A stretch of 64,000 nt of DNA from contig NZ_VORA01000001.1 of the NCBI RefSeq assembly GCF_008477545.1, positions 992,001-1,056,000 on the forward strand, written 5' to 3'. The stretch is from Roseibium aestuarii (GTDB lineage: Bacteria > Pseudomonadota > Alphaproteobacteria > Rhizobiales > Stappiaceae). Below the pieces are notes generated by a model that worked only from the letters and a program-made list of their open reading frames with translations, did no database searches and had not been told where the DNA came from. A program made the position numbers and the translations under genes. Below are positions 1 to 64,000 of the stretch, in pieces. Positions within the stretch are counted from its first letter, which is position 1, and every line of letters starts with the position of its first letter.

Positions 1-1
1 G

Positions 2-742
2 GTGGTGGGGCTGCGGGCGATGAACACCTACGTGCCTCGCTCCCTGTTCCACAAGCTGATGCGCCTCGGTGGCAGCCAGGCCGCCGATGCCCGCGAGGCC
101 CGGCTGACCATCCTCTTCACCGATATTGTCGGCTTCACCGCTCTGTCGGAGACCATGAGTGCCGCCCAGACTGCGCGCTATCTCAACGCCCATTTCGCCG
201 TGCTTGTGGCTGCCGTCGAGGACGAGGGCGGCACTGTGGACAAGTTCATCGGCGACGGCATGCTGGCCTTCTGGGGCGCGCCCGACGCCCGATCCGATCA
301 CGCGGAGGCCGCCGTGCGGGCCGCGCGACGCATCGCGCGGGATCTGGAGGTCTTCAACGATCAGGCCAGCGCCCGGGGCGAGCCTTGCGTGCGCATGCGC
401 ATCGGCATCCACACCGGTCCGGCCGTCGTTGGGAACGTTGGCGCGCTTGACCGCTGGAACTACACCGTCGTCGGCGACACGGTGAATGTCACCGAGCGGC
501 TGCAGACCCTGGGGCGCGAGCTTGGCAGTGGCGACGGGGTCGTCATCCTCGCAAGTGCCGACACGGTCGCCGAATTGCCCGGGGAACGCGGCGCGGAGCG
601 GGCAGGGGACTTCTCCCTGCGTGGACGTTCGACCCAGCTCGAGGTTTTCAAGCTCGATCCCGCGGCTGTCCCCGACACCGCAGCCGGAACCCAGCGCCGG
701 GTCGCCGGGGGCGGGAGCTTCCCCCCGTCTGCCGCCGAATAG
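2..742 (+). CDS. Class III adenylate/guanylate cyclase, C-terminal part (5' end cut by window)
   Basis: Makes cyclic AMP or GMP from the nucleoside triphosphate. Only the catalytic part is present: reading continues to the left edge, so the GTG at base 2 is probably an internal Val and an N-terminal sensor or membrane part is missing. Counting from base 2, the metal-binding Asp lies in FTDIVGFT (D41), the second metal Asp and the purine-contacting Lys in DKFIGDG (K81, D85), and the transition-state Asn and Arg in VNVTER (N162, R166). All are present, so the domain looks active. A Pro/Gly-rich tail of about 25 residues follows. The next gene starts 180 bases downstream and is functionally unrelated. 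Whether it makes cAMP or cGMP cannot be settled by eye. Confidence 0.88.
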   Translation: MVGLRAMNTYVPRSLFHKLMRLGGSQAADAREARLTILFTDIVGFTALSETMSAAQTARYLNAHFAVLVAAVEDEGGTVDKFIGDGMLAFWGAPDARSDHAEAAVRAARRIARDLEVFNDQASARGEPCVRMRIGIHTGPAVVGNVGALDRWNYTVVGDTVNVTERLQTLGRELGSGDGVVILASADTVAELPGERGAERAGDFSLRGRSTQLEVFKLDPAAVPDTAAGTQRRVAGGGSFPPSAAE

Positions 743-922
743 GGCCGGCCGGGCCTTCCGATCCGGTCTGAAACGTGACCGGAATCACGCTTTAAGCATT
801 TTTTCCGAAGCCATTGCGAATTCGCCGCTTTTTGTGGTTGTCTTTTTCGCAGGGAAAGGGGTCTATTTTCCTTGTAGGTCAGGATCCCGTCAGAGGTCCG
901 GCCAAAGGGAGGAGTGCAGCGG

Positions 923-2806
923 GTGAATGTCCTGTCGATCGAGAACCTGACCGTCGAGTTCCGTACGGCCGAAGGGCCTGTCCGGGCGGTCAAGGACGTC
1001 TCCTTCGCGGTGCCCCAGCGCAAGACCGTCGCCCTCGTCGGCGAAAGTGGCTCCGGCAAGACCGTGATCTCCCAGACCATCATGGGCCTTCTGCCGACCA
1101 ATGCCGCGGTGACCGGCGGCCGTGTTCTTCTCTGCGATCCCCGGGACGGGTCGGCCCCGATCGACATCGCCGCTCTGGATCGCAAGGGTCCGCAGATGCG
1201 CCATCTGCGCGGCAACCGGGTGGCGATCATCTTCCAGGAGCCGATGACCTCCCTCTCGCCGCTGCACACCATCGGCGACCAGATCGGCGAGGCGGCCCAG
1301 CTTCATCGCAATGTCGGTGCCGCCGAGGCCCGTGAACTGACCGTGGAGATGCTGCGCCTCGTGCAGTTCCCCGATCCGGCCTCCGCCGTCGATGCCTATC
1401 CCTTCGAGCTGTCCGGCGGCCTGCGCCAGCGTGCCATGATCGCCATGGCCATGATCTGCAAGCCCGCGCTGCTGATCGCCGACGAGCCGACCACGGCGCT
1501 CGATGTCACGATCCAGGCGGAAATCCTCAAGCTCATCAAGGACGTTCAGTCAGAGCTTGAGATGTCGGTTCTCATGATCACCCACGACTTCGGCGTTGTG
1601 GCGAACATGGCCGACGACGTGGTGGTCATTTATCACGGTGAGATCATGGAGCAGGGGACCGCACCCCAGCTCTTTGGCAACCCGCAGCATCCCTACCTGA
1701 AGGCGCTGCTGAATGCGGTGCCCGGCTTCCACATGGACAAGGACGAGCGGCTGCAGCCGATCCGTCCGATCATCCTTCCCGCCGAAGCCCTGACGGGCAA
1801 CCGGGTTGACTGCACGGTCAAGCCCGGACAGCCGCTGGTGAAGGTCACCGGCGCGCGCAAGGAGTTCTCCCTGCGCAAGGGCGGGCTCTTCTCCAGCCAC
1901 AGCCGCTCGATCCTGGCGCTCGACGACATCAACCTCACCATCCGCCGGGGCGAATGTCTCGGCCTCGTGGGGGAAAGCGGCTCGGGCAAGACCACCGTCG
2001 CCCGCGCCATCCTGCGTGCCATCGAGCTCGACAGCGGCACGGTCGCCTATGACCGCGGCGAAGGGCTTCAGGACATTTGCAGCCTCGACAAGCCCGCGCT
2101 GATGGACTTCCGCCGAAGGGTCCAGCTCATCTTCCAGGATCCCTTCTCCTCGCTCAATCCGCGCATGACGGTGAACGACATTCTCACCGAGCCCCTGCAG
2201 ATCCACCGGATCGGCACGCCGGAAGAGCAGGCGGAGCGCGCCCGCACCCTCATGCGTCTGGTCGGTCTCGATCCCCGGTTCCTGCGCCGCTATCCCCATT
2301 CCTTCTCCGGCGGCCAGCGCCAGCGTATCGGCATTGCCCGCGCGCTCGCCCTCAATCCGGAGTTCCTGCTCTGCGACGAGCCGACCTCGGCGCTGGACGT
2401 TTCCGTCCAGGCCCAGATCCTCAACCTGCTGCAGGATCTCAAGCGCGACCTGAACCTCACCTACCTCTTCGTCAGTCACAATCTGGCCGTGGTGGACTAT
2501 ATCGCCGACCGGATTGCCGTCATGTGCCGGGGCCGCGTGGTGGAAGTTGGTGAAACCCGCCAGGTCGTCGCAAATCCGTTACATCCCTATACGAAGGCTC
2601 TTCTCTCCGCGGTGCCCGAGCCTGACCTGAATGCACCTCTCGATTTCGAGGCCCTGAACCGGTCGCGGGCATCCGACCCGACCGCCTGGCCCGAACCCTA
2701 TCGTCTCTGCCCGCAGGATCGCCCCCTGCTGGTGGAGATGGAGCCCGATCACTTTGTCTGCGCGCCTGCGCTGCACGGCAAGCAATATGCTCCGAGCGCG
2801 GCCTGA
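923..2806 (+). CDS. ABC importer ATPase with two fused nucleotide-binding domains (oligopeptide/dipeptide type, YejF-like)
   Basis: Cytoplasmic ATPase that powers the import system encoded by the next three genes. Two complete ATPase domains are fused: Walker A GESGSGKT near residues 40-47 and again near 350-357, signature motifs LSGGLRQR near 163 and FSGGQRQR near 461, and Walker B with catalytic Glu ([20 protein letters not shown]) in both. Each half is followed by the HPYxKALL region typical of the peptide-transporter subfamily. I place the start at GTG 923 because GGGAGGA at 907-913 is nine bases away; the in-frame GTG at 914 is too close to that site. First gene of a four-gene operon, 17 bases before the binding-protein gene. 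Substrate unknown. Confidence 0.9.
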
Positions 2807-2823
2807 GGTTTGAGGACCCCTGA

Positions 2824-4734
2824 ATGACGATGCGACTGTTGTCCCGCTTCCTGTCCCGATCGGCCCTTCTGGCCCTGCCCGTCATGGCAGGTCTGGGGGG
2901 CGTCTCTCCGGTGCTGGCCCTTGATCTTCAGGAGACCCCGGGTCTCGCCGCCGGTCTGCCGCCGGTCGGAGAGCGCGTGCCCGCCGAACCGCTGATCGTC
3001 GATCTGGAGGCCAAGGGCCGCAAGACCGGCGTCATGGGCGGCACGATCGAGACCATGATCGGCCGGTCCAAGGATGTGCGCCTGATCAACGCCTGGGGCT
3101 ATGCCCGTCTGGTCGGCTATGACAAGGACCTGAACCTCGTTCCCGACATTCTGGCCGATGTCACGGTGGAGGAGGGGCGCATCTTCACCCTGCGCACCCG
3201 CAAGGGGCACAAGTGGTCCGATGGCGCGCCCTTCGGCGCGGAAGATCTGCGCTACTATTACGAGGACGTGGCGCTGAACGAGGAGCTGAACCCGGCCGGC
3301 CTGCCGCCCTTCCTGCTGGTCGATGGCGAGAAGCCGGTCTTCGAGGTTCTGGACGAGACCACCGTGCGCTACACCTGGTCCAAGCCCAACCCCATGTTCC
3401 TGCCCGAGCTGGCCAAGGCCCGCCCGCCTTTCATCTATCGCCCCGCCCATTACCTGAAGCCGTTCCACGGCAAGTATGGTGACGCAGCCGAAATCGCGAA
3501 GCTGGCCGAACAGCAGAAGGTGCGCGGCTGGGCGCCGCTGCACAATGCGCTGGACGACATGTATGGCGCCCAGAACCCGGACGAGCCGAGCCTTCAGCCC
3601 TGGGTGCGTGCGGCCGGCGACAACGACCGCCGCTTCTCTCTGGAACGCAATGCCTTCTATCACCGGGTCGATGCGGCCGGGCACCAGCTGCCCTATGTGG
3701 ACCGGGTGGTCATGACCGTGGCCGACGGCAAGCTCATTCCGGCCAAGACCCAGGCCGGCGAAGCCGACCTGCAGGCGCGCAATCTCTCCTTCTCCGACAT
3801 CACCGTGCTGAAGCAGGGCGAGGCGGCGCAGGGCTATGTGACCGCGCTCTGGGCCAATTCCAAGGGCTCGGAAATGTCCATCCTGCCCAATCTCACGGTC
3901 AAGGATCCGGTCTGGCGCGAGCTTCTGCGCGATACCCGCTTCCGCCATGCCCTGTCGCTCGGCATCGACCGGACGATGATCAACCGCACCCTCTATTTCG
4001 GCCTCGGCAAGCCGGGCAATGACACGGTGTTGCCCGCCAGCCCCCTGTTCAAGCCCGAATACCGCACCAGCTGGGCCGACTATGATCCCGCCAAGGCCAA
4101 TGCGCTCCTCGACGAGATCGGCCTGACCCAGCGCAACGGCGAGGGCACCCGCCTGATGGCTGATGGCCGCCCGCTCGAGATCATCATCGAGACCGCCGGT
4201 GAGGACAGCGCCCAGGTCGACGCCCTGGAGCTCGTGTCCGAGACCTGGAAGGAGCTGGGCATCCGCCTCTTCATCAAGCCCAGCCAGCGCGACATCCTGC
4301 GCGAACGCTCCATCACGGGCGAGCTGGTCATGTCCGTCTGGTCGGGCATGGAGAACGGCATTCCAACCGCCGACATGCCGCCGGAGGATCTGGCGCCGGT
4401 GCACGGCGAGGTCCTGTCCTGGTTCGGCTGGGGCGACTACTGGGAAACCAAGGGCGCCGGTGGCGAGAAGCCTGACTGGCAGCCGGCCATCCGCCTGATG
4501 GATCTCTATCAGAACTGGCTGGTTTCCACCTCCTCGGATGAACGCCGGGCGATCTGGGACGAGATGCTGGCGATCCACGCCGAAGAGACCATCCGCATCG
4601 GTCTGGTGGCCGAAGTGCCCCAGCCCGTCGTGGTGAAGGGACTGGAGAACGTGCCCCTGACTGCCTTCTACGGTTGGGATCCGGGCGCCCATTTCGGCCT
4701 GCACCGCATGGACGAGTTCTTCTTCGCCAAATAA
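2824..4734 (+). CDS. ABC transporter periplasmic substrate-binding protein, family 5
   Basis: Captures the substrate in the periplasm and hands it to the two permeases that follow. The protein is 636 residues, at the long end of family 5. It begins with a signal peptide (Met-Arg start, hydrophobic LLALPVMAGL, likely cleavage after VLA near residue 33). Family-5 features include the ARPLVGYD-like early strand (YARLVGYDKDLNLVPDILAD) and WSDGAPFGAEDLRYYYEDV. Long members of this family serve oligopeptides in some bacteria and oligosaccharides in others, so the substrate stays open. It lies between the fused ATPase and the permeases, and a strong hairpin follows its stop codon, which would favour extra copies of this gene's mRNA. 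Confidence 0.9.
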   Translation: MTMRLLSRFLSRSALLALPVMAGLGGVSPVLALDLQETPGLAAGLPPVGERVPAEPLIVDLEAKGRKTGVMGGTIETMIGRSKDVRLINAWGYARLVGYDKDLNLVPDILADVTVEEGRIFTLRTRKGHKWSDGAPFGAEDLRYYYEDVALNEELNPAGLPPFLLVDGEKPVFEVLDETTVRYTWSKPNPMFLPELAKARPPFIYRPAHYLKPFHGKYGDAAEIAKLAEQQKVRGWAPLHNALDDMYGAQNPDEPSLQPWVRAAGDNDRRFSLERNAFYHRVDAAGHQLPYVDRVVMTVADGKLIPAKTQAGEADLQARNLSFSDITVLKQGEAAQGYVTALWANSKGSEMSILPNLTVKDPVWRELLRDTRFRHALSLGIDRTMINRTLYFGLGKPGNDTVLPASPLFKPEYRTSWADYDPAKANALLDEIGLTQRNGEGTRLMADGRPLEIIIETAGEDSAQVDALELVSETWKELGIRLFIKPSQRDILRERSITGELVMSVWSGMENGIPTADMPPEDLAPVHGEVLSWFGWGDYWETKGAGGEKPDWQPAIRLMDLYQNWLVSTSSDERRAIWDEMLAIHAEETIRIGLVAEVPQPVVVKGLENVPLTAFYGWDPGAHFGLHRMDEFFFAK

Positions 4735-4762
4735 GGTCGCCTTTTCGCGACAGTGAGATGCC

Positions 4763-4788
4763 CCTTGCGCCGGAGCCCCGGCGCAAGG
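4763..4788 (+). promoter_or_regulatory. Intercistronic hairpin after binding-protein gene
   Basis: A perfect 11-base stem (CCTTGCGCCGG / CCGGCGCAAGG) with a four-base loop lies between the binding-protein stop and the first permease. There is no T run, so it is not a classical terminator. Such hairpins often protect the upstream message and lower downstream expression, which would fit the greater need for binding protein than permease. The role is inferred. Confidence 0.6.
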
Positions 4789-4816
4789 AACCAGGGACGG
4801 GGAACGGGGACGCCTA

Positions 4817-5842
4817 ATGCTGGAGTATATCGTGCGGCGGATCATCACCATGATCCCGACGCTCTTCGTGATCAGCTTCCTGATCTTCTTCATCGTGGAG
4901 CTGCCGTCCGGCGATTACATCTCCAACCAGATTGCTGCCCTGCGCTCCTCCGGCGAGGCCTCCGCCGTGGCCAAGCTGGAGTTCCTGCGCGCCGAATTCG
5001 CCCTCGACCGCCCGTTCTTCGAACGCTACCTGATCTGGGTCGGCCTCTGGTCCGGCCCCCACGGCTTCGACGGCCTGCTGCAGGGCAACTGGGGCTGGTC
5101 CTTCGAGTTCAACAAGCCGGTGGAAGCCGTCATCGGTCCGACGCTTCCCCTGACGGTGATCCTGAACTTCGCGACCATCCTCTTCGTCTACATCGTCTCC
5201 TTCCCGATCGGGATCTATTCCGCCACACGGCAATATTCCTGGGGCGACTACGGCTTCACTTTCCTCGGCTATATCGGTCTCGCCACGCCCAACTTCCTCC
5301 TCGGACTGATCCTGCTCTATTTCTTCAATCGCTGGTTCGGGCTGTCGATCGGCGGCCTCATGGACCCGCAATATCTCGACCAGGGCTGGAGCCTCGACAA
5401 GCTGCTCTCGATCCTCGGCCACCTGATCGTGCCGACCATCGTCATCGGCACGGCGGGCACGGCGGCCATGATCCGGCGCCTGCGCGCCAACCTGCTGGAC
5501 GAGCTGCACCGGCAATATGTCACCACCGGCCGCGCCAAAGGCCTGAAGGAAAGCACGCTTCTGGTGAAATACCCCCTGCGCATGGCCCTCAATCCCTTCA
5601 TCTCCGACATCGGCAATCTGATCCCGTCGCTGGTCTCCGGCTCCGTCATCGTCTCGGTGGTGCTGAACCTGCCGACCGTCGGGCCCGTGCTCTTGTCGGC
5701 GCTTCAGAGCCAGGACCAGTTCCTGTCCGGCTTCATCCTGCTCTTCGTGGCGATGCTGACCCTCGTGGGCATGCTGGTCTCCGACCTGCTGCTCGCCATC
5801 CTTGATCCACGCATCCGCCTCGGCGGCAAGGCAAGCGGCTGA
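4817..5842 (+). CDS. ABC transporter permease, DppB/YejB-like
   Basis: First inner-membrane permease subunit of the importer. It begins MLEYIVRRIITMIPTLFVIS, the classic N-terminal membrane helix of the DppB/OppB family, followed by a large periplasmic loop (about residues 30-105) and a block of further helices. The cytoplasmic coupling loop that contacts the ATPase is recognisable around TTGRAKGLKESTLLVKYPLRMALNPFI. At 341 residues it has family length. It follows the intercistronic hairpin and precedes the second permease by 15 bases, so the two are surely co-transcribed. A 20-base GC-rich leader precedes the ATG with a GGGGACG ribosome-binding site. Confidence 0.93.
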   Translation: MLEYIVRRIITMIPTLFVISFLIFFIVELPSGDYISNQIAALRSSGEASAVAKLEFLRAEFALDRPFFERYLIWVGLWSGPHGFDGLLQGNWGWSFEFNKPVEAVIGPTLPLTVILNFATILFVYIVSFPIGIYSATRQYSWGDYGFTFLGYIGLATPNFLLGLILLYFFNRWFGLSIGGLMDPQYLDQGWSLDKLLSILGHLIVPTIVIGTAGTAAMIRRLRANLLDELHRQYVTTGRAKGLKESTLLVKYPLRMALNPFISDIGNLIPSLVSGSVIVSVVLNLPTVGPVLLSALQSQDQFLSGFILLFVAMLTLVGMLVSDLLLAILDPRIRLGGKASG

Positions 5843-5857
5843 GGGGAGGGCAGCAGA

Positions 5858-7024
5858 ATGAGCGACAGTCACGACACCGCCCGGACCCATTACGTCAACC
5901 CGGCCCCCTTCAATCCGGTCGAGGACGAGGTCCTGACCCCGGAGCAGGAACGCTACTATCAGGCCAGCCAGTGGCGGATCATGTGGTGGAAGTTCAAGAG
6001 CCACAAGCTGGCACTCTGGTCGGGCATCGTCCTGATCCTCTTCTACCTTTGCGTTCCCTTTGCCGAGGTGATTGCGCCCTACACGCCCAACCAGCGCAAT
6101 TCCGAGCATCTCTATGCGCCGCCCCAGCCCGTCCATCTCTTCCACGAGGGCAGGCTCGTCGGGCCCTTCGTCTATGGCCAGACCTCCGAGGTCGACATGA
6201 CCGTGATGAAATGGGTGTTCAAGGAAGACCGCACCCAGGTGCAGCCCCTGCGCTTCCTCTGTCTCGGTGATCCTTACGAATTCTGGGGCCTTGTCGAGGC
6301 GCGCTTCCATCTCGTCTGTCCGGCGGAAGGGGGAACGCTCTTCCTGCTCGGCACTGACCGGCTCGGCCGCGACCAGTTCTCCGGTCTGGTCTATGGCGCG
6401 CGCCTGTCCCTCACCGTCGGGCTGGTGGGTGTGGCGATTGCCATCGTGCTCGGCCTCTTCTTCGGCGGCATTGCCGGCTATTTCGGCGGCGTGGCCGACA
6501 GTCTGATCCAGCGGCTCATCGAGATCATGCGCTCGCTGCCCGAGCTGCCCCTGTGGATGGCGCTGTCCGCGGCCCTGCCGGTCACATGGTCGCCGGTGTG
6601 GATCTATTTCGGCATCACCATCATCCTCGGCCTGCTCGACTGGCCGGGTCTGGCGCGCGCCGTGCGCTCCAAGCTCCTCTCCCTGCGCGAAGAGGAATAT
6701 GCCCGCGCCGCCGTGCTGATGGGGGCCAAACCCTCCCGCGTGATCACCCGCCACCTGCTGCCGGGATTCACCAGCCACATCATTGCCAGCGCCACCCTGT
6801 CCATTCCCTCGATGATCCTCGGCGAGACGGCGCTCTCCTTCCTCAATCTGGGGCTGCGGCGTCCCTCCGTTTCCTGGGGCGTTCTCCTGAACGAGGCGCA
6901 GAACATTTCCGTGGTCACGGTCTACCCCTGGCTCATGGCGCCGGTGATCCCCATCATCATCGTGGTGCTGGCGTTCAATTTCCTCGGCGACGGTTTGCGC
7001 GACGCCGCCGATCCCTATAAGTGA
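5858..7024 (+). CDS. ABC transporter permease, DppC/YejE-like
   Basis: Second inner-membrane permease subunit. After a cytoplasmic N-terminal tail of about 45 residues there is one helix (LALWSGIVLILFYLCVPFAE), then a periplasmic insertion of about 90 residues carrying two cysteines (LRFLCLGDPY, FHLVCPAEGG), then LLGTDRLGRDQFSGLVYGARLSL, the hallmark of the DppC family. The coupling loop is around YARAAVLMGAKPSRVITRHLLPGF. The insertion makes it longer (388 residues) than the usual 290-310 and places it with the YejE-like branch. The cysteines could form a periplasmic disulfide. Last gene of the operon; the intergenic space after it carries a paired palindromic repeat. Confidence 0.92.
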   Translation: MSDSHDTARTHYVNPAPFNPVEDEVLTPEQERYYQASQWRIMWWKFKSHKLALWSGIVLILFYLCVPFAEVIAPYTPNQRNSEHLYAPPQPVHLFHEGRLVGPFVYGQTSEVDMTVMKWVFKEDRTQVQPLRFLCLGDPYEFWGLVEARFHLVCPAEGGTLFLLGTDRLGRDQFSGLVYGARLSLTVGLVGVAIAIVLGLFFGGIAGYFGGVADSLIQRLIEIMRSLPELPLWMALSAALPVTWSPVWIYFGITIILGLLDWPGLARAVRSKLLSLREEEYARAAVLMGAKPSRVITRHLLPGFTSHIIASATLSIPSMILGETALSFLNLGLRRPSVSWGVLLNEAQNISVVTVYPWLMAPVIPIIIVVLAFNFLGDGLRDAADPYK

Positions 7025-7075
7025 GGATCAGGGCGCACGAGTCGGAGTGAGCCGCCTTTTCACGGCATTGCCGTT

Positions 7076-7146
7076 GTCGTCCTCGGGCTTGTCCCGAGGA
7101 TCCACAGATGATCGCACTGGATGCTCGGGACAGGCCCGAGCATGAC
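7076..7146. repeat. Paired palindromic intergenic repeat, copy a
   Basis: Two hairpins of one family face each other. The first is CCTCGGG-CTTGT-CCCGAGG (7081-7099), flanked by GTC on the left and ATCCA on the right. The second is its reverse complement form, GCTCGGG-ACAGG-CCCGAGC (7123-7141), flanked by TGGAT and ATGAC. The unit GTC(A)T-hairpin-ATCCA recurs in most large gaps of this window. Confidence 0.8.
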
Positions 7147-7220
7147 GCAGGAAGGGTTGACCTTCTCCGCCGGCATCCCACATCCGGGGGCCGCGATCCG
7201 AATGAAGCAAGGACGAACAC

Positions 7221-7814
7221 ATGTCGAAGAACGCCAGTACCGCAGAAGGCTGGGATGAGGAATATGAAGCCGGGCGCTGGGCCTTCCTGCGCTCCCTGCC
7301 CGAGAGCGGGCGCTACGGCATCATCGGCATGTGGCTGAACCTGACCGGCTCCAACGCCGAGGTGCTGGACATCGGCTGCGGCGAAGGCCTGCTCTACGAG
7401 CGCCTCGCCCCCATGGGCCTGACGAAATACGTCGGCATGGACCTGGCCCCGGCCGCCCTCGAGATCGCCAATGTGGATCCGGCCATCGCCTCCCTGCGCG
7501 CCGGCGACATGCACACGTTCGAGCCCCAGGCCGGCGAAACCTTCTCGGCCATCGTCTTCAACGAGGTGCTGCATTTCGCCGAAGATCCGGCTGCAGTCGT
7601 CGCTCGTTACGTGCCCTTCCTGAAGAAGGACGGCGTCATCGCGCTCTCCATGTACAGCCCCAAGCGCCCCGAAAGCGGCGCCAACAAGCTGATCGCCCGG
7701 CTCTGGGAAGCGACCGACGACACGGCGAAGTGGGAAGTCCTCGACGACTACCGTCTGGGCTCCGACAAGAAGGGCGTCACCTGGCGCCTGCGTCTGGTCA
7801 AGCCTGTCGTCTGA
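7221..7814 (+). CDS. Class I SAM-dependent methyltransferase, substrate unknown
   Basis: Transfers a methyl group from S-adenosylmethionine to an unidentified acceptor. Motif I, VLDIGCGEG (about residues 46-54), is the glycine-rich SAM-binding loop; YVGMDLA gives the acidic residue at the end of strand 2; FSAIVFNEVLHFAED matches motifs II and post II. The ending GVTWRLRLVKPVV is the usual terminal strand pair. The 197-residue length is that of a bare Rossmann methyltransferase domain, cytoplasmic, with no targeting signal. It stands alone between a repeat-filled gap and a hairpin that follows its stop. The acceptor cannot be inferred from the neighbours. Confidence 0.85.
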   Translation: MSKNASTAEGWDEEYEAGRWAFLRSLPESGRYGIIGMWLNLTGSNAEVLDIGCGEGLLYERLAPMGLTKYVGMDLAPAALEIANVDPAIASLRAGDMHTFEPQAGETFSAIVFNEVLHFAEDPAAVVARYVPFLKKDGVIALSMYSPKRPESGANKLIARLWEATDDTAKWEVLDDYRLGSDKKGVTWRLRLVKPVV

Positions 7815-7820
7815 CCTGAA

Positions 7821-7838
7821 GGGCGCGGCTCCGCGCCC
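7821..7838 (+). terminator. Hairpin after methyltransferase gene
   Basis: A perfect GGGCGCGG / CCGCGCCC stem with a very short loop starts six bases after the stop codon. The following bases are only T-rich (TCGCTCTCTG), so it is a weak candidate terminator. Confidence 0.45.
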
Positions 7839-7937
7839 TCGCTCTCTGTCGCCAGACACGACCGCGGCGAATGTTCGGGGGACATGCCTCTATCGAGAAT
7901 CTTGAGCCTCTGCTCCGTCATCCGCGACCCCTCCATT

Positions 7938-8109
7938 GTCATCCCCGACTTGATCGGGGATCTAGCCTCTTGACCATGGCATCGATGCCGCGAGTCTTCT
8001 GCACGCGCGCGCATCCGATCGCAGGTCCGTACGCTGATCACCTGTTCGTCCCCAATCGCGTTGGGGAAGGCGGAGGAGAGGCAGAGGTCCCGGATCAGGT
8101 CGGGGACGG
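7938..8109. repeat. Paired palindromic repeat, copy b, overlapping the end of the HAD gene
   Basis: The left half is GTCATCCCCGACTTGATCGGGGATC (7938-7962; hairpin CCCCGA / TCGGGG). The right half, in the opposite orientation, is GGTCCCGGATCAGGTCGGGGAC at about 8087-8108. The right half runs across the stop codon of the HAD phosphatase gene on the minus strand and supplies its last codons. A shorter hairpin, CCCAA-TCGCG-TTGGG, sits between them at 8051-8065. Confidence 0.7.
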
Positions 8110-8865
8110 CGCGGGGGACGCGAGGACCGGCGCCGCAGTGCTCGTTCCCACGAAGAATGCCGGCAACTCCGCCACGCTGTCGAGGATCAGGTCGGCGAGC
8201 GGCGCCAAGTCCGCTCGCGTTCCCGTACCCGAGAGGACGCCGATGGCAAGCCCGGCCCCCGCACGCCGCGCCATCTCCAGATCGTGGGTGTTGTCGCCGA
8301 CCATCGCGATACTGTCCGCCGTGAGCCCGGTCGCAGCCGCAAAGCCCTGCACCATGCCCGGCTCCGGCTTGGGGCCGTGGCCGCTGTCATAGCCGCAAAG
8401 GAAGCGGAAGGACGACGCGGCGCCAAGCCCCTCGACGAAGACGCGGACCGAGGCCTCGCTGTCGCTGGACGCCACCCCCAGCAGCAGGTCCATCCCGGAA
8501 AGCTGCGCGAAAACCTCCGGAACACCGGGGAGCGGCACGGCCTCGGTCATGCCTTCCGCAAAGATCCGGTCCAGATCGCGGGCGAGGGTCGTGTGATCGA
8601 AGGCTGCCCCGGCCGCGACCCAGGCCTCGGCGATCTCGACCGCGTTTCCGGCCGCAAAGAGCGACCCCGCCGCCGTTCGTCCGGTCACCGGATCCTGTCC
8701 GCCGAGGCGCAGGAAGTGCTCGGCCACAGCCGTGTCGCCGCGCGCGCCGTGGCGGGCCGCCGCCAGGTTGATGCGGCTCCAGGTGCGGTCGAAATCGAGC
8801 AGGGTGCCGTCCTTGTCGAACAGGATGGCGCGGATCTGCGGAGGAACATCAAGGGCCTGAATCAT
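8095..8865 (-). CDS. HAD-family hydrolase, phosphoglycolate-phosphatase-like
   Basis: Cytoplasmic phosphatase of the haloacid dehalogenase superfamily, probably acting on a small phosphorylated metabolite. Motif I is ILFDKDGTLLDF with the nucleophilic Asp; motif II is LLGVASSDSEA; motif III Lys lies near GHGPKPEPGMVQ; motif IV is MVGDNTHDLEMARRAGAG. The cap between motifs I and II is the helical type found in Gph/PGP enzymes. I choose ATG 8865; the longer reading starts at a TTG 33 bases upstream and adds a residue run with no family match. The last residues (PSPT) and stop codon fall inside a palindromic repeat, so the original C-terminus may have been replaced. Confidence 0.85.
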   Translation of the reverse strand: MIQALDVPPQIRAILFDKDGTLLDFDRTWSRINLAAARHGARGDTAVAEHFLRLGGQDPVTGRTAAGSLFAAGNAVEIAEAWVAAGAAFDHTTLARDLDRIFAEGMTEAVPLPGVPEVFAQLSGMDLLLGVASSDSEASVRVFVEGLGAASSFRFLCGYDSGHGPKPEPGMVQGFAAATGLTADSIAMVGDNTHDLEMARRAGAGLAIGVLSGTGTRADLAPLADLILDSVAELPAFFVGTSTAAPVLASPAPSPT

Positions 8866-8904
8866 GCTGCAAGCCTTAGCAGCGAACGCACTGAGCAAGA
8901 AGAC

Positions 8905-8938
8905 AAAAACCGGCCCGGGCGCAGGGGGTCCGGACCGG
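8905..8938 (-). terminator. Intrinsic terminator of the glucose dehydrogenase gene
   Basis: On the minus strand, CCGGTCCGG pairs with CCGGGCCGG (one G-T wobble), followed directly by five T. It begins 14 bases after the dehydrogenase stop codon and lies upstream of the HAD gene. Confidence 0.8.
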
Positions 8939-8952
8939 CTGGATCAAGGGGG

Positions 8953-11280
8953 TCAGCCCTTCGGCAGCTTCCAGGCCATCACGTGATCCCCCGGCGTGGT
9001 ACCGATGGAGCCGTGACCGCCCGCGACCATGAGCACATATTGCTCGCCGTCCACCTCATAGGTCATGGGCGTTGCCTGGCCCCCGGCGGGCAGGCGCGCG
9101 CTCCACATCACCTCGCCGGTGGTCAGGTCATAGGCGCGCAGATAGTCATCCACCGCCGCCCCCATGAAGACCAGACCGCCCCGGGTGATCATCGGCCCGC
9201 CGATGCCCGGCACGCCCATCTCGATGGGAAGGGGAATGGGGCTCAGATCCTCCACCGTGCCGTTCTTGTGGCGATAGGCGGTCTTGCCGTTGGTCAGGTC
9301 GACCCCTGCCACATAGCCCCAGGGCGGCTGCTGGCAGGGCAGGCCGAGGGGCGAGTAGAACGGCCCCATGTCGACGCCATAGTCTGCCCCCTCGTTGCGG
9401 TTCAGGCCGACTTCGCTGGCCTTCTCATCCGCGCCCTTGGGTGGGATCTCGCTGGCAGGCACCAGCCGCGAGGTAAAGGCCAGATAGACCGGCATGCCGA
9501 ACATCACCTGTCGCTCCGGGTCGACGGCGACCGACCCCCAGTTGAACGTGCCGAAATTCCCCGGATAGACGATCGAGCCCTCGAGCGACGGCGGCGTGTA
9601 GCGCCCGGCGTAGTTGAGCGAGCGGAACCGGATGCGGCAGGCCAGCTGGTCGAAGAGGCTCACGCCCCACATGTCCTTCTCGCTCAGGGCAGGCGGGTTG
9701 AAGGAAAGCGCCGAGTGGGGCTGGGTGGGGGCGGCATGGTCCTCCGGGATGGTCTGCGTGGACCCGACGGGCACCTCGCTCACCGGCACGATGGGCGTCC
9801 CGGTTTCCCGGTTCAGCACATAGATGTCCCCCTGCTTGGTGGGCTGCACCACGGCGGGCACCACCGCGCCGCCGATGGTCAGGTCTATCAGCACCGGCTG
9901 GGCCGGCACGTCCATGTCCCACAGGTCGTGGTGGACGAACTGCTTCACCCAGCGCACCTGTCCGGTGGCAATGTCGAGGGCCGTCAGCGAGGACGAATAG
10001 GTCTCCACCGCTTCCGAGCGGTTCATGCCCAGCTGATCCGGCGGCTGGTTGCCCATGGGGATATAGACGAGGCCCAGGGCCTCGTCGGCGGAAAACACCG
10101 ACCAGCTGTTGGGAGAGTTGGTGGTGTAGGTCTCGCCCTCGGCGAGCGGCGCCGTCTCCTCCGGCCGGGCGCTGTCCCAGTTCCACACCAGCGCCCCCGA
10201 ATGGGCATCGAAGGCACGGATCACGCCGGAGGGTTCATAGAGGGAATAGTTGTCGTTCACCGCGCCGCCGATGATGATCTTGCCGGAAACGGCCATGGGC
10301 GGCGAGGTGGAATAGTAGTAGCCCGCCGGGTTGTATTTCATGTGCCGTTCCAGATGCAGGAAGCCTCGGTCGGCGAAATCCTCGCAGACCGTGCCATCCG
10401 CCGCATTCAGCGCAATCAGCCGGGCATCGGAGGTGGGCAGATAGATCCGCTCGTGGCACCGCTCTCCGGCGGCGACCTGCGGGTCAACCCAGTAGGTCAC
10501 GCCCCGGCAGGTCTGGTGCTGGCGATCCGTGTTCAACCCCACTTCCGGATCGTATTTCCACTTCCTTTCGCCGGTGCGCGCGTCCAGCGCCAGCGCCCAG
10601 TTGTGCGGGGTGCAGAGATAGATCGTGTCGCCGATCTTCAGAGGCGTGACTTGATAGGTGGTCTCCTTGGTGTCGCCGGGCAGTTTCACGTCGCCCGTCT
10701 GCGCATGCCAGGCAAGCTGCAGCCTCGCCACATTGTCCGGGGTGATCTGGTCGAGAGGGGAATAGCGCTGGCCGAACTGGCTGCGGCCATATTGCTGCCA
10801 GTCGCCCTCAGGCATGGGATTGCCCAGATCCGGATTGGTCTCCACCGTTTGCAGCGGCAGTTGCCCCGCCAGATCATGGGGCGCGTTGAGCATGGAGCCG
10901 ACGGCGACCACCACGGCAATGGCCACCGGCAGGCCGAGCGGCAGGACAGAGGGCTTGTCGCCCGCCAGATCGAGACTGTTTCGCACCGCAGGCAGCAGCA
11001 GAAAGAGACCGATGAGGATGATCAGCCCCCCGCGCGGTGCCAGCGCCCACCAGTCGAAGCCGACCTCCCACACGGCCCAGACCAGGGCTGCAAGGGTGAA
11101 AAGGCCGTAGATCCAGTACACCAGCGGATTGCGGAAGAAGACGAGCACAGCGCAGGCGAGGAACACGAGGCCTGCAAGCAGATAGAACAGGCTGCCGCCG
11201 AGGGCGACGAGCCAGGCGCCGCCGGCGGCCAGAGGCAGCCCGACGAGCGCGAGACAAACGAGGGAAATGAGACGAGCCAT
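8953..11280 (-). CDS. gcd: Membrane-bound PQQ-dependent glucose dehydrogenase
   Basis: Oxidises glucose to gluconolactone in the periplasm and passes electrons to ubiquinone. The first 140 or so residues contain about five membrane helices (MARLISLVCLALVGLPLAAG onward), as in E. coli Gcd. The rest is the PQQ beta-propeller: WQQYGRSQFGQRYSPLDQI is the typical entry strand, with tryptophan-docking repeats through to PAGGQATPMTYEVDGEQYVLMVAGGHG. The 775-residue length fits the family (796 in E. coli). The ATG at 11280 is preceded by GGAGAAGG; longer readings upstream have no family support. No PQQ biosynthesis gene lies in the window, so the holoenzyme depends on PQQ made elsewhere or taken up. 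A clear terminator follows. Confidence 0.92.
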   Translation of the reverse strand: MARLISLVCLALVGLPLAAGGAWLVALGGSLFYLLAGLVFLACAVLVFFRNPLVYWIYGLFTLAALVWAVWEVGFDWWALAPRGGLIILIGLFLLLPAVRNSLDLAGDKPSVLPLGLPVAIAVVVAVGSMLNAPHDLAGQLPLQTVETNPDLGNPMPEGDWQQYGRSQFGQRYSPLDQITPDNVARLQLAWHAQTGDVKLPGDTKETTYQVTPLKIGDTIYLCTPHNWALALDARTGERKWKYDPEVGLNTDRQHQTCRGVTYWVDPQVAAGERCHERIYLPTSDARLIALNAADGTVCEDFADRGFLHLERHMKYNPAGYYYSTSPPMAVSGKIIIGGAVNDNYSLYEPSGVIRAFDAHSGALVWNWDSARPEETAPLAEGETYTTNSPNSWSVFSADEALGLVYIPMGNQPPDQLGMNRSEAVETYSSSLTALDIATGQVRWVKQFVHHDLWDMDVPAQPVLIDLTIGGAVVPAVVQPTKQGDIYVLNRETGTPIVPVSEVPVGSTQTIPEDHAAPTQPHSALSFNPPALSEKDMWGVSLFDQLACRIRFRSLNYAGRYTPPSLEGSIVYPGNFGTFNWGSVAVDPERQVMFGMPVYLAFTSRLVPASEIPPKGADEKASEVGLNRNEGADYGVDMGPFYSPLGLPCQQPPWGYVAGVDLTNGKTAYRHKNGTVEDLSPIPLPIEMGVPGIGGPMITRGGLVFMGAAVDDYLRAYDLTTGEVMWSARLPAGGQATPMTYEVDGEQYVLMVAGGHGSIGTTPGDHVMAWKLPKG

Positions 11281-11588
11281 GACCTTCTCCGGGAAGGGTT
11301 TGCGACGGCCACGGGGGAGCTGTGGCGCGGAAAGGGTCAGGGACGGTCTCGTCGGGCTCGGAATGGCAAGGGCGCTGGCCCTTGTTGCGGGGAGGGGGCC
11401 TTCTCGCGGACATGGCGGGAAAGGCCTGAGATCGGAAGGAGTTCGGAGCCTGGACGCAAGCGTCCCTGCCAAGCCAACTCCCCGATGCGCTGATGGTTCC
11501 GCTGCCCCGCGCCTGGGCCGGGACGCTGGGGTTCCGGTCCAGGCTGCCCATGTAAGGGGCGGGCTTTTTCGTCGGTGTGGGCGCCGCG
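11281..11588. other. Gene-free stretch upstream of gcd
   Basis: This 308-base gap separates the GNAT gene from gcd, both leftward. It holds two inverted repeats without T runs: GGACGC-AA-GCGTCC at 11452-11465, and an 11-base stem with one mismatch (GCCTGGGCCGG / CCGGTCCAGGC) at 11511-11544. The gcd promoter must be here, but I could not pick convincing -35 and -10 boxes. Confidence 0.5.
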
Positions 11589-12131
11589 TCAGGCCAGCGC
11601 CTTGTAGAAGACCGTCGTTCCCTCCATCCGCCCGTCGGGCAGGGCGGCATAGTCGGGGATCACGCCCACCTTCACATAACCACAGGACGGATAAAGCTTT
11701 TCGGCCCGGTCGCCCGTTACCGTATCCAGCACCAGAAGCTTGCGACCAAGCGACAGGGCGAGCCGCTCCGCCTCGGCCAGCAGCGCGCGGGCAATGCCAC
11801 GGCGGCGGGCGGCCGGGTGCACCAGCATCTTGGCGATCTCTGCCCGGTTGCACCCGTTGGGCTGACCCGCAAGCTCCAGCGACACCGTGCCGACGATGGC
11901 GCCGTCCAGCTCGGCCACCAGAATGTGACGTGCCCCGCTTGCCAGCCCCTCGCGGCGGCCCTGCCAGAAGCGTGCGGCCTCCTCGATGGGAAAGGGCAGG
12001 ATGAACCCGACGCCCGATCCCTCCAGCACGCAGGCCTGGAGGATCTCGGCCAGCGACGGCAAGGCGGCGTCCAGCGTCTCGGCGGTCAGGGGGCGCAGGA
12101 TCAGGGTCGGAGCAGGGAGGGGAGCGGTCAT
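11589..12131 (-). CDS. GNAT-family N-acetyltransferase
   Basis: Transfers an acetyl group from acetyl-CoA to an unknown amine. The acetyl-CoA-binding motif A is clear: EIAKMLVHPAARRRGIARALLAEAE, with the RRxGIA pyrophosphate loop, followed by the motif B strand LLVLDTVTGDRAEKLYPSCGYVKVG. The length of 180 residues is usual for the family. Its start codon overlaps the stop of the XRE regulator (ATGA, 12128-12131), so the two are translationally coupled and the regulator probably controls this enzyme. A detoxification or resistance role is common for such pairs but not shown here. Confidence 0.88.
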   Translation of the reverse strand: MTAPLPAPTLILRPLTAETLDAALPSLAEILQACVLEGSGVGFILPFPIEEAARFWQGRREGLASGARHILVAELDGAIVGTVSLELAGQPNGCNRAEIAKMLVHPAARRRGIARALLAEAERLALSLGRKLLVLDTVTGDRAEKLYPSCGYVKVGVIPDYAALPDGRMEGTTVFYKALA

Positions 12132-12682
12132 GGCAGGATCACCGTGAGAATGTAGCGGGCGGGCTGGGGGCCGGGCGCGTGGTAGCTGTTGGGGGAGGTG
12201 AGGCGGAAGCGCAGGCAGTCGCCGGCGGAAAGCCAGTGGGTCTCAGGGCCGAGCGTGACCTCCAGCGCACCGTCCAGCAGCACCAGATGGTGCTCCAGAT
12301 CGATCAGGGGCGGGGCGTCATAGGCAATGGTCCGGCCTGCCGGCAGCCGGCCTTCGATCACCGTGCCGCGAAATCCGGACTGGCTGGGGGAGAGCGTGCG
12401 CCGGACGAAACCGGTCTCCGGGTCGGTCCACACGCTCTGCTGGGCGAAAGGCACCAGGGTGAGGGCTCCGGTGTCTTCGGCAAACAGCGCCTGCATGGGC
12501 AGGCGATGGGCCGCCGCCAGCCGCCCCAACACCTGCGCGGTGGGGCTCACGTCGCCCCGCTCGATCCGGCTGAGCGTCGCCCGGCTTACTCCTGACCGCG
12601 CCGCCAGATCCTCCAGCGTCCAGCCTTGCGCCTGCCGAAGCGAGGTCAGCCGCCGCGCCAGCGCTTCCGTCTCGTCACTCAT
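12128..12682 (-). CDS. XRE-family HTH regulator with C-terminal cupin domain
   Basis: DNA-binding regulator with a small-molecule pocket. Residues about 8-62 are the lambda-repressor-like helix-turn-helix (LRQAQGWTLEDLAARSGVSRATLSRIERGDVSPT). Residues about 105-180 form a cupin barrel (DLEHHLVLLDGALEVTLG ... WLSAGDCLRFRLTSPNSYHAPG). This HipB/cupin layout is typical of regulators such as PuuR-like proteins. The gene heads a two-gene unit with the GNAT gene, which it overlaps by four bases. An 18-base perfect palindrome sits 17 bases upstream of the start and is the obvious operator for autoregulation. The ligand cannot be guessed. Confidence 0.9.
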   Translation of the reverse strand: MSDETEALARRLTSLRQAQGWTLEDLAARSGVSRATLSRIERGDVSPTAQVLGRLAAAHRLPMQALFAEDTGALTLVPFAQQSVWTDPETGFVRRTLSPSQSGFRGTVIEGRLPAGRTIAYDAPPLIDLEHHLVLLDGALEVTLGPETHWLSAGDCLRFRLTSPNSYHAPGPQPARYILTVILP

Positions 12683-12699
12683 CGCGAACTCTTTGGTTG

Positions 12700-12717
12700 A
12701 TTCTCATATATGAGAAT
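12700..12717. promoter_or_regulatory. Candidate operator of the XRE-cupin regulator
   Basis: ATTCTCATATATGAGAAT is a perfect 18-base palindrome, A+T-rich in an otherwise GC-rich region, placed 17 bases upstream of the regulator's ATG. Position and symmetry suit a dimeric helix-turn-helix repressor acting on its own promoter. Confidence 0.65.
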
Positions 12718-12924
12718 TAATTCCAGATAAGAGATAAACGCAAGGGCATTCGCACGGGTCCGGATACCATACTGGTAGAGACGTCAGATCCGTTTCGCTT
12801 TCACACATGTTTCGCGGCCGTCCCGGACGCAGGCGCATGCCGGAGATCCGGGACCCGGAAAACCCTCCTCCAAGGCCGATCACCCCGGCCGGACCTCCCC
12901 CGTCATCCCGCACGCTTCTTCCCC

Positions 12925-13057
12925 GTCATCCCGCACTCGATGCGGGATCCACTCCACCTCTCGGTCGTCGCAGAGCCTTACGGCGTCGCGGCGGAACCGC
13001 TCAAGAGGCCGGCAGTGCTCCGGTTGCGAGTGGATCCCCGGTCGAGCCGGGGATGAC
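12925..13057. repeat. Paired palindromic intergenic repeat, copy c
   Basis: The left unit has hairpin ATCCCGCA-CTCGA-TGCGGGAT (12928-12948), the right unit ATCCCCGG-TCGAG-CCGGGGAT (13034-13054), in opposite orientation and joined by the outer match GGATCCACTC / GAGTGGATCC. A truncated extra unit (GTCATCCCGCACG) lies at 12902-12914. These fill the 652-base gap 12718-13369, where I found no gene; the icd promoter must lie in its right part. Confidence 0.8.
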
Positions 13058-13363
13058 CGCCCAGGAAATGGCATGCCACTGTCACCCCGACCAGAGGTTC
13101 CTGCTCCGGAGCGCGGAGGCTCGACGAAAACCAAGGCACCCATTCCGATCTGGTGGGGGGCAGGGCGCGGCAAGGTGCCACCATCAACCTAGCTCCGGTT
13201 GCCTTTCCTGTGCGCTTTGCTAGGGTCCGCACGCCCGCTCCGCAAAGGGGCTGGAAAAAGATTGCGTACATCCGTATACAGATCCGCGAAGCGCCCGGGC
13301 GGCGCCGGTTTTTCCGCGCGCCCGGTCACCGCCTTCGATCACGACAAAATCTTGAGGACATAG

Positions 13364-15601
<2,238 letters not shown>

Positions 15602-15627
15602 GGGCACCAGAGGCTCTGAAACACGAA

Positions 15628-15654
15628 AGGGCGGCCCCACGGGCCGCCCTTTTT
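15628..15654 (+). terminator. Intrinsic terminator of icd
   Basis: A perfect ten-base stem (AGGGCGGCCC / GGGCCGCCCT) with a three-base loop runs into TTTT, 27 bases after the icd stop. Confidence 0.92.
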
Positions 15655-15725
15655 CCTTTGCACTGGAGGGAGAGTGGGGGAGTGGGGGCTCCCACACCTT
15701 CTAGAGGGGCGTGAACCTCTCCTCC

Positions 15726-15922
15726 GTTATGCTCGGGCATGTCCCAAGCATCCAGAGCATGTTCTCTGCCCACGTTGCGCCCGCCAGCACCTCCATGCTG
15801 TCCACGTCATCCCCGCGCAGGCGGGGATCCAGTAACCCGCTGAGGCGCCGAATCATTCTCCCCCTGCTGGGATCAAGAGCGGGATCCTCGGCACGGGGCC
15901 GAGGATGACAGGGTGGGAGGCG
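15726..15922. repeat. Mosaic intergenic repeat block, copy d (first of a near-duplicate pair)
   Basis: Three palindromic units in series: GCTCGGG-like (15732-15750), CCCCGC-GCAG-GCGGGG (15813-15827) and CCTCGGC-ACGGG-GCCGAGG (15888-15905), joined by spacers. The whole block of about 197 bases recurs with few changes at 20230-20434. It fills most of the gap 15655-15955 between icd and the SDR gene; nothing else was seen there. Confidence 0.85.
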
Positions 15923-15955
15923 TAACGCCCGGGCGTGACCGGAGAGGCCTTGCCG

Positions 15956-16699
15956 TTACCAGGGCTGGCTGGCGGGGCCGACGGTGAACTCGTTGACGGT
16001 CATGTCCTCCGGCAGGTCGAGGGCGAAGGCCACGACACCGGCGATGCGCTCCGGCGAGATGCCGTAGGTCTTGTAGAGCCCGTGCATGCCCTCGGCCATT
16101 CCGGCATCCGTGATCGTGTCGAGCAGCTCCGTGTTGATCGCGGCCGGATAGAGGGTCGCCGTGCGGATGTTGGTGCCTTCTGCAGCCGACTCCATGCGCA
16201 GCACTTCCATGAAGTTGCGCACGAACCACTTGGTGCCCCCATAGACGCTGGCGCCCGGATAGGCCTTCAGCCCGGCGACGGAGGAGGTGGCGAGGATGTG
16301 GCCGGACTTCTGCGCGGTGAAGACCGGCATGACCGCGGCAACCCCGTTGAGCACCCCGTTGATGTTGACGTCGACCATCTGCCGCCATTCGCCGGTCTTC
16401 AGGGCGGAGACGGGCGAACTGGGCATGATGCCCGCATTGAGGAAGATGGCGTCCAGCCGGCCGAAACGGTCCTGCGCCAGCTTGACGATGGCCTCGTTGT
16501 CCGCCGGGTCGGTGACGTCGAGGGCCTGATAGACCGCCTCGCCGCCGGCAGCGGCAATGTCGCCGGCAATCTGCTTCAGCCGGTCTTCCCGCCGGGCACC
16601 GAGCACCAGCTTGGCTCCCTTTTCGGCAAGCAGTTTCGCACTTGCCTCACCGATGCCGGAAGAGGCGCCGGTGATGATGATCACCTTGTTTTCGATCAT
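15956..16699 (-). CDS. Short-chain dehydrogenase/reductase
   Basis: NAD(P)-dependent oxidoreductase of the classical SDR family, cytoplasmic. The cofactor loop is TGASSGIG (residues 10-17), followed by GARRED, whose Arg pair suggests NADP preference; NAG is at 88-90, and the catalytic Ser, Tyr and Lys are at about S140, Y153 and K157 (YGGTK). The 247-residue length is standard. It follows the cupin gene by 30 bases in the same direction and is divergent from the LysR gene, so these three form a small regulon. The substrate is not evident; clustered cupin plus SDR plus LysR sets often handle aldehydes or quinones, but that is only an analogy. Confidence 0.92.
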   Translation of the reverse strand: MIENKVIIITGASSGIGEASAKLLAEKGAKLVLGARREDRLKQIAGDIAAAGGEAVYQALDVTDPADNEAIVKLAQDRFGRLDAIFLNAGIMPSSPVSALKTGEWRQMVDVNINGVLNGVAAVMPVFTAQKSGHILATSSVAGLKAYPGASVYGGTKWFVRNFMEVLRMESAAEGTNIRTATLYPAAINTELLDTITDAGMAEGMHGLYKTYGISPERIAGVVAFALDLPEDMTVNEFTVGPASQPW

Positions 16700-16729
16700 G
16701 TCTGTCTTTCGTCTCTGCGTGAGTGTCGT

Positions 16730-17125
16730 TTACGCGCCGTACTGGTCGTCGGACACGTGTTCCATCCAGTCGACGACCTTGCCGTCCTTGACTTCCTGAA
16801 TGGCCGTGTGGGTCATGGCGCTGTCGGGGGCGGCCCCGTGCCAGTGCTTTTCACCCGGTTCGAACCACACGATGTCGCCGGTCTCGATCGTCTCGATCGG
16901 CCCGCCCCAGCGCTGGACCCGGCCGCGACCGGCGGTGACGATCAGGGTCTGGCCGAGCGGATGGGTGTGCCAGGCGGTGCGCGCGCCAGCCGCGAAGGTG
17001 ACGCTGGCCCCTTGCACACGCTCCGGGGCGGCCGGGTTGAAGAGCCCTTGCACGGTCACCTCGCCGGTGAACCAGTCTTCGGGGCCGGCGCGGCTTGCCA
17101 GATCTGCGGCTCGGGTGATGTTCAT
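16730..17125 (-). CDS. Small cupin-domain protein
   Basis: Single-domain cupin of 131 residues. Cupin motif 1 is TAWHTHPLGQTLIVTAGRGRVQRWG with the His-x-His and Gln/Glu-type metal ligands; motif 2 is EPGEKHWHGAAPDSAMTH. Proteins of this kind (annotated as quercetin dioxygenase-like or carboxymuconolactone-associated cupins) bind a metal and may be oxygenases, isomerases or sensors. ATG 17125 has AGGAG upstream; a longer reading to 17224 would run through the LysR promoter and was rejected. It is the first gene of a two-gene unit with the SDR, divergent from the LysR regulator. Confidence 0.85.
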   Translation of the reverse strand: MNITRAADLASRAGPEDWFTGEVTVQGLFNPAAPERVQGASVTFAAGARTAWHTHPLGQTLIVTAGRGRVQRWGGPIETIETGDIVWFEPGEKHWHGAAPDSAMTHTAIQEVKDGKVVDWMEHVSDDQYGA

Positions 17126-17200
17126 GGGAGAGGCTCCTGTGTGAGTGCGATGAGCGAAAGGTAAGGGGACTTGGCTTTTCCGATAAGCCGGTGTAATTCG

Positions 17201-17225
17201 CATGAACTCCTGAAGAGAGTTCATG
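17201..17225. promoter_or_regulatory. Candidate LysR operator overlapping the regulator's ribosome-binding site
   Basis: CATGAACTC-N7-GAGTTCATG is a perfect nine-base inverted repeat ending one base before the ATG of the LysR gene. It covers the GAAGAGAG ribosome-binding region and lies 75 bases upstream of the divergent cupin gene. Binding here would block the regulator's own expression. Confidence 0.65.
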
Positions 17226-17226
17226 A

Positions 17227-18126
17227 ATGGCGCGAGACGATCTGACCGACCTCAAGGCTTTCGTGGCGGTGGCCGAAGAGCGCAGCTTCACGCGTGCCGC
17301 CGCCCGCATGGGCGTGACCGCGTCCGCCCTCAGCCACACGATCCGCGCCCTGGAGGAGCGGCTCGGCATCCGGCTTCTGGCGCGCACCACCCGCAGCGTG
17401 TCGACGACGGAGGCTGGTGACCGGCTCTTCCGGGCGGTCGGCCCGCATCTGGAGCAGATTCAGGGCGAGATCGATGCGCTGAGCGCCTTTCGGGACACCC
17501 CCTCCGGCACCCTGCGCATCAGCACGGGCGACCATGCGGCGGAAATGGTCCTGCGCCCGAAACTGGCGCGCTTCCTGCCGCGCTTTCCCGATGTGCAGGT
17601 GGAGGTCTCCATCGACAACGGCTTTGTCGACATTGTCGGCGAGCGATATGACGCAGGCGTGCGCCTGGGCGAATCCGTCAGCAAGGACATGATCGCCGTG
17701 CGCATCGGCCCGGACTGGCGCTTCGTGGTGGTCGGGGCCCCGGCCTATCTTGCCCACCGTCCCGCGCCCGGCCTGCCGCGCGAACTCACGGCCCATCGCT
17801 GCGTCAACCTGCGGCTCAGCTCGGCCGGCGCCCTCTATGCCTGGGAATTCGAGAAGGAGGGGCGCGCCCTCGAGGTGCGCGTGACCGGGCAGCTCGCCTT
17901 CGACAGCATCTTCGCCGTGCTTCATGCGGCGGTGGACGGGCACGGGCTTGCCTATGTGCCCGAGGATATCGCCCGCCCGTTTCTGGCCAGCGGCCAGCTC
18001 GTCAGCGTGCTGGACGACTGGTGCCCCAGCATACAGGGCTACCATCTCTATTATCCGAACCGGCGTCTGGCTTCGCCTGCCTTTTCCGCCTTCGTCGAGA
18101 CCATGCGCTACCGCCCGGGCGAGTGA
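17227..18126 (+). CDS. LysR-family transcriptional regulator
   Basis: Activator or repressor with an N-terminal winged helix-turn-helix (residues about 5-63: LKAFVAVAEERSFTRAAARMGVTASALSHTIRALEERLGIRLLARTTRSV) and a C-terminal periplasmic-binding-like effector domain starting near SGTLRISTG. The 299-residue length is normal. It is transcribed away from the cupin-SDR pair across a 101-base intergenic region containing a strong inverted repeat, the classic LysR arrangement, so those two genes are the likely targets. The inducer is unknown. Confidence 0.95.
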   Translation: MARDDLTDLKAFVAVAEERSFTRAAARMGVTASALSHTIRALEERLGIRLLARTTRSVSTTEAGDRLFRAVGPHLEQIQGEIDALSAFRDTPSGTLRISTGDHAAEMVLRPKLARFLPRFPDVQVEVSIDNGFVDIVGERYDAGVRLGESVSKDMIAVRIGPDWRFVVVGAPAYLAHRPAPGLPRELTAHRCVNLRLSSAGALYAWEFEKEGRALEVRVTGQLAFDSIFAVLHAAVDGHGLAYVPEDIARPFLASGQLVSVLDDWCPSIQGYHLYYPNRRLASPAFSAFVETMRYRPGE

Positions 18127-18189
18127 GACCCGGTCTGGCGAACCGGGGCACCGGCGAGGGGGCCTGCGCCGGGACAGCCTCGCCTCATG

Positions 18190-19197
18190 TCACGCGGGCG
18201 CGAAGTCTTCCGTTTCCACATCCGCCTGCTGGGCCGGGTTGTAGCGCGGCCCCAGCACGGTGCGCTCGTTGATCAGCGCGTCCAGCCGGGCGAGGATCTC
18301 CGGCGTCAGCACAACCTCGTCGGCCCGGGCGTTTTCCGCCAGATGCTCCGGGTTCGCGGTGCCGGGAATGGCGACCACATGCTCTCCGCGTGACAGCACC
18401 CAGGCAATGGCGAGCTCGGCCATGGAGCAGCCCACGTCCTCGGCGATGGCCCGGTAGCCGTCCAGCAGCGCCAGATTGCGGGCATAGGTCTGCGGCTCGA
18501 AGCGGGGCATGGACGCGCGCATGTCGCCCGCAGCCGGAGCCTCCACATCGGTGAGGCTGAGCTTGCCGGACAGGAACTTGCGACCGAGCGGCGAGAAGGC
18601 GACGAAGGTGACCCCGAGCTCCGCACAGGCCTCCAGCGTCGCGATCTCCGGGTTTCGGGTCCACAGAGAGTATTCCGACTGCAGCGCCGCCACCGGATTC
18701 ACCGCATGGGCGCGGCGCAGGGTCTCGGCGGAAATTTCCGAGAGCCCGTAGGATCTTATCTTGCCTTGCCTGATCAGATCGGCAAAGGCGCCCGCACTCT
18801 CCTCGATGGGCACGTTCGGGTCCAGGCGGTGCTGGTAATAGAGATCGATCACGTCGGTCTTCAGACGCTTCAGGCTGTCCTCGCAGGCCGCCTTGATGCG
18901 CTCGGGCCGCCCGTCGATCTCCCGGCCCTGACCGTTCGGCCCCGGATAGAGCACGCATTTGGAGGCGAGGAAGAACTCGCTGCGCCGTGCCGACAGGGTG
19001 TCGCCCAGGATGCGCTCGCTGCGTCCGGCCCCATACATGGTGGCCGTGTCGAAATGGGTGTAGCCCAGATCGAGGGCCTTCAGCAGCAAGTCGGCCGCGT
19101 CACGGTCGTCCAGCCCGTTGCCGTAGCCATGGGCGTAATTCATGCAGCCGAGGCCGATGGCGGACACCGGCGACGTGCCGATCTTGCGCTGTTTCAT
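18190..19197 (-). CDS. Aldo/keto reductase
   Basis: NADPH-dependent reductase of aldehydes or ketones, TIM-barrel fold, cytoplasmic. The catalytic tetrad is visible: D50 and Y55 in THFDTATMYGAG, K80 in LASK, H123 in YYQHRLDPNVP. The NADPH-binding C-terminal part is at IPGTANPEHLAENARAD. The 335 residues and the opening KQRKIGTSPVSAIGLGCMNYAHGYG place it in the AKR11/AKR13-like group. ATG 19197 was chosen; a much longer open reading to 20103 is the antisense-frame overlap with the next gene and not real. It lies 53 bases downstream of the MarR-GNAT gene, same strand, and may be co-transcribed with it. Confidence 0.93.
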   Translation of the reverse strand: MKQRKIGTSPVSAIGLGCMNYAHGYGNGLDDRDAADLLLKALDLGYTHFDTATMYGAGRSERILGDTLSARRSEFFLASKCVLYPGPNGQGREIDGRPERIKAACEDSLKRLKTDVIDLYYQHRLDPNVPIEESAGAFADLIRQGKIRSYGLSEISAETLRRAHAVNPVAALQSEYSLWTRNPEIATLEACAELGVTFVAFSPLGRKFLSGKLSLTDVEAPAAGDMRASMPRFEPQTYARNLALLDGYRAIAEDVGCSMAELAIAWVLSRGEHVVAIPGTANPEHLAENARADEVVLTPEILARLDALINERTVLGPRYNPAQQADVETEDFAPA

Positions 19198-19250
19198 GTG
19201 CTCTTCAACCTTCGGGAAAACGAGTCGGGAGAGGGGTCTGGACCGACACC

Positions 19251-20123
19251 CTAAAGCAGTTTCTCGAAGAAGTAATCCGGGTAGGGGTCGTCGTTGAACC
19301 GGTCGATCTCCACCCACCCGTCCTTGCGGTAGAAGTCGATGGCCTCCGGCAGGCGCTTGTTGGTGTCCAGTCGCAGCACGGATATGCCCAACTCCCGGGC
19401 CCGCGCTTCCGTGTCGGCCATCATGCGCCGGGCAAGTCCGAGACCGCGGGCCGCCGGGGCCACCCACAGGCGTTTGATCTCCGCATAGCCCTTGTCCGTG
19501 CCCTTGAGCCCGACACAGGCGAGCGGCATGCCGTCGGACAGGCAGACGAGGAAGGAGCCGCGCGGCGGGATCATGTCCTTGGCATCCGGATCGGCGGAGC
19601 GCTTCACGTCGAAGCCCCCGTCGAAGCGCCGGTTCAGCTCGGCGTAATATTCCTCGAGGCAGTAGCGGCTGACCGGATCGCGCGGATCCAGCTCGACAAC
19701 CTCCCACTGGTCCTTCAGCAGGGCGGAGGCCAGAAGGTCCATGGCCTCCAGGATCGGGTTGGCCTTGGGATGTGGCGTCAGCAGGCCTTCGGCCCGCTCG
19801 TCGGACAGGCGTTCGTATTCGCCATATTCCGCTTCGCCCGCCGGCGTCAGGGTCGCCCGGCGCTTGCGCTGGTCGTCCGGATCCGGGGTGACGATGATCA
19901 GACCTTCCTCTTCCAAAGTGCGCAGGATCCGGCTCATCAGGCCGGAATCCAGACCGAGATAGGCGCGCACATCGCCCACGTCCTGGCGGCCGTGACCAAT
20001 GGCATTGAGAACCCGGGCAACCCCCAGAGGGCGGCCCCGGCCGAGAAACGACGTGTCCAGCGCGCCCGTCACCTTGGTGACCGCCCGGCTGAACCGCCGA
20101 CATCTTTCGATATCAGACAACAT
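19251..20123 (-). CDS. Bifunctional MarR-type regulator / GNAT acetyltransferase
   Basis: Two domains are fused. Residues about 1-140 form a MarR winged helix: DVRAYLGLDSGLMSRILRTLEEEGLIIVTPDPDDQRKRRATLTPAG, including the DxR wing. Residues about 150-290 are a GNAT domain with KRLWVAPAARGLGLARRMMADTEARA, the acetyl-CoA loop. Fusions of this kind are known and probably acetylate the small molecule that the MarR part senses. A 14-base perfect palindrome lies seven bases upstream of the start and is a likely autoregulatory operator. The aldo/keto reductase downstream may belong to the same unit. Effector unknown. Confidence 0.92.
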   Translation of the reverse strand: MLSDIERCRRFSRAVTKVTGALDTSFLGRGRPLGVARVLNAIGHGRQDVGDVRAYLGLDSGLMSRILRTLEEEGLIIVTPDPDDQRKRRATLTPAGEAEYGEYERLSDERAEGLLTPHPKANPILEAMDLLASALLKDQWEVVELDPRDPVSRYCLEEYYAELNRRFDGGFDVKRSADPDAKDMIPPRGSFLVCLSDGMPLACVGLKGTDKGYAEIKRLWVAPAARGLGLARRMMADTEARARELGISVLRLDTNKRLPEAIDFYRKDGWVEIDRFNDDPYPDYFFEKLL

Positions 20124-20130
20124 AATTTGC

Positions 20131-20144
20131 CTGACTTAAGTCAG
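20131..20144. promoter_or_regulatory. Candidate MarR operator
   Basis: CTGACTTAAGTCAG is a perfect 14-base palindrome starting eight bases upstream of the MarR-GNAT start codon, so it must overlap the 5' end of the transcript or its promoter. MarR dimers bind dyads of this size. Confidence 0.65.
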
Positions 20145-20229
20145 ATGTTTTTCCCTGTCAATCGGGATGTGAGGAGAGTGTGATTGCCGGGCGGAACCGC
20201 CTCTGCTTTCAGGCGCTACCCTCTCCGCC

Positions 20230-20434
20230 GCCATGCTCGGGCCCGTCCCGAGCATCCAGCGCATGGTCTCCACGCAGGCTGCGCGCGCCAACACCTCCAT
20301 GTTCTCTTGGCTGTCCACGTCATCCCCGCGCAGGCGGCGATCCAGTAACCCGCTGAGGTGCCGGATTATTCTCCCCATCCTGGGATCAAGAGCTGGATCC
20401 TCGGCACAGGGCCGAGGATGACGGGGTGGGAGGC
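20230..20434. repeat. Mosaic intergenic repeat block, copy e (second of a near-duplicate pair)
   Basis: Same order of units and spacers as the block at 15726-15922: GCTCGGG-CCCGT-CCCGAGC first, then the GTCATCCCCGCGCAGGCG unit, then the CCTCGGC / GCCGAGG unit and a shared GGTGGGAGGCGT end. The right 130 bases differ at only about ten positions by eye; the left spacer is more diverged. Confidence 0.85.
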
Positions 20435-20448
20435 GTCGCGTTTTTCTC

Positions 20449-20561
20449 CGTCATGGCAGCACGTGATGCTGCCATCCATGCCGTGACGGTCCGGCCCACG
20501 CGGCGTCGGGTCTGTCGAGCGGTCACGGCATGGATGCCATGGTCGAGCCATGGCATGACGG
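20449..20561. repeat. Paired palindromic intergenic repeat, copy f1
   Basis: The left hairpin is ATGGCAGC-N7-GCTGCCAT (20453-20475), the right ATGCCAT-N9-ATGGCAT (about 20535-20557), with an outer match ATCCATGCCGTGAC / GTCACGGCATGGAT. The stem sequence differs completely from other copies while the GTCAT and ATCCA edges are kept, a sign that structure rather than stem sequence is conserved. Confidence 0.75.
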
Positions 20562-20677
20562 AGGGGAAGGGGAGGCCCGTGACGAGAAACGCTGAGCGGC
20601 AGGACGGTGCCAGGGCAGGGGGCGCAGGTCTGGGCTACGGACGCGGCGGCCTGCGTCTCGCACCACCCTCTCCTCCG

Positions 20678-20782
20678 TCATGCTCGGGCTCGTCCCGAGC
20701 ACCCAGTCCTCCTGAACCACACGACGCGACCATCAGGCAAACGCTGGTTGGTACTGGGTCCCTGCCTGCGCAGGGACGACGC
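20678..20782. repeat. Paired palindromic intergenic repeat, copy f2
   Basis: The left hairpin is GCTCGGG-CTCGT-CCCGAGC (20682-20700), the right GTCCCTG-CCTG-CGCAGGGAC (20759-20777), joined by the outer match CACCCAG / CTGGGT. With copies e and f1 it accounts for most of the gap 20145-20809, in which no gene was found. Confidence 0.75.
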
Positions 20783-20809
20783 ATGGAAGGAGTCTTGCCC
20801 GCTGCCGCC

Positions 20810-21583
20810 TCAAGCGCTGAACAAGTCCTTCACCCGCGGCCATTCCGCTCCGGGATGGTGGGCGGCGATGCGCAGGAAGTCCTCAAGAAATTCGTAGCAG
20901 CCCTCGTCATGGGCGAGGTGGTGGGAGAGGATCCCCAGCGGCTCGGACGGGTTGGTGCGGCGGCGGGCCAGCTGCAGGTCGAGGCGCAGGCGGGCGCTGT
21001 TCCAGCCGATGAAGCGCCGGTCCTTCTTCCACTTGATGATGTCCACATGGGACTGCACCTGCGTCAGCCCCGAAAGGTCGCGCGGAAAATGCATCCAGGT
21101 GAAGGTGGAGAGCCCCGTCAGCCCGAGACCGGGCAGGGCGCGCACCACCGACGGTGCGATCCGGTTCCAGGGCGGCACGACGGCGGGAACGAAGCGATCC
21201 CCGAACAGGGCCGCCAGCCGGGTCTTGCCTTGCGCCAGCTGCGGCAGAAGCTCTTGCAGGTCGCGGCGGGAGCCGAGTTCGGCGGCCTTTTCCCCCTTTG
21301 CCTTGTCCTGGAAGTTCCGGTGTTGCCAGCCGTGCTGCAGCACGACCGCGTGGGGCTCGGTGGCCAGCCGGTTCGCCAGCGCGTCGGTCGCATCCCTCGG
21401 GATCACGGCAAGCGCCACATCCACGTCATGGGCATTGGCGAGGGCAAGCAGCCGCTCCAGATGGTCGGTCGGCTCGATGGCGTCATCGTCGCGCCACCAG
21501 AACCGGACCTTCTGGCCCCGCTCGGCGAACCAGTCGAGATGGGCCGTCAGCTCGCGGCGAAACCGGTCGAGATCCTCGCTCAC
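20810..21583 (-). CDS. Polysaccharide-deacetylase-like protein
   Basis: A 257-residue protein with the look of the NodB/CE4-related superfamily: RFWWRDDDAIEPTDHLERLL near the N-terminus carries the paired Asp of the metal site, AVVLQHGWQHRNF carries a HxxxH-like metal motif, and AVVPPWNRIAPSVV matches the family's catalytic PPW/R region. It could deacetylate a glycan made by the neighbouring glycosyltransferases. It starts at GTG 21583, overlapping the upstream gene's stop by four bases (GTGA), so it is translationally coupled. Last gene of the leftward glycosyltransferase run. No signal peptide is visible, so it would act in the cytoplasm. Confidence 0.75.
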   Translation of the reverse strand: MSEDLDRFRRELTAHLDWFAERGQKVRFWWRDDDAIEPTDHLERLLALANAHDVDVALAVIPRDATDALANRLATEPHAVVLQHGWQHRNFQDKAKGEKAAELGSRRDLQELLPQLAQGKTRLAALFGDRFVPAVVPPWNRIAPSVVRALPGLGLTGLSTFTWMHFPRDLSGLTQVQSHVDIIKWKKDRRFIGWNSARLRLDLQLARRRTNPSEPLGILSHHLAHDEGCYEFLEDFLRIAAHHPGAEWPRVKDLFSA

Positions 21584-22734
21584 GCGAAACGCTCCTTCAG
21601 ATCCTGGATCAGGATGTCGGCGGAGGTCTCCGCCCCGCCGAGACGAACCTGGGTCTGCTTGCGCGGCAGGGCAAGGGCCTCGTCGGCGGCCTTCGCCAGT
21701 TTGTCCGGGGTCAGGCCTGCCTCGGCCACCACCACCGCGCGGCCATGGGCGGCGAGGGCCTCCGCGCGCTGGGTCTGCTCGGTCTCCTTCACCTGGGCGA
21801 AGGGCACGAAGACGCAAGGGGTGCCGGCGATCAGCAGGTCGAGCACGGTGTTGTAGCCGGCCTGGCTGACCGAGAGCCGGGCCCGGGTCAGCAGGTCGGG
21901 GAAGTCGGGCCGGGCCCGCTCGACGATCACGCCCTCGGGCGCGCGGGCGCGGAAGGCGGCGAAGGCATCGTCCGCGATGTCATGGCCGACAAGCAGGCGC
22001 CAGGTCGTGTCGCCTGCACGCGTCGAGAGGCTGCGAGCGGCAAGGGCCGCCTCAAGCAGGCCGATCGCGACCGCACCACCGCCGCAGGAGACGATCACCT
22101 CGTCCGTTCCGTCGCTTCCCGCAGAGGCGGCACGGGGCGCGCCACCGACGAAGCCGGTGTAGCGTACCAGATGGTCGATCCGCTCGGCAAAGGGGAAACT
22201 GTCGGACAATTGCACGAAGGCCGGATCCGAATGCACCAGAACCCGGTCGAAGAAGGCGAGTGCGGTGTCGGCCATCCACTCCTCCTTCCAGAGCTCCTGC
22301 TTGCGCACGAGGATGTCGCGGATGGACGTGGCGATGAGGGGCGGACGCGCCCGGTCTTTCGCCACGCGCACCAGCTCGCCCAGCTCGAACTCGAACATGC
22401 GCCGGCCGAAGGGATAGGTTTCCGTCAGCAGCAGGTCATAGTCCTGCGCGGCAAAGGCGTTGAGCGTGGCGGCGACCCGCGCCGCGCGCCAGGCCTCGTC
22501 GATCTCGACACCTTCCGGCGTCACGAGCCGGTTGAAGACCGCATCCGGAGAGCGGACCGGCGGCAGCGACACCACCGTCAGGCCGGAGGTATCCAGCGTG
22601 GGCGGCAACAGGTTGCCGGTCGCCAGCGTCACCTCGACGCCGCGCGCCACCAGGGCCTGCCCGAGGCGTGCCGCACGCACCGCATGGCCGGTGCCCAGCA
22701 GATGCTGGACATGGAGGAAGGCCTTGAAGGTCAT
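21580..22734 (-). CDS. MurG-like glycosyltransferase (GT-B fold, GT28-like)
   Basis: Predicted to transfer a sugar from a nucleotide-sugar donor. The N-terminal half has the loop LLGTGHAVRAARLGQAL, like the GxGH loop of MurG and other GT28 enzymes. The C-terminal half has SCGGGAVAIGLLEAALAA and the donor-binding SQAGYNTVLDLLIAGTPCVFVPF. The length is 384 residues. Its ATG overlaps the upstream GT4 gene's stop by four bases and its own stop overlaps the deacetylase-like gene by four. It resembles the 432-residue protein encoded at 25233-26531 in organisation. The acceptor and product are unknown. Confidence 0.82.
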   Translation of the reverse strand: MTFKAFLHVQHLLGTGHAVRAARLGQALVARGVEVTLATGNLLPPTLDTSGLTVVSLPPVRSPDAVFNRLVTPEGVEIDEAWRAARVAATLNAFAAQDYDLLLTETYPFGRRMFEFELGELVRVAKDRARPPLIATSIRDILVRKQELWKEEWMADTALAFFDRVLVHSDPAFVQLSDSFPFAERIDHLVRYTGFVGGAPRAASAGSDGTDEVIVSCGGGAVAIGLLEAALAARSLSTRAGDTTWRLLVGHDIADDAFAAFRARAPEGVIVERARPDFPDLLTRARLSVSQAGYNTVLDLLIAGTPCVFVPFAQVKETEQTQRAEALAAHGRAVVVAEAGLTPDKLAKAADEALALPRKQTQVRLGGAETSADILIQDLKERFA

Positions 22735-23876
22735 GGCAGCTCCGCGCGATAGGGACGGATGGTCGGCAGCCGCTCCCAGAACTGGTCCTGGGCAGCCTCC
22801 AGGAAGGCGGTGAGACGGGTCGCTCCCGCTTCGAGCGAATGATGATCGCGCATGTGGGCGGCGGCCGCCTGTCCCATGTCGGTGATCGAGGCCGGATCGG
22901 TGAGGGCCGCGCGCAGTTTCAGCGCCAGCGCAAGGGCGTCGCCCTCCGGGGCGAGAAGCCCGGTTTCCCCGTCGCGCACGATGTCCGGCACGCCGAAGCT
23001 GTTGCCGGCCACCACGCCGAGACCGCTCGCCTGGGCTTCCAGGAAGACGAATCCGAAGGCCTCCCGGATGGCGGGCCAGACGAAGAGATCGTGCGTGGCA
23101 TAGACGTCCGGCAGGTCTTCCGGCGGCAGGGCGCCGAGAAACCGCACTCGCTCCGGCGGGAAGAGGGCCTCCACATGGGCACGCGCCGGGCCGTCGCCGA
23201 CGATGGTCAGCTCCCAGGGCAGATCCAGCACATGGGCAAGCGCCTCGGCCAGAACCTCGTAGGAGCGGGCCTTGTCGCCCTCGCGCATCATCGCGACGCT
23301 CAGCAGCCGGACCGGCCGGTGCTCCGCCCCTCGCGGCAGGCTGGCGGCGGGCGCGAAGGGCACGAGATCGAGGAAGGGCAGGAGCACCTGCAGCCGTCGC
23401 GGCGGCAGCACGGCGGCCAGACACTGGGCATCGGCCCGGTGCAGGGCGGCAACCTGGTCGGCGCGGGCAAGGGCGGCATCGGCCGCCGCAAAGCCCGGCG
23501 CCCAGTCGCCCGTCTGGCGCTTGGGCGCGCGGCTGGCCTCGATCACCGCATAGGGAATGCGGAACCGGTCGGCCAGCGCAGGCCCGATCCAGTCCGGCGC
23601 CTTGTGATAGAGATGATAGGTCAGGAACAGGTCCGGCTTGTAGCGCGAGGCCTGCCAGCGGTCGCCGATGCGGTCGGCCTCGGCCAGTGCCGCGGCTTTC
23701 AGATCGGCAAAGCCGGGGGCGCTCGGCGACTTCTGCCAGGCCCGGAACCGGCTGGCGATGCCCACCTTGTGGCCGCCGAGTTCCAGCGCCTGGACGATCA
23801 GCCGTCCCATGGTCCGGTCGCCGGAGGGGATCGGATCATCGAGCGGTTTCATCGGGGCGGTGAAGGCGATCTGCAT
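22731..23876 (-). CDS. Glycosyltransferase family 4 protein
   Basis: GT-B retaining glycosyltransferase. The N-terminal AFTAPMKPLDDPIPSGDRTMGRLIVQAL is an acceptor-domain start; the C-terminal donor domain has RLLSVAMMREGDKARSYEVLAEAL, LTIVGDGPARAHVEAL, and the E-x7-E signature in PAIREAFGFVFLEAQASGLGVVAG. The length of 381 residues is typical. It lies 11 bases after the other GT4 gene and overlaps the MurG-like gene by four bases. The repeated PxDHPxxSGxR-like start is shared with enzymes that modify surface glycans in other alphaproteobacteria, but I cannot name its product. Confidence 0.9.
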   Translation of the reverse strand: MQIAFTAPMKPLDDPIPSGDRTMGRLIVQALELGGHKVGIASRFRAWQKSPSAPGFADLKAAALAEADRIGDRWQASRYKPDLFLTYHLYHKAPDWIGPALADRFRIPYAVIEASRAPKRQTGDWAPGFAAADAALARADQVAALHRADAQCLAAVLPPRRLQVLLPFLDLVPFAPAASLPRGAEHRPVRLLSVAMMREGDKARSYEVLAEALAHVLDLPWELTIVGDGPARAHVEALFPPERVRFLGALPPEDLPDVYATHDLFVWPAIREAFGFVFLEAQASGLGVVAGNSFGVPDIVRDGETGLLAPEGDALALALKLRAALTDPASITDMGQAAAAHMRDHHSLEAGATRLTAFLEAAQDQFWERLPTIRPYRAELP

Positions 23877-23887
23877 CTGCGCGCTCC

Positions 23888-25117
23888 TCAGCGATCCGCG
23901 ACGAAGGGCGCGAATTTCGCCCGCAACATCTCGATGCCCGGATCACAGGCGAAGGCGGCCCGCACATGAGCACTCCCTGCCCGGCCCAGCCGGTCCCGGT
24001 CTGCCGGCGCGGCAATCAGCTCGGCCATGACGCGGGCCAGATCTTCCGGCGCATTGGGGGCGACCATGCGCCCGGTCTCGCCCTCGACGATCAGCTCGGG
24101 AATGGCGGAGACTCGGGTCGACAGGCAGCACAGGCCCATGGACTGCGCCTCCATCAGCACGTTGGGCAGGCCGTCCCGGTCGCCGTCAGGCGTGATCTTG
24201 GAGGGCAGCACGAAGAGATCCGAGCGCCGCAGGGTCTCGATCACCGTCTCGCGCGGCTGGGCCCCGCGCCAGGTGATGCGGTCGCACAGGCCAAGGGCTT
24301 CGGCCTGCGCCTTCAGGCTCTCCGCCAGGTCGCCGCCCCCAACGTGGGTGAAGTGCCAGGACAGATCCTTCGGTAGCAGGGCCAGCGCGTTCAGCAGGTC
24401 GCCATAGCCCTTCTTCGGCACGGCGCGCCCCACCGAGACGAGACGCACCGGATCTCCGGACCCGTCGCGGGTCTGCGGCGCAGGATCGGGCAGGGGGAAG
24501 CCGGAAAAGTCCAGCCCGTGATAGACCAGTTCCACCTTGTCCGGATCGCGGCACAGGCTCTTGAGATGCTGCGCGTTGACGCCCGTGCAGGTGACGCCCC
24601 AGGCGGCATCGTCGAGCTTGGTGCGCAGATCCCATTCGGGGCTGGTCCAGATGTCCTTGGCATGGGCCGAGAAGGACCACTTCAACCCGGCCAGATGCGC
24701 GCCGTAGCGGGCGGCCGAGCAGGGTGTGTGCAGGAAATGGGTGTGGATCCAGGTGATGTCTTCGGGCAGCTCATGCGCCAGAACCATGCCCTGCGCCCAG
24801 CGGCGCTGACGCCCGGCATTGGGTTCGCGGGCAAAGTCCGCGTCGAACAGGGCCTTCGCGGCCGCATAGGTCGGCTGTTGCTGCGCCCAGCGGCGGGCCC
24901 GCGCCACCCGCGCCGGGTCATCCTTCACATACTCGGGAAGATAGAGGACCTCGGCCGAGATCTGCCGGTGCAGCTCGTGGATGAAGGGATCATAGGGCTT
25001 GCGCAGCGCCACGATCAGGATCGGGATCCCGAGCCGCTCCAGCCCGAGGATTTCCTGGGCGATGAAGGTTTCCGAAAGGCGGGGATAGCCTTTGACCACG
25101 ACGGCGATGCGGGACAT
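23888..25117 (-). CDS. Glycosyltransferase family 4 protein
   Basis: Second GT4 enzyme of the run, 409 residues. It opens with VVVKGYPRLSETFIAQEILGLERLG, the GYPxxSETFI motif common in exopolysaccharide GT4 enzymes. The donor domain has RLVSVGRAVPKKGYGDLLNAL (the Lys-containing phosphate loop) and LPSKITPDGDRDGLPNVLMEAQSMGLCCLST, with the ExE-like signature region (GLPNVLMEA). Its stop is 11 bases from the next GT4 gene. It starts 115 bases downstream of the 432-residue GT gene, so the five leftward genes are probably one transcript. Confidence 0.92.
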   Translation of the reverse strand: MSRIAVVVKGYPRLSETFIAQEILGLERLGIPILIVALRKPYDPFIHELHRQISAEVLYLPEYVKDDPARVARARRWAQQQPTYAAAKALFDADFAREPNAGRQRRWAQGMVLAHELPEDITWIHTHFLHTPCSAARYGAHLAGLKWSFSAHAKDIWTSPEWDLRTKLDDAAWGVTCTGVNAQHLKSLCRDPDKVELVYHGLDFSGFPLPDPAPQTRDGSGDPVRLVSVGRAVPKKGYGDLLNALALLPKDLSWHFTHVGGGDLAESLKAQAEALGLCDRITWRGAQPRETVIETLRRSDLFVLPSKITPDGDRDGLPNVLMEAQSMGLCCLSTRVSAIPELIVEGETGRMVAPNAPEDLARVMAELIAAPADRDRLGRAGSAHVRAAFACDPGIEMLRAKFAPFVADR

Positions 25118-25232
25118 GTGTTCGGGACTTTGTCGAGGGAAAAGTGGGTCGAGGGAAAGGTGGGTCGAGGAGACGGGTGATCGAAACAGGGCGCAGGCCT
25201 CGCCGCAGACGGAGATCCGCCAGGGCGAAGCC

Positions 25233-26531
25233 TCAGAAGTTGACGGCTTCCGGTTCGGCCGGCTGGCCCGTTTCCTCCGCCAGGGCCTGACGGGGCGCCT
25301 CCGACCGGTCGGTGTCGAAGCTCAGTACACCATCGGGCCGCAGCACCGGGCGAGCATCGAGGATCTCGTGCACCCGGGTCCGCACTAGATCCAGCCCGCG
25401 CAGCAGGTTTTCCACCCCTGCGGCGGAGGGACGGGGCTGATCGGGCAGCTCGGACAGGGCATCGGCCATGCGCACCGGATCCGGATAATAATCGATCGGC
25501 AGCACCTTCAGCAGGCCGGAGTCCTCTGCCCGCGCGGCGCGGATGGCCTGCTCGCGGCGGGGAACGACGCGCGGCACCATCAGGGTCGGCTTGTCGAAGG
25601 ACAGGATCTCGCAGAACGTGTTGTAGCCGCCCATGGCGACGATCGCCATGGCATTGGCCAGATAGGGCTCGATCTGCGGCGTGAAGCGGATAATCTCGAC
25701 ATCCGGCAGATGCTGGGCCCGCTCGGTGAATTCGGCAACGCTGGCTGCCGGCATGAAGGGACCGAGAATGATCAGCGCCGGGAACAGGGCGTGACGGCGA
25801 CTCTCATAGGCGCTCATCACCCAGTCGACCATCTCGACGCCGTCGCCCCCGCCGCCCGGAGTGACCAGAATGTAGGGCATGCCGTCGAACGGGCGCGGGG
25901 AGGGGATCTTTTCGGCGCCGTGCGGCAGGTCGCGTCGCAGATAGCCGGTGTAGCGCAGCTTCTCCGAGATGCCCTCGGGCATGTTCACCCCTTCGAGCGG
26001 GTTGCACAGGCCCTCCGGCCCGTAGACCCAGATCTCGTCGTAGAGGTCCTGGAGGGCCGGATAGACATTCTTCCGGTCCCATTCCTTCTGCAGGATCTCC
26101 GCGTCGTCCATCACGTCGCGCAGGCCCAGGACCAGACGGGTGTGGGTGCCCTTCAGAGCCTCGAGCGTCGGCAGAACCTCGCCGCGCAGGCCCAGCGGCT
26201 CCTTGTCGACGATGAAGATGTCCGGTTCGAAGACCTTGGCGGTGTGCTCGATGATGGAGGAGCGGATCGCCAGCGTATGATCGATGTTCAGGCGCAGGGA
26301 AAGCGGCGTGTATTCGCCGTTGCGCAGCTTGATCACGCCGGGAATGCGGACGAAATCCACGCGCGAGCGGAACTCGAAACTGCCGATGATCGGCGAGCCG
26401 GAAAGGATCAGGACAGACATGTCCTCGAATTCGCCCACGAGCGAATGCGCGATGGCCCGGCACCGGCGAAGGTGGCCAAGACCAAAGGAATCATGGCTGT
26501 AGATCAGGATCTTGGGCGGCTGAGAGCGCAT
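25233..26531 (-). CDS. MurG-like glycosyltransferase-family protein, first gene of the leftward run
   Basis: A 432-residue GT-B protein. The start PKILIYSHDSFGLGHLRRCRAIAHSLV has the GxGHxxR loop of GT28 enzymes; the C-terminal half has YILVTPGGGGDGVEMVDWVM and VAMGGYNTFCEILSFDKPTLMVPRVVPRREQAIRA, the donor-binding segment. A tail of about 50 residues rich in Pro, Glu and Arg follows. It is divergent from the ABC protein gene across 413 bases. A related protein is encoded at the far end of the same run, suggesting ancient duplication. The sugar donor is not deducible. Confidence 0.85.
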   Translation of the reverse strand: MRSQPPKILIYSHDSFGLGHLRRCRAIAHSLVGEFEDMSVLILSGSPIIGSFEFRSRVDFVRIPGVIKLRNGEYTPLSLRLNIDHTLAIRSSIIEHTAKVFEPDIFIVDKEPLGLRGEVLPTLEALKGTHTRLVLGLRDVMDDAEILQKEWDRKNVYPALQDLYDEIWVYGPEGLCNPLEGVNMPEGISEKLRYTGYLRRDLPHGAEKIPSPRPFDGMPYILVTPGGGGDGVEMVDWVMSAYESRRHALFPALIILGPFMPAASVAEFTERAQHLPDVEIIRFTPQIEPYLANAMAIVAMGGYNTFCEILSFDKPTLMVPRVVPRREQAIRAARAEDSGLLKVLPIDYYPDPVRMADALSELPDQPRPSAAGVENLLRGLDLVRTRVHEILDARPVLRPDGVLSFDTDRSEAPRQALAEETGQPAEPEAVNF

Positions 26532-26944
26532 GCGTCCCCGTGAGTTGGCTTGCCCGTCACTAGAGCTTGTAATCTGCAGGCGGCCGTCTTGCGTCAGGCG
26601 TGTCGACCGGGGATGTCGGTTCGGCGCATGCAGCCTGCGGACTGCTCTGGGGACACCGGATACCGTTGGCCAACAATATGCTGACGCCGGGACAAGTGCA
26701 AGAAGTCACGATCCGGCTTGCCGGCCGCCGCTCCCGTGCTCCCCAGACTGTTGTCAACATGAGCGTTATCGACATGTGTTTTGGCAACGTGCTACGCGGG
26801 CAGCAGTCCGAGGGCGCACAGGCGCAAGCCATGCGCTCGGATGGACGGGTCGCCGCAGGGGAAGGGGCGGAGATCAAGACGGTTACAGCGCCCGGAGACC
26901 TGTGCTATGGAGCAAGGGTGCAGCCGGGGACCTGGGGCGAGGGA
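26532..26944. other. Divergent promoter region between the glycosyltransferase and ABC/cyclase runs
   Basis: This 413-base gap must carry promoters for both directions. I saw no palindromic repeat of the family found elsewhere and no convincing dyad. An in-frame open stretch continues upstream of the ABC gene to 26600, but it lacks family-like sequence and a ribosome-binding site, so I treat it as non-coding. Confidence 0.45.
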
Positions 26945-29554
26945 ATGGAAAAAAGCCTGTTTCGCTTTATCTGGCGCTATAGTGCTCGACAGCAGATCTA
27001 TATCCTTCTGATCACGGTCCTGATCTACCCGATCAGCTACGTGCTGCTCGAGTTGCCCAAGCTCATTGTCAACGACGCCGTTCAGGGCGAGGATTTCCCA
27101 AAGGAAATCTGGAGTTTCGAGTTCGACCAGATTTCCTATCTGGTGGTGCTCTGCGTCAGCTTCCTGGTGCTCGTCGTCCTCTCCAACGGCCTGAAGCTCT
27201 ATCTCAACGTCTACAAGGGCCGGCTCGGCGAGCGCATGCTGCGCCGCCTGCGCTTCGAGCTGTTTCAGCGGGTGCTGCGCTTCCGTCTGCCCCATTTCCG
27301 CAAGATCAGCTCCGGCGAGATCATTCCGATGATCACCTCCGAGGTGGAGGATGTGGGCGGCTTCATCGGCGAGGCCATCGCGCTGCCGGCCCTTCAGGGC
27401 GGCATGCTGGTCGTCCAGCTCGGCTTCATCTTCATGCAGGACCCGCTTCTGGGCCTTGCCGCCATCTCGTCCTACCCCATTCAGGGCTATGTGATCCCCA
27501 AGCTCCAGCGCAAGGTCGTCCTGCTCAGCCGTGAGCGGGTGAAGAACGTGCGCACCATCGCCGACAAGGTGGGCGAAAGCATCACCGGCGTCGCCGAGAT
27601 CCATGCCAATGACACCTCGGCCTGGCATTCGAGTGACCTGTCGGAGCGTCTCTACCAGAATTTCAAGATCCGCTACGAGATCTTCAATCGGAAGTATTTC
27701 ATCAAGTTCCTCAATAACTTCATGAACCAGCTGACGCCGTTCTTCTTCTACCTGATCGGCGGCTATCTGGTGATCGAGGGGGACCTGAGCATCGGCGCCC
27801 TTCTGGCGGTGATCGCGGCCTACAAGGATCTGGCCGGTCCCTGGAAGGAACTGCTGGCCTATTACCAGCTCGTCGCCGACGTGGACGTGAAGTACCAGAC
27901 CGTGGTCGAGAACTTCGACCCGGCCGACATCTACCCGGTCGAGCGCCTGATCGCCGACGACAAGGTGACCCTCGAAGGCGACCTGGTCATGAAGAATGTC
28001 AGCTTCTCCGGCGGTGCGGCCGGTCAGGAAGTGAGCGACATCTCCCTGACCGTGCCGAGCGGAACCGCTTGCGCCATCATCGGTCCGGACGGCTCGGGCC
28101 GATCCGAGGTGCTGCAGCTTGCAGCAGGTCTCGTCAGTCCCGTCGCCGGCCGGGTGGAAATCGGCGGCAGGGATCTGGAGGATCTGACCGCCGCGACGCT
28201 GGGCCGCGAGATCGCTTATGTGGGCGGCGCGGTTCATATCTGGACCGGCACCATCCGCGACAACCTCTTCTACGGCCTGCGCCATCGGCCGGTGGGCGAA
28301 GTCCTGCGTGAGGGGGAGGCGGCTGCCGAGTATCAGCGCTGGCAGGCGGAAGCGCGCGAGACCCGCAACCTCGCCTATGACCTGACCGCCTCGTGGGAAG
28401 ATCTGGCTGCGGCCGGGGTCGAAGACGAGATTGCCCTGAATGCGCGGGCCATGGCCCTGCTCAAGGCCGTGCGTCTGGAGGCCGATGTCTACCGGCTGGG
28501 CCTGCAGTCCCGCCTTGATCCGAGCCGCAATCCCACCCTGCGCCAGTCCGACTTCGGCGCCCGAATCCTGGCGGTGCGTCAGGCCCTGTCCAAGCGCATC
28601 GCCTCCGATCCCAAGCTCTCCGGCCTCACCGAACTGTGGCATGCGGAGCGGTTCAACAATTCCGCCTCCCTGGCGGAAAATCTGTTCTTTGCCGTGCCCA
28701 CCGACCCGGACCTGACCCTGGAAAGCGTGCAGAGCCTGCCGGAGGTCCGCACCTTCCTGAAGGACAGCGGCCTGGACGAGCGGCTGCAGGCCATCGGCCA
28801 GAAGATCGCCGAAACCATGGTCGAGCTCTTTGCCAATGTCAGCGGCGAGAGCGGGCTGCTCAACACCTATTCGTTCCTGACGAGGGACGAGCTGCCCGAC
28901 TACGAGCGCATTCTACGTCTGGCCCGCTCCACCAATCCGCGTGCCGGCCTGACCGATGCGGACCGGCTGCGGCTCATCGGTCTGGCCTTCAAGCTGGTGC
29001 CCGCCCGTCATCGTCTGGGCGTGATGGACGACGAGATGCGCCAGGAAATCGTGGAGGCCCGCGCCCGGTTCCTCAAGGACGTGGTCGCGCGCTCCAGCCA
29101 GTTCGAGGCCTTCGACCCCAAGGTCTATCTGCCTTCGCTCACCATCGAGGACAACCTGCTCTTCGGCCGGGCCCGTGTGGACCGCCGCGACGCCCGTCAG
29201 CGCATCGACGCGGTGATCGGGTCGATGGTGGAGGAAAGCGGCCTGCGCGAACCCATCGCCTTCGCCGGCTTCGACTATCACGTGGGCGTCTCCGGCTCCC
29301 GGCTTTCGGCCGGTCAGCGCCGCCGCCTGGCCGTGGTACGCGCCCTTCTCAAGAACGCCCGCATCACCATTCTGGACGACATCGCCACCGGCCTCGGCGA
29401 CGAGGAAAAGGCGGCCCGGGCGAAGCTGCGCGAGCTGGCCGGCGGACGCACCCTGCTCTTTGGGGCGTCGCATTCCGCCGTCGGCGACGAATTCGACCAG
29501 AAAATTATTCTGGATCAAGGCCGTATCCTCGAAGATGCGGAAATGGGAGCTTGA
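26945..29554 (+). CDS. ABC exporter-like protein with degenerate, interrupted ATPase domain
   Basis: A fused membrane-ATPase protein of 869 residues. Residues about 1-330 are a type I exporter membrane domain (LLITVLIYPISYVLLELP, then LVVLCVSFLVLVVLSNGL; GRLGERMLRRLRFELFQRVL is the usual cytoplasmic helix). The ATPase domain starts near 345 but is odd. Walker A reads GPDGSGRS (Arg for the essential Lys, near 378-385), the Q-loop Gln is replaced (YVGGAVHIWTGTIRDN), about 290 extra residues follow, then LSAGQRRR (near 789), Walker B ILDDI (Asp for catalytic Glu) and SH in the H-loop. ATG 26945 follows GAGGG. Head of the rightward run; probably works with the glycosyltransferases. ATP hydrolysis may be weak or lost. 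Confidence 0.88.
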   Translation: MEKSLFRFIWRYSARQQIYILLITVLIYPISYVLLELPKLIVNDAVQGEDFPKEIWSFEFDQISYLVVLCVSFLVLVVLSNGLKLYLNVYKGRLGERMLRRLRFELFQRVLRFRLPHFRKISSGEIIPMITSEVEDVGGFIGEAIALPALQGGMLVVQLGFIFMQDPLLGLAAISSYPIQGYVIPKLQRKVVLLSRERVKNVRTIADKVGESITGVAEIHANDTSAWHSSDLSERLYQNFKIRYEIFNRKYFIKFLNNFMNQLTPFFFYLIGGYLVIEGDLSIGALLAVIAAYKDLAGPWKELLAYYQLVADVDVKYQTVVENFDPADIYPVERLIADDKVTLEGDLVMKNVSFSGGAAGQEVSDISLTVPSGTACAIIGPDGSGRSEVLQLAAGLVSPVAGRVEIGGRDLEDLTAATLGREIAYVGGAVHIWTGTIRDNLFYGLRHRPVGEVLREGEAAAEYQRWQAEARETRNLAYDLTASWEDLAAAGVEDEIALNARAMALLKAVRLEADVYRLGLQSRLDPSRNPTLRQSDFGARILAVRQALSKRIASDPKLSGLTELWHAERFNNSASLAENLFFAVPTDPDLTLESVQSLPEVRTFLKDSGLDERLQAIGQKIAETMVELFANVSGESGLLNTYSFLTRDELPDYERILRLARSTNPRAGLTDADRLRLIGLAFKLVPARHRLGVMDDEMRQEIVEARARFLKDVVARSSQFEAFDPKVYLPSLTIEDNLLFGRARVDRRDARQRIDAVIGSMVEESGLREPIAFAGFDYHVGVSGSRLSAGQRRRLAVVRALLKNARITILDDIATGLGDEEKAARAKLRELAGGRTLLFGASHSAVGDEFDQKIILDQGRILEDAEMGA

Positions 29555-29664
29555 GCCCATGCAGCTGAGGTGCTTTGCTGCAGGCCTGGGAAGAGACGGA
29601 CCACCGGCGAGGGCGGTGCAACCGGATCTCCGGCATGTCGGGGTCACCCGCAAGGAGGTATGAG

Positions 29665-30120
29665 GTGTCTTTGGAAAACGAGGTCGAGGTCCTGCGCAAG
29701 GTGCCTCTGTTCCGCGGGATCGATGAAACCAAGCTGCGGCTTCTGGCGTTCATTTCCGACAGGATGGAATTCCAGGAAGGGGAGCGGCTCTGCACGCAAG
29801 GGGAAGAAGGCGACAGTGCCTTCATCATTCTTCGGGGCGCGGCCGACGTTCTCGTCGAGACACCGGACGGAGAGCGCAAGGTCGCCGACGTGAAGGAAAA
29901 CTCGATTGTCGGTGAAATCGCGATTCTCTGTGACGTGCCGCGCACGGCCACGCTGATCGCCTCGACTCGCATGGACGTGCTCACCGTGTCGAAGGACGAC
30001 TTCCTCAAGCTTCTGAAGGAATTTCCTGATATTGCTCTCGAGGTCATGCGGACCCTGGCCCTGCGCCTGGAACGCACGACGCGAGATCTCGCCGCGGCCC
30101 GCTCCGTGGCAGCAGATTAG
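29665..30120 (+). CDS. Stand-alone cyclic-nucleotide-binding domain protein
   Basis: A 151-residue protein made of one cNMP-binding fold (CRP/PKA-regulatory type) and a short C-terminal helix, with no DNA-binding domain. The phosphate-binding cassette VGEIAILCDVPRTATLIAS has the key Glu and Arg (about E84 and R93), as in real cAMP binders. It should act as a cytoplasmic sensor subunit for a partner protein. The start is GTG 29665 because a perfect AAGGAGGT lies five bases upstream (29652-29659). It sits between the ABC protein gene (110 bases) and the MBL gene (a few bases), with a cyclase gene close by, which makes the ABC protein its most likely partner. Confidence 0.93.
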   Translation: MSLENEVEVLRKVPLFRGIDETKLRLLAFISDRMEFQEGERLCTQGEEGDSAFIILRGAADVLVETPDGERKVADVKENSIVGEIAILCDVPRTATLIASTRMDVLTVSKDDFLKLLKEFPDIALEVMRTLALRLERTTRDLAAARSVAAD

Positions 30121-30132
30121 GGAGAATTGGTC

Positions 30133-30957
30133 TTGTCTTCAGAGTTCTCGCTCCGCATCTGGGGCGCGCGCGGTTCCACCCCGGCCCCCGGCGCAAGCAC
30201 CCTGCGCTACGGCGGGGAGACGACCTGCTTCGAACTGCGCGCCGGAGACGAGATCGTTCTCATCGATTGCGGCTCGGGAGCGCGCAATCTCGGGGTCGAC
30301 CTGTGCCAGCAGGGCCCCCGGAAGGTGAACCTGCTCTTCACCCACACCCATCTCGATCACATCTGCGGGCTGCCCTTCTTCAAGCCGGCCTATGACCCCC
30401 GCTTCGAGGTCACCGCCTGGGCGGGCCACTTCGATCACGAGACCTGCCTCGTCGACATCATCAGCCGGATCATGTCGCCGCCGATCTTCCCCGTGGCCGC
30501 CAAGACGCTGAAGGCCGTCACCTTCCGCTCCTTCCGCGCCGGAGAGAACCTGCCCTGCGCCGGCGATCTGGCGATCCGCACCGTGGCGCTGAACCATCCG
30601 GGCGGCGCCTGCGGCTATCGCTTCGACTTCAAGGGCAAGTCCATCTGCATCATCACCGATCATGAACATGGCGTTCCGGAGATCGACGCGGGCGTGGCCG
30701 CCTTCGTGCAGGATGCGGACATCATGATCTATGATGCCATGTTCACCGACGAGGAATACGAGACCTATCGCGGCTGGGGCCATTCCACGTGGCAGAAGGC
30801 CGTCGAGCTGGCGCGCGCCTCCAATGTCCGTATTCCGGTGATCTTCCACCACGATCCCCGCCGCACCGACGATGCGCTGGACGAGATCGGTCTGGCCGTG
30901 GCCGAAGCCTGTCCGGGGGCCATCATCGCCAGGGAAGGCATGCTGCTCACCCCCTGA
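30133..30957 (+). CDS. MBL-fold metallohydrolase, possible phosphodiesterase
   Basis: Binuclear-metal hydrolase of the metallo-beta-lactamase fold. The hallmark HTHLDH is at about 71-76; further ligands are suggested by ALNHPGG, IITDHEHG and FHHDPRRTDD. The opening LRIWGARGSTPAPGASTLRYGGETTCFEL is typical of a subgroup (PhnP/phosphodiesterase-like) that includes enzymes hydrolysing cyclic phosphodiesters, so degradation of the local cyclic nucleotide is plausible but unproven. I place the start at TTG 30133, seven bases after GGGAGA; TTG 30127 is too close. It follows the cNMP-binding gene by 12 bases and precedes the cyclase gene. Confidence 0.87.
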   Translation: MSSEFSLRIWGARGSTPAPGASTLRYGGETTCFELRAGDEIVLIDCGSGARNLGVDLCQQGPRKVNLLFTHTHLDHICGLPFFKPAYDPRFEVTAWAGHFDHETCLVDIISRIMSPPIFPVAAKTLKAVTFRSFRAGENLPCAGDLAIRTVALNHPGGACGYRFDFKGKSICIITDHEHGVPEIDAGVAAFVQDADIMIYDAMFTDEEYETYRGWGHSTWQKAVELARASNVRIPVIFHHDPRRTDDALDEIGLAVAEACPGAIIAREGMLLTP

Positions 30958-31006
30958 GCCGATCCGGATCCTGACCCTCCCGCAGGCGGCCAGACCGGTT
31001 TCGGCT

Positions 31007-31025
31007 GACGTTCCTGAGGAACGTC
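31007..31025. promoter_or_regulatory. Inverted repeat upstream of the membrane cyclase gene
   Basis: GACGTTCC-TGA-GGAACGTC is a perfect eight-base inverted repeat with a three-base centre, 70 bases upstream of the cyclase ATG and 50 after the MBL stop. No T run follows. It could be an operator or an mRNA hairpin. Confidence 0.4.
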
Positions 31026-31094
31026 CGATCACGCTTCCGTCAGCGGCCGGCCCCATGGCTTGCGTCCGCGTGTCCGCCGTGCTCACGTCTGGTC

Positions 31095-32504
31095 ATGAGT
31101 TCCCACGATCCCCTTGCCGAAGCCGCAGTTCACGGGCCTGACACGCCCGCGCCTGCCGTTCTTGCGTCTTCTGGTCCTGCGTCGTCGCGGGCAGCGAAAG
31201 GGCTGGAGGCTTTGCCGCCCCGCGTGCTGCGCCAGATCCGCCTGTCCGAACTCCAGTCCGAGCGGCTGATCGGCTGGGTGCAGCTGGCCATCGTTCTCTT
31301 CTTCACGACGCTTTACTCCATCGCCCCCCGGGCGGAGGGCAGCTCGGGCTTCAATTTCGTGCCCCTGGCACTCGGCGCCTATTTTCTCTTCACCCTGATC
31401 CGGCTCGTCCTGTCCTACCGGATCAAGCTGCCGGACTGGTATCTCTTCCTGTCCATCGGCGTCGACGTGGCCTTGCTGGTGGGGCTGATCTTCTCCTTCC
31501 ACATCCAGTATGGCCAACCGCCGACCTTCTATTTGAAGACCCCGACGCTGATGTATGTCTTCATCTTCATCGTCCTGCGTGCCCTGCGCTTCGACCTGCG
31601 CTTCGTCGCGGTCACCGGGCTGGTGGCGGTCACCGGCTGGCTGGGGCTCGTCGCCTATGCGGTCGGGGCACAGATGGGCGCCATGCGCATCACCCGCAAT
31701 TACGTCGAGTATCTCACCGGCAACACGATCCTGATCGGGGCGGAGATCGACAAGGTCATGGTGATCCTGACCGTGACCGGCATTCTCTGTGCCGTGCTCT
31801 ACCGGGGCCGCGCCCTGCTGCTGGCCTCCGCCCAGGACCATGCGGCCGCCGCCGATCTCTCCCGCTTCTTCGATCCGGCGGTCGCCCGCTCCATCACCGG
31901 TTCGGCCGAGGATCTCGCCCCCGGGCGGGGCGACCTCAGAACCGCCTCGATCCTCTGCGTCGATCTGCGCAGCTTCACCGCGACGGCAGCAACTCTCGAT
32001 CCCGACAAGGTCATGGCGGTGCTGGCCGTCTATCAGCGGCTGGCGGTCGGGATCATCGAGGCGGCAGGCGGGCAGGTCGACAAGTTCCTCGGCGACGGGA
32101 TTCTGGCGACCTTCGGCGCGGTGGTGCCATCGCCCACCCATGCGGCCGATGCCCTGCGCGCCGCGCAAGGCATCTGTCGCGCGGTGCGGCAGGAGCAGGA
32201 AGGCTTCGCGCAGGCCGGCTGGCCGGGCGTCCTGCGGGCAGGGGCGGCGGTCGCCTCGGGCCCCGTCACCGTGGGCACGGTGGGGACGGGCGCGCGGCTC
32301 GAATTCACCGTGATTGGCAATGCGGTCAACCGGGCGGCCAAGCTCGAGGATGCCAACAAGGCCCAGGCCAGCAACGCCCTGACGGACGCTGGAACGCTCG
32401 CGCTCGCCCGCACGCAAGGCTTTGACGCAGAGGATCTCGAAAAAAGACCCGGACAGTCGGTCGAGGGACTGTCCGGGCCGGTCGATCTGGTGGTGCTGGC
32501 CTGA
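31095..32504 (+). CDS. Membrane-anchored class III nucleotide cyclase
   Basis: The 469-residue protein has a cytoplasmic N-terminus, about six membrane helices (residues about 58-245: LIGWVQLAIVLFFTTLYS, LSIGVDVALLVGLIFSF, PTLMYVFIFIVLRAL, VTGLVAVTGWLGLVAYA and others) and a C-terminal cyclase domain. Metal Asp D290 (CVDLRSFT) and D334, with Lys 330 in DKFLGDG, are present. The transition-state pair is N412 but Lys 416 where Arg is usual (VNRAAKLE). This variant occurs in other alphaproteobacterial cyclases, so activity is likely but not certain. It closes the rightward run and could supply the ligand for the cNMP-binding protein. No strong ribosome-binding site precedes the ATG. Confidence 0.92.
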   Translation: MSSHDPLAEAAVHGPDTPAPAVLASSGPASSRAAKGLEALPPRVLRQIRLSELQSERLIGWVQLAIVLFFTTLYSIAPRAEGSSGFNFVPLALGAYFLFTLIRLVLSYRIKLPDWYLFLSIGVDVALLVGLIFSFHIQYGQPPTFYLKTPTLMYVFIFIVLRALRFDLRFVAVTGLVAVTGWLGLVAYAVGAQMGAMRITRNYVEYLTGNTILIGAEIDKVMVILTVTGILCAVLYRGRALLLASAQDHAAAADLSRFFDPAVARSITGSAEDLAPGRGDLRTASILCVDLRSFTATAATLDPDKVMAVLAVYQRLAVGIIEAAGGQVDKFLGDGILATFGAVVPSPTHAADALRAAQGICRAVRQEQEGFAQAGWPGVLRAGAAVASGPVTVGTVGTGARLEFTVIGNAVNRAAKLEDANKAQASNALTDAGTLALARTQGFDAEDLEKRPGQSVEGLSGPVDLVVLA

Positions 32505-32522
32505 CAGGCCGCGTGGCGCGCC

Positions 32523-33710
32523 TCAGAGCTTGCCGAGAAGCTCCGGCGTCGGCCAGCCATCGGCGGCCATGCCGAGCTTTTTCTGGACATCCTGCACGGC
32601 GGTGCGGGTGCCCGAGCCCAGGATTCCGTCGATCTTGCCCACGTCATAGCCCAGATCCCTGAGCTTCGTCTGAAGCTGCTTCATCTGGCCATCGTCGAGG
32701 CCCGGATCCGGATTGCCTGGGGTGTAGACCGGGGCACCGCCGAGGCGCGTGGCGAAATAGGCAGCCGTCGTCGTGTAGATGAAGGACTGGTTCCATTCCA
32801 GATAGATCTGGAAGTTCGGATAGGCGAGGAAGGCAGGCCCCTTGCGGCCCTGGGGCAGCAGCAGCGAGGCGGGCAGGTTCGAGATCTTGCCCGAGCGCGG
32901 CTTCACGCCAAGGCGCGCCCAGTCGGCACCGGACTTCGGCCGGTCGAGGCCGGTTTCCTCCCAGGCGAGGCTCGAAGGCACGCTGACTTCCTGGATCCAC
33001 GGCTCGCCGCGCCGGAAGCCGAGGTTCTGGATGAAGGCGGCCGCCGTCATGATCACGTCGGCCGGGCTCTGCTTCAGGTTCACATGGCCGTCGTTGTCGC
33101 CGTCCTTGCCGAACTTGATGATGTCCTCGGGCAGCATCTGCACCTGGCCGATCTCGCCGGCCCAGGCGCCGGTCATGGTCGCCGGATCCAGATCGCCGTG
33201 CTGCACCATCTCGATGGCGGCGATCAGCTGCGGACGGAAGAGATGCGGACGGCGGCAGTCATGGGCGAGCGTCGCCAGCGCATTCACCGTGTTGAAGTCG
33301 CCCTGGAACCCGCCATAGTCGGTCTCCAGCGCCCAGAAGGCGGTGATCACCGGGGCAGGAACTCCGTAGTCCTTTTCCGCCCGGTCGAAGACCCTCTTCC
33401 ACTTGGCCATGTTCTTGGCGCCGTGGTCCATGCGGTTCTGGGAAATCACCCGCTTGGAGAAGGTCAGGAAGTCGAGCTTGAACACCCCTTGCGCCCGGTC
33501 GCGCGCCAGCACGCTGCGGTCGATCTGCGCGTTCTTGAGGGTGCGCTCGGCGGCCCGCTTGCTCAGGCCCTTGGCGATGGCTTCCTGCTTCACGCCGTCC
33601 AGAAAGGCCTGGAAGTCGCCACCACACTGGGCAGCAGCGTGACTGGCCGTACCGGTGGCCACCAGCAGGGCTGCGGCAAGAAGGGGGCGGGCGAGGCGGT
33701 GAAGCGGCAT
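32523..33710 (-). CDS. Lytic murein transglycosylase, MltB-type, with peptidoglycan-binding domain
   Basis: Cleaves peptidoglycan glycan strands in the periplasm, forming 1,6-anhydromuramic acid. It has a signal peptide (RLARPLLAAALLVATGTASHAA), then the MltB/SLT3 catalytic domain with the acidic residue in WALETDYGGFQGDFNTVNALATL (E129), EIGQVQMLPEDIIKFGKDGDNDG, and a C-terminal PG-binding domain (MKQLQTKLRDLGYDVGKIDGILGSGTRTAVQDVQKKLGM). The 395 residues are normal. ATG 33710. It converges on the cyclase gene (18 bases apart) and is separated from livF by 109 bases with a hairpin. No lipobox is visible, so it is probably soluble. Confidence 0.94.
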   Translation of the reverse strand: MPLHRLARPLLAAALLVATGTASHAAAQCGGDFQAFLDGVKQEAIAKGLSKRAAERTLKNAQIDRSVLARDRAQGVFKLDFLTFSKRVISQNRMDHGAKNMAKWKRVFDRAEKDYGVPAPVITAFWALETDYGGFQGDFNTVNALATLAHDCRRPHLFRPQLIAAIEMVQHGDLDPATMTGAWAGEIGQVQMLPEDIIKFGKDGDNDGHVNLKQSPADVIMTAAAFIQNLGFRRGEPWIQEVSVPSSLAWEETGLDRPKSGADWARLGVKPRSGKISNLPASLLLPQGRKGPAFLAYPNFQIYLEWNQSFIYTTTAAYFATRLGGAPVYTPGNPDPGLDDGQMKQLQTKLRDLGYDVGKIDGILGSGTRTAVQDVQKKLGMAADGWPTPELLGKL

Positions 33711-33766
33711 GGAGAATCTCGTCTGGTTGAAAGAGCGTCAGGACTAGGAGCAAATCGTGGCGATCA

Positions 33767-33795
33767 GTTGACGGTGGCAGGCCGCCGTCGTCAAC
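33767..33795 (-). terminator. Hairpin after the liv operon
   Basis: GTTGACG and CGTCAAC, seven bases, enclose a GC-rich inner dyad; it lies 25 bases after the livF stop on the minus strand. There is no T run, so it may be a Rho-assisted end or an mRNA-stabilising hairpin. Confidence 0.4.
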
Positions 33796-33819
33796 CGTCT
33801 GTCGCAGTCAAAACCCGGC

Positions 33820-34551
33820 TCACGCCCCCAGATAGCGATGGGCGAGCTCCGGGTCGGCGGCAAGGGCCGCACTGTCGCCGCTCCACACGGTGCGTCCCTT
33901 TTCCAGGATCACATGCCGGTCGGCGAGGGCCGTGAGGGCGGCGACATTCTTGTCCACCACCAGGATCGACTGGCCCCGTGACTTGAGCATCCGCAGGCAG
34001 TCCCAGATCTCGGCCCGGATCAGCGGCGCCAGTCCCTCGGTCGCCTCGTCGAGGATGAGCAGACGCGGGTTGGTCATCAGGGCCCGTCCGATGGCCAGCA
34101 TCTGCTGTTCCCCGCCCGAAAGCTGCGATCCCCGGTGATGCTGACGCTCGCGCAGACGCGGGAACAGGGCGAAGACTGCCTCCAGATCCCAGGCCTCGCC
34201 GCCGGAGCCGTGCTGGGTCTTGCGTGCCCCCATACGTGCTGTAGCGACAAGATTTTCCACCACGCTCAGGGTGGGGAAGATCCGCCGTCCTTCCGGCACT
34301 AGGCCGAGGCCCAGCCGGGCGATGCGGTGGGAGTGAAGACCCCGGACCGACTGGCCGTCGATCCGCACCTCGCCGGCCATCAGCGGCATCATGCCGAGCG
34401 CGGCCTTGATGCTGGTGGTCTTGCCCATGCCGTTGCGGCCCATCAGCGTCACCACTTCGCCCGGCAGGACCTCCAGCGAGATGTCGAAAAGCACCTGCGC
34501 CGAGCCATAGGCGGCGGCAAGCCCCTTAAGGCTGAGAAGCGGCGTGGTCAT
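33820..34551 (-). CDS. livF: Branched-chain amino-acid ABC transporter ATPase LivF
   Basis: One of two ATPase subunits of a Liv-type importer. Walker A GRNGMGKT, Q-loop VPEGRRIFPTLSVVENL (the LivF-typical VPEGR), signature LSGGEQQMLAIGRAL, Walker B LLILDEATEGLAP. The 243-residue length is standard. The H-loop position reads VVDKNVAAL where most LivF have VEQN, i.e. Asp-Lys for Glu-Gln and no His, which is usual for this subfamily. Its ATG overlaps the livG stop by four bases. Last gene of the operon. Confidence 0.94.
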   Translation of the reverse strand: MTTPLLSLKGLAAAYGSAQVLFDISLEVLPGEVVTLMGRNGMGKTTSIKAALGMMPLMAGEVRIDGQSVRGLHSHRIARLGLGLVPEGRRIFPTLSVVENLVATARMGARKTQHGSGGEAWDLEAVFALFPRLRERQHHRGSQLSGGEQQMLAIGRALMTNPRLLILDEATEGLAPLIRAEIWDCLRMLKSRGQSILVVDKNVAALTALADRHVILEKGRTVWSGDSAALAADPELAHRYLGA

Positions 34552-35300
34552 GCGGGGATCTCCTCGCCCAGATAGGCGGCGCGCACGTCCGCGTTGGCGC
34601 GGATCTCCTCCGGCGTTCCGGTGGCGATGATCTCGCCATAGACCAGCACGGAGATCCGGTCGGCCAGCTCGAAGACCGCCGCCATGTCATGCTCCACCAG
34701 CAGCAGCGGGCAGCGCTGCTTGACCTGTTTCAGCAGGGCAACCAGATGCTCGGTTTCCGCCGGGCCCGTGCCCGCCATCGGCTCGTCCAGAAGCAGCAGC
34801 TTCGGTTGCAAGGCAAGCGCCAGCGCCAGTTCCAGCGAGCGCCGTTCCCCATGGGAGAGCGCACCCGCCAGCACCCGGGCCCGCTCGGCCAGCCCGACCT
34901 CCGCCAGAACCGCCATCGCGGCGTCATTGAGCCTGGTGTCGCGGGCAGCTGCGCGGAAAAAGCGGAAGGAATGGCCCTGATGGGCCTGCACCGCCAGCGC
35001 CACATTTTCCAGAGCAGTGAACTCGGGCAGGATCTGGGTGATCTGGAAGGTGCGGCCAAGCCCCGCCCTTGCCCGTTCCGCCAGGGTGAGGGCGCTCACG
35101 TCCCGCCCCTCGAAGCGCACGCGCCCGCTTTCGGGGCGCAGCGCGCCGGAGATCTGGCCGATGAGCGTGGTCTTGCCCGCCCCGTTCGGCCCGATCAGCG
35201 CATGGACTTCGCCAGCCCGCACCTCCAGGCTCACGTCGCGGGTCACCTGCAGCGCCCCGTAGGCCTTGTTCAGGCCGATCAGTTCGAGAACGGCACTCAT
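34548..35300 (-). CDS. livG: Branched-chain amino-acid ABC transporter ATPase LivG
   Basis: The second ATPase subunit, 250 residues. Walker A GPNGAGKT, Q-loop GLGRTFQITQILPEFTALENV (LivG-typical RTFQ), signature region LSHGERRSLELALAL (SHGE in place of SGGQ, common in LivG), Walker B LLLLDEPMAGTGP, H-loop LLVEHDMAAV. It carries the C-terminal NADVRAAYLGEE segment typical of LivG. ATG 35300 overlaps the livM stop, and its own stop overlaps the livF start, four bases each, so translation of all subunits is coupled. Confidence 0.94.
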   Translation of the reverse strand: MSAVLELIGLNKAYGALQVTRDVSLEVRAGEVHALIGPNGAGKTTLIGQISGALRPESGRVRFEGRDVSALTLAERARAGLGRTFQITQILPEFTALENVALAVQAHQGHSFRFFRAAARDTRLNDAAMAVLAEVGLAERARVLAGALSHGERRSLELALALALQPKLLLLDEPMAGTGPAETEHLVALLKQVKQRCPLLLVEHDMAAVFELADRISVLVYGEIIATGTPEEIRANADVRAAYLGEEIPA

Positions 35301-36250
35301 GAGCGCTTCCCCAGATCCAGGAGCCCGAGCAACCCGCCGCGGCCATAGAGCACCACCAGCACCAGCAGCGGGCCGAAGATCAGACGCCAGTGTTCCGTCA
35401 CCCCGGACAGACCTTCTTCCAGCACCATGAAGGCGATGGCGCCGAGGATCGCCCCGTGGAGCGAGCCGAGCCCACCGAGCAGGCACATGACGATGAGCTC
35501 GCCGGAGCGGTGCCAGGACATGGCAGACGGCGACACGAACTCCGCCTGATTGGCCATCAGCGCGCCGGCCAGTGCGGCGATCATGGCGGCCAGGCAATAG
35601 GCGACGAGCCGGTAGGCATAGGGCGAGACCCCGAGCGCCTCCAGCCGTAATTCGCTCTGGCGCGCGCCTGCCAGAACCCGCCCGAAGCGGGAACCGCAGA
35701 TCCGGCGCAGCAGCCCGTAGGCCCCGGCGAGCAGTGCCAGCACCAGATAGAAGAACCAGGTGTCGTCGGAGAAGACCGGCGTGTCGAGGAACTCGCTGCG
35801 GCCCCACAGGGTCAGCCCGTCGTCGCCCCCATAAGCCGACAGCGACGTGGCCGTGTAATAGGCCATCTGCCCGAAGGCGAGGGTGATCATGATGAAATGG
35901 ACGCCGCGGGTCTTGAGCGAGATCGCGCCCGTCACCAGAGCAAAGAGACCGGCGGCCAGCACCGCAAGCGGCAGCGAGATCCAGGCCCCCCAGATATCGT
36001 TCTCGGCCAGGATCCCCACCGCATAGGCGCCGATGCCGATGAAGGCCGCATGGCCGAAGCTCACCAGTCCGGCAAAGCCGAGGATGAAGTTGAGGCTGAG
36101 TGCTGCCAGCGCCATCACCGCGATGCGCGTGGCAAAGAGCAGGATGAACCGGTCATCGGCAAGCGTCGCATAGAGCGGCACGGCGGCGAGCGCTCCGAAG
36201 AGCACCAGCGGCATGAGGACATCCCGCAGCCGGGAGGAGGGCGCCATCAT
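35297..36250 (-). CDS. livM: Branched-chain amino-acid ABC transporter permease LivM
   Basis: Inner-membrane permease of 317 residues with about eight to ten helices. ALAALSLNFILGFAGLVSFGHAAFIGIGAYA is the diagnostic LivM segment, and GLGSLHGAILGAIAFMVLEEGL the family C-terminal coupling region. It overlaps livH at its start and livG at its end by four bases each. Substrate could be branched-chain amino acids, or urea, amides or aromatic compounds, since the Liv family has diversified. The binding protein upstream should decide. Confidence 0.94.
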   Translation of the reverse strand: MMAPSSRLRDVLMPLVLFGALAAVPLYATLADDRFILLFATRIAVMALAALSLNFILGFAGLVSFGHAAFIGIGAYAVGILAENDIWGAWISLPLAVLAAGLFALVTGAISLKTRGVHFIMITLAFGQMAYYTATSLSAYGGDDGLTLWGRSEFLDTPVFSDDTWFFYLVLALLAGAYGLLRRICGSRFGRVLAGARQSELRLEALGVSPYAYRLVAYCLAAMIAALAGALMANQAEFVSPSAMSWHRSGELIVMCLLGGLGSLHGAILGAIAFMVLEEGLSGVTEHWRLIFGPLLVLVVLYGRGGLLGLLDLGKRS

Positions 36251-37170
36251 GCGGACCTCACGGGGAAGAGGCCGGCGGGGCGCACGAAGAGCACAGCGGC
36301 CATGAGCACGTAGATCAGCATGGAGGCAAGCGCGGGCCCCACGTCATTGGCAGCGGCAGGCGGCAGAAGCAGCCGGGCCAGATCGGTGGCGAAGGAGCGG
36401 CCCAGCGTGTCGGTGAGGCCGATGATCAGGGCAGACAGAAACGCGCCCCGGATGGAGCCGATGCCGCCGATGACGATGACCACGAAGGCAAGGATGAGCA
36501 GGTTGTCGCCCATGCCCGGCTCCACCGAGAAGATCGGTGCGGCCAGGATGCCGGCAAAGCCCGCGAGCATCGCGCCGAAGCCGAAGACCAGCATGAAGAG
36601 ACGGCGGATGTCGACGCCGAGGGCGGCAACCATCTCCGCGTCACTGGCGCCCGCCCGCACCAGCATGCCGAGCCGCGTGCGGGTGACCAGCAGATAAAGC
36701 AGGGCGGCGACGGCGATGCCCGCGCCGATCAGCGCCACCCGGTAGACCGGATAGGCGAGCGTCTCGGTCAGCGGGATCGAGCCGTCGAGCAGGGCGGGAA
36801 GGGGAACCGACAGGGGGGCAGCCCCCCAGATCGTCTTCACCGCCTCGTTGAGGAAGATGATGACCCCGAAGGTCGCCAGCACCTGATCCAGATGGCTGCG
36901 GTCATAGAGCCTGCGGAAGACGACGAACTCCAGCGCCAGACCGCAGGCAAGGGCGGCCAGCAGCGCCAGCGGTAAGGCACTCCAGAACCCGCCGGTCAGC
37001 TGAAAGGCGGCGACCGCCAGATAGGCGCCCAGCATGTACTGGACCCCGTGGGCCAGGTTGATGAAATCCATCACCCCGAAGACCAGGGTCAGTCCGGCGG
37101 CGACGAGAAAGAGGAGAATGCCGAGCTGCAACCCGTTGAGGGTCTGGACGGCCAGAAGGGTGAGGCTCAA
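36247..37170 (-). CDS. livH: Branched-chain amino-acid ABC transporter permease LivH
   Basis: Inner-membrane permease of 307 residues. TLNGLQLGILLFLVAAGLTLVFGVMDFINLAHG is the LivH signature, and GAMLAGFAGILAAPIFSVEPGMGDNLLILAFVVIVIGGIGSIRGAFL the coupling region. It overlaps livM by four bases. A 175-base gap with a strong hairpin separates it from the binding-protein gene upstream. The order livJ-H-M-G-F is the conventional one. Confidence 0.94.
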   Translation of the reverse strand: MSLTLLAVQTLNGLQLGILLFLVAAGLTLVFGVMDFINLAHGVQYMLGAYLAVAAFQLTGGFWSALPLALLAALACGLALEFVVFRRLYDRSHLDQVLATFGVIIFLNEAVKTIWGAAPLSVPLPALLDGSIPLTETLAYPVYRVALIGAGIAVAALLYLLVTRTRLGMLVRAGASDAEMVAALGVDIRRLFMLVFGFGAMLAGFAGILAAPIFSVEPGMGDNLLILAFVVIVIGGIGSIRGAFLSALIIGLTDTLGRSFATDLARLLLPPAAANDVGPALASMLIYVLMAAVLFVRPAGLFPVRSA

Positions 37171-37300
37171 GGGCGGGCCTGTGGCAATTTGAGAAGGAAG
37201 TCGAAGAAAGAGGCCGTCATGGCGAAAGGCCCCTCGGCCGATCCGTCGCGAGGCGGACCTGCCGCGCAGCCGGGCGAGGATCCTGCGTGGAGCGATCCGA

Positions 37301-37337
37301 GGTCAACGGGGACCGGCCAGGCCTGTCCCCGTCGACC
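37301..37337 (-). promoter_or_regulatory. Intercistronic hairpin between livJ-like gene and livH
   Basis: A 13-base stem with one mismatch (GGTCAACGGGGAC / GTCCCCGTCGACC) and an 11-base loop starts nine bases after the binding-protein stop. There is no T run. It mirrors the hairpin after the other binding-protein gene in this window. Confidence 0.6.
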
Positions 37338-37345
37338 CGGTTGCA

Positions 37346-38521
37346 TCACATCTTGCAGGAGCCGGCGTAGGCGTCGCCGAAGTCGTCGAAGACCTTCTCC
37401 ACGATGGAGGTCGTGTACTTGTCCCCGGACTTGACCGCTTGCACCAGGTAGAAGTCCTGAACGGGGAAGTGGTTGGTGTTGAAGGAGAAGTCGCCGCGCA
37501 CGCTGTCGAAGGGCGCCGATTCCAGCGCCTGGATCAGGGCCGCCTTGTCGGATGCGTTGCCGACCATGGCCACCGCACCGGCAATCAGCTGGGCCGCGTC
37601 ATAGCCCTGGGCCGCATAGAGCGAGGGGGCATAGCCATAGGTCGCCTCGAAGCTGGCGACGAATTTCTTGTTGGCCGGGGTGTCCAGATCGGCCGCCCAT
37701 TCCGCACCGGAATAAAGGCCGACGCCCATGTCCTTGGTGGCGGGCAGGGTGGTCTCGTCCACGGTGAAGGTGGACAGGAACGGAACGGATTCCTTCAGGC
37801 CGGCCTGATCATACTGCTTCACCAGGTTCACGCCCATGCCGCCCGGCATGAAGGTGAAGAGCGCATCCGGCTTTTCTTCCGAGATCTTGGCGAGTTCGGC
37901 GGAGAAATCGAGCTGGCCGAGCTTGGTGTAGATCTCTTCCACGATCTTGCCGGTGTAGTGGCGCTTGAAGCCGGCGATCGCGTCCTTGCCCGCCTGATAG
38001 TTCGGCGCCATCACCACGACCTTCTCATAGCCCTTCTGGGCGGCATAGCGGCCCATGACCTCGTGGTTCTGGTCGTTCTGATAGGCGGCGGAGAAGAAAT
38101 ACTTGCTGCAGCCCTTGCCGGCGATGGGCGAGGGACCGGCGTTGGCGCCGACGAAGATGGTCTCGCTCTCGATGATCGGCTTGTAGACCGCCATCATCAC
38201 GTTGGAGAAGACCACGCCGGCCAGCATGTCCACCTTGTCGCGCTCGATCAGGCCCTGCACCTTGGTCAGGGCCGCATCCGGCTTCAGCTCGTCATCGACG
38301 ACGATCACGTCCGTCTCGATGCCGCCGAGCTTGCCGCCGCCTTCCTTCACCGCCAGCAGGAAGCCGTCGCGCATGTGTTCGCCCAGCACGGCCGGAGGGC
38401 CGGAAAGGGTCGCCAGGAAGCCGATCTTCAGGCCTTCGGCGGCGGCAGGAAGCGCGCCGGAGACAAGTGCCGTGGTGCCGATAAGTGCCGTTGCCGCAAG
38501 GGCGGACAGAATGCGTGACAT
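37346..38521 (-). CDS. Liv-type periplasmic amino-acid-binding protein
   Basis: Periplasmic receptor of the Liv importer, type I periplasmic-binding fold, 391 residues. Signal peptide MSRILSALAATALIGTTALVSGALPAAAEG with cleavage after AAA. Mature domain features: LKIGFLATLSGPPAVLGEHMRDGFLLAVKEGGG and the late YDAAQLIAGAV helix. The branch differs from classical LivJ, being close to proteins whose ligands include amides, aromatic acids or branched-chain amino acids, so I give no gene symbol. ATG 38521 is chosen; an upstream ATG reading lacks a signal-peptide shape. First gene of the liv operon, divergent from a small exported-protein gene. Confidence 0.92.
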   Translation of the reverse strand: MSRILSALAATALIGTTALVSGALPAAAEGLKIGFLATLSGPPAVLGEHMRDGFLLAVKEGGGKLGGIETDVIVVDDELKPDAALTKVQGLIERDKVDMLAGVVFSNVMMAVYKPIIESETIFVGANAGPSPIAGKGCSKYFFSAAYQNDQNHEVMGRYAAQKGYEKVVVMAPNYQAGKDAIAGFKRHYTGKIVEEIYTKLGQLDFSAELAKISEEKPDALFTFMPGGMGVNLVKQYDQAGLKESVPFLSTFTVDETTLPATKDMGVGLYSGAEWAADLDTPANKKFVASFEATYGYAPSLYAAQGYDAAQLIAGAVAMVGNASDKAALIQALESAPFDSVRGDFSFNTNHFPVQDFYLVQAVKSGDKYTTSIVEKVFDDFGDAYAGSCKM

Positions 38522-38635
38522 GGTGATCCCTCTAACTTTCCCCTCGCTTCGCTTGGGCCGGCGCACCGGGTGGATCCGGGCGACGACTGCGAAAATTGCG
38601 TATAGGTCGCATTTAAAGTCAAAAAACGACCTCTT

Positions 38636-38649
38636 GTTAAGTCCTTAAC
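38636..38649. promoter_or_regulatory. Dyad in the liv divergent promoter region
   Basis: GTTAAG-TC-CTTAAC is a perfect six-base inverted repeat in an A+T-rich patch between the binding-protein gene and the small exported-protein gene. On the minus strand TTAACA-N17-TTTAAA (38638 down to about 38610) overlaps it and resembles a sigma-70 promoter for the liv operon. Function inferred. Confidence 0.4.
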
Positions 38650-38695
38650 TCGCATTCTTCTGGAGGCTTCTCAAGAATTATCGGGAAAATCGACA

Positions 38696-39229
38696 ATGCT
38701 CTTCGGGTCAGATCGAAATGGCGGGGCACGGAAATCGTTCGTCTTGCTGCCCGGATTGCTGATCTGCCTGGGGCTGGCAGGTGTCCCGCAGACGCTGGCC
38801 GGCGATCCCGGCCCCAACGATGATCCGGCCGCCTCTCCCCTTGGCGAAACGTCCGAAATCCTGCCGCGCGCGCCGGAACGCGTGCGTCCCCGCGACGGGG
38901 AGTGCGATGCCCGCGCCACTGCCTATGCGGATGCGCATCTGGGATCGGGGGATCCGACCGGCGAGCTGATCGACCGGGCCATGGACGGGGCGGTGGAAGG
39001 CTATCTCTGGGCCGGTCCGCGCGGCGCGCGCCGGGGTGCCCGGGTGGAGGGCGGCAAGACCGTTCTCGACACCCTCTCGTCCTATCCGGGCGGCTGGCAG
39101 GCGCTCTATGACATGGCCTACCAGATCTGCATTCAGGAACCGGATCCCGACTGCCGCTCGCAGGCCGGAATGGTCGGGTCCGGCGCGGCAAGCGGGCAGG
39201 GGCTCTCCGCCCGCTCGGGCTGTCGCTGA
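38696..39229 (+). CDS. Small exported protein of unknown function
   Basis: I do not recognise this 177-residue protein. It has an N-terminal signal peptide or anchor (KSFVLLPGLLICLGLAGVPQTLAG), a Pro/Asp-rich linker (residues about 37-68), then a compact domain with cysteines in DGECDAR, YQICIQE, PDCRSQ and the terminal GCR, which may form two disulfides. A Gly/Arg-rich stretch (LWAGPRGARRGARVEGG) lies in the middle. Coding character is supported by sustained third-position G/C. It stands alone, divergent from the liv operon and convergent with an LLM flavoenzyme gene. The ribosome-binding site is weak. Confidence 0.65.
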   Translation: MLFGSDRNGGARKSFVLLPGLLICLGLAGVPQTLAGDPGPNDDPAASPLGETSEILPRAPERVRPRDGECDARATAYADAHLGSGDPTGELIDRAMDGAVEGYLWAGPRGARRGARVEGGKTVLDTLSSYPGGWQALYDMAYQICIQEPDPDCRSQAGMVGSGAASGQGLSARSGCR

Positions 39230-39253
39230 GCGGGCTTGCCCCATGACGTGATG

Positions 39254-40264
39254 TCAGGCCAGCGCGCGCGCGTCGGCATTGATCTGCTCCATCACCTTGG
39301 CGCCGATCTCGAAGGACGCCTTGCGCGACACATGATCGTGGATGTGCCCGGTGAAGATGATCTCGTCCGGGCGATATGTCGCGATCAGCTGTTCCACCTT
39401 GCGGCGCACGCTCTCCGGGGACCCGACCGCCGAGACACTCAGCGCATCTTCCACCATCTCGACCGCAACCGGCCCGACAAGGGCCTCCAGATCGGCAACG
39501 GGACGCGGCAGAAGACCCGGCGTTCCCGTGCGCAGGTTGATGAAGGCCTGCTGCATGGAGGTCTTCAGATAGGCTCCCTCCGCATCGGTGGCGGCGGCAA
39601 ACAGGTTCACCGCCAGCATGAAATGCGGCTTGTCCAGATGGCGCGAGGGCCGGAAGGACCGGCGGTAGATCTGGGCGGCATTCTTCAGCTCCGCCGGGGC
39701 GAAATGCGAGGCAAAAGCATAGGGCAGGCCGTAATAGGCGGCCATCTGCGCCCCATAGGTGGAGGAACCGAGGATCCAGACCGGCACTTTTGTGCCCGTT
39801 CCGGGAACCGCCTGGATCTTCCGGCTGTCGTCCCGGTCATCCAGATAGGCAATCAGCTCCACCACGTCTTCGGGGAAGCTGTCGGCGGCATTCATGTCCC
39901 GGCGCAGGGCGCGGGCCGTCAGCATGTCCGTGCCGGGCGCGCGCCCGAGGCCGAGGTCGATCCGGTCCGGATAGAGTTCGGCCAGCGTGCCGAACTGCTC
40001 GGCCACCATGAGCGGCGCATGGTTCGGCAGCATGATGCCGCCCGACCCGACGCGGATCCGCCTGGTCACGGCCGCGACCTGACCGATGAGCACGGCGGTT
40101 GCCGCGCTGGCAATGCCGCGCATGTTGTGGTGTTCGGCCAGCCAGTAGCGGGTGTAGCCCAGCCCGTCGGCATGGGCGGCCAGATCGAGCGTATTGCGCA
40201 AGGCCTGGGCAACCGTCTGGCCTTCCGGAACGGGGGAGAGGTCGAGAAGCGAATAGGGGATCAT
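39254..40264 (-). CDS. LLM-class flavin-dependent oxidoreductase
   Basis: Bacterial-luciferase-like FMN or F420-type monooxygenase family, TIM barrel, cytoplasmic, 336 residues. It opens [43 protein letters not shown], diagnostic for the MsnO8-like LLM group, then [46 protein letters not shown] with a partner reductase is the likely cofactor. ATG 40264. Divergent from the TetR gene over 136 bases that hold two copies of a dyad also found before the Old Yellow Enzyme gene, so it probably belongs to the same electrophile- or oxidant-induced regulon. Confidence 0.92.
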
Positions 40265-40340
40265 GGCGAGGCCTGTCGAAGAGGAAGAGCACGGCGAGCG
40301 GGCCTGATGTCCCGTCGCCTGACGTGTGAGAGTGGAAATA

Positions 40341-40355
40341 GGAACGTACGGTCCA
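40341..40355. promoter_or_regulatory. TetR operator copy 1
   Basis: GGAAC-GTAC-GGTCC followed by AGA. It matches the dyad GGACC-N4-GGTCC with one change and lies in the LLM/TetR intergenic region, nearer the LLM gene. Confidence 0.5.
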
Positions 40356-40382
40356 GAATGAAAGAGGGGCCCCCTTGAAATC

Positions 40383-40398
40383 TGAACCGCGTGGTCCG
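40383..40398. promoter_or_regulatory. TetR operator copy 2, next to the tetR-type gene start
   Basis: TGAACC-GCGT-GGTCCG; read on the minus strand, CGGACC-ACGC-GGTTCAGA aligns with the site before the Old Yellow Enzyme gene at nearly every base. It ends three bases before the regulator's first ATG, suiting autorepression. Confidence 0.6.
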
Positions 40399-40400
40399 AT

Positions 40401-41024
40401 ATGCGCTTCATGACGAAACACACGACCGCATCCTCTTGCTCCTCAGAGACCCGTGACCGCACCCCGCGACCCGGTCCCGGACGCCCGCGCGCCTTCGACG
40501 AGGACCAGGTGCTGGATGCGGCGCTGCAGGTCTTCTGGACCAACGGGTTCGAAGCCACCTCCCTCGATGACCTGACCTCGGCCATGGGCCTGTCGCGGTC
40601 CTCCTTCTATGCGGCCTTCGGGTCCAAGCAGGGGGTGCTGATGGCGGTGCTGCGGAATTATTCCGCCTCCGCGCTGCGCCAGCTCGACGAGCTCACCCGG
40701 CTGCCCCGCGAGGAGGCGCCGATGGCCATGCTCGAGGCCATTTCCCTGCCCAAGGAAGGTCCGCGCGGCTGCATGCTCGTCAACTGCATCGCCGAACTGG
40801 CCCCCCATCATGCGGAGGTAGCCGAGATCGGCCGAACCCATCTCCAGCGCATCGAGGATCTCTTTGCCAAGGCGCTGGATCCGCAGGACCCTGAACGCGC
40901 CCGCGACAAGGCGCGCGCCCTCTCGGCTCTGGCGATTGGCACCCTGACCCTGCGCAAGTCCGGCCTGCCGCCGGACCAGATCGCCCATGCGCTGGCCGCA
41001 GCACGGGGGATCGTCGCCCCCTGA
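40401..41024 (+). CDS. TetR-family transcriptional repressor (AcuR/NemR-like)
   Basis: A 207-residue one-component repressor. Helix-turn-helix at about residues 32-80: [54 protein letters not shown]. The ligand domain has [14 protein letters not shown], a Cys-containing segment conserved in this subgroup; in E. coli NemR a Cys of this region senses electrophiles, so redox sensing is plausible here. The start is ATG 40401 or 40410. It sits between the LLM gene (divergent) and the Old Yellow Enzyme gene (same strand, 190 bases downstream), and matching dyads precede all three. Confidence 0.92.
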
Positions 41025-41164
41025 TCGCACTTCATCCTGAGGCCTCCCCCTTGAGGCTTCGCACCTGACCTCGACGTTCCATGGGCTTCTTTTCGGGCCC
41101 CTGGAACTCCTTTGTAGCTTTCCCGTTTGCCGCAGGATGTTCCGTCAATCCTTGCGGCCAATTA

Positions 41165-41180
41165 TGGACCAAGCGGTCCA
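41165..41180. promoter_or_regulatory. TetR operator copy 3, before the Old Yellow Enzyme gene
   Basis: TGGACC-AAGC-GGTCCA is a perfect six-base inverted repeat 35 bases upstream of the ATG. It shares the core GGACC-N4-GGTCC and the trailing AGA with the two dyads beside the TetR gene. Confidence 0.65.
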
Positions 41181-41214
41181 GATAACTGCCAACAGTCCCC
41201 CCAAGGAGACCGAC

Positions 41215-42318
41215 ATGAGTGATGAAAAGCTGTTCTCCCCCCTCAAGGTAGGTGCCATCGAGGTGGCCAACCGCATCGTGATGGCCCCGCTGACCCGCAA
41301 TCGCGCCCGGGCCGAGGATGACGCGCCCTACGAGATCCACGCGGAATATTACGCCCAGCGAGCCTCTGCCGGCCTGCTGATCACCGAAGCCTCCCAGATC
41401 TCGCCCCAGGGCAAGGGCTATGCTTGGACGCCGGGCATCTATTCCGACGCACAGGTCGAGGGCTGGAAGAAGGTGACCGACGCGGTTCACGCCAAGGGCG
41501 GCAAGATCGTGATCCAGCTCTGGCACGTGGGCCGCATCTCCCATCCGGTGCTGCAGCCAAACGGTGCGGATCCGGTGGCGCCCTCTGCCATTGCCGCCAA
41601 GTCCAAGACCTTCGACGGCACCCAGTTTGTCGACACGCCGAAGCCGCGCGCCCTGGAGCTTGCCGAGCTTCCCGGCATCGTCGAGGACTACCGCAAGGCC
41701 GCCGCGAACGCGATCAAGGCAGGCTTTGACGGCATCGAAGTCCATGCCGCCAACGGCTACCTGCTCGACCAGTTCCTGCGTGACAGCTCCAACAAGCGCG
41801 ACGACGCCTATGGCGGCTCCATCGAGAACCGCTCCCGTCTGCTGAAGGAAGTGCTGGATGCGGTGACCGCCGAGATCGGCGCGGACCGGGTCGGCATCCG
41901 CCTCAGCCCCTTCTCCAACGCCAATGATGTTTCCGACAGCAACCCGCAGGCGCTGTTCGAACACGTCGTCGATCTGATCAGCAGCTACAAGCTCGCCTAT
42001 CTGCATCTGATCGAAGGCCAGACCGGTGGTCCGCGTGACCTTCCGGCCGGTGCCGATCTGAAGGCGCTCTATGACCGGTTCTACGGTCCGGTGATGGGCA
42101 ACAACGGCTACAGCCGCGAAATGGCCATCCAGGCCGTGGAGACGGGTGCAGTGGATCTGGTGGCCTTCGGCCGTCCCTTCATCTCCAACCCGGATCTGGT
42201 GGAGCGCCTCAAGGAGAACGCGCCGCTGAACGACTGGGATCAGTCCACCTTCTATGGCGGGACGGAGAAGGGCTACACCGACTATCCGACCCTGAAGGAA
42301 CAGACCGCCGCCGCCTGA
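41215..42318 (+). CDS. nemA: Alkene reductase / N-ethylmaleimide reductase, Old Yellow Enzyme family
   Basis: FMN-dependent NAD(P)H reductase of activated C=C bonds and nitro compounds, cytoplasmic, 367 residues. Family marks: LFSPLKVGAIEVANRIVMAPLTRNRA at the start, GKIVIQLWHVGRISHP, DGIEVHAANGYLLDQFLRDSSNKRDDAYGGSIENRSRLLKEV with the substrate-binding His-x-x-Asn pair, and GAVDLVAFGRPFISNPDLVERL binding the FMN phosphate. ATG 41215 follows AAGGAGA; a longer reading to 41137 would overrun the operator and was rejected. A strong terminator follows. Regulated with the LLM gene by the adjacent TetR protein, judged by shared operators. The symbol is by homology to E. coli NemA. Confidence 0.93.
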   Translation: MSDEKLFSPLKVGAIEVANRIVMAPLTRNRARAEDDAPYEIHAEYYAQRASAGLLITEASQISPQGKGYAWTPGIYSDAQVEGWKKVTDAVHAKGGKIVIQLWHVGRISHPVLQPNGADPVAPSAIAAKSKTFDGTQFVDTPKPRALELAELPGIVEDYRKAAANAIKAGFDGIEVHAANGYLLDQFLRDSSNKRDDAYGGSIENRSRLLKEVLDAVTAEIGADRVGIRLSPFSNANDVSDSNPQALFEHVVDLISSYKLAYLHLIEGQTGGPRDLPAGADLKALYDRFYGPVMGNNGYSREMAIQAVETGAVDLVAFGRPFISNPDLVERLKENAPLNDWDQSTFYGGTEKGYTDYPTLKEQTAAA

Positions 42319-42412
42319 GGATCTCTAGGCAGCGTGCTGACAGGTTCGCTTCCGGTTCGAGCGTCCGTCCCGACGGGGGCTCCCTCATCCCACCCGGACC
42401 GGAGCGTGAAAG

Positions 42413-42446
42413 CCGGCGCCAGGACAAGAGCCTGGCGCCGGTTTTT
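42413..42446 (+). terminator. Intrinsic terminator of the alkene reductase gene
   Basis: A perfect 11-base stem (CCGGCGCCAGG / CCTGGCGCCGG), seven-base loop, then TTTTT. It also separates this gene from the convergent GGDEF gene ending at 42455. Confidence 0.93.
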
Positions 42447-42454
42447 CGTTTCAC

Positions 42455-43633
42455 TCAGCAGTTGAGGAAGACCTGCGTCTCCGCCAGGGGCTCGGCCGGC
42501 TTGCGCTGCGGCCGCAGCGGTATGCGCGAGATGGCTCGCGAGAGCGCGGCCTCGGCGGTGTCACCCCGGGCAAGCTCGGTGCTGCCGTAGAGCAGGTGCA
42601 GGTCGATCTTTCCGTCCGAGGCCTGACGGGCATCGAGGCGGACCACCAGCGAGATCTGGTGGATGACGGAGGCCAGATCCGTGCCGTCATCGGCAATCAG
42701 CACGGCAAAGTCGCCGTCGCCGCAATCGAAGGCCTCCGCCTCGCCGGGAAGATAGCCGCGCAGGCGCTTGCCGATCAGCCGCACCAGTGCCTCCGTCAGG
42801 GGCACGCCGAACCGCTCGCGATAGCTCTCCAGCTGGTCGAACCGGATGACCGTCAGGGTCCATGCGGGCGCCTTGCGCGACGTCTCGGCGAGGGCCTTTA
42901 TCTGGTGCAGCAGGCGCGTGCGAGACGGCAGCCCGGAGATCGGATCCGTCTCGGCCTCGGTCGCGAAGGCATGTTGCAGATATTCGAAATTGGCCAGTCC
43001 AAGGCCGGCGACCTTGAGCATGATCGCGATGAGCAGGGCGAGGATGCACAGTTGCAGGGAGACTGTGCCGAAGGAGATCAGGAAGTCATCCGGATCCAGC
43101 ACCACCTGCGTCGTGATGAAGGTGATCCGTGCGACGACATCGATCACGAGCGCCGCCACGAGCAGAAAGGCTGTGACCGGCATCGAACGGTGCAGGCCGG
43201 GGCACTCGCGCAGGGACAGCAGCGCCGACAGAATGCAGAAGCTCTGGATATAGAAGGTGCGGGCCGCGACCGATCCGCTGAACGCCTCGAACTGGTAGAG
43301 CACGACCCAGCCCAGCACCGGCGCCAGGGGCAGCCAGACATAGGCCAGCCGTCCGCGTTTCAGCAGCGTCAGGCTGTTGGCGCGCAGGCCGTAGCCGATG
43401 AGGATCAGGCTGTTGGCCAGATGCAGGGTCAGAAAGTCCGGCAGGATCCCGCGCCGTCCGAGAAGCGCCGAGCCGATGGCCGAGAGCGCCAGGGCCGTGC
43501 CCCACATGATCCAGCTTCCGCGAATGCGCCAGGGCAGGGTGCGGGTCAGCACCGCCATCAGCAGCAAGAGCATCGCACCGGAGCCATAGGCGATGGTGAT
43601 CGCAACGAACAGGGTTCGGGTGTCGAGCAGCAC
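42455..43633 (-). CDS. Membrane protein with degenerate GGDEF domain (second of a tandem pair)
   Basis: A 392-residue protein: about six membrane helices in residues 1-215, then a GGDEF-fold domain beginning ETDPISGLPSRTRLLHQIKAL. The active-site motif that should read GGDEF is GDGDF (DCGDGDFAVLI), so the metal and GTP-binding positions are disturbed and diguanylate cyclase activity is unlikely. It may bind GTP or a partner, or be an eroding copy. The start is GTG 43633, with only a weak AGAGA upstream, so the start is less sure. It lies 98 bases downstream of a paralog of the same build. No EAL domain. Confidence 0.82.
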   Translation of the reverse strand: MLLDTRTLFVAITIAYGSGAMLLLLMAVLTRTLPWRIRGSWIMWGTALALSAIGSALLGRRGILPDFLTLHLANSLILIGYGLRANSLTLLKRGRLAYVWLPLAPVLGWVVLYQFEAFSGSVAARTFYIQSFCILSALLSLRECPGLHRSMPVTAFLLVAALVIDVVARITFITTQVVLDPDDFLISFGTVSLQLCILALLIAIMLKVAGLGLANFEYLQHAFATEAETDPISGLPSRTRLLHQIKALAETSRKAPAWTLTVIRFDQLESYRERFGVPLTEALVRLIGKRLRGYLPGEAEAFDCGDGDFAVLIADDGTDLASVIHQISLVVRLDARQASDGKIDLHLLYGSTELARGDTAEAALSRAISRIPLRPQRKPAEPLAETQVFLNC

Positions 43634-43731
43634 GGAGCATCTCTGGTTGGTGAAGGGTCTCCTGTCAGACCACAGCCATTGCGGCCCCGCAAGGCCGGGT
43701 GGCGGGAAAGCTGTGTCGAAAGCGCCAGTTT

Positions 43732-44967
43732 TCAGGCCGCATCCGCCTTTCCGCCGCTCAGCAGCGCAAGGCGCGGCTTGCGGCGCGAGCGCGCCACGGT
43801 GAGATCCACATTCGTCACCACGTCGGTCCGGTCCCTGTGCGCCTGTCGCAGGCAGCCATGCGCGCCGTCCAGAGCCACCGCAGGGGAGGCGGAGGACCAG
43901 CTCCAGTAGACGCCGCAACCGGCCTGTACCTCGATCTGGCGCGCCGTGGCACCTTCGATCTCTGTGCTGAACCGCCGGCAGACGGAGCGGCCCAGCTCCT
44001 CCGCCCGGGACTTCGACAATTCGGGCACGAAAATCGCAAATTCGCGCTGCGACACCCGGGCGGCGAGCGCGCTGTCCGGGCTCTCCCTGCGGCAGACCTC
44101 GCCGATCAATCGCAGCAACGCCTGGGTGAGCGGCGGGCCGAAGCGCTGCTCGGCCTCGTCCAGCCCGCGCAGGCTGAAGAGAAGCAGGGCATGAGGCTGC
44201 TTGCAGGCGGCAAGGCGGGCCAGGATCGAGCGTGCTTCGCGTTCGAAGGCGCGGCGGTTGAGAAGGCCGGTCAGCCCGTCGCGCCAGGCGTCCGCCCGCG
44301 ACAGCAGCTGCTGGCGCTCGATGGCCATGGCGGGGATCAGGATCGTCGTCAGCACCATGCAGACCATGATGGTGATCATGTAGAGATTGATCGCGGGTGC
44401 CCGCACGAACTCCTGGATGGAAGCATAGCTGTTGCCCAGATGATGATGCAGGAAGAGCCCGTAGGCGGCGATCTCGAGCGCCATGGTGGCGATCAGCAGG
44501 GAACCGGTGAGCAGCCGCTCCCTGTTGTGGTACCAGATGATGGCAATCGCGAGCACCAGCCCGAGGCCCAGCGCTCCCTGCAGATAGATCATCCGCAGCA
44601 GCAGATTGTCCATGAACGCAGGCAACTGACACAGGCCAATCCAGCCGAGCATGGCTACCAGCGGCAGACCGAGCAGGCGAAGGTCGCGCCGGAAGAAGAG
44701 CATCAGTGCATTCGGCCGCAGGAAGTGTCCGGCGAGGATCATCGCATTCGCCGCGACAATGCTCAGGCCGTGCGAGATCTGCCCGCGCAGCCCCACGAGC
44801 AGGCATCCGCACCCCACCAGCGCGAGGGCCGCGGCCCACATCATGCAGCTGCCGCGCGTGGCGGCCGACAGACGGCGCATTCCCGCCGCGAAGGAGGTGA
44901 TGATCAGCGCACCGACGAGGTTCGAGATCGTCACGCTTGCAAACAGCGTTGCGGGGTCAAGAGGCAT
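43732..44967 (-). CDS. Membrane protein with degenerate GGDEF domain (first of a tandem pair)
   Basis: A 411-residue paralog of the protein encoded at 42455-43633. The N-terminal half has about six membrane helices ([41 protein letters not shown], and so on). The GGDEF-fold domain starts at [17 protein letters not shown], and the signature reads SQREF ([16 protein letters not shown]), lacking both glycines and the Asp. It should not make c-di-GMP. The two genes are in one direction with 98 bases between, pointing to tandem duplication followed by loss of catalysis in both. Divergent from ilvD. Confidence 0.85.
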
Positions 44968-45314
44968 CGGGTCAGGGTCCAGCGGGAACAGCGGCAGATC
45001 AGCCTAAGGGGTTGCACGTAAACCGAGTCTTACGCCCTGTCATTATTTGCAGGTCTGCAAGTCGAGGCTCATCAGGCGTGGCGGTGTCGCGCCCGCGCCT
45101 CAACCGTACCGCGGCGTACTGTTTTCGCGGGAAGCGGCCTTCCGTTCCTCGTCAAAACCTGACACAACAGGGCCGAAGCAGGGGATCGCGCAGGAGAGGC
45201 CGGTCCCCGACCTCCGGCGTGTGCGGGCATAACTGTTTGCCGGTCATGTTCGGAGGGGATGACAAAGCAAGGCCAGAACGCCGGAAAACCGGCGAAGTCA
45301 AAGGGAAGAAGACC
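44968..45314. other. Divergent region between the GGDEF pair and ilvD
   Basis: This 347-base stretch must hold promoters in both directions. A tight hairpin, CGCCGG-AAAA-CCGGCG, lies at 45279-45294, 20 bases before the ilvD ATG, without a T run. I looked for a branched-chain-rich leader peptide and an attenuator and found neither. Confidence 0.5.
45279..45294 (+). promoter_or_regulatory. Hairpin in the ilvD leader
   Basis: A perfect six-base stem with an AAAA tetraloop, close enough to the AAGGGAAGAAG ribosome-binding site to influence ilvD translation. Role unproven. Confidence 0.35.
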
Positions 45315-47159
45315 ATGCCCCCGTATCGGTCAAGAACCTCCACCCACGGACGCAACATGGCGGGTGCGCGCGGCCTCTGGCGCGCCACCGGCATGAAGGA
45401 CGGTGATTTCGGCAAGCCGATCATCGCCATTGCCAACTCCTTCACCCAGTTCGTGCCGGGGCACGTGCACCTCAAGGACCTCGGCCAGCTGGTCGCCCGC
45501 GAAGTGGAAAAGGCCGGCGGCGTCGCCAAGGAATTCAACACCATCGCCGTGGATGACGGCATCGCCATGGGCCACGACGGCATGCTCTATTCGCTGCCCT
45601 CGCGCGAGGTCATCGCCGATGCGGTCGAATACATGGTCAATGGCCATTGCGCCGATGCGCTGGTCTGCATTTCCAACTGCGACAAGATCACGCCCGGCAT
45701 GCTCAATGCGGCCATGCGCCTGAACATTCCCGTCGTCTTCGTCTCCGGCGGCCCGATGGAAGCCGGCAAGGTTGTCTTCGAGAACGGCGTGACCAAGTCC
45801 GTCGACCTGGTGGACGCCATGGTTGCCGCCGCCGACGACCGGGTCTCCGATGCCGACGTCATGGCGCTGGAACAGAACGCCTGCCCGACCTGCGGCTCCT
45901 GCTCGGGCATGTTCACCGCCAACTCCATGAACTGCCTCACCGAGGCACTGGGCCTGGCGCTGCCGGGCAATGGCTCGACGCTCGCCACCCACGCCGACCG
46001 CGAGCGCCTCTTCGTGGAAGCCGGCCACCTGATCGTCGATCTCTGCAAGCGCTATTACGAGCAGGATGACGAGAGCGTCCTGCCGCGCAACATCGCGACC
46101 TTCGCCGCCTTCGAAAACGCCATGACCCTGGATATCTCCATGGGCGGCTCCACCAACACGGTGCTGCACCTGCTGGCGGCCTCCTACGAGGGCGAAGTCG
46201 GCTTCACCATGGAAGACATCGACCGCCTGTCCCGCAAGGTGCCCGTGCTGTGCAAGGTCGCGCCTGCGGTTGAGAACATCCACATGGAAGATGTGCACCG
46301 GGCGGGTGGCATCTTCGGCATCCTGGGCGAGCTGGACCGCGCCGGTCTGATCGACAGCACCGTGCCGACCATCCATTCCGCCTCCCTGAAGGAAGGGCTT
46401 TCCCGCTGGGATGTGACCCAGACCAACTCGGAGAGCGTTCACACCTTCTTCCGGGCAGCTCCCGGCGGCGTGCCGACCCAGGTCGCCTTCTCCCAGTCCC
46501 GCCGCTATGACGATCTGGACCTCGACCGGGCCAAGGGCGTCATCCGTGAGAAGGACCACGCCTATTCCAAGGATGGCGGCCTTGCCGTGCTCTTCGGCAA
46601 CATTGCGCTCGACGGCTGCATCGTGAAGACGGCCGGCGTGGACGACAGCATCCTCAAGTTCAACGGCCCGGCCCGCATCTTCGAAAGCCAGGACAGCGCG
46701 GTCTCCGCCATCCTGACCGGCAAGATCAAGGAAGGCGATGTGGTCCTGATCCGCTACGAGGGCCCGCGTGGCGGCCCCGGCATGCAGGAAATGCTCTATC
46801 CGACGAGCTATCTGAAATCCAAGGGCCTGGGCAAGGCCTGCGCGCTCATCACTGACGGCCGCTTCTCCGGTGGCTCCTCGGGCCTGTCCATCGGCCACAT
46901 TTCGCCGGAAGCCGCCGAAGGCGGGGCGATTGCCCTGGTCGAGGAAGGCGACATGATCGTCATCGACATCCCGAACCGGGTGATGAAGGTGGACCTGCCG
47001 GATGCGGTGCTCGCCGAGCGTCGCGCCGCCATGGAAGCCCGCGGTACGGAGGCCTGGAAGCCGACCGAAAAGCGCAGCCGCAAGATCTCGACCGCCCTGC
47101 GCGCCTACGCCGCCCTCACGACCTCCGCCTCCATGGGCGCGGTCCGCAAGCTGGACTGA
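45315..47159 (+). CDS. ilvD: Dihydroxy-acid dehydratase
   Basis: Dehydrates 2,3-dihydroxy-isovalerate and 2,3-dihydroxy-3-methylvalerate to the keto acids in valine, isoleucine and leucine synthesis; Fe-S enzyme in the cytoplasm. The cluster-binding cysteines are in [12 protein letters not shown] and [19 protein letters not shown]. Other family segments: [39 protein letters not shown] at the start and [28 protein letters not shown]. The 614-residue length fits. ATG 45315 with AAGGGAAGAAG upstream; a much longer open reading into the promoter region was rejected. A terminator follows 25 bases after the stop. Confidence 0.97.
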
Positions 47160-47183
47160 TCCGGTCTTGCAACCTATCTGATG

Positions 47184-47212
47184 AAAGGCGGGTCGAGAGG
47201 CCCGCCTTTTTT
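47184..47212 (+). terminator. Intrinsic terminator of ilvD
   Basis: AAAGGCGGG pairs with CCCGCCTTT around an eight-base loop, then TTT; 25 bases after the stop. Confidence 0.9.
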
Positions 47213-47241
47213 CTGACCCCTGGCAGGAGGGCCGACAGGCA

Positions 47242-48312
47242 ATGGATTCCCTGACCCAATTCGTGCTCGGCGCGGCCGTCTCCACAGTTGTGCTGGGCCC
47301 GAAGATGGGGCCGCGCAAGGCTGCGATTCTCGGTGGCGTGCTCGGAACCCTGCCGGATCTCGACGTCTTCCTGCCCTTCGATGATCCGGTCGACAGCTTC
47401 GTCTACCATCGCGGCTGGACACACTCGCTCGTGATCCACGCCCTTGCAGCCCCGGTGATCGGGGAGGCCCTGGTCCGTCTTGTCCGGCCCTTGCGGACCG
47501 AGCGGGTGCGAACCTGGCTCGCGGTGTTCCTCTGTCTGTCGACCCACGCCCTGCTCGACGCCATGACCATCTACGGCACGCGCCTGTTCTGGCCGCTTTA
47601 TCCCGATCCGGTCGGCGCGGGATCGGTCTTCATCATCGATCCGCTCTATACGCTGCCGCTTCTGGGCGTGGTGCTCTGGAGCCTGAGCCGAAGGCACTGG
47701 TCGAAGGCCCTGGGCCGCGCGGTTTCCACAGCTCTGATCTTCTCCACCGGCTATCTTGCCCTCGGGCTCGGGCTGCAGGCCCACATCGAGGCGCGGGCAC
47801 GCGTCCTGTTCCGCGAGGCCGGGGTGGAGCCGGAAAAGGTCCTGGCCATTGCCGGTCCCTTCAACACGGTACTGTGGAAGGTGATCGCCCTGGAGAGCGA
47901 CACCTATCACAATCTCTACCTGTCCCTGCTGGACACGAAGACCCCGCCGCAGCTCTACAGCCATCCGCGCCGTTCCGACCTGGCCGCCTGCCTTGAGGGG
48001 ACGGAGCCTTACGAAAAGCTGGTCTGGTTCAGTCACGGCTTCCTGAAGGCGGAGGAGCGCGACGGCGCCGTGGTCGTCTCCGACCTGCGGATGGGCATGA
48101 CCCCGGACTATGTGTTCCGCTTCGCCCTGGCCGAGATCGAGGATGGCCGGGTGAACCCTGTCGAGCCCCGCCGCGCAGCTGGCACCCGGGTCATGGCCGA
48201 GGGAGACGGCGACTGGCTCGTCTCCCGCCTGCTCGGCCGCGCGGTCGCCCGGCCTGCCGAGCCCGGGCCAGAGGTCCCCACCGAGAAGGCACCCTTGCGC
48301 TGCCCGAGCTAG
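47242..48312 (+). CDS. YdjM-family membrane-bound metal-dependent hydrolase (predicted)
   Basis: A 356-residue inner-membrane protein of the YdjM/DUF457 family. The start MDSLTQFVLGAAVSTVVLGPKMG, then GGVLGTLPDLDVFLPF and YHRGWTHSLVIHAL, carry the conserved Asp and the HRGxTHS motif thought to bind metal. About four helices occupy residues 60-180, followed by a soluble domain of about 150 residues (DTYHNLYLSLLDTKTPP ...). Enzymatic activity has not been shown for the family as far as I know. It begins 30 bases after the ilvD terminator. Its stop overlaps the stop of the convergent AraC gene by four bases (CTAG). Confidence 0.88.
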   Translation: MDSLTQFVLGAAVSTVVLGPKMGPRKAAILGGVLGTLPDLDVFLPFDDPVDSFVYHRGWTHSLVIHALAAPVIGEALVRLVRPLRTERVRTWLAVFLCLSTHALLDAMTIYGTRLFWPLYPDPVGAGSVFIIDPLYTLPLLGVVLWSLSRRHWSKALGRAVSTALIFSTGYLALGLGLQAHIEARARVLFREAGVEPEKVLAIAGPFNTVLWKVIALESDTYHNLYLSLLDTKTPPQLYSHPRRSDLAACLEGTEPYEKLVWFSHGFLKAEERDGAVVVSDLRMGMTPDYVFRFALAEIEDGRVNPVEPRRAAGTRVMAEGDGDWLVSRLLGRAVARPAEPGPEVPTEKAPLRCPS

Positions 48313-49433
48313 GCCTCCGCGGGCGCCCCGGTTTCGTCTGACGTCTCCAGCCACTGCGAGGGCGCGCAGCCCTTCACCCGCAGGAACTCCCGGTTGAAGT
48401 TCGACTTGGTGTTGAAGCCGCTGGCGTAAATCGCGGACGTGATGGGCATTCCAGCGCGCATCAACCCGCAGGCATGTTCGATCCGGTGGGCGTTGATGAA
48501 GCGGGAGACGTTCTCACCCGTCGCGCGGTTGATGGCCGCCGAGAGCTGCTTCTCCGGCAAGGACAGCCGCCGCGCCATCTGCCTCAGGGACAGGTTCGGA
48601 TCGAGATAGGGTGCTGCCTGCTCCATCAGGGTCCGCACCCTTGCCATGATAGGCGCGTCGTTCCCGGCCACATCCGCTGGAATGGTCTGCGGAGCCTCTG
48701 ATCCGGACATCTGGTCGTGGCGAGCCGGAGGAGCGGCACCGAGGGGCCGGTCTCCCGGTGGGTCTTTTGAATGCTCATCTGAACGCTCTTCCATCCGGTC
48801 CTCAGGATCCGTGGGCCGGCCCTTCAGCACCTCCGACAGGTTCAGCAATCCGATCAGCAGCAGGAACAGGCTGGCGTAGAGGGAGACGAGCCACGGGCGC
48901 AACCAGCCTTGACCGGTCAGGAACAGGACCGTGATCATCAGATCGCTCGCCGCCGACGAGATCAGGGCGATGGCCATCCACCGCCAGAGGAGGAGCGCCC
49001 GGTTGTCATTGTCGAGCCGGACGAGCGGCAACCCGTCGGCGCCCGCCTGCAGCCGGCTCAGGAGCAGCAATCCGTAACCTGCAAAGCCGACGACCAGAAC
49101 CACGTCGAGCAGCTCGCTCTCGAGAAGGGTGCAGATCGCGGCCGCAAGCGGTGCCAGCGCATGGAGCGCGTCGGGCAGGACCTTCAGCGGGCGTACCGCC
49201 GTGCTCAGGAAGGTCAGGTAGGTCAGGACGGGAATGACCATCGCGGTGACAGGCTGGAGCGGCGCCACCACCGAGAGACCGTAATACTGGTTGAGCGAGA
49301 TCAGCAGGGACTGGCCGGCGCAGAGCGCAATGAGCCCCAGCACCATTTTCGGCGTTTCGCCTTCCAGCGCTGCCCGCAGGCCCAGAAAGGTCAGGATCAG
49401 GGCGGAGATGAGCGGGATCGGTAAAGCGAGCAT
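48309..49433 (-). CDS. Membrane-anchored AraC-family regulator
   Basis: A 374-residue protein with an integral-membrane sensor of about six or seven helices (residues about 1-205) joined by a charged, disordered linker (about 206-262) to an AraC-type DNA-binding domain (about 265-370: DPNLSLRQMARRLSLPEKQLSAAINRATGENVSRFINAHRIEHACGLM ... ITSAIYASGFNTKSNFNREFLRVKGCAPSQW). Such regulators read envelope signals and bind DNA while in the membrane. It is divergent from an exported alpha/beta hydrolase gene over 190 bases containing a pair of 16-base direct repeats, a typical AraC-site layout; the hydrolase is the probable target. Confidence 0.9.
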   Translation of the reverse strand: MLALPIPLISALILTFLGLRAALEGETPKMVLGLIALCAGQSLLISLNQYYGLSVVAPLQPVTAMVIPVLTYLTFLSTAVRPLKVLPDALHALAPLAAAICTLLESELLDVVLVVGFAGYGLLLLSRLQAGADGLPLVRLDNDNRALLLWRWMAIALISSAASDLMITVLFLTGQGWLRPWLVSLYASLFLLLIGLLNLSEVLKGRPTDPEDRMEERSDEHSKDPPGDRPLGAAPPARHDQMSGSEAPQTIPADVAGNDAPIMARVRTLMEQAAPYLDPNLSLRQMARRLSLPEKQLSAAINRATGENVSRFINAHRIEHACGLMRAGMPITSAIYASGFNTKSNFNREFLRVKGCAPSQWLETSDETGAPAEA

Positions 49434-49526
49434 CTAGCCTTCCCATTGTCGGAGCCAGGGTCAGGGGCGGGGGGCACTGTCAGGTGAGGACGGGCAGGGG
49501 CGGTATTGCCACGCAGGACGTGTCGG

Positions 49527-49564
49527 AACCGGATCGAGGACGTCCTGAAACCGGTTCGAGGACG
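49527..49564. promoter_or_regulatory. Tandem direct repeats, candidate AraC binding sites
   Basis: AACCGGATCGAGGACG (49527-49542) and AACCGGTTCGAGGACG (49549-49564) differ at one base and are spaced 22 bases start to start, about two helical turns. Direct repeats on one DNA face in a divergent intergenic region are what AraC/XylS dimers recognise. They lie 60-97 bases upstream of the hydrolase start. Confidence 0.65.
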
Positions 49565-49623
49565 CGCCAGGGCCTCCCGTCCCACCATTGTTCAGGCCGT
49601 GACTGACCACAAGAGGCACTGAC

Positions 49624-50721
49624 ATGACATTCCTCAGACTTTCCTCCCTTACCGGCTCCTGGGACAAGATGAAGCCCCTGATCCTGTGTGCAGGGCTTGC
49701 TGCCCTGACCCTTGCCCACTCCATGACCCGAAGCGAGGGCGGCGAGTTGCCGGGCTATGACCGCTTCGACATTGCCAGCCCCCACCGCAGCCAGCTCTTG
49801 TCGAGCTCGCTCTGGTATCCCGCCGGATCGCGGACCTATGCGGTTCCGGTCGGCGACAATCCGCTGTTTGAGGGAACCCGGGCCCTCATGGGGCCGAGTG
49901 TTGCCGAAGGCACCTTTCCGCTCATTGTCCTCTCCCACGGGTCGGGCGGAAACATGGATGGCCTCGGCTGGCTCTCCTCCGCCCTTGCCCTGAAAGGCGC
50001 GATCGTGCTGGCGGTGAACCATCCGGGCAGCACGTCGGGCGACAGCTCGCCGCGCCGCTCAGCCCGGCTTGCCGACCGGGTGAGAGACCTTTCCGCCGCC
50101 CTTGACCTGGTCCTGGCAGACCGGGAGTTCGGGCCGAGGATCGATCGCTCGCGGATCTATTCGCTCGGGTTCTCGCTGGGCGGTGGCACCGCGCTCCAGA
50201 GCATCGGCCTTCAGGTTTCCGCCAGTGAGATCGGCAGCTTCTGCAAGGCAAGGCCCGGCTCGCCGGGCTGTGACTTCTATGGCAAGGGAGGCGTGGACTT
50301 CTCGAAGGTCGACAAGACGCTCAGCGACGACAACTATGGCGACGAGCGCTTCGCGGGCACCATCGCGGTGGATCCGGCTTGGCCCTTTGCTTTCACGTCC
50401 GAAAGCATCGCCCGCACGCGCAAGCCGGTGCTTCTGATCAATCTTGGCACCCAGGACACCCTGCCAGAGATGGTCAACGTGGGCGTGAGGGGCAGTGCGC
50501 TCGCCACCCGTCTGCCGGAGGCCACCCACGTGGAAATTGCCCCGGCCGAGCACTTTTCCTTCCTCGCCCTGTGCAAGGACAAGGCCCGCGCCATTCTTGA
50601 GGAAGAGGGCGAGGATCCGATCTGCGACGATCCGCAAGGGGCGGACCGGGCCGACATTCACCGCCGGGTCATCGAAGCTGTCTCGGATTTCGTGAAGCTG
50701 GGCGTGCGCCCGAAGAGCTGA
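49624..50721 (+). CDS. Exported alpha/beta hydrolase (dienelactone-hydrolase / acetylhydrolase-like)
   Basis: A 365-residue secreted hydrolase. The hydrophobic MKPLILCAGLAALTLAHS near the N-terminus (residues 16-33) is a signal peptide; ATG 49624 has AGAGG upstream, and ATG 49669 is the alternative start. The fold is shown by PLIVLSHGSGGNMDG (oxyanion HGSGG), YSLGFSLGGGTAL (nucleophile S184), the acid after VLLINLGTQDTLPE, and His in EIAPAEHFSFLAL. Closest in layout to proteins annotated as predicted dienelactone hydrolases or PAF-acetylhydrolase-like. Cysteines CKARPGSPGC could form a disulfide. Likely controlled by the divergent membrane AraC regulator. Confidence 0.88.
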   Translation: MTFLRLSSLTGSWDKMKPLILCAGLAALTLAHSMTRSEGGELPGYDRFDIASPHRSQLLSSSLWYPAGSRTYAVPVGDNPLFEGTRALMGPSVAEGTFPLIVLSHGSGGNMDGLGWLSSALALKGAIVLAVNHPGSTSGDSSPRRSARLADRVRDLSAALDLVLADREFGPRIDRSRIYSLGFSLGGGTALQSIGLQVSASEIGSFCKARPGSPGCDFYGKGGVDFSKVDKTLSDDNYGDERFAGTIAVDPAWPFAFTSESIARTRKPVLLINLGTQDTLPEMVNVGVRGSALATRLPEATHVEIAPAEHFSFLALCKDKARAILEEEGEDPICDDPQGADRADIHRRVIEAVSDFVKLGVRPKS

Positions 50722-50911
50722 CCCGGCAGGGTTCAAGGACCAACGCAGGCAGGAGCTCCGGGACACTCTCCCGGGGCTCTTTCCGTGTCCAGTGTCCGTG
50801 CGCCGGCTTCACGCTGCGCGCCGCGATCGCCTAGAACGCTTGTCTCCCGCGGTGCTTCTTGGCATGAAGGTGCACAGTGCCGCAGCCGATCCAGACACAA
50901 GGAAGATCCCC

Positions 50912-51553
50912 TTGCACATCGAGACCAAGACCGTCGGTGACCTGTCGATCCTCTATGTGATGGCGGTGGACGCGGAATATCAGGAGCATCTGCGGGCGCT
51001 GATCTCGCCGCTCATGACCGGGATCGGCCCGGTTGAAGCCGGCGTCGTGCTCTCCTCCGCCCTGACCCGTCTGGAACATGCCGGCCGCAAGCCGGATCTG
51101 GTGGTCTCGCTCGGCTCCGCCGGCTCCGCCACCCTGGAACAGACCCATGTCTATCAGGCAAGCTCCCTGAGCTACCGCGACATGGATGCCTCACCGCTCG
51201 GCTTTGCCAAGGGTCAGACGCCCCTGATCGACCTTCCCATCGTTGTGCCCATGCCCCTCCGTGTGCCCGGCATCGCGGAAGCGCGTCTGTCGACCGGGGC
51301 CAACATCGTCTCTGGGGCTGCCTATGACGCGATCGACGCGGACATGGTGGACATGGAGAGCTTTGCCGTCCTGCGGGCCTGCATGCTGCACGGGGTGCCA
51401 CTTATCGGCCTGCGCGGCATTTCCGATGGCAAGGAAGAGTTGAAGCACGTGGGCAACTGGACCGAATATCTCCACGTGGTGGACGAGAACCTGGCAGAGG
51501 CCGTGCGCCTGCTGGAGGCGGCCGCCGCCGACCGGCTCCTGATCGGTCTGTAG
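50912..51553 (+). CDS. mtnN: 5'-methylthioadenosine/S-adenosylhomocysteine nucleosidase
   Basis: Splits MTA and SAH to adenine and a thioribose product, clearing by-products of polyamine synthesis and methylation. Family marks: ILYVMAVDAEYQEHLRALISPLMTGIGPVEAGVVLSSAL, VSLGSAGSATLEQTHVYQASSLSYRDMDASPLGF, VDMESFAVLRACMLHGVPLIGLRGISDGKEEL with the catalytic Glu and Asp regions. I prefer TTG 50912, seven bases after AAGGAAG, giving 213 residues; ATG 50864 is possible but lacks a ribosome-binding site and adds residues not seen in relatives. Stand-alone gene. Confidence 0.88.
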   Translation: MHIETKTVGDLSILYVMAVDAEYQEHLRALISPLMTGIGPVEAGVVLSSALTRLEHAGRKPDLVVSLGSAGSATLEQTHVYQASSLSYRDMDASPLGFAKGQTPLIDLPIVVPMPLRVPGIAEARLSTGANIVSGAAYDAIDADMVDMESFAVLRACMLHGVPLIGLRGISDGKEELKHVGNWTEYLHVVDENLAEAVRLLEAAAADRLLIGL

Positions 51554-51601
51554 GCCGGGACGGCCCGCGCCGGAGCCTGACTCTGGGCCTGAGCCTGAGC
51601 G

Positions 51602-51635
51602 AAAAAAGGCCCCCTCGCGCCTGGGCGGAGGGGGC
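51602..51635 (-). terminator. Intrinsic terminator of the small exported protein gene
   Basis: On the minus strand GCCCCCTC pairs with GAGGGGGC around an 11-base loop and is followed by a C and six T. It is 38 bases after the stop at 51674. Confidence 0.88.
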
Positions 51636-51673
51636 AATCCGACATCAGTTGATTGGCAGTGAGGCAGTCCGGG

Positions 51674-51901
51674 TCACATCGGCTTCTTGACCGTGGTGAC
51701 GGAATGGGTGGCCATGCCACCGATCTTGCCGCAGTCTTCGGCAGAGGCGGCCAGCACGGTCACATCCTGCACCTTGCAGAGCACGCCGGCCTCCATGTCA
51801 TCGGTGCCCATGAACAGGGGCGTGAGCGGAAAGGCGGTCGCTGCGGTCGCGATCAGGGCGGCGCAGGCGGTCAGGGAAGCGGTCTTCAAAATCGTCTTCA
51901 T
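51674..51901 (-). CDS. Small exported protein, unknown function
   Basis: A 75-residue protein with a clean signal peptide (MKTILKTASLTACAALIATAATAFP, cleavage after ATA), leaving about 52 residues. The mature part has two cysteines (VLCKVQDVT and EDCGKIGGM) that may pair. I do not recognise the family. The GGAAGGACATGAG context gives ATG 51901 a good ribosome-binding site, and a strong terminator follows, so the gene looks real despite its size. It is 163 bases downstream of the caspase-like gene in the same direction; whether they share a transcript is unclear. Confidence 0.7.
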   Translation of the reverse strand: MKTILKTASLTACAALIATAATAFPLTPLFMGTDDMEAGVLCKVQDVTVLAASAEDCGKIGGMATHSVTTVKKPM

Positions 51902-52064
51902 CTCATGTCCTTCCAGTAAGCTCAGGGTTTCAAATGCGGGATGTCCTCAGGCGATATGCCGGTCGCCGGTCCGGGGTCTTGGCGTGGGGCAGGCTGGCAG
52001 GGGCCTGCGTCGCCAATGGGGGTGAGGCGCGGGCGAACCCGGCCTGATGGTGGGGGCGTGGCGC

Positions 52065-52967
52065 TCATCGGAGCACCATCGCGGAAAGCAGCTTGTCCGG
52101 ATCCGCAAGCACCGGCTCCTGATAGCATCCGGTCGGATCCAGCCCGTCCTTCCGGCTCGTGGCGCGCAGGGCATCGCAAAGGGGCCGGGCCTCCGCGACC
52201 GTGCGCTCTGCGGCAAGCGTCACCGCATCGCGAAGGGTGCCCTTGTCGGCTTTTGTGCCGAGCGCCTCGACAAGTTCCTTGCTGAAGAGCGGAAGGCTCC
52301 TGTCGGCGGTGGTGTTGGCAAATTGCGTTGCCTTGGCCGAGGTCACGACCGCGTCCGGCCGCTCCGGATCATCGGCCGGGTGGCTGGCCAGGAAGAGCGG
52401 GGTCAGAGCAGCGGATTCGCAGGCATCAAGGATGAGGACCACCTCGCCGGCGGGCAGGTCATGAACCATTGCGGCAAAGTCGCTGGCACGGATCCACAGG
52501 TCCTCTGCGATGGCAAAGGCCATGACCGCCGGCTTCTCGACGCTCCACAGCACCATCACGTCATTGTCCGGTCCCGCAGGGCGTGACGGATCGAGGGCGC
52601 CCGCATGAAGCGTGGCATAGATCACCAGCCGGTCGGCAGGCGTCAGGGTGGCCCTCAGCTGTGCCATGACCCGCACCAGCCCCTCGGTGGTGGCCGAGGC
52701 GTTGATCAGCAGGGTCTGGTCGGACGGGTCGATGGAAAGACGGTGTCCCAGCGCATCGGCGATCTGGTGCACGGCGGTCTCGCAGGCCGATGTGGGCATC
52801 GGCTTCCAGGGCGGGCAGATCCCGATGCCGAGAAAATGGGTCGACTGGATGGTCGCGCTTGCGGCACGCGCCGGATTGGAGGGCGCGTCCTGCGAGGCGG
52901 CAAGAGCGGCAGGTCCGGAAAAGGCTGCGCTCAGAAGCGTGGGAATAAGTATAGTAAGAAATCGCAA
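52065..52967 (-). CDS. Exported caspase-like (peptidase C14-type) protein
   Basis: A 300-residue protein with a signal peptide (MRFLTILIPTLLSAAFSGPAALAA). The mature part has the strand-plus-His LVIYATLHAG (H121) and the strand-plus-Cys VVLILDACESAALTP (C183), spaced and flanked like the His-Cys dyad of bacterial caspase homologs, where the motifs usually read SGHG and DxCxSG. So it is probably a caspase-fold protein; peptidase activity is plausible, as both catalytic residues remain. No accessory domain. The start is TTG 52967, with AGGATGAAG upstream. Function in the envelope is unknown. Confidence 0.72.
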   Translation of the reverse strand: MRFLTILIPTLLSAAFSGPAALAASQDAPSNPARAASATIQSTHFLGIGICPPWKPMPTSACETAVHQIADALGHRLSIDPSDQTLLINASATTEGLVRVMAQLRATLTPADRLVIYATLHAGALDPSRPAGPDNDVMVLWSVEKPAVMAFAIAEDLWIRASDFAAMVHDLPAGEVVLILDACESAALTPLFLASHPADDPERPDAVVTSAKATQFANTTADRSLPLFSKELVEALGTKADKGTLRDAVTLAAERTVAEARPLCDALRATSRKDGLDPTGCYQEPVLADPDKLLSAMVLR

Positions 52968-53040
52968 GGCGCTTCATCCTGAATACGGCACGTCTTGTTC
53001 GTGCAAGGCAAAGTCGTATCAGGTGCGCGTGAAACTACGT

Positions 53041-53087
53041 ATAATAGTCCTGGGAAACTTTTCCTTTTGCTGGAGAGTTTTTGTCAA
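53041..53087 (-). promoter_or_regulatory. A+T-rich putative promoter of the caspase-like gene
   Basis: In an A+T-rich patch upstream of the TTG start, the minus strand reads TATTAT (53041-53046), a good -10 match, but without a matching -35 at the right distance; TTGACA occurs 35 bases further upstream (53082-53087). Two short dyads, GAGTT-N6-AACTC and GGAAA-N2-TTTCC, lie between. Tentative. Confidence 0.3.
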
Positions 53088-53144
53088 CTCTTACCTTGCG
53101 TAAAATTGGCCTCGTTTAAATTCGGATATCACCCGTGCCGAAGG

Positions 53145-53594
53145 TCAGTCCAGCAGGGTCTCCACTTCGTCGGAGGACAGGCCCAGGATCACGCCATGGG
53201 CATTCACGGCGAAATCCTTCACCGGAAAACGCAGCATTTTCGCGCCGATGCCGAAGAACCCGCCGAGCTCCGCGTCGAGGCTGACGAGCAGTCCGTTGTC
53301 ATCCACCTGCACGGCCGCCACATCGCCCAGCGTTTCGCCTTCAAGCGAGAGCACCGGTTCACCAATGAGCTCCTCCGGCACGGCGACGGCCGCGGTGGTC
53401 TGGCCATTCCCCGTCGGTTCCATCGGTTCGCGGGTCACGCTTTTTGTCGCGGGGGCAATCGTCTGCACTTCCGCCCCGAAGGCGTGAAGATTGGGGAAGG
53501 CCGCCAGAAGGGCGAAGACCACGCATCCGGCAAAGAGCAGGACGCGGGCCGCCAGAAGACCGGCATCACAATCGTGGGCAGTGGTGTCGCTCAT
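53145..53594 (-). CDS. PRC-barrel domain protein with N-terminal membrane anchor
   Basis: A 149-residue protein. Residues about 15-40 are one membrane helix (LLAARVLLFAGCVVFALLAAF); the rest is periplasmic. PVLSLEGETLGDVAAVQVDDNGLLVSLDAELGGFFGIGAKMLRFPVKDFAV is a PRC-barrel, a small beta-fold found in photosynthetic H-subunits and in RimM. ATG 53594 follows GAGGAA. The upstream gene, same direction, encodes a second PRC-barrel protein with matching barrel sequence (GGFLGLGADTITIPSERFTV), so the two are paralogs with different N-terminal parts. Role unknown. Confidence 0.85.
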   Translation of the reverse strand: MSDTTAHDCDAGLLAARVLLFAGCVVFALLAAFPNLHAFGAEVQTIAPATKSVTREPMEPTGNGQTTAAVAVPEELIGEPVLSLEGETLGDVAAVQVDDNGLLVSLDAELGGFFGIGAKMLRFPVKDFAVNAHGVILGLSSDEVETLLD

Positions 53595-53795
53595 GGGAAG
53601 TTCCTCAGCCTTGAACCTGTTGGGGATCCGGACCGGTGCCGGACAGGGAGATAACGTGCGGCACGCAGGAAGGTTCGCCAGGGACCACATTTTCGCTTCG
53701 GAAAACCGTGCGAGGCAGGCAGCGGCCCATATGAGAAAGGGGCCGCGCACCGCGTGCGCGACCCCTTGAGAGAGAGGTTCAGACCTCGCCGAGAC

Positions 53796-54386
53796 TTAGC
53801 TGTCGGCCAGGACCTTCACTTCAGCTTCGCTCATGTTGAGCTTGACCATATTGTCGGTCACGGTGAAGCGCTCGGACGGAATGGTGATGGTGTCGGCACC
53901 CAGACCCAGGAAACCGCCAACTTCGGCTTCGATGGAGAGGATGCGGCCATCGGCATCACGGTTCACGGCGCTGACCTGACCGATGGACTCGCCATCGATG
54001 GTCATGATGGTCATGCCGTCGACCGACATGTCTGCATTGGCTGCAAGCTCTTCACGAACGCTGTTCAGCTGGTCGCCATTGGCGTCGCCAATCATGTCCT
54101 TCGGGGTGGAAACCGGAGCTTCCATCTTGGCTTCCGCATTCACGGCAGCACCCGGCTGGACCTTCACTTCGCCATTGGCGTCACCGGTGATGGTTTCCGG
54201 CGTGGTGGTGCCATTGGCATCGCCATCGGCCTTCACTTCGGCCTGGGTGGCTGCGGAGGGTTTGATGAGGACGTCGCCATTCGCATCACCCGTATAGGAA
54301 CCGGCAGCCTGGGCGGCGCCAATCAGGGCGGTGGTGGCAACGAGACCGGCAAGAGCAGTCTTCAGCGGCTTGGTAACGTTTCGCAT
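53796..54386 (-). CDS. Exported PRC-barrel protein with four GDANG repeats
   Basis: A 196-residue periplasmic protein. Signal peptide MRNVTKPLKTALAGLVATTALIGAAQAAG. The next 80 residues carry four copies of GDANG(D/E/T) at about 33, 55, 68 and 100, separated by Lys, Val, Pro and Thr-rich spacers. The motif resembles the Asp-x-Asn-x-Asp calcium loop of dockerin and EF-hand-like repeats, but only the first half of such loops is present. A PRC-barrel (MTIMTIDGESIGQVSAVNRDADGRILSIEAEVGGFLGLGADTITIPSERFTV) ends the protein. ATG 54386 follows AAGGAGA. Downstream is the anchored PRC-barrel gene. Confidence 0.87.
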   Translation of the reverse strand: MRNVTKPLKTALAGLVATTALIGAAQAAGSYTGDANGDVLIKPSAATQAEVKADGDANGTTTPETITGDANGEVKVQPGAAVNAEAKMEAPVSTPKDMIGDANGDQLNSVREELAANADMSVDGMTIMTIDGESIGQVSAVNRDADGRILSIEAEVGGFLGLGADTITIPSERFTVTDNMVKLNMSEAEVKVLADS

Positions 54387-54680
54387 TGGATGTCTCCTTT
54401 GACTTTGACGTTGGACGCCTCGGGCTGACGGGTCTGAACAGGATTGTCGATGGGGTGTCAGCCTTGGCAATCGACAGGCAAACACCGTCGGAGGGACAAT
54501 CGTTCCGCGAAAAATTCACTTCCGAGATGACGATAATTTAATGCAAGCCATTGGGAACCAACGCGTTTCCATGAAATGGGCATGACATCTGCAAGCTCTC
54601 GTCACACTTCACTCCTCTCGCCTCATTCTCGTCAGAATGCATGCGCGAAGCGGCGGGAAATCACGCTGCTCTTCTTCTCC

Positions 54681-54840
54681 GTCGTGCTCGGGCCTGTCCC
54701 GAGCATCCAGTCCTGCAGCCCAAAGGCTGGATCCTCGGCACGGGGGCCGAGGATGACCTTCGAGGGGAGGGCGTGAGGGGATGGGGCGCTTGGGCAGCGC
54801 CCTCTCCTCGATCATCATCGGGCCTGTCCCGAGGATCCAG
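54681..54840. repeat. Palindromic intergenic repeats, copy g
   Basis: A paired element at 54681-54757: GCTCGGG-CCTGT-CCCGAGC, then an inverted CCTCGGC-N5-GCCGAGG unit, with the outer match ATCCAG / CTGGAT. A lone diverged unit follows at 54810-54840 (ATCATCATCGGGCCTGTCCC). They occupy the middle of the gap 54387-54932, which holds no gene; its right end has the trpE(G) terminator. Confidence 0.8.
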
Positions 54841-54867
54841 TGTGCCGCGCAAAGCCCTGCGGGCATG

Positions 54868-54901
54868 AAAAAGGCGGGCTCCCGTGTCAGGAAGCCCGCC
54901 T
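54868..54901 (-). terminator. Intrinsic terminator of trpE(G)
   Basis: On the minus strand AGGCGGGCT pairs with AGCCCGCCT around a 12-base loop and is followed by T residues (54868-54871). It starts 32 bases after the trpE(G) stop. Confidence 0.92.
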
Positions 54902-54932
54902 AAGTCGTGTCGGTTCGCAGGTGCTGGCGCGA

Positions 54933-57110
54933 TCAGGCGCCTTCGGTGACCCTGGTGCGGACCAGCCGGGTGATGACGTTCTCGATCATCCGGTATCCGG
55001 CATCCTGGTCCAGGGACATGATGCTCTCCGGGTGGAACTGCACGGCGGCGATGGGCTCCGCCTCGTGCTCGATGGCCATGATCACCCCGTCTTCCGTTTC
55101 CGCGGTGATGCGGAAGCCGGCCGGCAGCTTGTCCTTCTTCGCGTAGAGCGAATGATAGCGGCCAACGGTCACCGGGTTCTGCAGCCCGTCGAAGATGAGG
55201 GAGTTGCCGGCCACCGTGATGGGGGAGGGCTTGCCGTGCATCGGCGTCTCCAGCTGCCCCAGCTCCCCGCCCAGCCCCTCGGCCAGCGCCTGCAGGCCGA
55301 GGCACACGCCGAAGATCGGCAGCGCGCGGGCGCGAGCCCGGCCAATGGTGGCCGCGCAGTCGAAGTCCTTCGGGTTGCCGGGTCCGGGCGAGAGAACCAC
55401 CAGATCCGGGTTGACGTCATAGAAGACATGATCGGCCACCGGCGAACGATAGGTCACCACCTCGGCGCCGGTCTGGCGGAAGTAGTTGGCCAGCGTGTGC
55501 ACGAAGCTGTCCTCGTGGTCGACAAGCAGGATCTTGACCCCTTCGCCCGGCTTCGCCTTGGCCGCGTCCGCCACCTTGGTGCGGGCGAGCCCGGCCTCGC
55601 GCACGGCGGCGCGCATGGCTTCGGCCTTCAGCTCGGTCTCGGCTTCCTCGTCCTCGGGCACGCTGTCATAGAGCAGGGTGGCCCCGGCACGGATCTGCGC
55701 GACCCCGTCCTTGATGCGCACGGTGCGCAGGGTCAGGCCGGTGTTCATGTCGCCGTTGAAGAGCACGGCGCCGATCGCCCCGCCATACCAGGCGCGGGGG
55801 GACTTCTCGTGGTTCTCGATGAACTCCATCGCCCACCGCTTCGGGGCGCCGGTCACGGTCACCGCCCAGGTGTGGGAGAGGAAGGCGTCCAGCGCATCCA
55901 TGTCGGCGCGCAGCGTGCCCTCGATATGGTCCACCGTGTGGATCAGGCGGGAATACATCTCGATCTGACGGCGGCCGATGACCTTGACCGAGCCCGGTTC
56001 GCAGACCCGGCTCTTGTCGTTGCGGTCCACGTCGGAGCACATGGTCAGCTCCGCCTCGTCCTTGGCCGAGTTCAGGAGCTTGCGGATCTGCGCCTCGTCC
56101 TCGATGGCGTTCTTGCCGCGCCGGATGGTGCCGGAGATCGGGCAGGTCTCGACCCGGCGCCCACCGGTGACGCGCACATACATTTCCGGCGAGGCCCCCA
56201 CCAGATATTCCTTGTTCCCCAGATTGAAGAAGAAGGAATAGGGCGAGGGATTGATCTGGGAGAGGCGGCGGGAGACAGCGGACGGCGGGTTCGGGCAGGC
56301 TTCATAGAAGGTCTGGCCCGGCACGGTCTCGAACAGGTCACCCCGGCGGAAATAGTCCTTGGCCTGGTCTACCAGCTTCGCATATTCGCCGGGCTCATGG
56401 TCGCCCCGGCCCGGGTCCTCGTTGGCCGGATGATAGGGGGTCTTCTCGCCGTCGCGCGGCAGACCGCGGGTCGACTTGCCATCGACCTCGAAGTCATATT
56501 CCAGCACGTGGGCGCGCTTGCCGTGATGGTCGACGATGAGGATCTCGTCGGGCAGGAAGAGCACCACGTCGCGCTGATCGTCCGGGCGGGCCAGCTTCAG
56601 GTCGATGGGCTCGAACTGAAAGGCCACGTCATAGCCGAAGGCGCCGTAAAGCCCGAGCTGGTCGTCATCGCAGGCAAACAGGTCCTTGAGCGCCCGCACG
56701 ATGGAGAAGGTGGAGGGCTGGCGCGAGCGTTCCTCTTCCCGGAACTCCCGGTCCGGCTTTCTGACGGTGAGGGCAATGCGCTCCCCGTCGGCCTCGAAAC
56801 GCGCCACATCGGGATGGTTGCGCAGGGCGGCCGCCACGGCGGGCACCAGAATGCGGCCGCGATCGTTCAGGGCGCGGATCTCGACGTTCCGGTCTGCGGC
56901 TTCCATCACCAGCGGCGGGTTGACGAGGGCCATGTCCCAGCGGGTGTAGCGGCCGGGATATTCATAGGAGGAGGCAAGCACGGCGCCGCGCTCCTGATCC
57001 AGCCGGTCGATCCAGGCTTCGGTGCCGGTCTCATAATCGGAAGGACGGGAGGTACGGTGGATCGTGATCCCCCCCTTGGTTTCGAACGTCTGGTCGGCGA
57101 AAGCCGGCAT
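54933..57110 (-). CDS. trpE(G): Anthranilate synthase, fused TrpE-TrpG
   Basis: Makes anthranilate from chorismate and glutamine, first step of tryptophan synthesis. The 725-residue protein joins the TrpE part (about 1-515; [81 protein letters not shown]) to a class I glutamine amidotransferase (about 525-725; [30 protein letters not shown], nucleophile in [16 protein letters not shown], His-Glu in [10 protein letters not shown]). This fusion is characteristic of rhizobia and a few other alphaproteobacteria. A leader peptide with three Trp codons and an attenuator precede it; an intrinsic terminator follows. It is alone, as in rhizobia, where the other trp genes lie elsewhere. Confidence 0.97.
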
Positions 57111-57185
57111 GTCTGTCTTCCCTCTCGTGCCCTGGAACCGCGGTTGGACGGCGGCCCGGCTTGTCTCAGTCAGTCCCTGAACATT

Positions 57186-57215
57186 AAAAAAGCCGCCTGC
57201 GGGGTTCGCGGCGGC
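57186..57215 (-). terminator. trp attenuator
   Basis: The minus-strand stem GCCGCC / GGCGGC (57192-57215, extended by inner pairs with one bulge) is followed by six T (57186-57191). It stands between the leader peptide and trpE(G), where transcription would end when tryptophan is plentiful. Confidence 0.9.
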
Positions 57216-57266
57216 CTCTCATCGGATCTCAAGTGTCTTCGGACACAAGTGCTCGCTGGCCGCCAA

Positions 57267-57311
57267 TCAAGCGTCCCGCCACCACCAGTTCTGTGCCTTG
57301 AGCATGTTCAT
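57267..57311 (-). CDS. trpL: trp leader peptide
   Basis: A 14-residue reading frame, MNMLKAQNWWWRDA, has three consecutive Trp codons and ends 50 bases before the attenuator hairpin. Ribosome stalling at these codons under tryptophan shortage would allow antitermination and trpE(G) expression. There is no ribosome-binding site before ATG 57311; a promoter at 57319-57347 would start the transcript at or within a base of this A, so the message is probably leaderless. In Sinorhizobium meliloti the corresponding trpL is also a leaderless 14-codon frame with three Trp codons, and its RNA and peptide act in trans. An in-frame ATG at 57323 is the alternative. Confidence 0.88.
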   Translation of the reverse strand: MNMLKAQNWWWRDA

Positions 57312-57318
57312 GGGAACT

Positions 57319-57347
57319 GGCATAGCGGATCGGGCAAGCCCACGCAA
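57319..57347 (-). promoter_or_regulatory. Putative trpL-trpE(G) promoter
   Basis: On the minus strand TTGCGT (57347-57342), 17 bases, TATGCC (57324-57319), then seven bases to the A of the trpL ATG at 57311. Spacing fits a sigma-70-type promoter with a leaderless start. Confidence 0.6.
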
Positions 57348-57486
57348 CGGGTTTTGCGCAAGGGCTGGGCGTCAGACCCGCGTCGGCCGCATGGCGGGGA
57401 TCACCCGTCGTTAACCACTCATTTGCTATGTCTCGGGCAGCTCCGATACCTCTTCGGAGAAATGATTCCCAGCATTGAGGTGTGTC

Positions 57487-58341
57487 ATGAGTATTCAGTG
57501 CTTCACGAGAGCGGGCGGCGGTCTGGTTGCCCTGGCTCTCCTCGCGTTTGGCGGTGCCGCTCAGGCTGCCGACCTGGCGTCCGGCTATGCCGGTTACGCC
57601 ACGCCTCCGTCCCGTCCTGCGGTCGACGGGGTCAACGGAACCCTCGACATCATGGGCGGCGTGTCCGATGACGGCGAGATCTACGGCGGCTCGGGCAAGA
57701 TTGCGGCACCCATCGGCGGAAGCTACGGCGTCCAGGGCGACGGCGCGATCTACAACAATGACGGCGCGGCCTATCTCGGCCTCGGCGGTCACGTCTTCTG
57801 GCGCGATCCCTCCAAGGGTCTGGTCGGCGGTTATGTCGGCTATTCCCACGATTATGGCCGGGGCACGGTGGACGTGGGCCGGGTCGGCGCGGAGGCGGAA
57901 GCCTATGTGGGCCAGCTGACGGCCCGCGGCATCGCCGGTGTCGAGTTCGCGGACGGCGAGACCATCACCAAGGGCGGCGTCCAGACCTCTTACGAGGAAG
58001 GCGCGCGCTTCTTCGATCAGGCGGATCTGGCCTATTACCCGACCGAGAATGTCGAGCTCTTCATCGGCCACCGCTACACCAGCGGCGTTCATGCGCTGGG
58101 TCTTGGCGGCGAGATGATGGTCACCAGCGGCCGCAGCACGGCCGTCTCGGCCTTCGCCGAGGGACGCATCGCCGAGGGCGGCAATCAGGCAGCCTGGGCC
58201 GGCGTGAAGCTCCACTTCGGTCAGTCGGACAAGTCGCTGATGCGCCGGGCCCGTGAGGACGATCCGGTCTCCTTCGAGCCGGACAACCTCTTCGGCATCA
58301 CCAATGCCCGCAAGGACGTGCCCGTCGGCCACGTCTTCTGA
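57487..58341 (+). CDS. Exported protein, probably outer-membrane beta-barrel, unknown function
   Basis: A 284-residue protein with a signal peptide (MSIQCFTRAGGGLVALALLAFGGAAQAAD). The body alternates short polar and glycine-rich strands (GTLDIMGGVSDDGEIYGGSGKIAAPIGGSYGVQGDGAIYNN ... AAYLGLGGHVFWRDPSKGLVGGYVGYSHDYG ... VELFIGHRYTSGVHALGLGGEMMVT), much like porin-type barrels and the DUF-type proteins found beside them, but the last 45 residues are polar and the terminal residue is Phe, the usual outer-membrane signal. ATG 57487 follows GAGG. Divergent from trpL. Specific function not recognised. Confidence 0.75.
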   Translation: MSIQCFTRAGGGLVALALLAFGGAAQAADLASGYAGYATPPSRPAVDGVNGTLDIMGGVSDDGEIYGGSGKIAAPIGGSYGVQGDGAIYNNDGAAYLGLGGHVFWRDPSKGLVGGYVGYSHDYGRGTVDVGRVGAEAEAYVGQLTARGIAGVEFADGETITKGGVQTSYEEGARFFDQADLAYYPTENVELFIGHRYTSGVHALGLGGEMMVTSGRSTAVSAFAEGRIAEGGNQAAWAGVKLHFGQSDKSLMRRAREDDPVSFEPDNLFGITNARKDVPVGHVF

Positions 58342-58572
58342 TCCGGGCAAGGGTCGGCGTTCAGACTTCAGCATTCAACGGGGCGGGCTGCCAGGGGCGG
58401 CCCGCCCCGTTTGCCTTGACATCTCGCCGACCTGGGCGGAGCCGAACACAGTGTTCAGCCGGGATGATCAATCCCGCCTTTTGTTCGACGTTTCTTGCCA
58501 TTACCTTCGCTCCAGACACGCGACGCCCGAGCCTCGGGCGGCAATCGACATTCCTTGAGAGCACCAGGACCC

Positions 58573-59604
58573 ATGACCAGATCCATCGAACTCGGCCTCG
58601 ACACCTTCGGCGACATCACGCTGGGCGAGAACGGCAAGCTGAAGCACGAGGCGGACGTTCTGCGCGATCTGGTGGAGGAGGGGGAACTCGCCGATCAGGC
58701 CGGCGTCGATTTCCTCGGCCTCGGCGAACATCACCGCGGTGAATTCGCCATCTCCTCGCCGGAGATCCTCATGTCCTTCCTCGCGGCCCGGACGAAGCGG
58801 CTGAAGCTCGGCACCTCCGTGACCGTGCTCTCCTCCGATGATCCCATCCGCGTGTTCCAGCGGTTTTCGACCCTCGACGCCCTGTCCGACGGCCGCGCCG
58901 AGATTACCCTCGGCCGCGGGTCCTTCACCGAGAGCTTCCCGCTCTTCGGCTATGACCTCAACCAGTACGAGGTCCTCTTCGAGCAGAAGCTGGACCTGCT
59001 GACGACCCTCTGGGCGGATGAGGTGGTGAACTGGAAGGGCGAGCTGCGCCCGCCGCTGAAGAACCAGAAGGTCTTCCCGCGCTTCGAGGGCACCGGACCG
59101 ACCATCTGGGTCGGCGTCGGCGGCAGCCCGGAAAGCGTCGTGCGCGCGGTGACCTACAACGTCCAGATGATGCTGGCGATCATCGGCGGCGATCCGGCCC
59201 GCTTCAAGCCCTACGTCGACCTCTATCATCGCGCCTGCGACCAGATGGAGCACCCGGTCAAGCCGCTCGGCGTTCACTCTCCGGGTCATGTGGCCGAGAC
59301 CGACGAACAGGCCATCGAGCAGCTCTGGCCCCATTACAAGTCCTTCCACGACAGGCTGGGCCGGGAACGTGGCTGGTCCCAGATGGGCAAGGACATGTTC
59401 CTGAACGAGGTCCGGCACGGGTCGGTCTATGCGGGCAGCCCCGAGACGGTCGCAAGGCGCATTGCCAAGACCATCAAGACCCTCGGCCTCAGCCGCTTCG
59501 ACCTGAAATATGCGACGGGCCCCATGCCCCATGCCCAGCTCATGAAGAGCATCGAGCTCTATGGCCGCAAGGTCATTCCGCTGGTGCGCGACATGCTGGC
59601 CTGA
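58573..59604 (+). CDS. LLM-class flavin-dependent oxidoreductase, second in the window
   Basis: A 343-residue luciferase-like enzyme of a different branch from the one at 39254-40264. The start MTRSIELGLDTFGDITLGENGK and the core FLGLGEHHRGEFAISSPEILMSFLAARTKRLKLGTSVTVLSSDDPIRVFQRFSTLDALSDGRAEITLGRGSFTESFPLFG are typical of FMN-dependent LLM oxidoreductases of the LLM-class group often near oxidative-stress genes. ATG 58573; the extension to 58495 lacks family residues. It converges on the GGDEF-EAL gene with only six bases between stops. Substrate unknown. Confidence 0.92.
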   Translation: MTRSIELGLDTFGDITLGENGKLKHEADVLRDLVEEGELADQAGVDFLGLGEHHRGEFAISSPEILMSFLAARTKRLKLGTSVTVLSSDDPIRVFQRFSTLDALSDGRAEITLGRGSFTESFPLFGYDLNQYEVLFEQKLDLLTTLWADEVVNWKGELRPPLKNQKVFPRFEGTGPTIWVGVGGSPESVVRAVTYNVQMMLAIIGGDPARFKPYVDLYHRACDQMEHPVKPLGVHSPGHVAETDEQAIEQLWPHYKSFHDRLGRERGWSQMGKDMFLNEVRHGSVYAGSPETVARRIAKTIKTLGLSRFDLKYATGPMPHAQLMKSIELYGRKVIPLVRDMLA

Positions 59605-59610
59605 TCCGGC

Positions 59611-61557
59611 TCAGCGAACGGCGGCCGGCATCGGTCGGCCCTCCGCGGGTGTGCCTTGCAGGAAGGCGGTCAGGGCGTCGGCGCTCATTGGCCGCGCCAG
59701 ATGGAACCCCTGCGCATACTGGCAGCCCGCATTGCGGGAGAAGAGGAGATCGGCCTCCGTCTCCACCCCTTCGATCAGGGTTTCGGCCCCCAGCGTGTCG
59801 GCAAGCTGGCTGATGCCCTCGACGATGCGCGTCTTGCGCAGGTCGTCGGCCTCGCGCAGGAAGGACCGGTCGATCTTCAGCAGGTCCGGCTTCAGGCGCG
59901 CCAGATAGGCGATGTTCGAATAGCCCGTGCCGAAGTCGTCCAGCGCGATGCGCACGCCCAGGTCGGCCAGTGCATCCAGATTGGCCAGAACCTGCGGGCT
60001 GTCCGAGAGAAGAACACCTTCGGTGATCTCGACTTCCAGGCAGTCGGCCGGAATCGACCAGACCTTCAGGGCGCTCGCGACCCGATGGATCAGGTCCAGC
60101 CGCTGGAAGCTGTGGGGCGACAGGTTGACGGCAATCCGTTCCAGCCGGTTGGGGCCCCTCAGCCAATGGGATGCCGTCTGGCAGGCCTGATCGAGAACCA
60201 GGGTGTCGATGGCCCAGATCAGATCGCTCTCCTCGGCAATCGGAATGAATTCGCTCGGCGGCACCAGACGGCCGGTTCGGGAACATTGCCACCGCAACAG
60301 AGCCTCCGCGGAGACCATCTTGCGCCGGGCGATGTCGAACTGGGGCTGGAACTCGAGGAAAAGCTCGCCGTCCCGGATGGCGGCGCCGAGATGGCTGCGG
60401 ATCCGGTCCTGCACCTTGTGCCGCTCGGTCATGGCCTCGCTGTAGAAGGCATGGCGGCCACGCCCGGTGCGCTTGACCTCGAGCAGGGCAGCATCCGCCC
60501 GCGACATGGCTTCTTCCAGGGTGCGGGCGTCCGTGGGCATCATGCAGATGCCGCAGCTGAAGCGCACGGGCATGTCCTGCCCCTTGACCCTCACGCTCGG
60601 GGGCTCGCTGATCAGCTCTTCCAGCTGGTGCTGCAGGTCATCCGCGTCGGCCGCTTCCACCACGCAGACGAATTCGTCCCCACCCCAGCGGGCCACATAT
60701 CCGTTGCGGCCGAACATCCTGGAAAGGGATTGCCCGGCCGCCCGCAGCATGGCGTCGCCGGCGTCATGACCGAACTGGTCGTTGATCACCTTGAAGCGAT
60801 CCAGATCGAACACAAGCACAGCCTGAGGCGCGACGGAGGCAGGCACCATGTTCCGGCGCAGCCGCTCGTCCAGACCACGGCGGTTGAGCAGACCGGTGAG
60901 ATTGTCCCGGCCATTGCTGGCCTTGAGCTGGCGGACGATCGATCGGTTGTAGACGAGAAGGGCGGAGGTGATGGACACGCAGAACACCAGCACGATGATC
61001 GAGATGACCACCTGCTTGAGGGCATTGCCCGCCTGGCGCTTCTGCTGGGTGACCAGGGCATCGATCTGCTCCTCGATCTTTCGCGTATAGTCGCCTGTTT
61101 GCCGTAGAAGCGTGCTGCTCAGGATCTGAAGGCGCGACAGGGCCTGTCCGTTGATGGGAGCGCCGTCGGCGACCAGGTCGTCCAGCTGCTCCATCAGCTC
61201 GCGGGCATGCTGGGAGAGTGTCGAGTCCGGCTGGGAGATCGGGCCGGTCTTCAGGCCGGAGAGAACCTGCATGCGGATGTAAAGATGATCCGCCATCTGG
61301 GCCACCTGCTCCATCGCCGCCGCATCCGACTTCCGGTTGTCGAGGCTGCGCAACAGCACATCCAGCCCGGTCAGCTCGCTGTAGGTGAAGCGCATGTGTC
61401 GGATCAGGTGCTGGCCATAGTCGGTCCGGGGCTGGTTGAGGTACGTCACGCCGGGCAGGGCGAGGAAGGCCACGGCTGCCATGGCCAACGCGACCGCAAT
61501 GGCCACGGTGGCAGACAGTCGCCTGTTCAACCCGGATCCCGGGGTCTTGCGTGTCAT
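59611..61557 (-). CDS. GGDEF-EAL protein with periplasmic sensor domain
   Basis: A 648-residue inner-membrane protein that may make or break cyclic di-GMP. One helix near residues 15-35, a periplasmic domain of about 150 residues, a second helix (VVISIIVLVFCVSITSALLVYN, near 210-230), then a GGDEF domain (WGGDEF intact) and an EAL domain with EALLRW, EITEGVLL, DDFGTGYSNIAYLARLKPDLLKIDRSFL and EGVET all present. Both catalytic sites look complete; which dominates cannot be told. It follows the molybdopterin-domain gene by four bases, so that periplasmic protein is a likely sensor partner. ATG 61557. Confidence 0.94.
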   Translation of the reverse strand: MTRKTPGSGLNRRLSATVAIAVALAMAAVAFLALPGVTYLNQPRTDYGQHLIRHMRFTYSELTGLDVLLRSLDNRKSDAAAMEQVAQMADHLYIRMQVLSGLKTGPISQPDSTLSQHARELMEQLDDLVADGAPINGQALSRLQILSSTLLRQTGDYTRKIEEQIDALVTQQKRQAGNALKQVVISIIVLVFCVSITSALLVYNRSIVRQLKASNGRDNLTGLLNRRGLDERLRRNMVPASVAPQAVLVFDLDRFKVINDQFGHDAGDAMLRAAGQSLSRMFGRNGYVARWGGDEFVCVVEAADADDLQHQLEELISEPPSVRVKGQDMPVRFSCGICMMPTDARTLEEAMSRADAALLEVKRTGRGRHAFYSEAMTERHKVQDRIRSHLGAAIRDGELFLEFQPQFDIARRKMVSAEALLRWQCSRTGRLVPPSEFIPIAEESDLIWAIDTLVLDQACQTASHWLRGPNRLERIAVNLSPHSFQRLDLIHRVASALKVWSIPADCLEVEITEGVLLSDSPQVLANLDALADLGVRIALDDFGTGYSNIAYLARLKPDLLKIDRSFLREADDLRKTRIVEGISQLADTLGAETLIEGVETEADLLFSRNAGCQYAQGFHLARPMSADALTAFLQGTPAEGRPMPAAVR

Positions 61558-61561
61558 GGGC

Positions 61562-62146
61562 TTACCAGTCCAGTTCCGTGAGCAGCCAGATGCTGCGGTC
61601 GGTGTAGACCCGTTTCTGAAGGTCCGGATAAAGGCCCTGTGGGTAGAGAATGCGGGCAGGTCCGCGCTGGCGGACGGTGATCGGCTGGCCCTCGGCCCGT
61701 GTCGCCAGCAGAACGGGCCAGGTCTCCCAGTCCTCGCGCGGGATCTCGATCGCATAGCCATCACTGGCGCGCAGGGTGATCTGTCGAGCGCTCTCTGCTC
61801 CGGCCAGCCGCAGCGCGTCGCGCAGCAGAACCCCCTGGAAGCGGGTCGGCTCTTCGTCCGGGCTGGTGCGTCCGGTCAGTTCGAAAAGCGGAAGCGTCTC
61901 GAACTCCGCCAGTGTCACCGTGCGGGCCGTTCCCGCATGGGTGATCACCAGACCTCCCGGGCCGGCCGACCCGGGTTCGGCCTCGAACCGGGGCAGGGGC
62001 TCGAAGGCACTTGCGCTCAGCGCCGGAAGCAGCAGGGCTGTGACAAGGGGAAGGACACGCTTGAGGAAGGGCATGATCCGGATCGGCTTCAACCGTGCAA
62101 TGCGCGTCACCGCCATGCCTGTCGAGATCCTGTCTGTAAACCGCAT
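61562..62146 (-). CDS. Periplasmic molybdopterin-oxidoreductase-domain protein lacking the Mo-ligand cysteine
   Basis: A 194-residue protein with a signal peptide (PFLKRVLPLVTALLLPALSASA). The mature part matches the small sulfite-oxidase-like molybdopterin-binding domain: LVITHAGTARTVTLAEFETLPLFELTG, RFQGVLLRDALRLAGAESARQITLRASDGYAIEIP, and RILYPQGLYPDLQKRVYTDRSIWLLTELDW. It has no cysteine at all, so the residue that ligates molybdenum in true enzymes is absent. I infer a binding or sensing rather than redox role. ATG 62146 has AGGGA upstream; ATG 62074 would begin directly at the signal peptide. Four bases before the GGDEF-EAL gene. Confidence 0.82.
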   Translation of the reverse strand: MRFTDRISTGMAVTRIARLKPIRIMPFLKRVLPLVTALLLPALSASAFEPLPRFEAEPGSAGPGGLVITHAGTARTVTLAEFETLPLFELTGRTSPDEEPTRFQGVLLRDALRLAGAESARQITLRASDGYAIEIPREDWETWPVLLATRAEGQPITVRQRGPARILYPQGLYPDLQKRVYTDRSIWLLTELDW

Positions 62147-62448
62147 ACGTACAATCCCTGCTTGTCGACATTCGCACTGTTCGCTTTGACCTTGAAAAAA
62201 GGCTTAAGGATTTGCGTTAACGACGCGATTTCTCAGTGCTCTGCACGTCTGGCGTGTTGGTGGATCGGTCCCGGATCGACGCCCGCAGACGCAGGTTCGG
62301 CGCCGTTAAGAGGGGTTCTGGCGAGCCGAGTGGCCGCTTTCGACCCATCTGACCGGGTTTGTCTTGGATTCTCCCCCGGCGACCATTGACCGGACCTTCA
62401 TTTTTGTGTCCTACACACATCTTCAGTTTGCATTGCAACAACAGGAAG
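62147..62448. other. Divergent region between the sensor pair and the transhydrogenase
   Basis: A 302-base gap. It contains a CTTGAAAAAAGGCTTAAGG patch and a TTGACC with TCCTAC 17 bases later (about 62388-62416) that could be a weak promoter for the transhydrogenase. No repeat of the palindromic family was seen. Confidence 0.4.
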
Positions 62449-63858
62449 ATGGACGTGACGCAGCATTACGATCTCATCGTGATCGGGAGCGGCCCGGCGG
62501 GCCGGCGGGCTGCCATTCAGGCTGCCAAGTTTGGTCGCGAAGTCCTTGTGCTCGAAAAGGGCCGGCGGGTGGGCGGCGTCTCCGTGCACACCGGCACCAT
62601 CCCCTCCAAGACCCTGCGCGAAACGGCCCTGAACCTCACCGGCTGGCGTGAGCGCGGCTTCTACGGGCGATCCTATCGGGTGAAGAAGGACATTTCGGCG
62701 GAAGATCTTCGCGCCCGGCTGCACATCACCCTCGATCATGAGGTCGAGGTTCTGGAGCACCAGTTTGCCCGCAACCGGGTTCAGACCCTGCGTGGCGAAG
62801 CGAAGTTCATCGACCCCAAGACCCTGGAAGTCGTGGGAGACGCGGGCGAGATCCAGCATTACACCGCCGATCGCTTCATCATCGCCGTCGGCACCCGGCC
62901 GTTCCGTCCCGACTACGTGCCCTTCGACGGGGAATATGTGCTCGACAGCGACGAGATCCTGGATCTGAAGGAACTGCCGCGCACCATCGCCGTGATCGGC
63001 GCGGGCGTCATCGGGGTGGAATATGCCACCATCTTCTCCGCGCTCGACGTGAAAGTGACCCTGGTCGAACCGCGCAATTCGATGCTCGACTTCCTCGATC
63101 ACGAGCTGGTGGAGGACTTCACCCACGAGCTGCGGGACCGGGGCATTGCCCTGCGCTTTGGCTCCAAGGTGGAAAAGATCGTCAAGCACGGCCCGGGCGA
63201 CTGCGAAATCTCCCTAGAAGATGGTCGTCTGGTGCGCTCCAATGTGGTGCTCTTTGCCGCCGGGCGCATGGGCGCCACCGCTTCCCTCAATCTGGAAGCC
63301 TGCGGGCTGTCCGTCGACCATCGCGGTCGCATCAAGGTGGATGGCCAGACCTTCCAGTCCGAGGTGCCGCACATCTATGCCGCCGGCGACGTGATCGGCT
63401 TCCCCTCGCTCGCCTCCACCTCCATGGAGCAGGGGCGCATTGCCGCATGTCAGGCTCTGGGCGAGCAGGCCTATGATCCGCCGGAATATTTCCCCTATGG
63501 CATCTATGCCGTGCCGGAAATCTCCACCGTCGGCATGACCGAGGAAGAGGTGCAGAAGCGCGGCATTCCCTATGAATGCGGCATTGCGCGGTTCCGCGAA
63601 ACCTCCCGAGGCCACATCATGGGCCTGAACAACGGCATGCTGAAGATGATCTTCTCCCTGAAGACCCGTCGTCTTCTCGGTTGCCATATTGTTGGCGAAG
63701 GGGCGACCGAACTCGTGCACATCGGTCAGGCGGTTCTGAACCTGCGGGGAACGCTGGAGTATTTCGTCGAGAACACCTTCAACTACCCGACGCTCGCCGA
63801 GGCCTACAAGATCGCCGCCCTCGACGCCTGGAACCGCATGCCGCCGCTCTCCCGCTGA
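62449..63858 (+). CDS. sthA: Soluble pyridine nucleotide transhydrogenase (Si-specific NAD(P)+ transhydrogenase)
   Basis: FAD enzyme that exchanges hydride between NADPH and NAD+, cytoplasmic. FAD site: YDLIVIGSGPAGRRAAIQAAKFGREVLVLEKG. NAD(P) site: IAVIGAGVIGVEYATIFSALDVKVTLVEPRN. The second FAD segment is PHIYAAGDVIGFPSLASTSMEQGRIA; the dimerisation domain ends PTLAEAYKIAALDAWNRM. The redox-active cysteine pair of related disulfide reductases is replaced (VGGVSVHTGTIPSK), which separates SthA from lipoamide or glutathione reductase. The start is ATG 62449 or GTG 62455; AGGA at 62443-62446 is better placed for the GTG. It complements the NADPH-making isocitrate dehydrogenase. Confidence 0.95.
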   Translation: MDVTQHYDLIVIGSGPAGRRAAIQAAKFGREVLVLEKGRRVGGVSVHTGTIPSKTLRETALNLTGWRERGFYGRSYRVKKDISAEDLRARLHITLDHEVEVLEHQFARNRVQTLRGEAKFIDPKTLEVVGDAGEIQHYTADRFIIAVGTRPFRPDYVPFDGEYVLDSDEILDLKELPRTIAVIGAGVIGVEYATIFSALDVKVTLVEPRNSMLDFLDHELVEDFTHELRDRGIALRFGSKVEKIVKHGPGDCEISLEDGRLVRSNVVLFAAGRMGATASLNLEACGLSVDHRGRIKVDGQTFQSEVPHIYAAGDVIGFPSLASTSMEQGRIAACQALGEQAYDPPEYFPYGIYAVPEISTVGMTEEEVQKRGIPYECGIARFRETSRGHIMGLNNGMLKMIFSLKTRRLLGCHIVGEGATELVHIGQAVLNLRGTLEYFVENTFNYPTLAEAYKIAALDAWNRMPPLSR

Positions 63859-63895
63859 GGGAGAACGGGGCAGGCGTCTGGACGTGCGGGAGGTT

Positions 63896-64000
63896 TCAGG
63901 CGAGGCCTTCCCACTGATAGGTGATGGCATTGAGGCCGGCGCCCACCGCCAGAACCTTGATCTTGCGCTTGACGTTGTCCGGCCCGTCAAGGCGATAGAC
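63896..64000 (-). CDS. C-terminal end of an unidentified gene (cut by window edge)
   Basis: An open frame runs in from the right edge for 34 codons and ends in TGA at 63896, with the ending KIKVLAVGAGLNAITYQWEGLA and strong third-position G/C. Tail-to-tail with sthA, 37 bases apart. It is too short for me to identify. Confidence 0.55.
   Translation of the reverse strand, partial: VYRLDGPDNVKRKIKVLAVGAGLNAITYQWEGLA

Follow-up and report, generated by a model that had tools for sequence, protein, structure and literature searches.

Gene content of the locus

The window analysed here is a 64,000-nucleotide stretch of the Roseibium aestuarii genome. A gene and domain check found nine cluster genes in it, in two divergent runs of five leftward and four rightward genes, with the content, order and strands that the initial annotation had given. 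These genes, the region between the runs, two segments of the ABC gene and an importer operon are as follows.

914..2806 (+), YejF-type dual ATPase, part of a peptide-family ABC importer of the YejFABE type; tblastn 727 bits against the conserved member of the cluster
2824..4734 (+), YejA-type substrate-binding protein; tblastn 600 bits
4817..5842 (+), YejB-type permease; tblastn 446 bits
5858..7024 (+), YejE-type permease; tblastn 535 bits
20810..21583 (-), PDA, NodB/polysaccharide-deacetylase-like hydrolase; Pfam PF01522, 17.4 bits, below the cut-off of 23.1
21580..22734 (-), GT28b, MurG/GT28-type glycosyltransferase; PF04101, 48 bits
22731..23876 (-), GT4b, GT4 glycosyltransferase; PF00534, 97 bits
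23888..25117 (-), GT4a, GT4 glycosyltransferase; PF00534, 108 bits
25233..26531 (-), GT28a, MJ1255-type (GT28-like) glycosyltransferase; PF04101, 28.6 bits
26532..26944 (no strand), divergent intergenic region of 413 bp between the two runs
26945..29554 (+), ABC, exporter-type membrane domain and degenerate nucleotide-binding domain (NBD) with an insert of ~300 aa; PF00664, PF00005
28082..28105 (+), Walker A segment of ABC, GPDGSGRS, Lys replaced by Arg
28283..29167 (+), NBD insert of ABC, ~300 extra residues in two repeats that both close with an ENLxFG/DNLLFG motif
29665..30120 (+), CNB, free-standing cyclic-nucleotide-binding domain; PF00027, 71.8 bits (cut-off 27.5); GTG start picked by eye
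30127..30957 (+), MBL-fold hydrolase (RNase Z-like); PF12706, 63.6 bits
31095..32504 (+), CYC, membrane-anchored class III nucleotide cyclase; PF00211, 26.2 bits

Three overlapping junctions had been claimed. Two of them, PDA/GT28b and GT28b/GT4b, do overlap by 4 bases, but the third, GT4b/GT4a, is an 11-base gap; GT4a and GT28a are separated by 115 bases. The initial annotation is partly confirmed as a description, and its interpretation as a whole is partly supported. It had missed two features, the atypical character of the ABC protein and the YejFABE-type operon at 914-7024. The YejF family lies near glycosyltransferase genes in many relatives, and the importer is a member of the same conserved cluster. 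The exact YejF name is given by resemblance, because the best NCBIfam matches of the 914..2806 product, GsiA at 592.6 bits against 1077 and YejF at 509.6 bits against 834, both fall short of their cut-offs.

The proposal that the leftward run synthesizes a glycan is supported by its Sinorhizobium meliloti counterpart. PDA retains its DDD and H-x3-H/HH residues in all 80 aligned rows and is 38% identical to a homologue in S. meliloti R14 annotated as a polysaccharide deacetylase. GT28b and GT4b are 41% and 45% (269 bits) identical to S. meliloti genes whose tags we infer to be SMb21265 and SMb21252, respectively. Three order anchors, the deacetylase SMb21247, the aminotransferase SMb21248 and the sulfotransferase SMb21249 (PMC5498481), match three consecutive R14 genes. 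The 1021, 2011 and Rm41 records carry no gene tables; by gene order the homologous stretch is probably the smb21252-smb21271 cluster for the phazolicin-protecting polysaccharide, PPP (PMC10128002, in part). Glycosyltransferase mutants of that cluster are phazolicin-hypersensitive with a barrier phenotype, those in the presumed GT4b and GT28b counterparts are much less resistant to phazolicin, and Tn-seq showed depletion of nine genes lying between smb21252 and smb21271 (PMC10128002, in part).

The ABC protein and its probable sensor

The ABC protein (869 aa) has an exporter transmembrane domain (PF00664, 67.9 bits, cut-off 28), with P-gp and MsbA as PDB relatives, and its PF00005 match (71.3 bits) is split into two stretches. 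Pfam gives ABC_membrane and ABC_tran only, with no C39 peptidase domain. The two units of the insert align with each other (hhalign probability 98.6, E = 6.4e-16 over 48 columns), and the motif that ends each unit resembles the motif after the Q-loop. Five ATPase features (Walker A, Walker B, signature, catalytic Glu and H-loop) were scored in a 95-sequence alignment. No sequence keeps all five and 89 of the 95 keep at most two, and in nine rhizobial-type members the Walker A Lys, the Walker B Asp and the catalytic Glu are all missing. The 'exporter-like' label holds for the fold, but the degenerate NBD motifs make the role of a canonical ATP-driven exporter doubtful.

An ordinary ATP-driven glycolipid flippase, either tolerating changed motifs or paired with an intact ABC half-transporter encoded elsewhere, with the CNB protein only tuning it, is possible but on balance unlikely. 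Its fold is that of an exporter, and the best NCBIfam match is MsbA (TIGR02203), at 178.2 bits against an equivalog cut-off of 602. One family member (L013) keeps four of the five motifs, the window's own protein has retained the Walker B Asp as well as a signature of the LSxGQ type, and heterodimeric ABC exporters with one degenerate site exist. Against it stand the 89 sequences with two features or fewer, the nine rhizobial-type members, and the finding of no second exporter gene among 15 recurrent neighbour families inspected in 33 composite loci. An exporter scaffold that does not hydrolyse ATP and is gated by a cyclic-nucleotide-binding subunit, a 'pseudo-ABC' controlling the passage of a surface glycan or glycolipid, is offered as a tentative idea that we would not yet bet on.

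CNB is a single domain by Pfam, with no TIR, and a hydropathy scan found no hydrophobic stretch in it. Its Glu and Arg had been described as intact, and in an alignment of 94 rows the Glu is kept in 88 and the Arg, like the cassette Gly, in all 94. Thr follows the Arg in 83 of the 94 rows, as is common in cGMP sites, and the best PDB matches are one apicomplexan protein followed by cGMP-dependent kinases. The contrast between a degenerate ATPase site in the ABC protein and a near-invariant sensor cassette was unexpected.

CNB lies directly downstream of ABC, or is fused to it, in 156 of 170 deduplicated loci, and in 14 of 157 loci the two form one ORF, as in the Thalassospira type (L183). Because CNB adjoins or is fused to ABC across loci, the sensor very probably acts on the ABC protein; the natural fusions bear out the partnership that had been suggested, although one change on the ABC tree explains them and they may stem from one event. 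Judged from sequence, a glycan module in which the sensor controls the ABC protein is likely.

The cyclase, the hydrolase and conservation of the cluster

Among 289 sampled alphaproteobacterial genomes, ABC was found in 98, GT28a in 93 and both in 91, leaving seven with ABC alone and two with GT28a alone (Fisher p = 7e-64, not a strict probability since the genomes are related). This co-occurrence indicates that the arrangement is not due to chance. Of the 115 loci whose flanks are complete, 31 have no GT28a within 10 kb. A survey of all nine genes for conserved linkage beyond close relatives had been suggested as a check. Linkage does extend far beyond close relatives, but the full arrangement is narrow: the set of nine occurs together as in the window only in Stappiaceae/Rhodobiaceae-type relatives among the loci seen, and in other lineages MBL and the cyclase are further off, replaced or absent. 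The cluster looks like a widespread, little-studied alphaproteobacterial system for a protective surface sugar polymer.

A simple hydropathy scan of CYC gave five hydrophobic stretches at residues 58-230 and a sixth inside the catalytic domain. In 34 aligned rows the metal-binding D290 and D334 are each kept in 33, N412 in 32, and the base-selecting K330 and T405 in 29 and 33, respectively; K330 and T405 make an adenylate cyclase more likely than a guanylate cyclase. The position of the transition-state Arg is Lys in 29 of the 34 rows. In MBL, the inspected His/Asp ligand positions are intact in 42 of 42 sequences, and its score against the cyclic-nucleotide phosphodiesterase model NF041851 is 37.2 bits, short of the equivalog cut-off of 400. 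Its fold and neighbourhood make MBL a putative cyclic-nucleotide hydrolase that would end the signal, an assignment we hold at somewhat less than even confidence. That cAMP would be the ligand, and that MBL would hydrolyse it, are both plausible.

Both ABC and a cyclase orthologue are present in 47 genomes, and on one contig in 24 of these, the window's genome included. The two genes lie within 30 kb of each other in 20 of the 24 and far apart in four; on contigs above 500 kb they are near each other in 9 of 13, short contigs favouring closeness. Seven of 54 genomes with a cyclase orthologue have no ABC gene. Non-orthologous cyclases lie near ABC-CNB at six loci (L036, L053, L087, L161, L022 and L045). 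Two Rhizobium plasmids have a co-directional run of cyclase-YejFABE-GT28a-GT4a-GT28b-ABC-CNB with a non-orthologous cyclase first, and Phyllobacterium has the same layout plus inserted genes. On the ABC tree, cyclase adjacency switches state at least nine times and MBL adjacency three times; MBL and cyclase are within 4 kb of each other in at least 30 of 43 cases. The idea that these two genes fall outside the conserved set was rejected, as both were found 14-26 kb away in many genomes. The 33 composite loci were picked for MBL and/or cyclase on the same contig and are not an unbiased count, so that for the cyclase the 24 single-contig genomes give the better figure; one of them (G033), taken for its distant glycosyltransferase block, shows neither gene.

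These data bear on a reading in which the glycan genes and ABC-CNB form one module, the cyclase and MBL are bystanders serving other targets, and the ligand of the sensor is a different one, for instance ppGpp or cGMP. The cGMP-like Thr and the cGMP-dependent kinases among the PDB matches agree with it, as do the genomes with a cyclase orthologue but no ABC and those in which the two are distant. A precedent, and the one tested ABC exporter with a cNMP domain in the literature covered, is HetC of Nostoc, a peptidase-containing ABC exporter with an N-terminal cNMP domain needed for function, a C39 peptidase and a required ATPase residue, which binds ppGpp and not cAMP (PMC10986499, in part). 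However, cyclases, orthologous or not, have repeatedly been re-linked to the locus after rearrangement, and CNB retains the Glu and Arg of a cyclic-phosphate site; we regard this reading as rather improbable.

Proposed mechanism and relation to known systems

We favour, with confidence modestly above even, a module for an envelope glycan that is conserved in alphaproteobacteria and controlled by a cyclic nucleotide. In this model the four glycosyltransferases and the deacetylase would assemble the glycan, with a membrane lipid as its probable carrier. The exporter-fold ABC protein partners with the cNMP-binding protein, as one polypeptide in some lineages, and the membrane cyclase, more likely of the adenylate type, would make the ligand. 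Binding of ligand to the sensor would switch the ABC protein, which would pass the glycan or its lipid carrier over the inner membrane; since the ATPase site is degenerate, the switch might conceivably be thrown by ligand binding and not by ATP turnover. By analogy with PPP, the glycan would be a barrier against peptides.

The model is weakened by the ppGpp binding of HetC, the Lys in place of the cyclase transition-state Arg, the cyclase-bearing genomes without ABC, the loci without a nearby GT28a, the mapping of PPP locus tags by gene order and the possibly single origin of the fusions. Within it, a normal exporter role is weakened by the degenerate NBD. The ABC gene is one intact frame in S. 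meliloti 2011, Rm41 and R14, but in the record of strain 1021, the strain of the PPP work, the match is split between two frames, with residues 1-136 in one piece and 135-903 in the other. If this frameshift is genuine rather than an error of sequencing, an intact ABC protein is not required for the PPP barrier, and our confidence in the model was lowered slightly for this reason.

The broken 1021 frame and the degenerate NBD would also suit a scaffold that transports nothing and, depending on ligand, gathers the glycosyltransferases at the membrane, with export by another, Wzx/Wza-type system; in R14, genes for lipopolysaccharide biosynthesis and polysaccharide export directly adjoin the locus. 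No such genes are annotated in the 29-kb Rhizobium and Phyllobacterium stretches, whose gene tables are incomplete, and the majority of the invariant columns of the ABC family fall in the membrane domain, so that such a scaffold seems quite unlikely. A Pycsar-like anti-phage system of cyclase and cNMP-binding effector has in its favour that two PADLOC models, PycC (79 bits) and PycTIR (62.5 bits), hit the generic cyclase and CNB domains. It was rejected as extremely improbable, since CNB has no TIR or transmembrane effector domain, linkage to glycan genes is family-wide and the cyclase base residues are adenylate-type.

If envelope-glycan control by a cyclic nucleotide is correct, second-messenger control of the surface would reach beyond transcription (Clr/CRP) to the direct switching of an ABC protein at the protein level, in roughly a third (98/289) of sampled alphaproteobacterial genomes and with relatives in plant symbionts. 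The family would provide a natural ABC fold lacking the canonical ATPase site, making ligand gating of an exporter fold testable, and the S. meliloti PPP cluster would gain a candidate regulator.

The initial annotation knew of no described system with this gene set, but the S. meliloti version has already been partly studied by genetics (PMC10128002, in part). No description of the set as a cyclic-nucleotide-controlled system was found in the literature searched, mostly open-access main texts, nor was such control at the ABC protein described in the portion of the S. meliloti PPP literature covered. On pSymB all nine roles fall in one 22-kb stretch, and the locus has GT4b, PDA, MBL, a cyclase, YejFABE, GT28a, GT4a, GT28b, ABC and CNB. 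Unlike in the window, the S. meliloti cyclase is non-orthologous, the gene order is rearranged, the 1021 record has a disrupted ABC frame, there are extra DUF3095, nucleotide-sugar dehydrogenase and methyltransferase genes, and the locus adjoins a sulfotransferase-containing polysaccharide cluster. The covered part of PMC10128002 makes no mention of CNB or of a degenerate ABC protein.

The S. meliloti msbA2 operon (SMb21188-21191) similarly combines glycosyltransferases with an MsbA-like exporter for an unknown polysaccharide, and removal of msbA2 is harmful only when the upstream glycosyltransferases are intact (PMC12239276, in part). It differs in its ChvI-controlled transcription, and the portions of its literature covered mention no CNB or cyclase. 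Identity of the S. meliloti ABC gene with msbA2/SMb21191 was rejected, since that operon lies at 938 kb (PMC3687685, in part) and the ABC gene at 841.7-844.4 kb (strain 2011); the MsbA homologue SMb20813 (PMC10945364, in part) was also considered, the order-based mapping giving a different tag. HetC is likewise an ABC exporter that works with a cNMP-type domain, but in the present family that domain stands alone or at the C-terminus, the peptidase is absent and the ATPase motifs have degenerated. MsbA/PglK-type lipid-linked glycan flippases, for which the Pgl system offers the analogy in glycosyltransferase context, are homologous in the membrane domain, whereas the protein described here has degenerate NBD motifs, a 300-aa repeat insert and a cNMP partner.

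Layout and distribution of the gene set

All nine genes of the cyclic-nucleotide-controlled glycan synthesis and export module proposed in the initial annotation were confirmed in the window, which comes from an alphaproteobacterial genome of 4.35 Mb. In the leftward run the genes for a NodB-like deacetylase (PDA) and a MurG/GT28-type glycosyltransferase (GT28b) overlap by 4 bases, as do GT28b and the GT4-type gene GT4b, but the third overlap claimed, GT4b/GT4a, is an 11-base gap. GT4a and GT28a are 115 bases apart, and a divergent gap of 413 bases separates this run from the genes for an exporter-type ABC protein (ABC), a cNMP-binding domain (CNB), an MBL-fold hydrolase (MBL) and a membrane class III cyclase (CYC). 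Here the spacings are 110 (ABC/CNB), 6 (CNB/MBL) and 137 bases (MBL/CYC), given CNB and MBL starts chosen from several candidates. One further member of the same conserved cluster lies ∼14 kb from PDA:

914-7024, + strand: YejFABE-type importer operon

A SAM methyltransferase gene follows it (914-7814 together). The MltB-type lytic transglycosylase gene directly after the cyclase (32523-33710) is probably outside the module, since the one homologue found among 180 loci is that of L106, which lies 8.4 kb from the insert of the ABC nucleotide-binding domain (NBD).

A probe of ABC residues 455-790, containing this unusual insert, matched 98/289 class-sampled genomes (73/224 genera) and 19/249 phylum-sampled genomes, all of the latter recorded as the source itself or as members of its order or class. 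GT28a (E up to 1e-40) was present in 93 of the 289, 91 of them with ABC; 7 genomes had ABC alone and 2 had GT28a alone. Over the best segments, the window ABC protein shares 68-75% identity with its Roseibium and Stappia counterparts, which makes a Stappiaceae-like source probable. Neighbourhoods were taken for all 100 ABC places beyond the window's own genome, and tblastn, run with a permissive cut-off on stretches that include many contig ends and with GT28a and GT28b sometimes matching each other, gave counts of 93 for CNB, 66 for GT28a (62 at ≥150 bits), 66 for GT4a, 65 for GT4b, 57 for GT28b and 47 for PDA; the insert had no tblastn match in one of the 100, L091. The commonest layout is that of the window, with PDA-GT28b-GT4b-GT4a-GT28a leftward and ABC-CNB rightward. 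Among named-genome loci, the best 80 of 550 relatives and partly overlapping the class-sampled genomes, GT28a (≥300 bits) was found in 64 and CNB in 78. This survey of gene neighbourhoods across alphaproteobacteria, which the initial annotation had suggested, revealed a real, widespread module.

Longer neighbourhoods were assembled as 33 composites, picked for an MBL and/or cyclase gene known to share the ABC contig. All 33 carry a histidine-phosphatase-like gene, identified by eye, near GT28b/GT4b. A response regulator, judged by eye to be of OmpR type, is encoded in the neighbourhood of 26 (upstream parts L186-L217), and its gene stays beside MBL-cyclase in two genomes that have no ABC gene, G135 and G236.

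The ABC protein and its probable sensor

In 156 of 170 deduplicated loci CNB, whether a separate gene or fused to ABC, follows the insert at a distance of 0.3-2.2 kb. A single ABC-CNB ORF of ∼1,000-1,190 residues, with CNB C-terminal, was seen in 15 loci, including Thalassospira (L183, L185), or 14 of 157 scorable loci after deduplication. All fusions may derive from a single event, because one change on the ABC tree (membrane domain, FastTree, 171 deduplicated rows comprising the 170 loci and the window) suffices for the trait. Fusion and adjacency together lend good support to the earlier proposal that the ABC protein is the target of the sensor. The CNB phosphate-binding cassette is kept (Gly 94/94, Glu 88/94, Arg 94/94). 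Among 12 fused proteins inspected (all fusion loci but L084, L085 and L144), it is visible in 8, divergent in L092, and unmatched by a simple pattern in L089, L090 and L181. L089, L090 and L092 are paralogous fusions within one genome, G154, with a more divergent NBD, and the GT genes of the set were not found within ∼9 kb of them.

The most surprising point, invisible to the first, sequence-only reading, is that, judged by alignment, this 'exporter' family is largely without canonical ATPase residues, with the ligand sensor intact. Of 95 aligned ABC proteins, 59 retain the Walker A Lys and 31 have Arg there; at the next position, where Ser/Thr is normal, 36 have Asp, 35 Glu and 8 Ser/Thr. The Walker B Asp position holds Asp in 17, Asn in 46 and Ser in 21, and the catalytic Glu is present in 49, an LSxGQ-type signature in 3 and the H-loop His in 31. 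Read by the canonical meanings of the ABC motifs, no protein has all five features, 89 of the 95 have at most two, and L013 has four. In nine rhizobial-type proteins (S. meliloti, two Rhizobium, Phyllobacterium and five same-order genomes; L237, L240, L241, L243, L226-L229, L232), Walker A Lys aligns with Ala/Gly and the Walker B segment is FN or LN, then Gln or Arg; the four of these cases that were inspected have an intact CNB cassette. The window protein is less altered: Arg replaces the Walker A Lys and Asp the catalytic Glu, and it retains the Walker B Asp and the signature. The NBD insert is made up of two repeats (hhalign probability 98.6, E 6.4e-16, 48 columns) that both finish with a motif resembling that after a normal Q-loop, and the three Asn residues are kept in 94, 95 and 95 of 95.

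Linkage and possible roles of the cyclase and hydrolase

In each of the 12 loci L106-L117 (Stappiaceae, Breoghania and Rhodobiaceae/Tepidamorphus relatives) CNB is immediately followed by MBL, and 9 of them have a cyclase orthologue at 2.8-4.5 kb from the insert; none was found in L106 and L116 within the stretch examined, and the class III cyclase of L117 is a different one, encoded on the opposite strand. MBL occurs in 28 of the 33 composites, 15-26 kb upstream of ABC and on its strand in 24, and the cyclase in 19, 14-21 kb upstream and on the ABC strand in 16. Yej-type genes are found in 28-33 of these composites, their median positions running from 14 to 10 kb upstream; in many relatives the family of the window's YejFABE-type importer sits between the cyclase and the GT genes.

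With orthologues called at ≥236 bits, 47 genomes including the window have ABC and cyclase. The two are ≤30 kb apart in 20 (the window among them; 19 on the same strand), a count biased towards closeness by short contigs; far apart on one contig in 4 (≥0.2 Mb even if contigs are circular); and on different contigs in 23, mostly draft assemblies. On contigs >500 kb alone they are close in 9/13. Linkage is kept in rearranged form in L048 (downstream and inverted), in L157 and L169 (cyclase and MBL, respectively, as the gene directly after CNB) and in L170 (beside the GT block). Non-orthologous class III cyclases lie near ABC-CNB in L036, L053, L087, L161, L022 and L045. On the ABC tree, cyclase adjacency needs at least 9 changes (16 yes, 121 no, 33 undetermined), MBL adjacency 3 (16, 132, 22) and GT28a proximity 9 (84, 31, 55). 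Seven of 54 genomes with a cyclase orthologue have no ABC gene, which counts against an exclusive association.

Across 34 rows of cyclase orthologues the metal Asp pair, the base-selecting Lys and Thr (adenylate type) and Asn are conserved with few exceptions; the transition-state Arg position is Lys in 29. It is plausible that cAMP is the ligand. The N-terminal membrane domain of the cyclase (window gene 31095-32504) is very conserved, and a Pfam scan of this half found no named sensor domain; it may read a membrane signal. The MBL His/Asp ligands inspected are kept in 42/42, and hydrolysis of the signal by MBL, as an off-switch, is plausible; MBL scores 37 bits against a cyclic-nucleotide phosphodiesterase model with a cut-off of 400, and its best NCBIfam match, RNase Z, is also below cut-off.

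Rhizobial versions and the S. meliloti polysaccharide cluster

Matches to the insert were found in 254 of 72,556 plasmid records, mostly Rhizobium (144) and Sinorhizobium (80). The order cyclase-YejF-YejA-YejB-YejE-GT28a-GT4a-GT28b-ABC-CNB, all on a single strand and separated by small gaps, is found in R. leguminosarum 248 and R. etli IE4771. The corresponding Phyllobacterium genes are likewise co-stranded, but a polysaccharide lyase gene and a toxin-antitoxin pair of opposite orientation separate the cyclase gene from yejF. Four same-order genomes of 6.1-6.5 Mb (L226-L229) carry GT28a-GT4a-GT28b, ABC, CNB and MBL, then PDA and GT4b, within ∼10 kb, and a different cyclase 7-8 kb downstream. 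No other genes of the set are annotated directly beside the ABC relative on a Methylobacterium radiotolerans plasmid.

S. meliloti pSymB holds the full set in 22 kb. A DUF3095 protein adjoining its MBL gene (L239:18727-19929) has cyclase-like motifs by eye (ADIVNST, FGGDGA) and is possibly, from these motifs, a degenerate class III cyclase relative. The GT28a homologue of strain R14 (L239:30373-31538) matches in two pieces in different frames, a frameshift or sequencing error, and is one piece in 1021 and 2011.

An excerpt of PMC10128002 assigns nine genes between smb21252 and smb21271 to a provisional surface polysaccharide, PPP, and reports that phazolicin depletes transposon insertions in this region and that resistance is strongly reduced in smb21252 and smb21265 mutants (putative glycosyltransferases). 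Locus tags were mapped by gene order, counting on in R14 from three consecutive genes annotated as PIG-L deacetylase, DegT aminotransferase and sulfotransferase, the order of SMb21247 (GlcNAc-type deacetylase), SMb21248 (aminotransferase) and SMb21249 (sulfotransferase) in an excerpt of PMC5498481. GT4b is thus very probably SMb21252 and GT28b SMb21265, with ABC at about SMb21267 and CNB at about SMb21268. Against the proposed reading, the ABC gene in the 1021 pSymB record (L237 12566-15275) is frameshifted into two pieces in different frames; it is intact in 2011, Rm41 and R14. Since the PPP work was done in 1021, either the record is in error or the PPP barrier is independent of the whole ABC protein.

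The S. meliloti cyclase resembles that of the window in the catalytic domain only (27%, 38 bits). The cAMP-dependent regulator Clr activates, perhaps indirectly, adjacent polysaccharide-cluster genes (PMC5498481, excerpt). Homology and the S. meliloti data together support the glycan synthesis inferred in the initial annotation.
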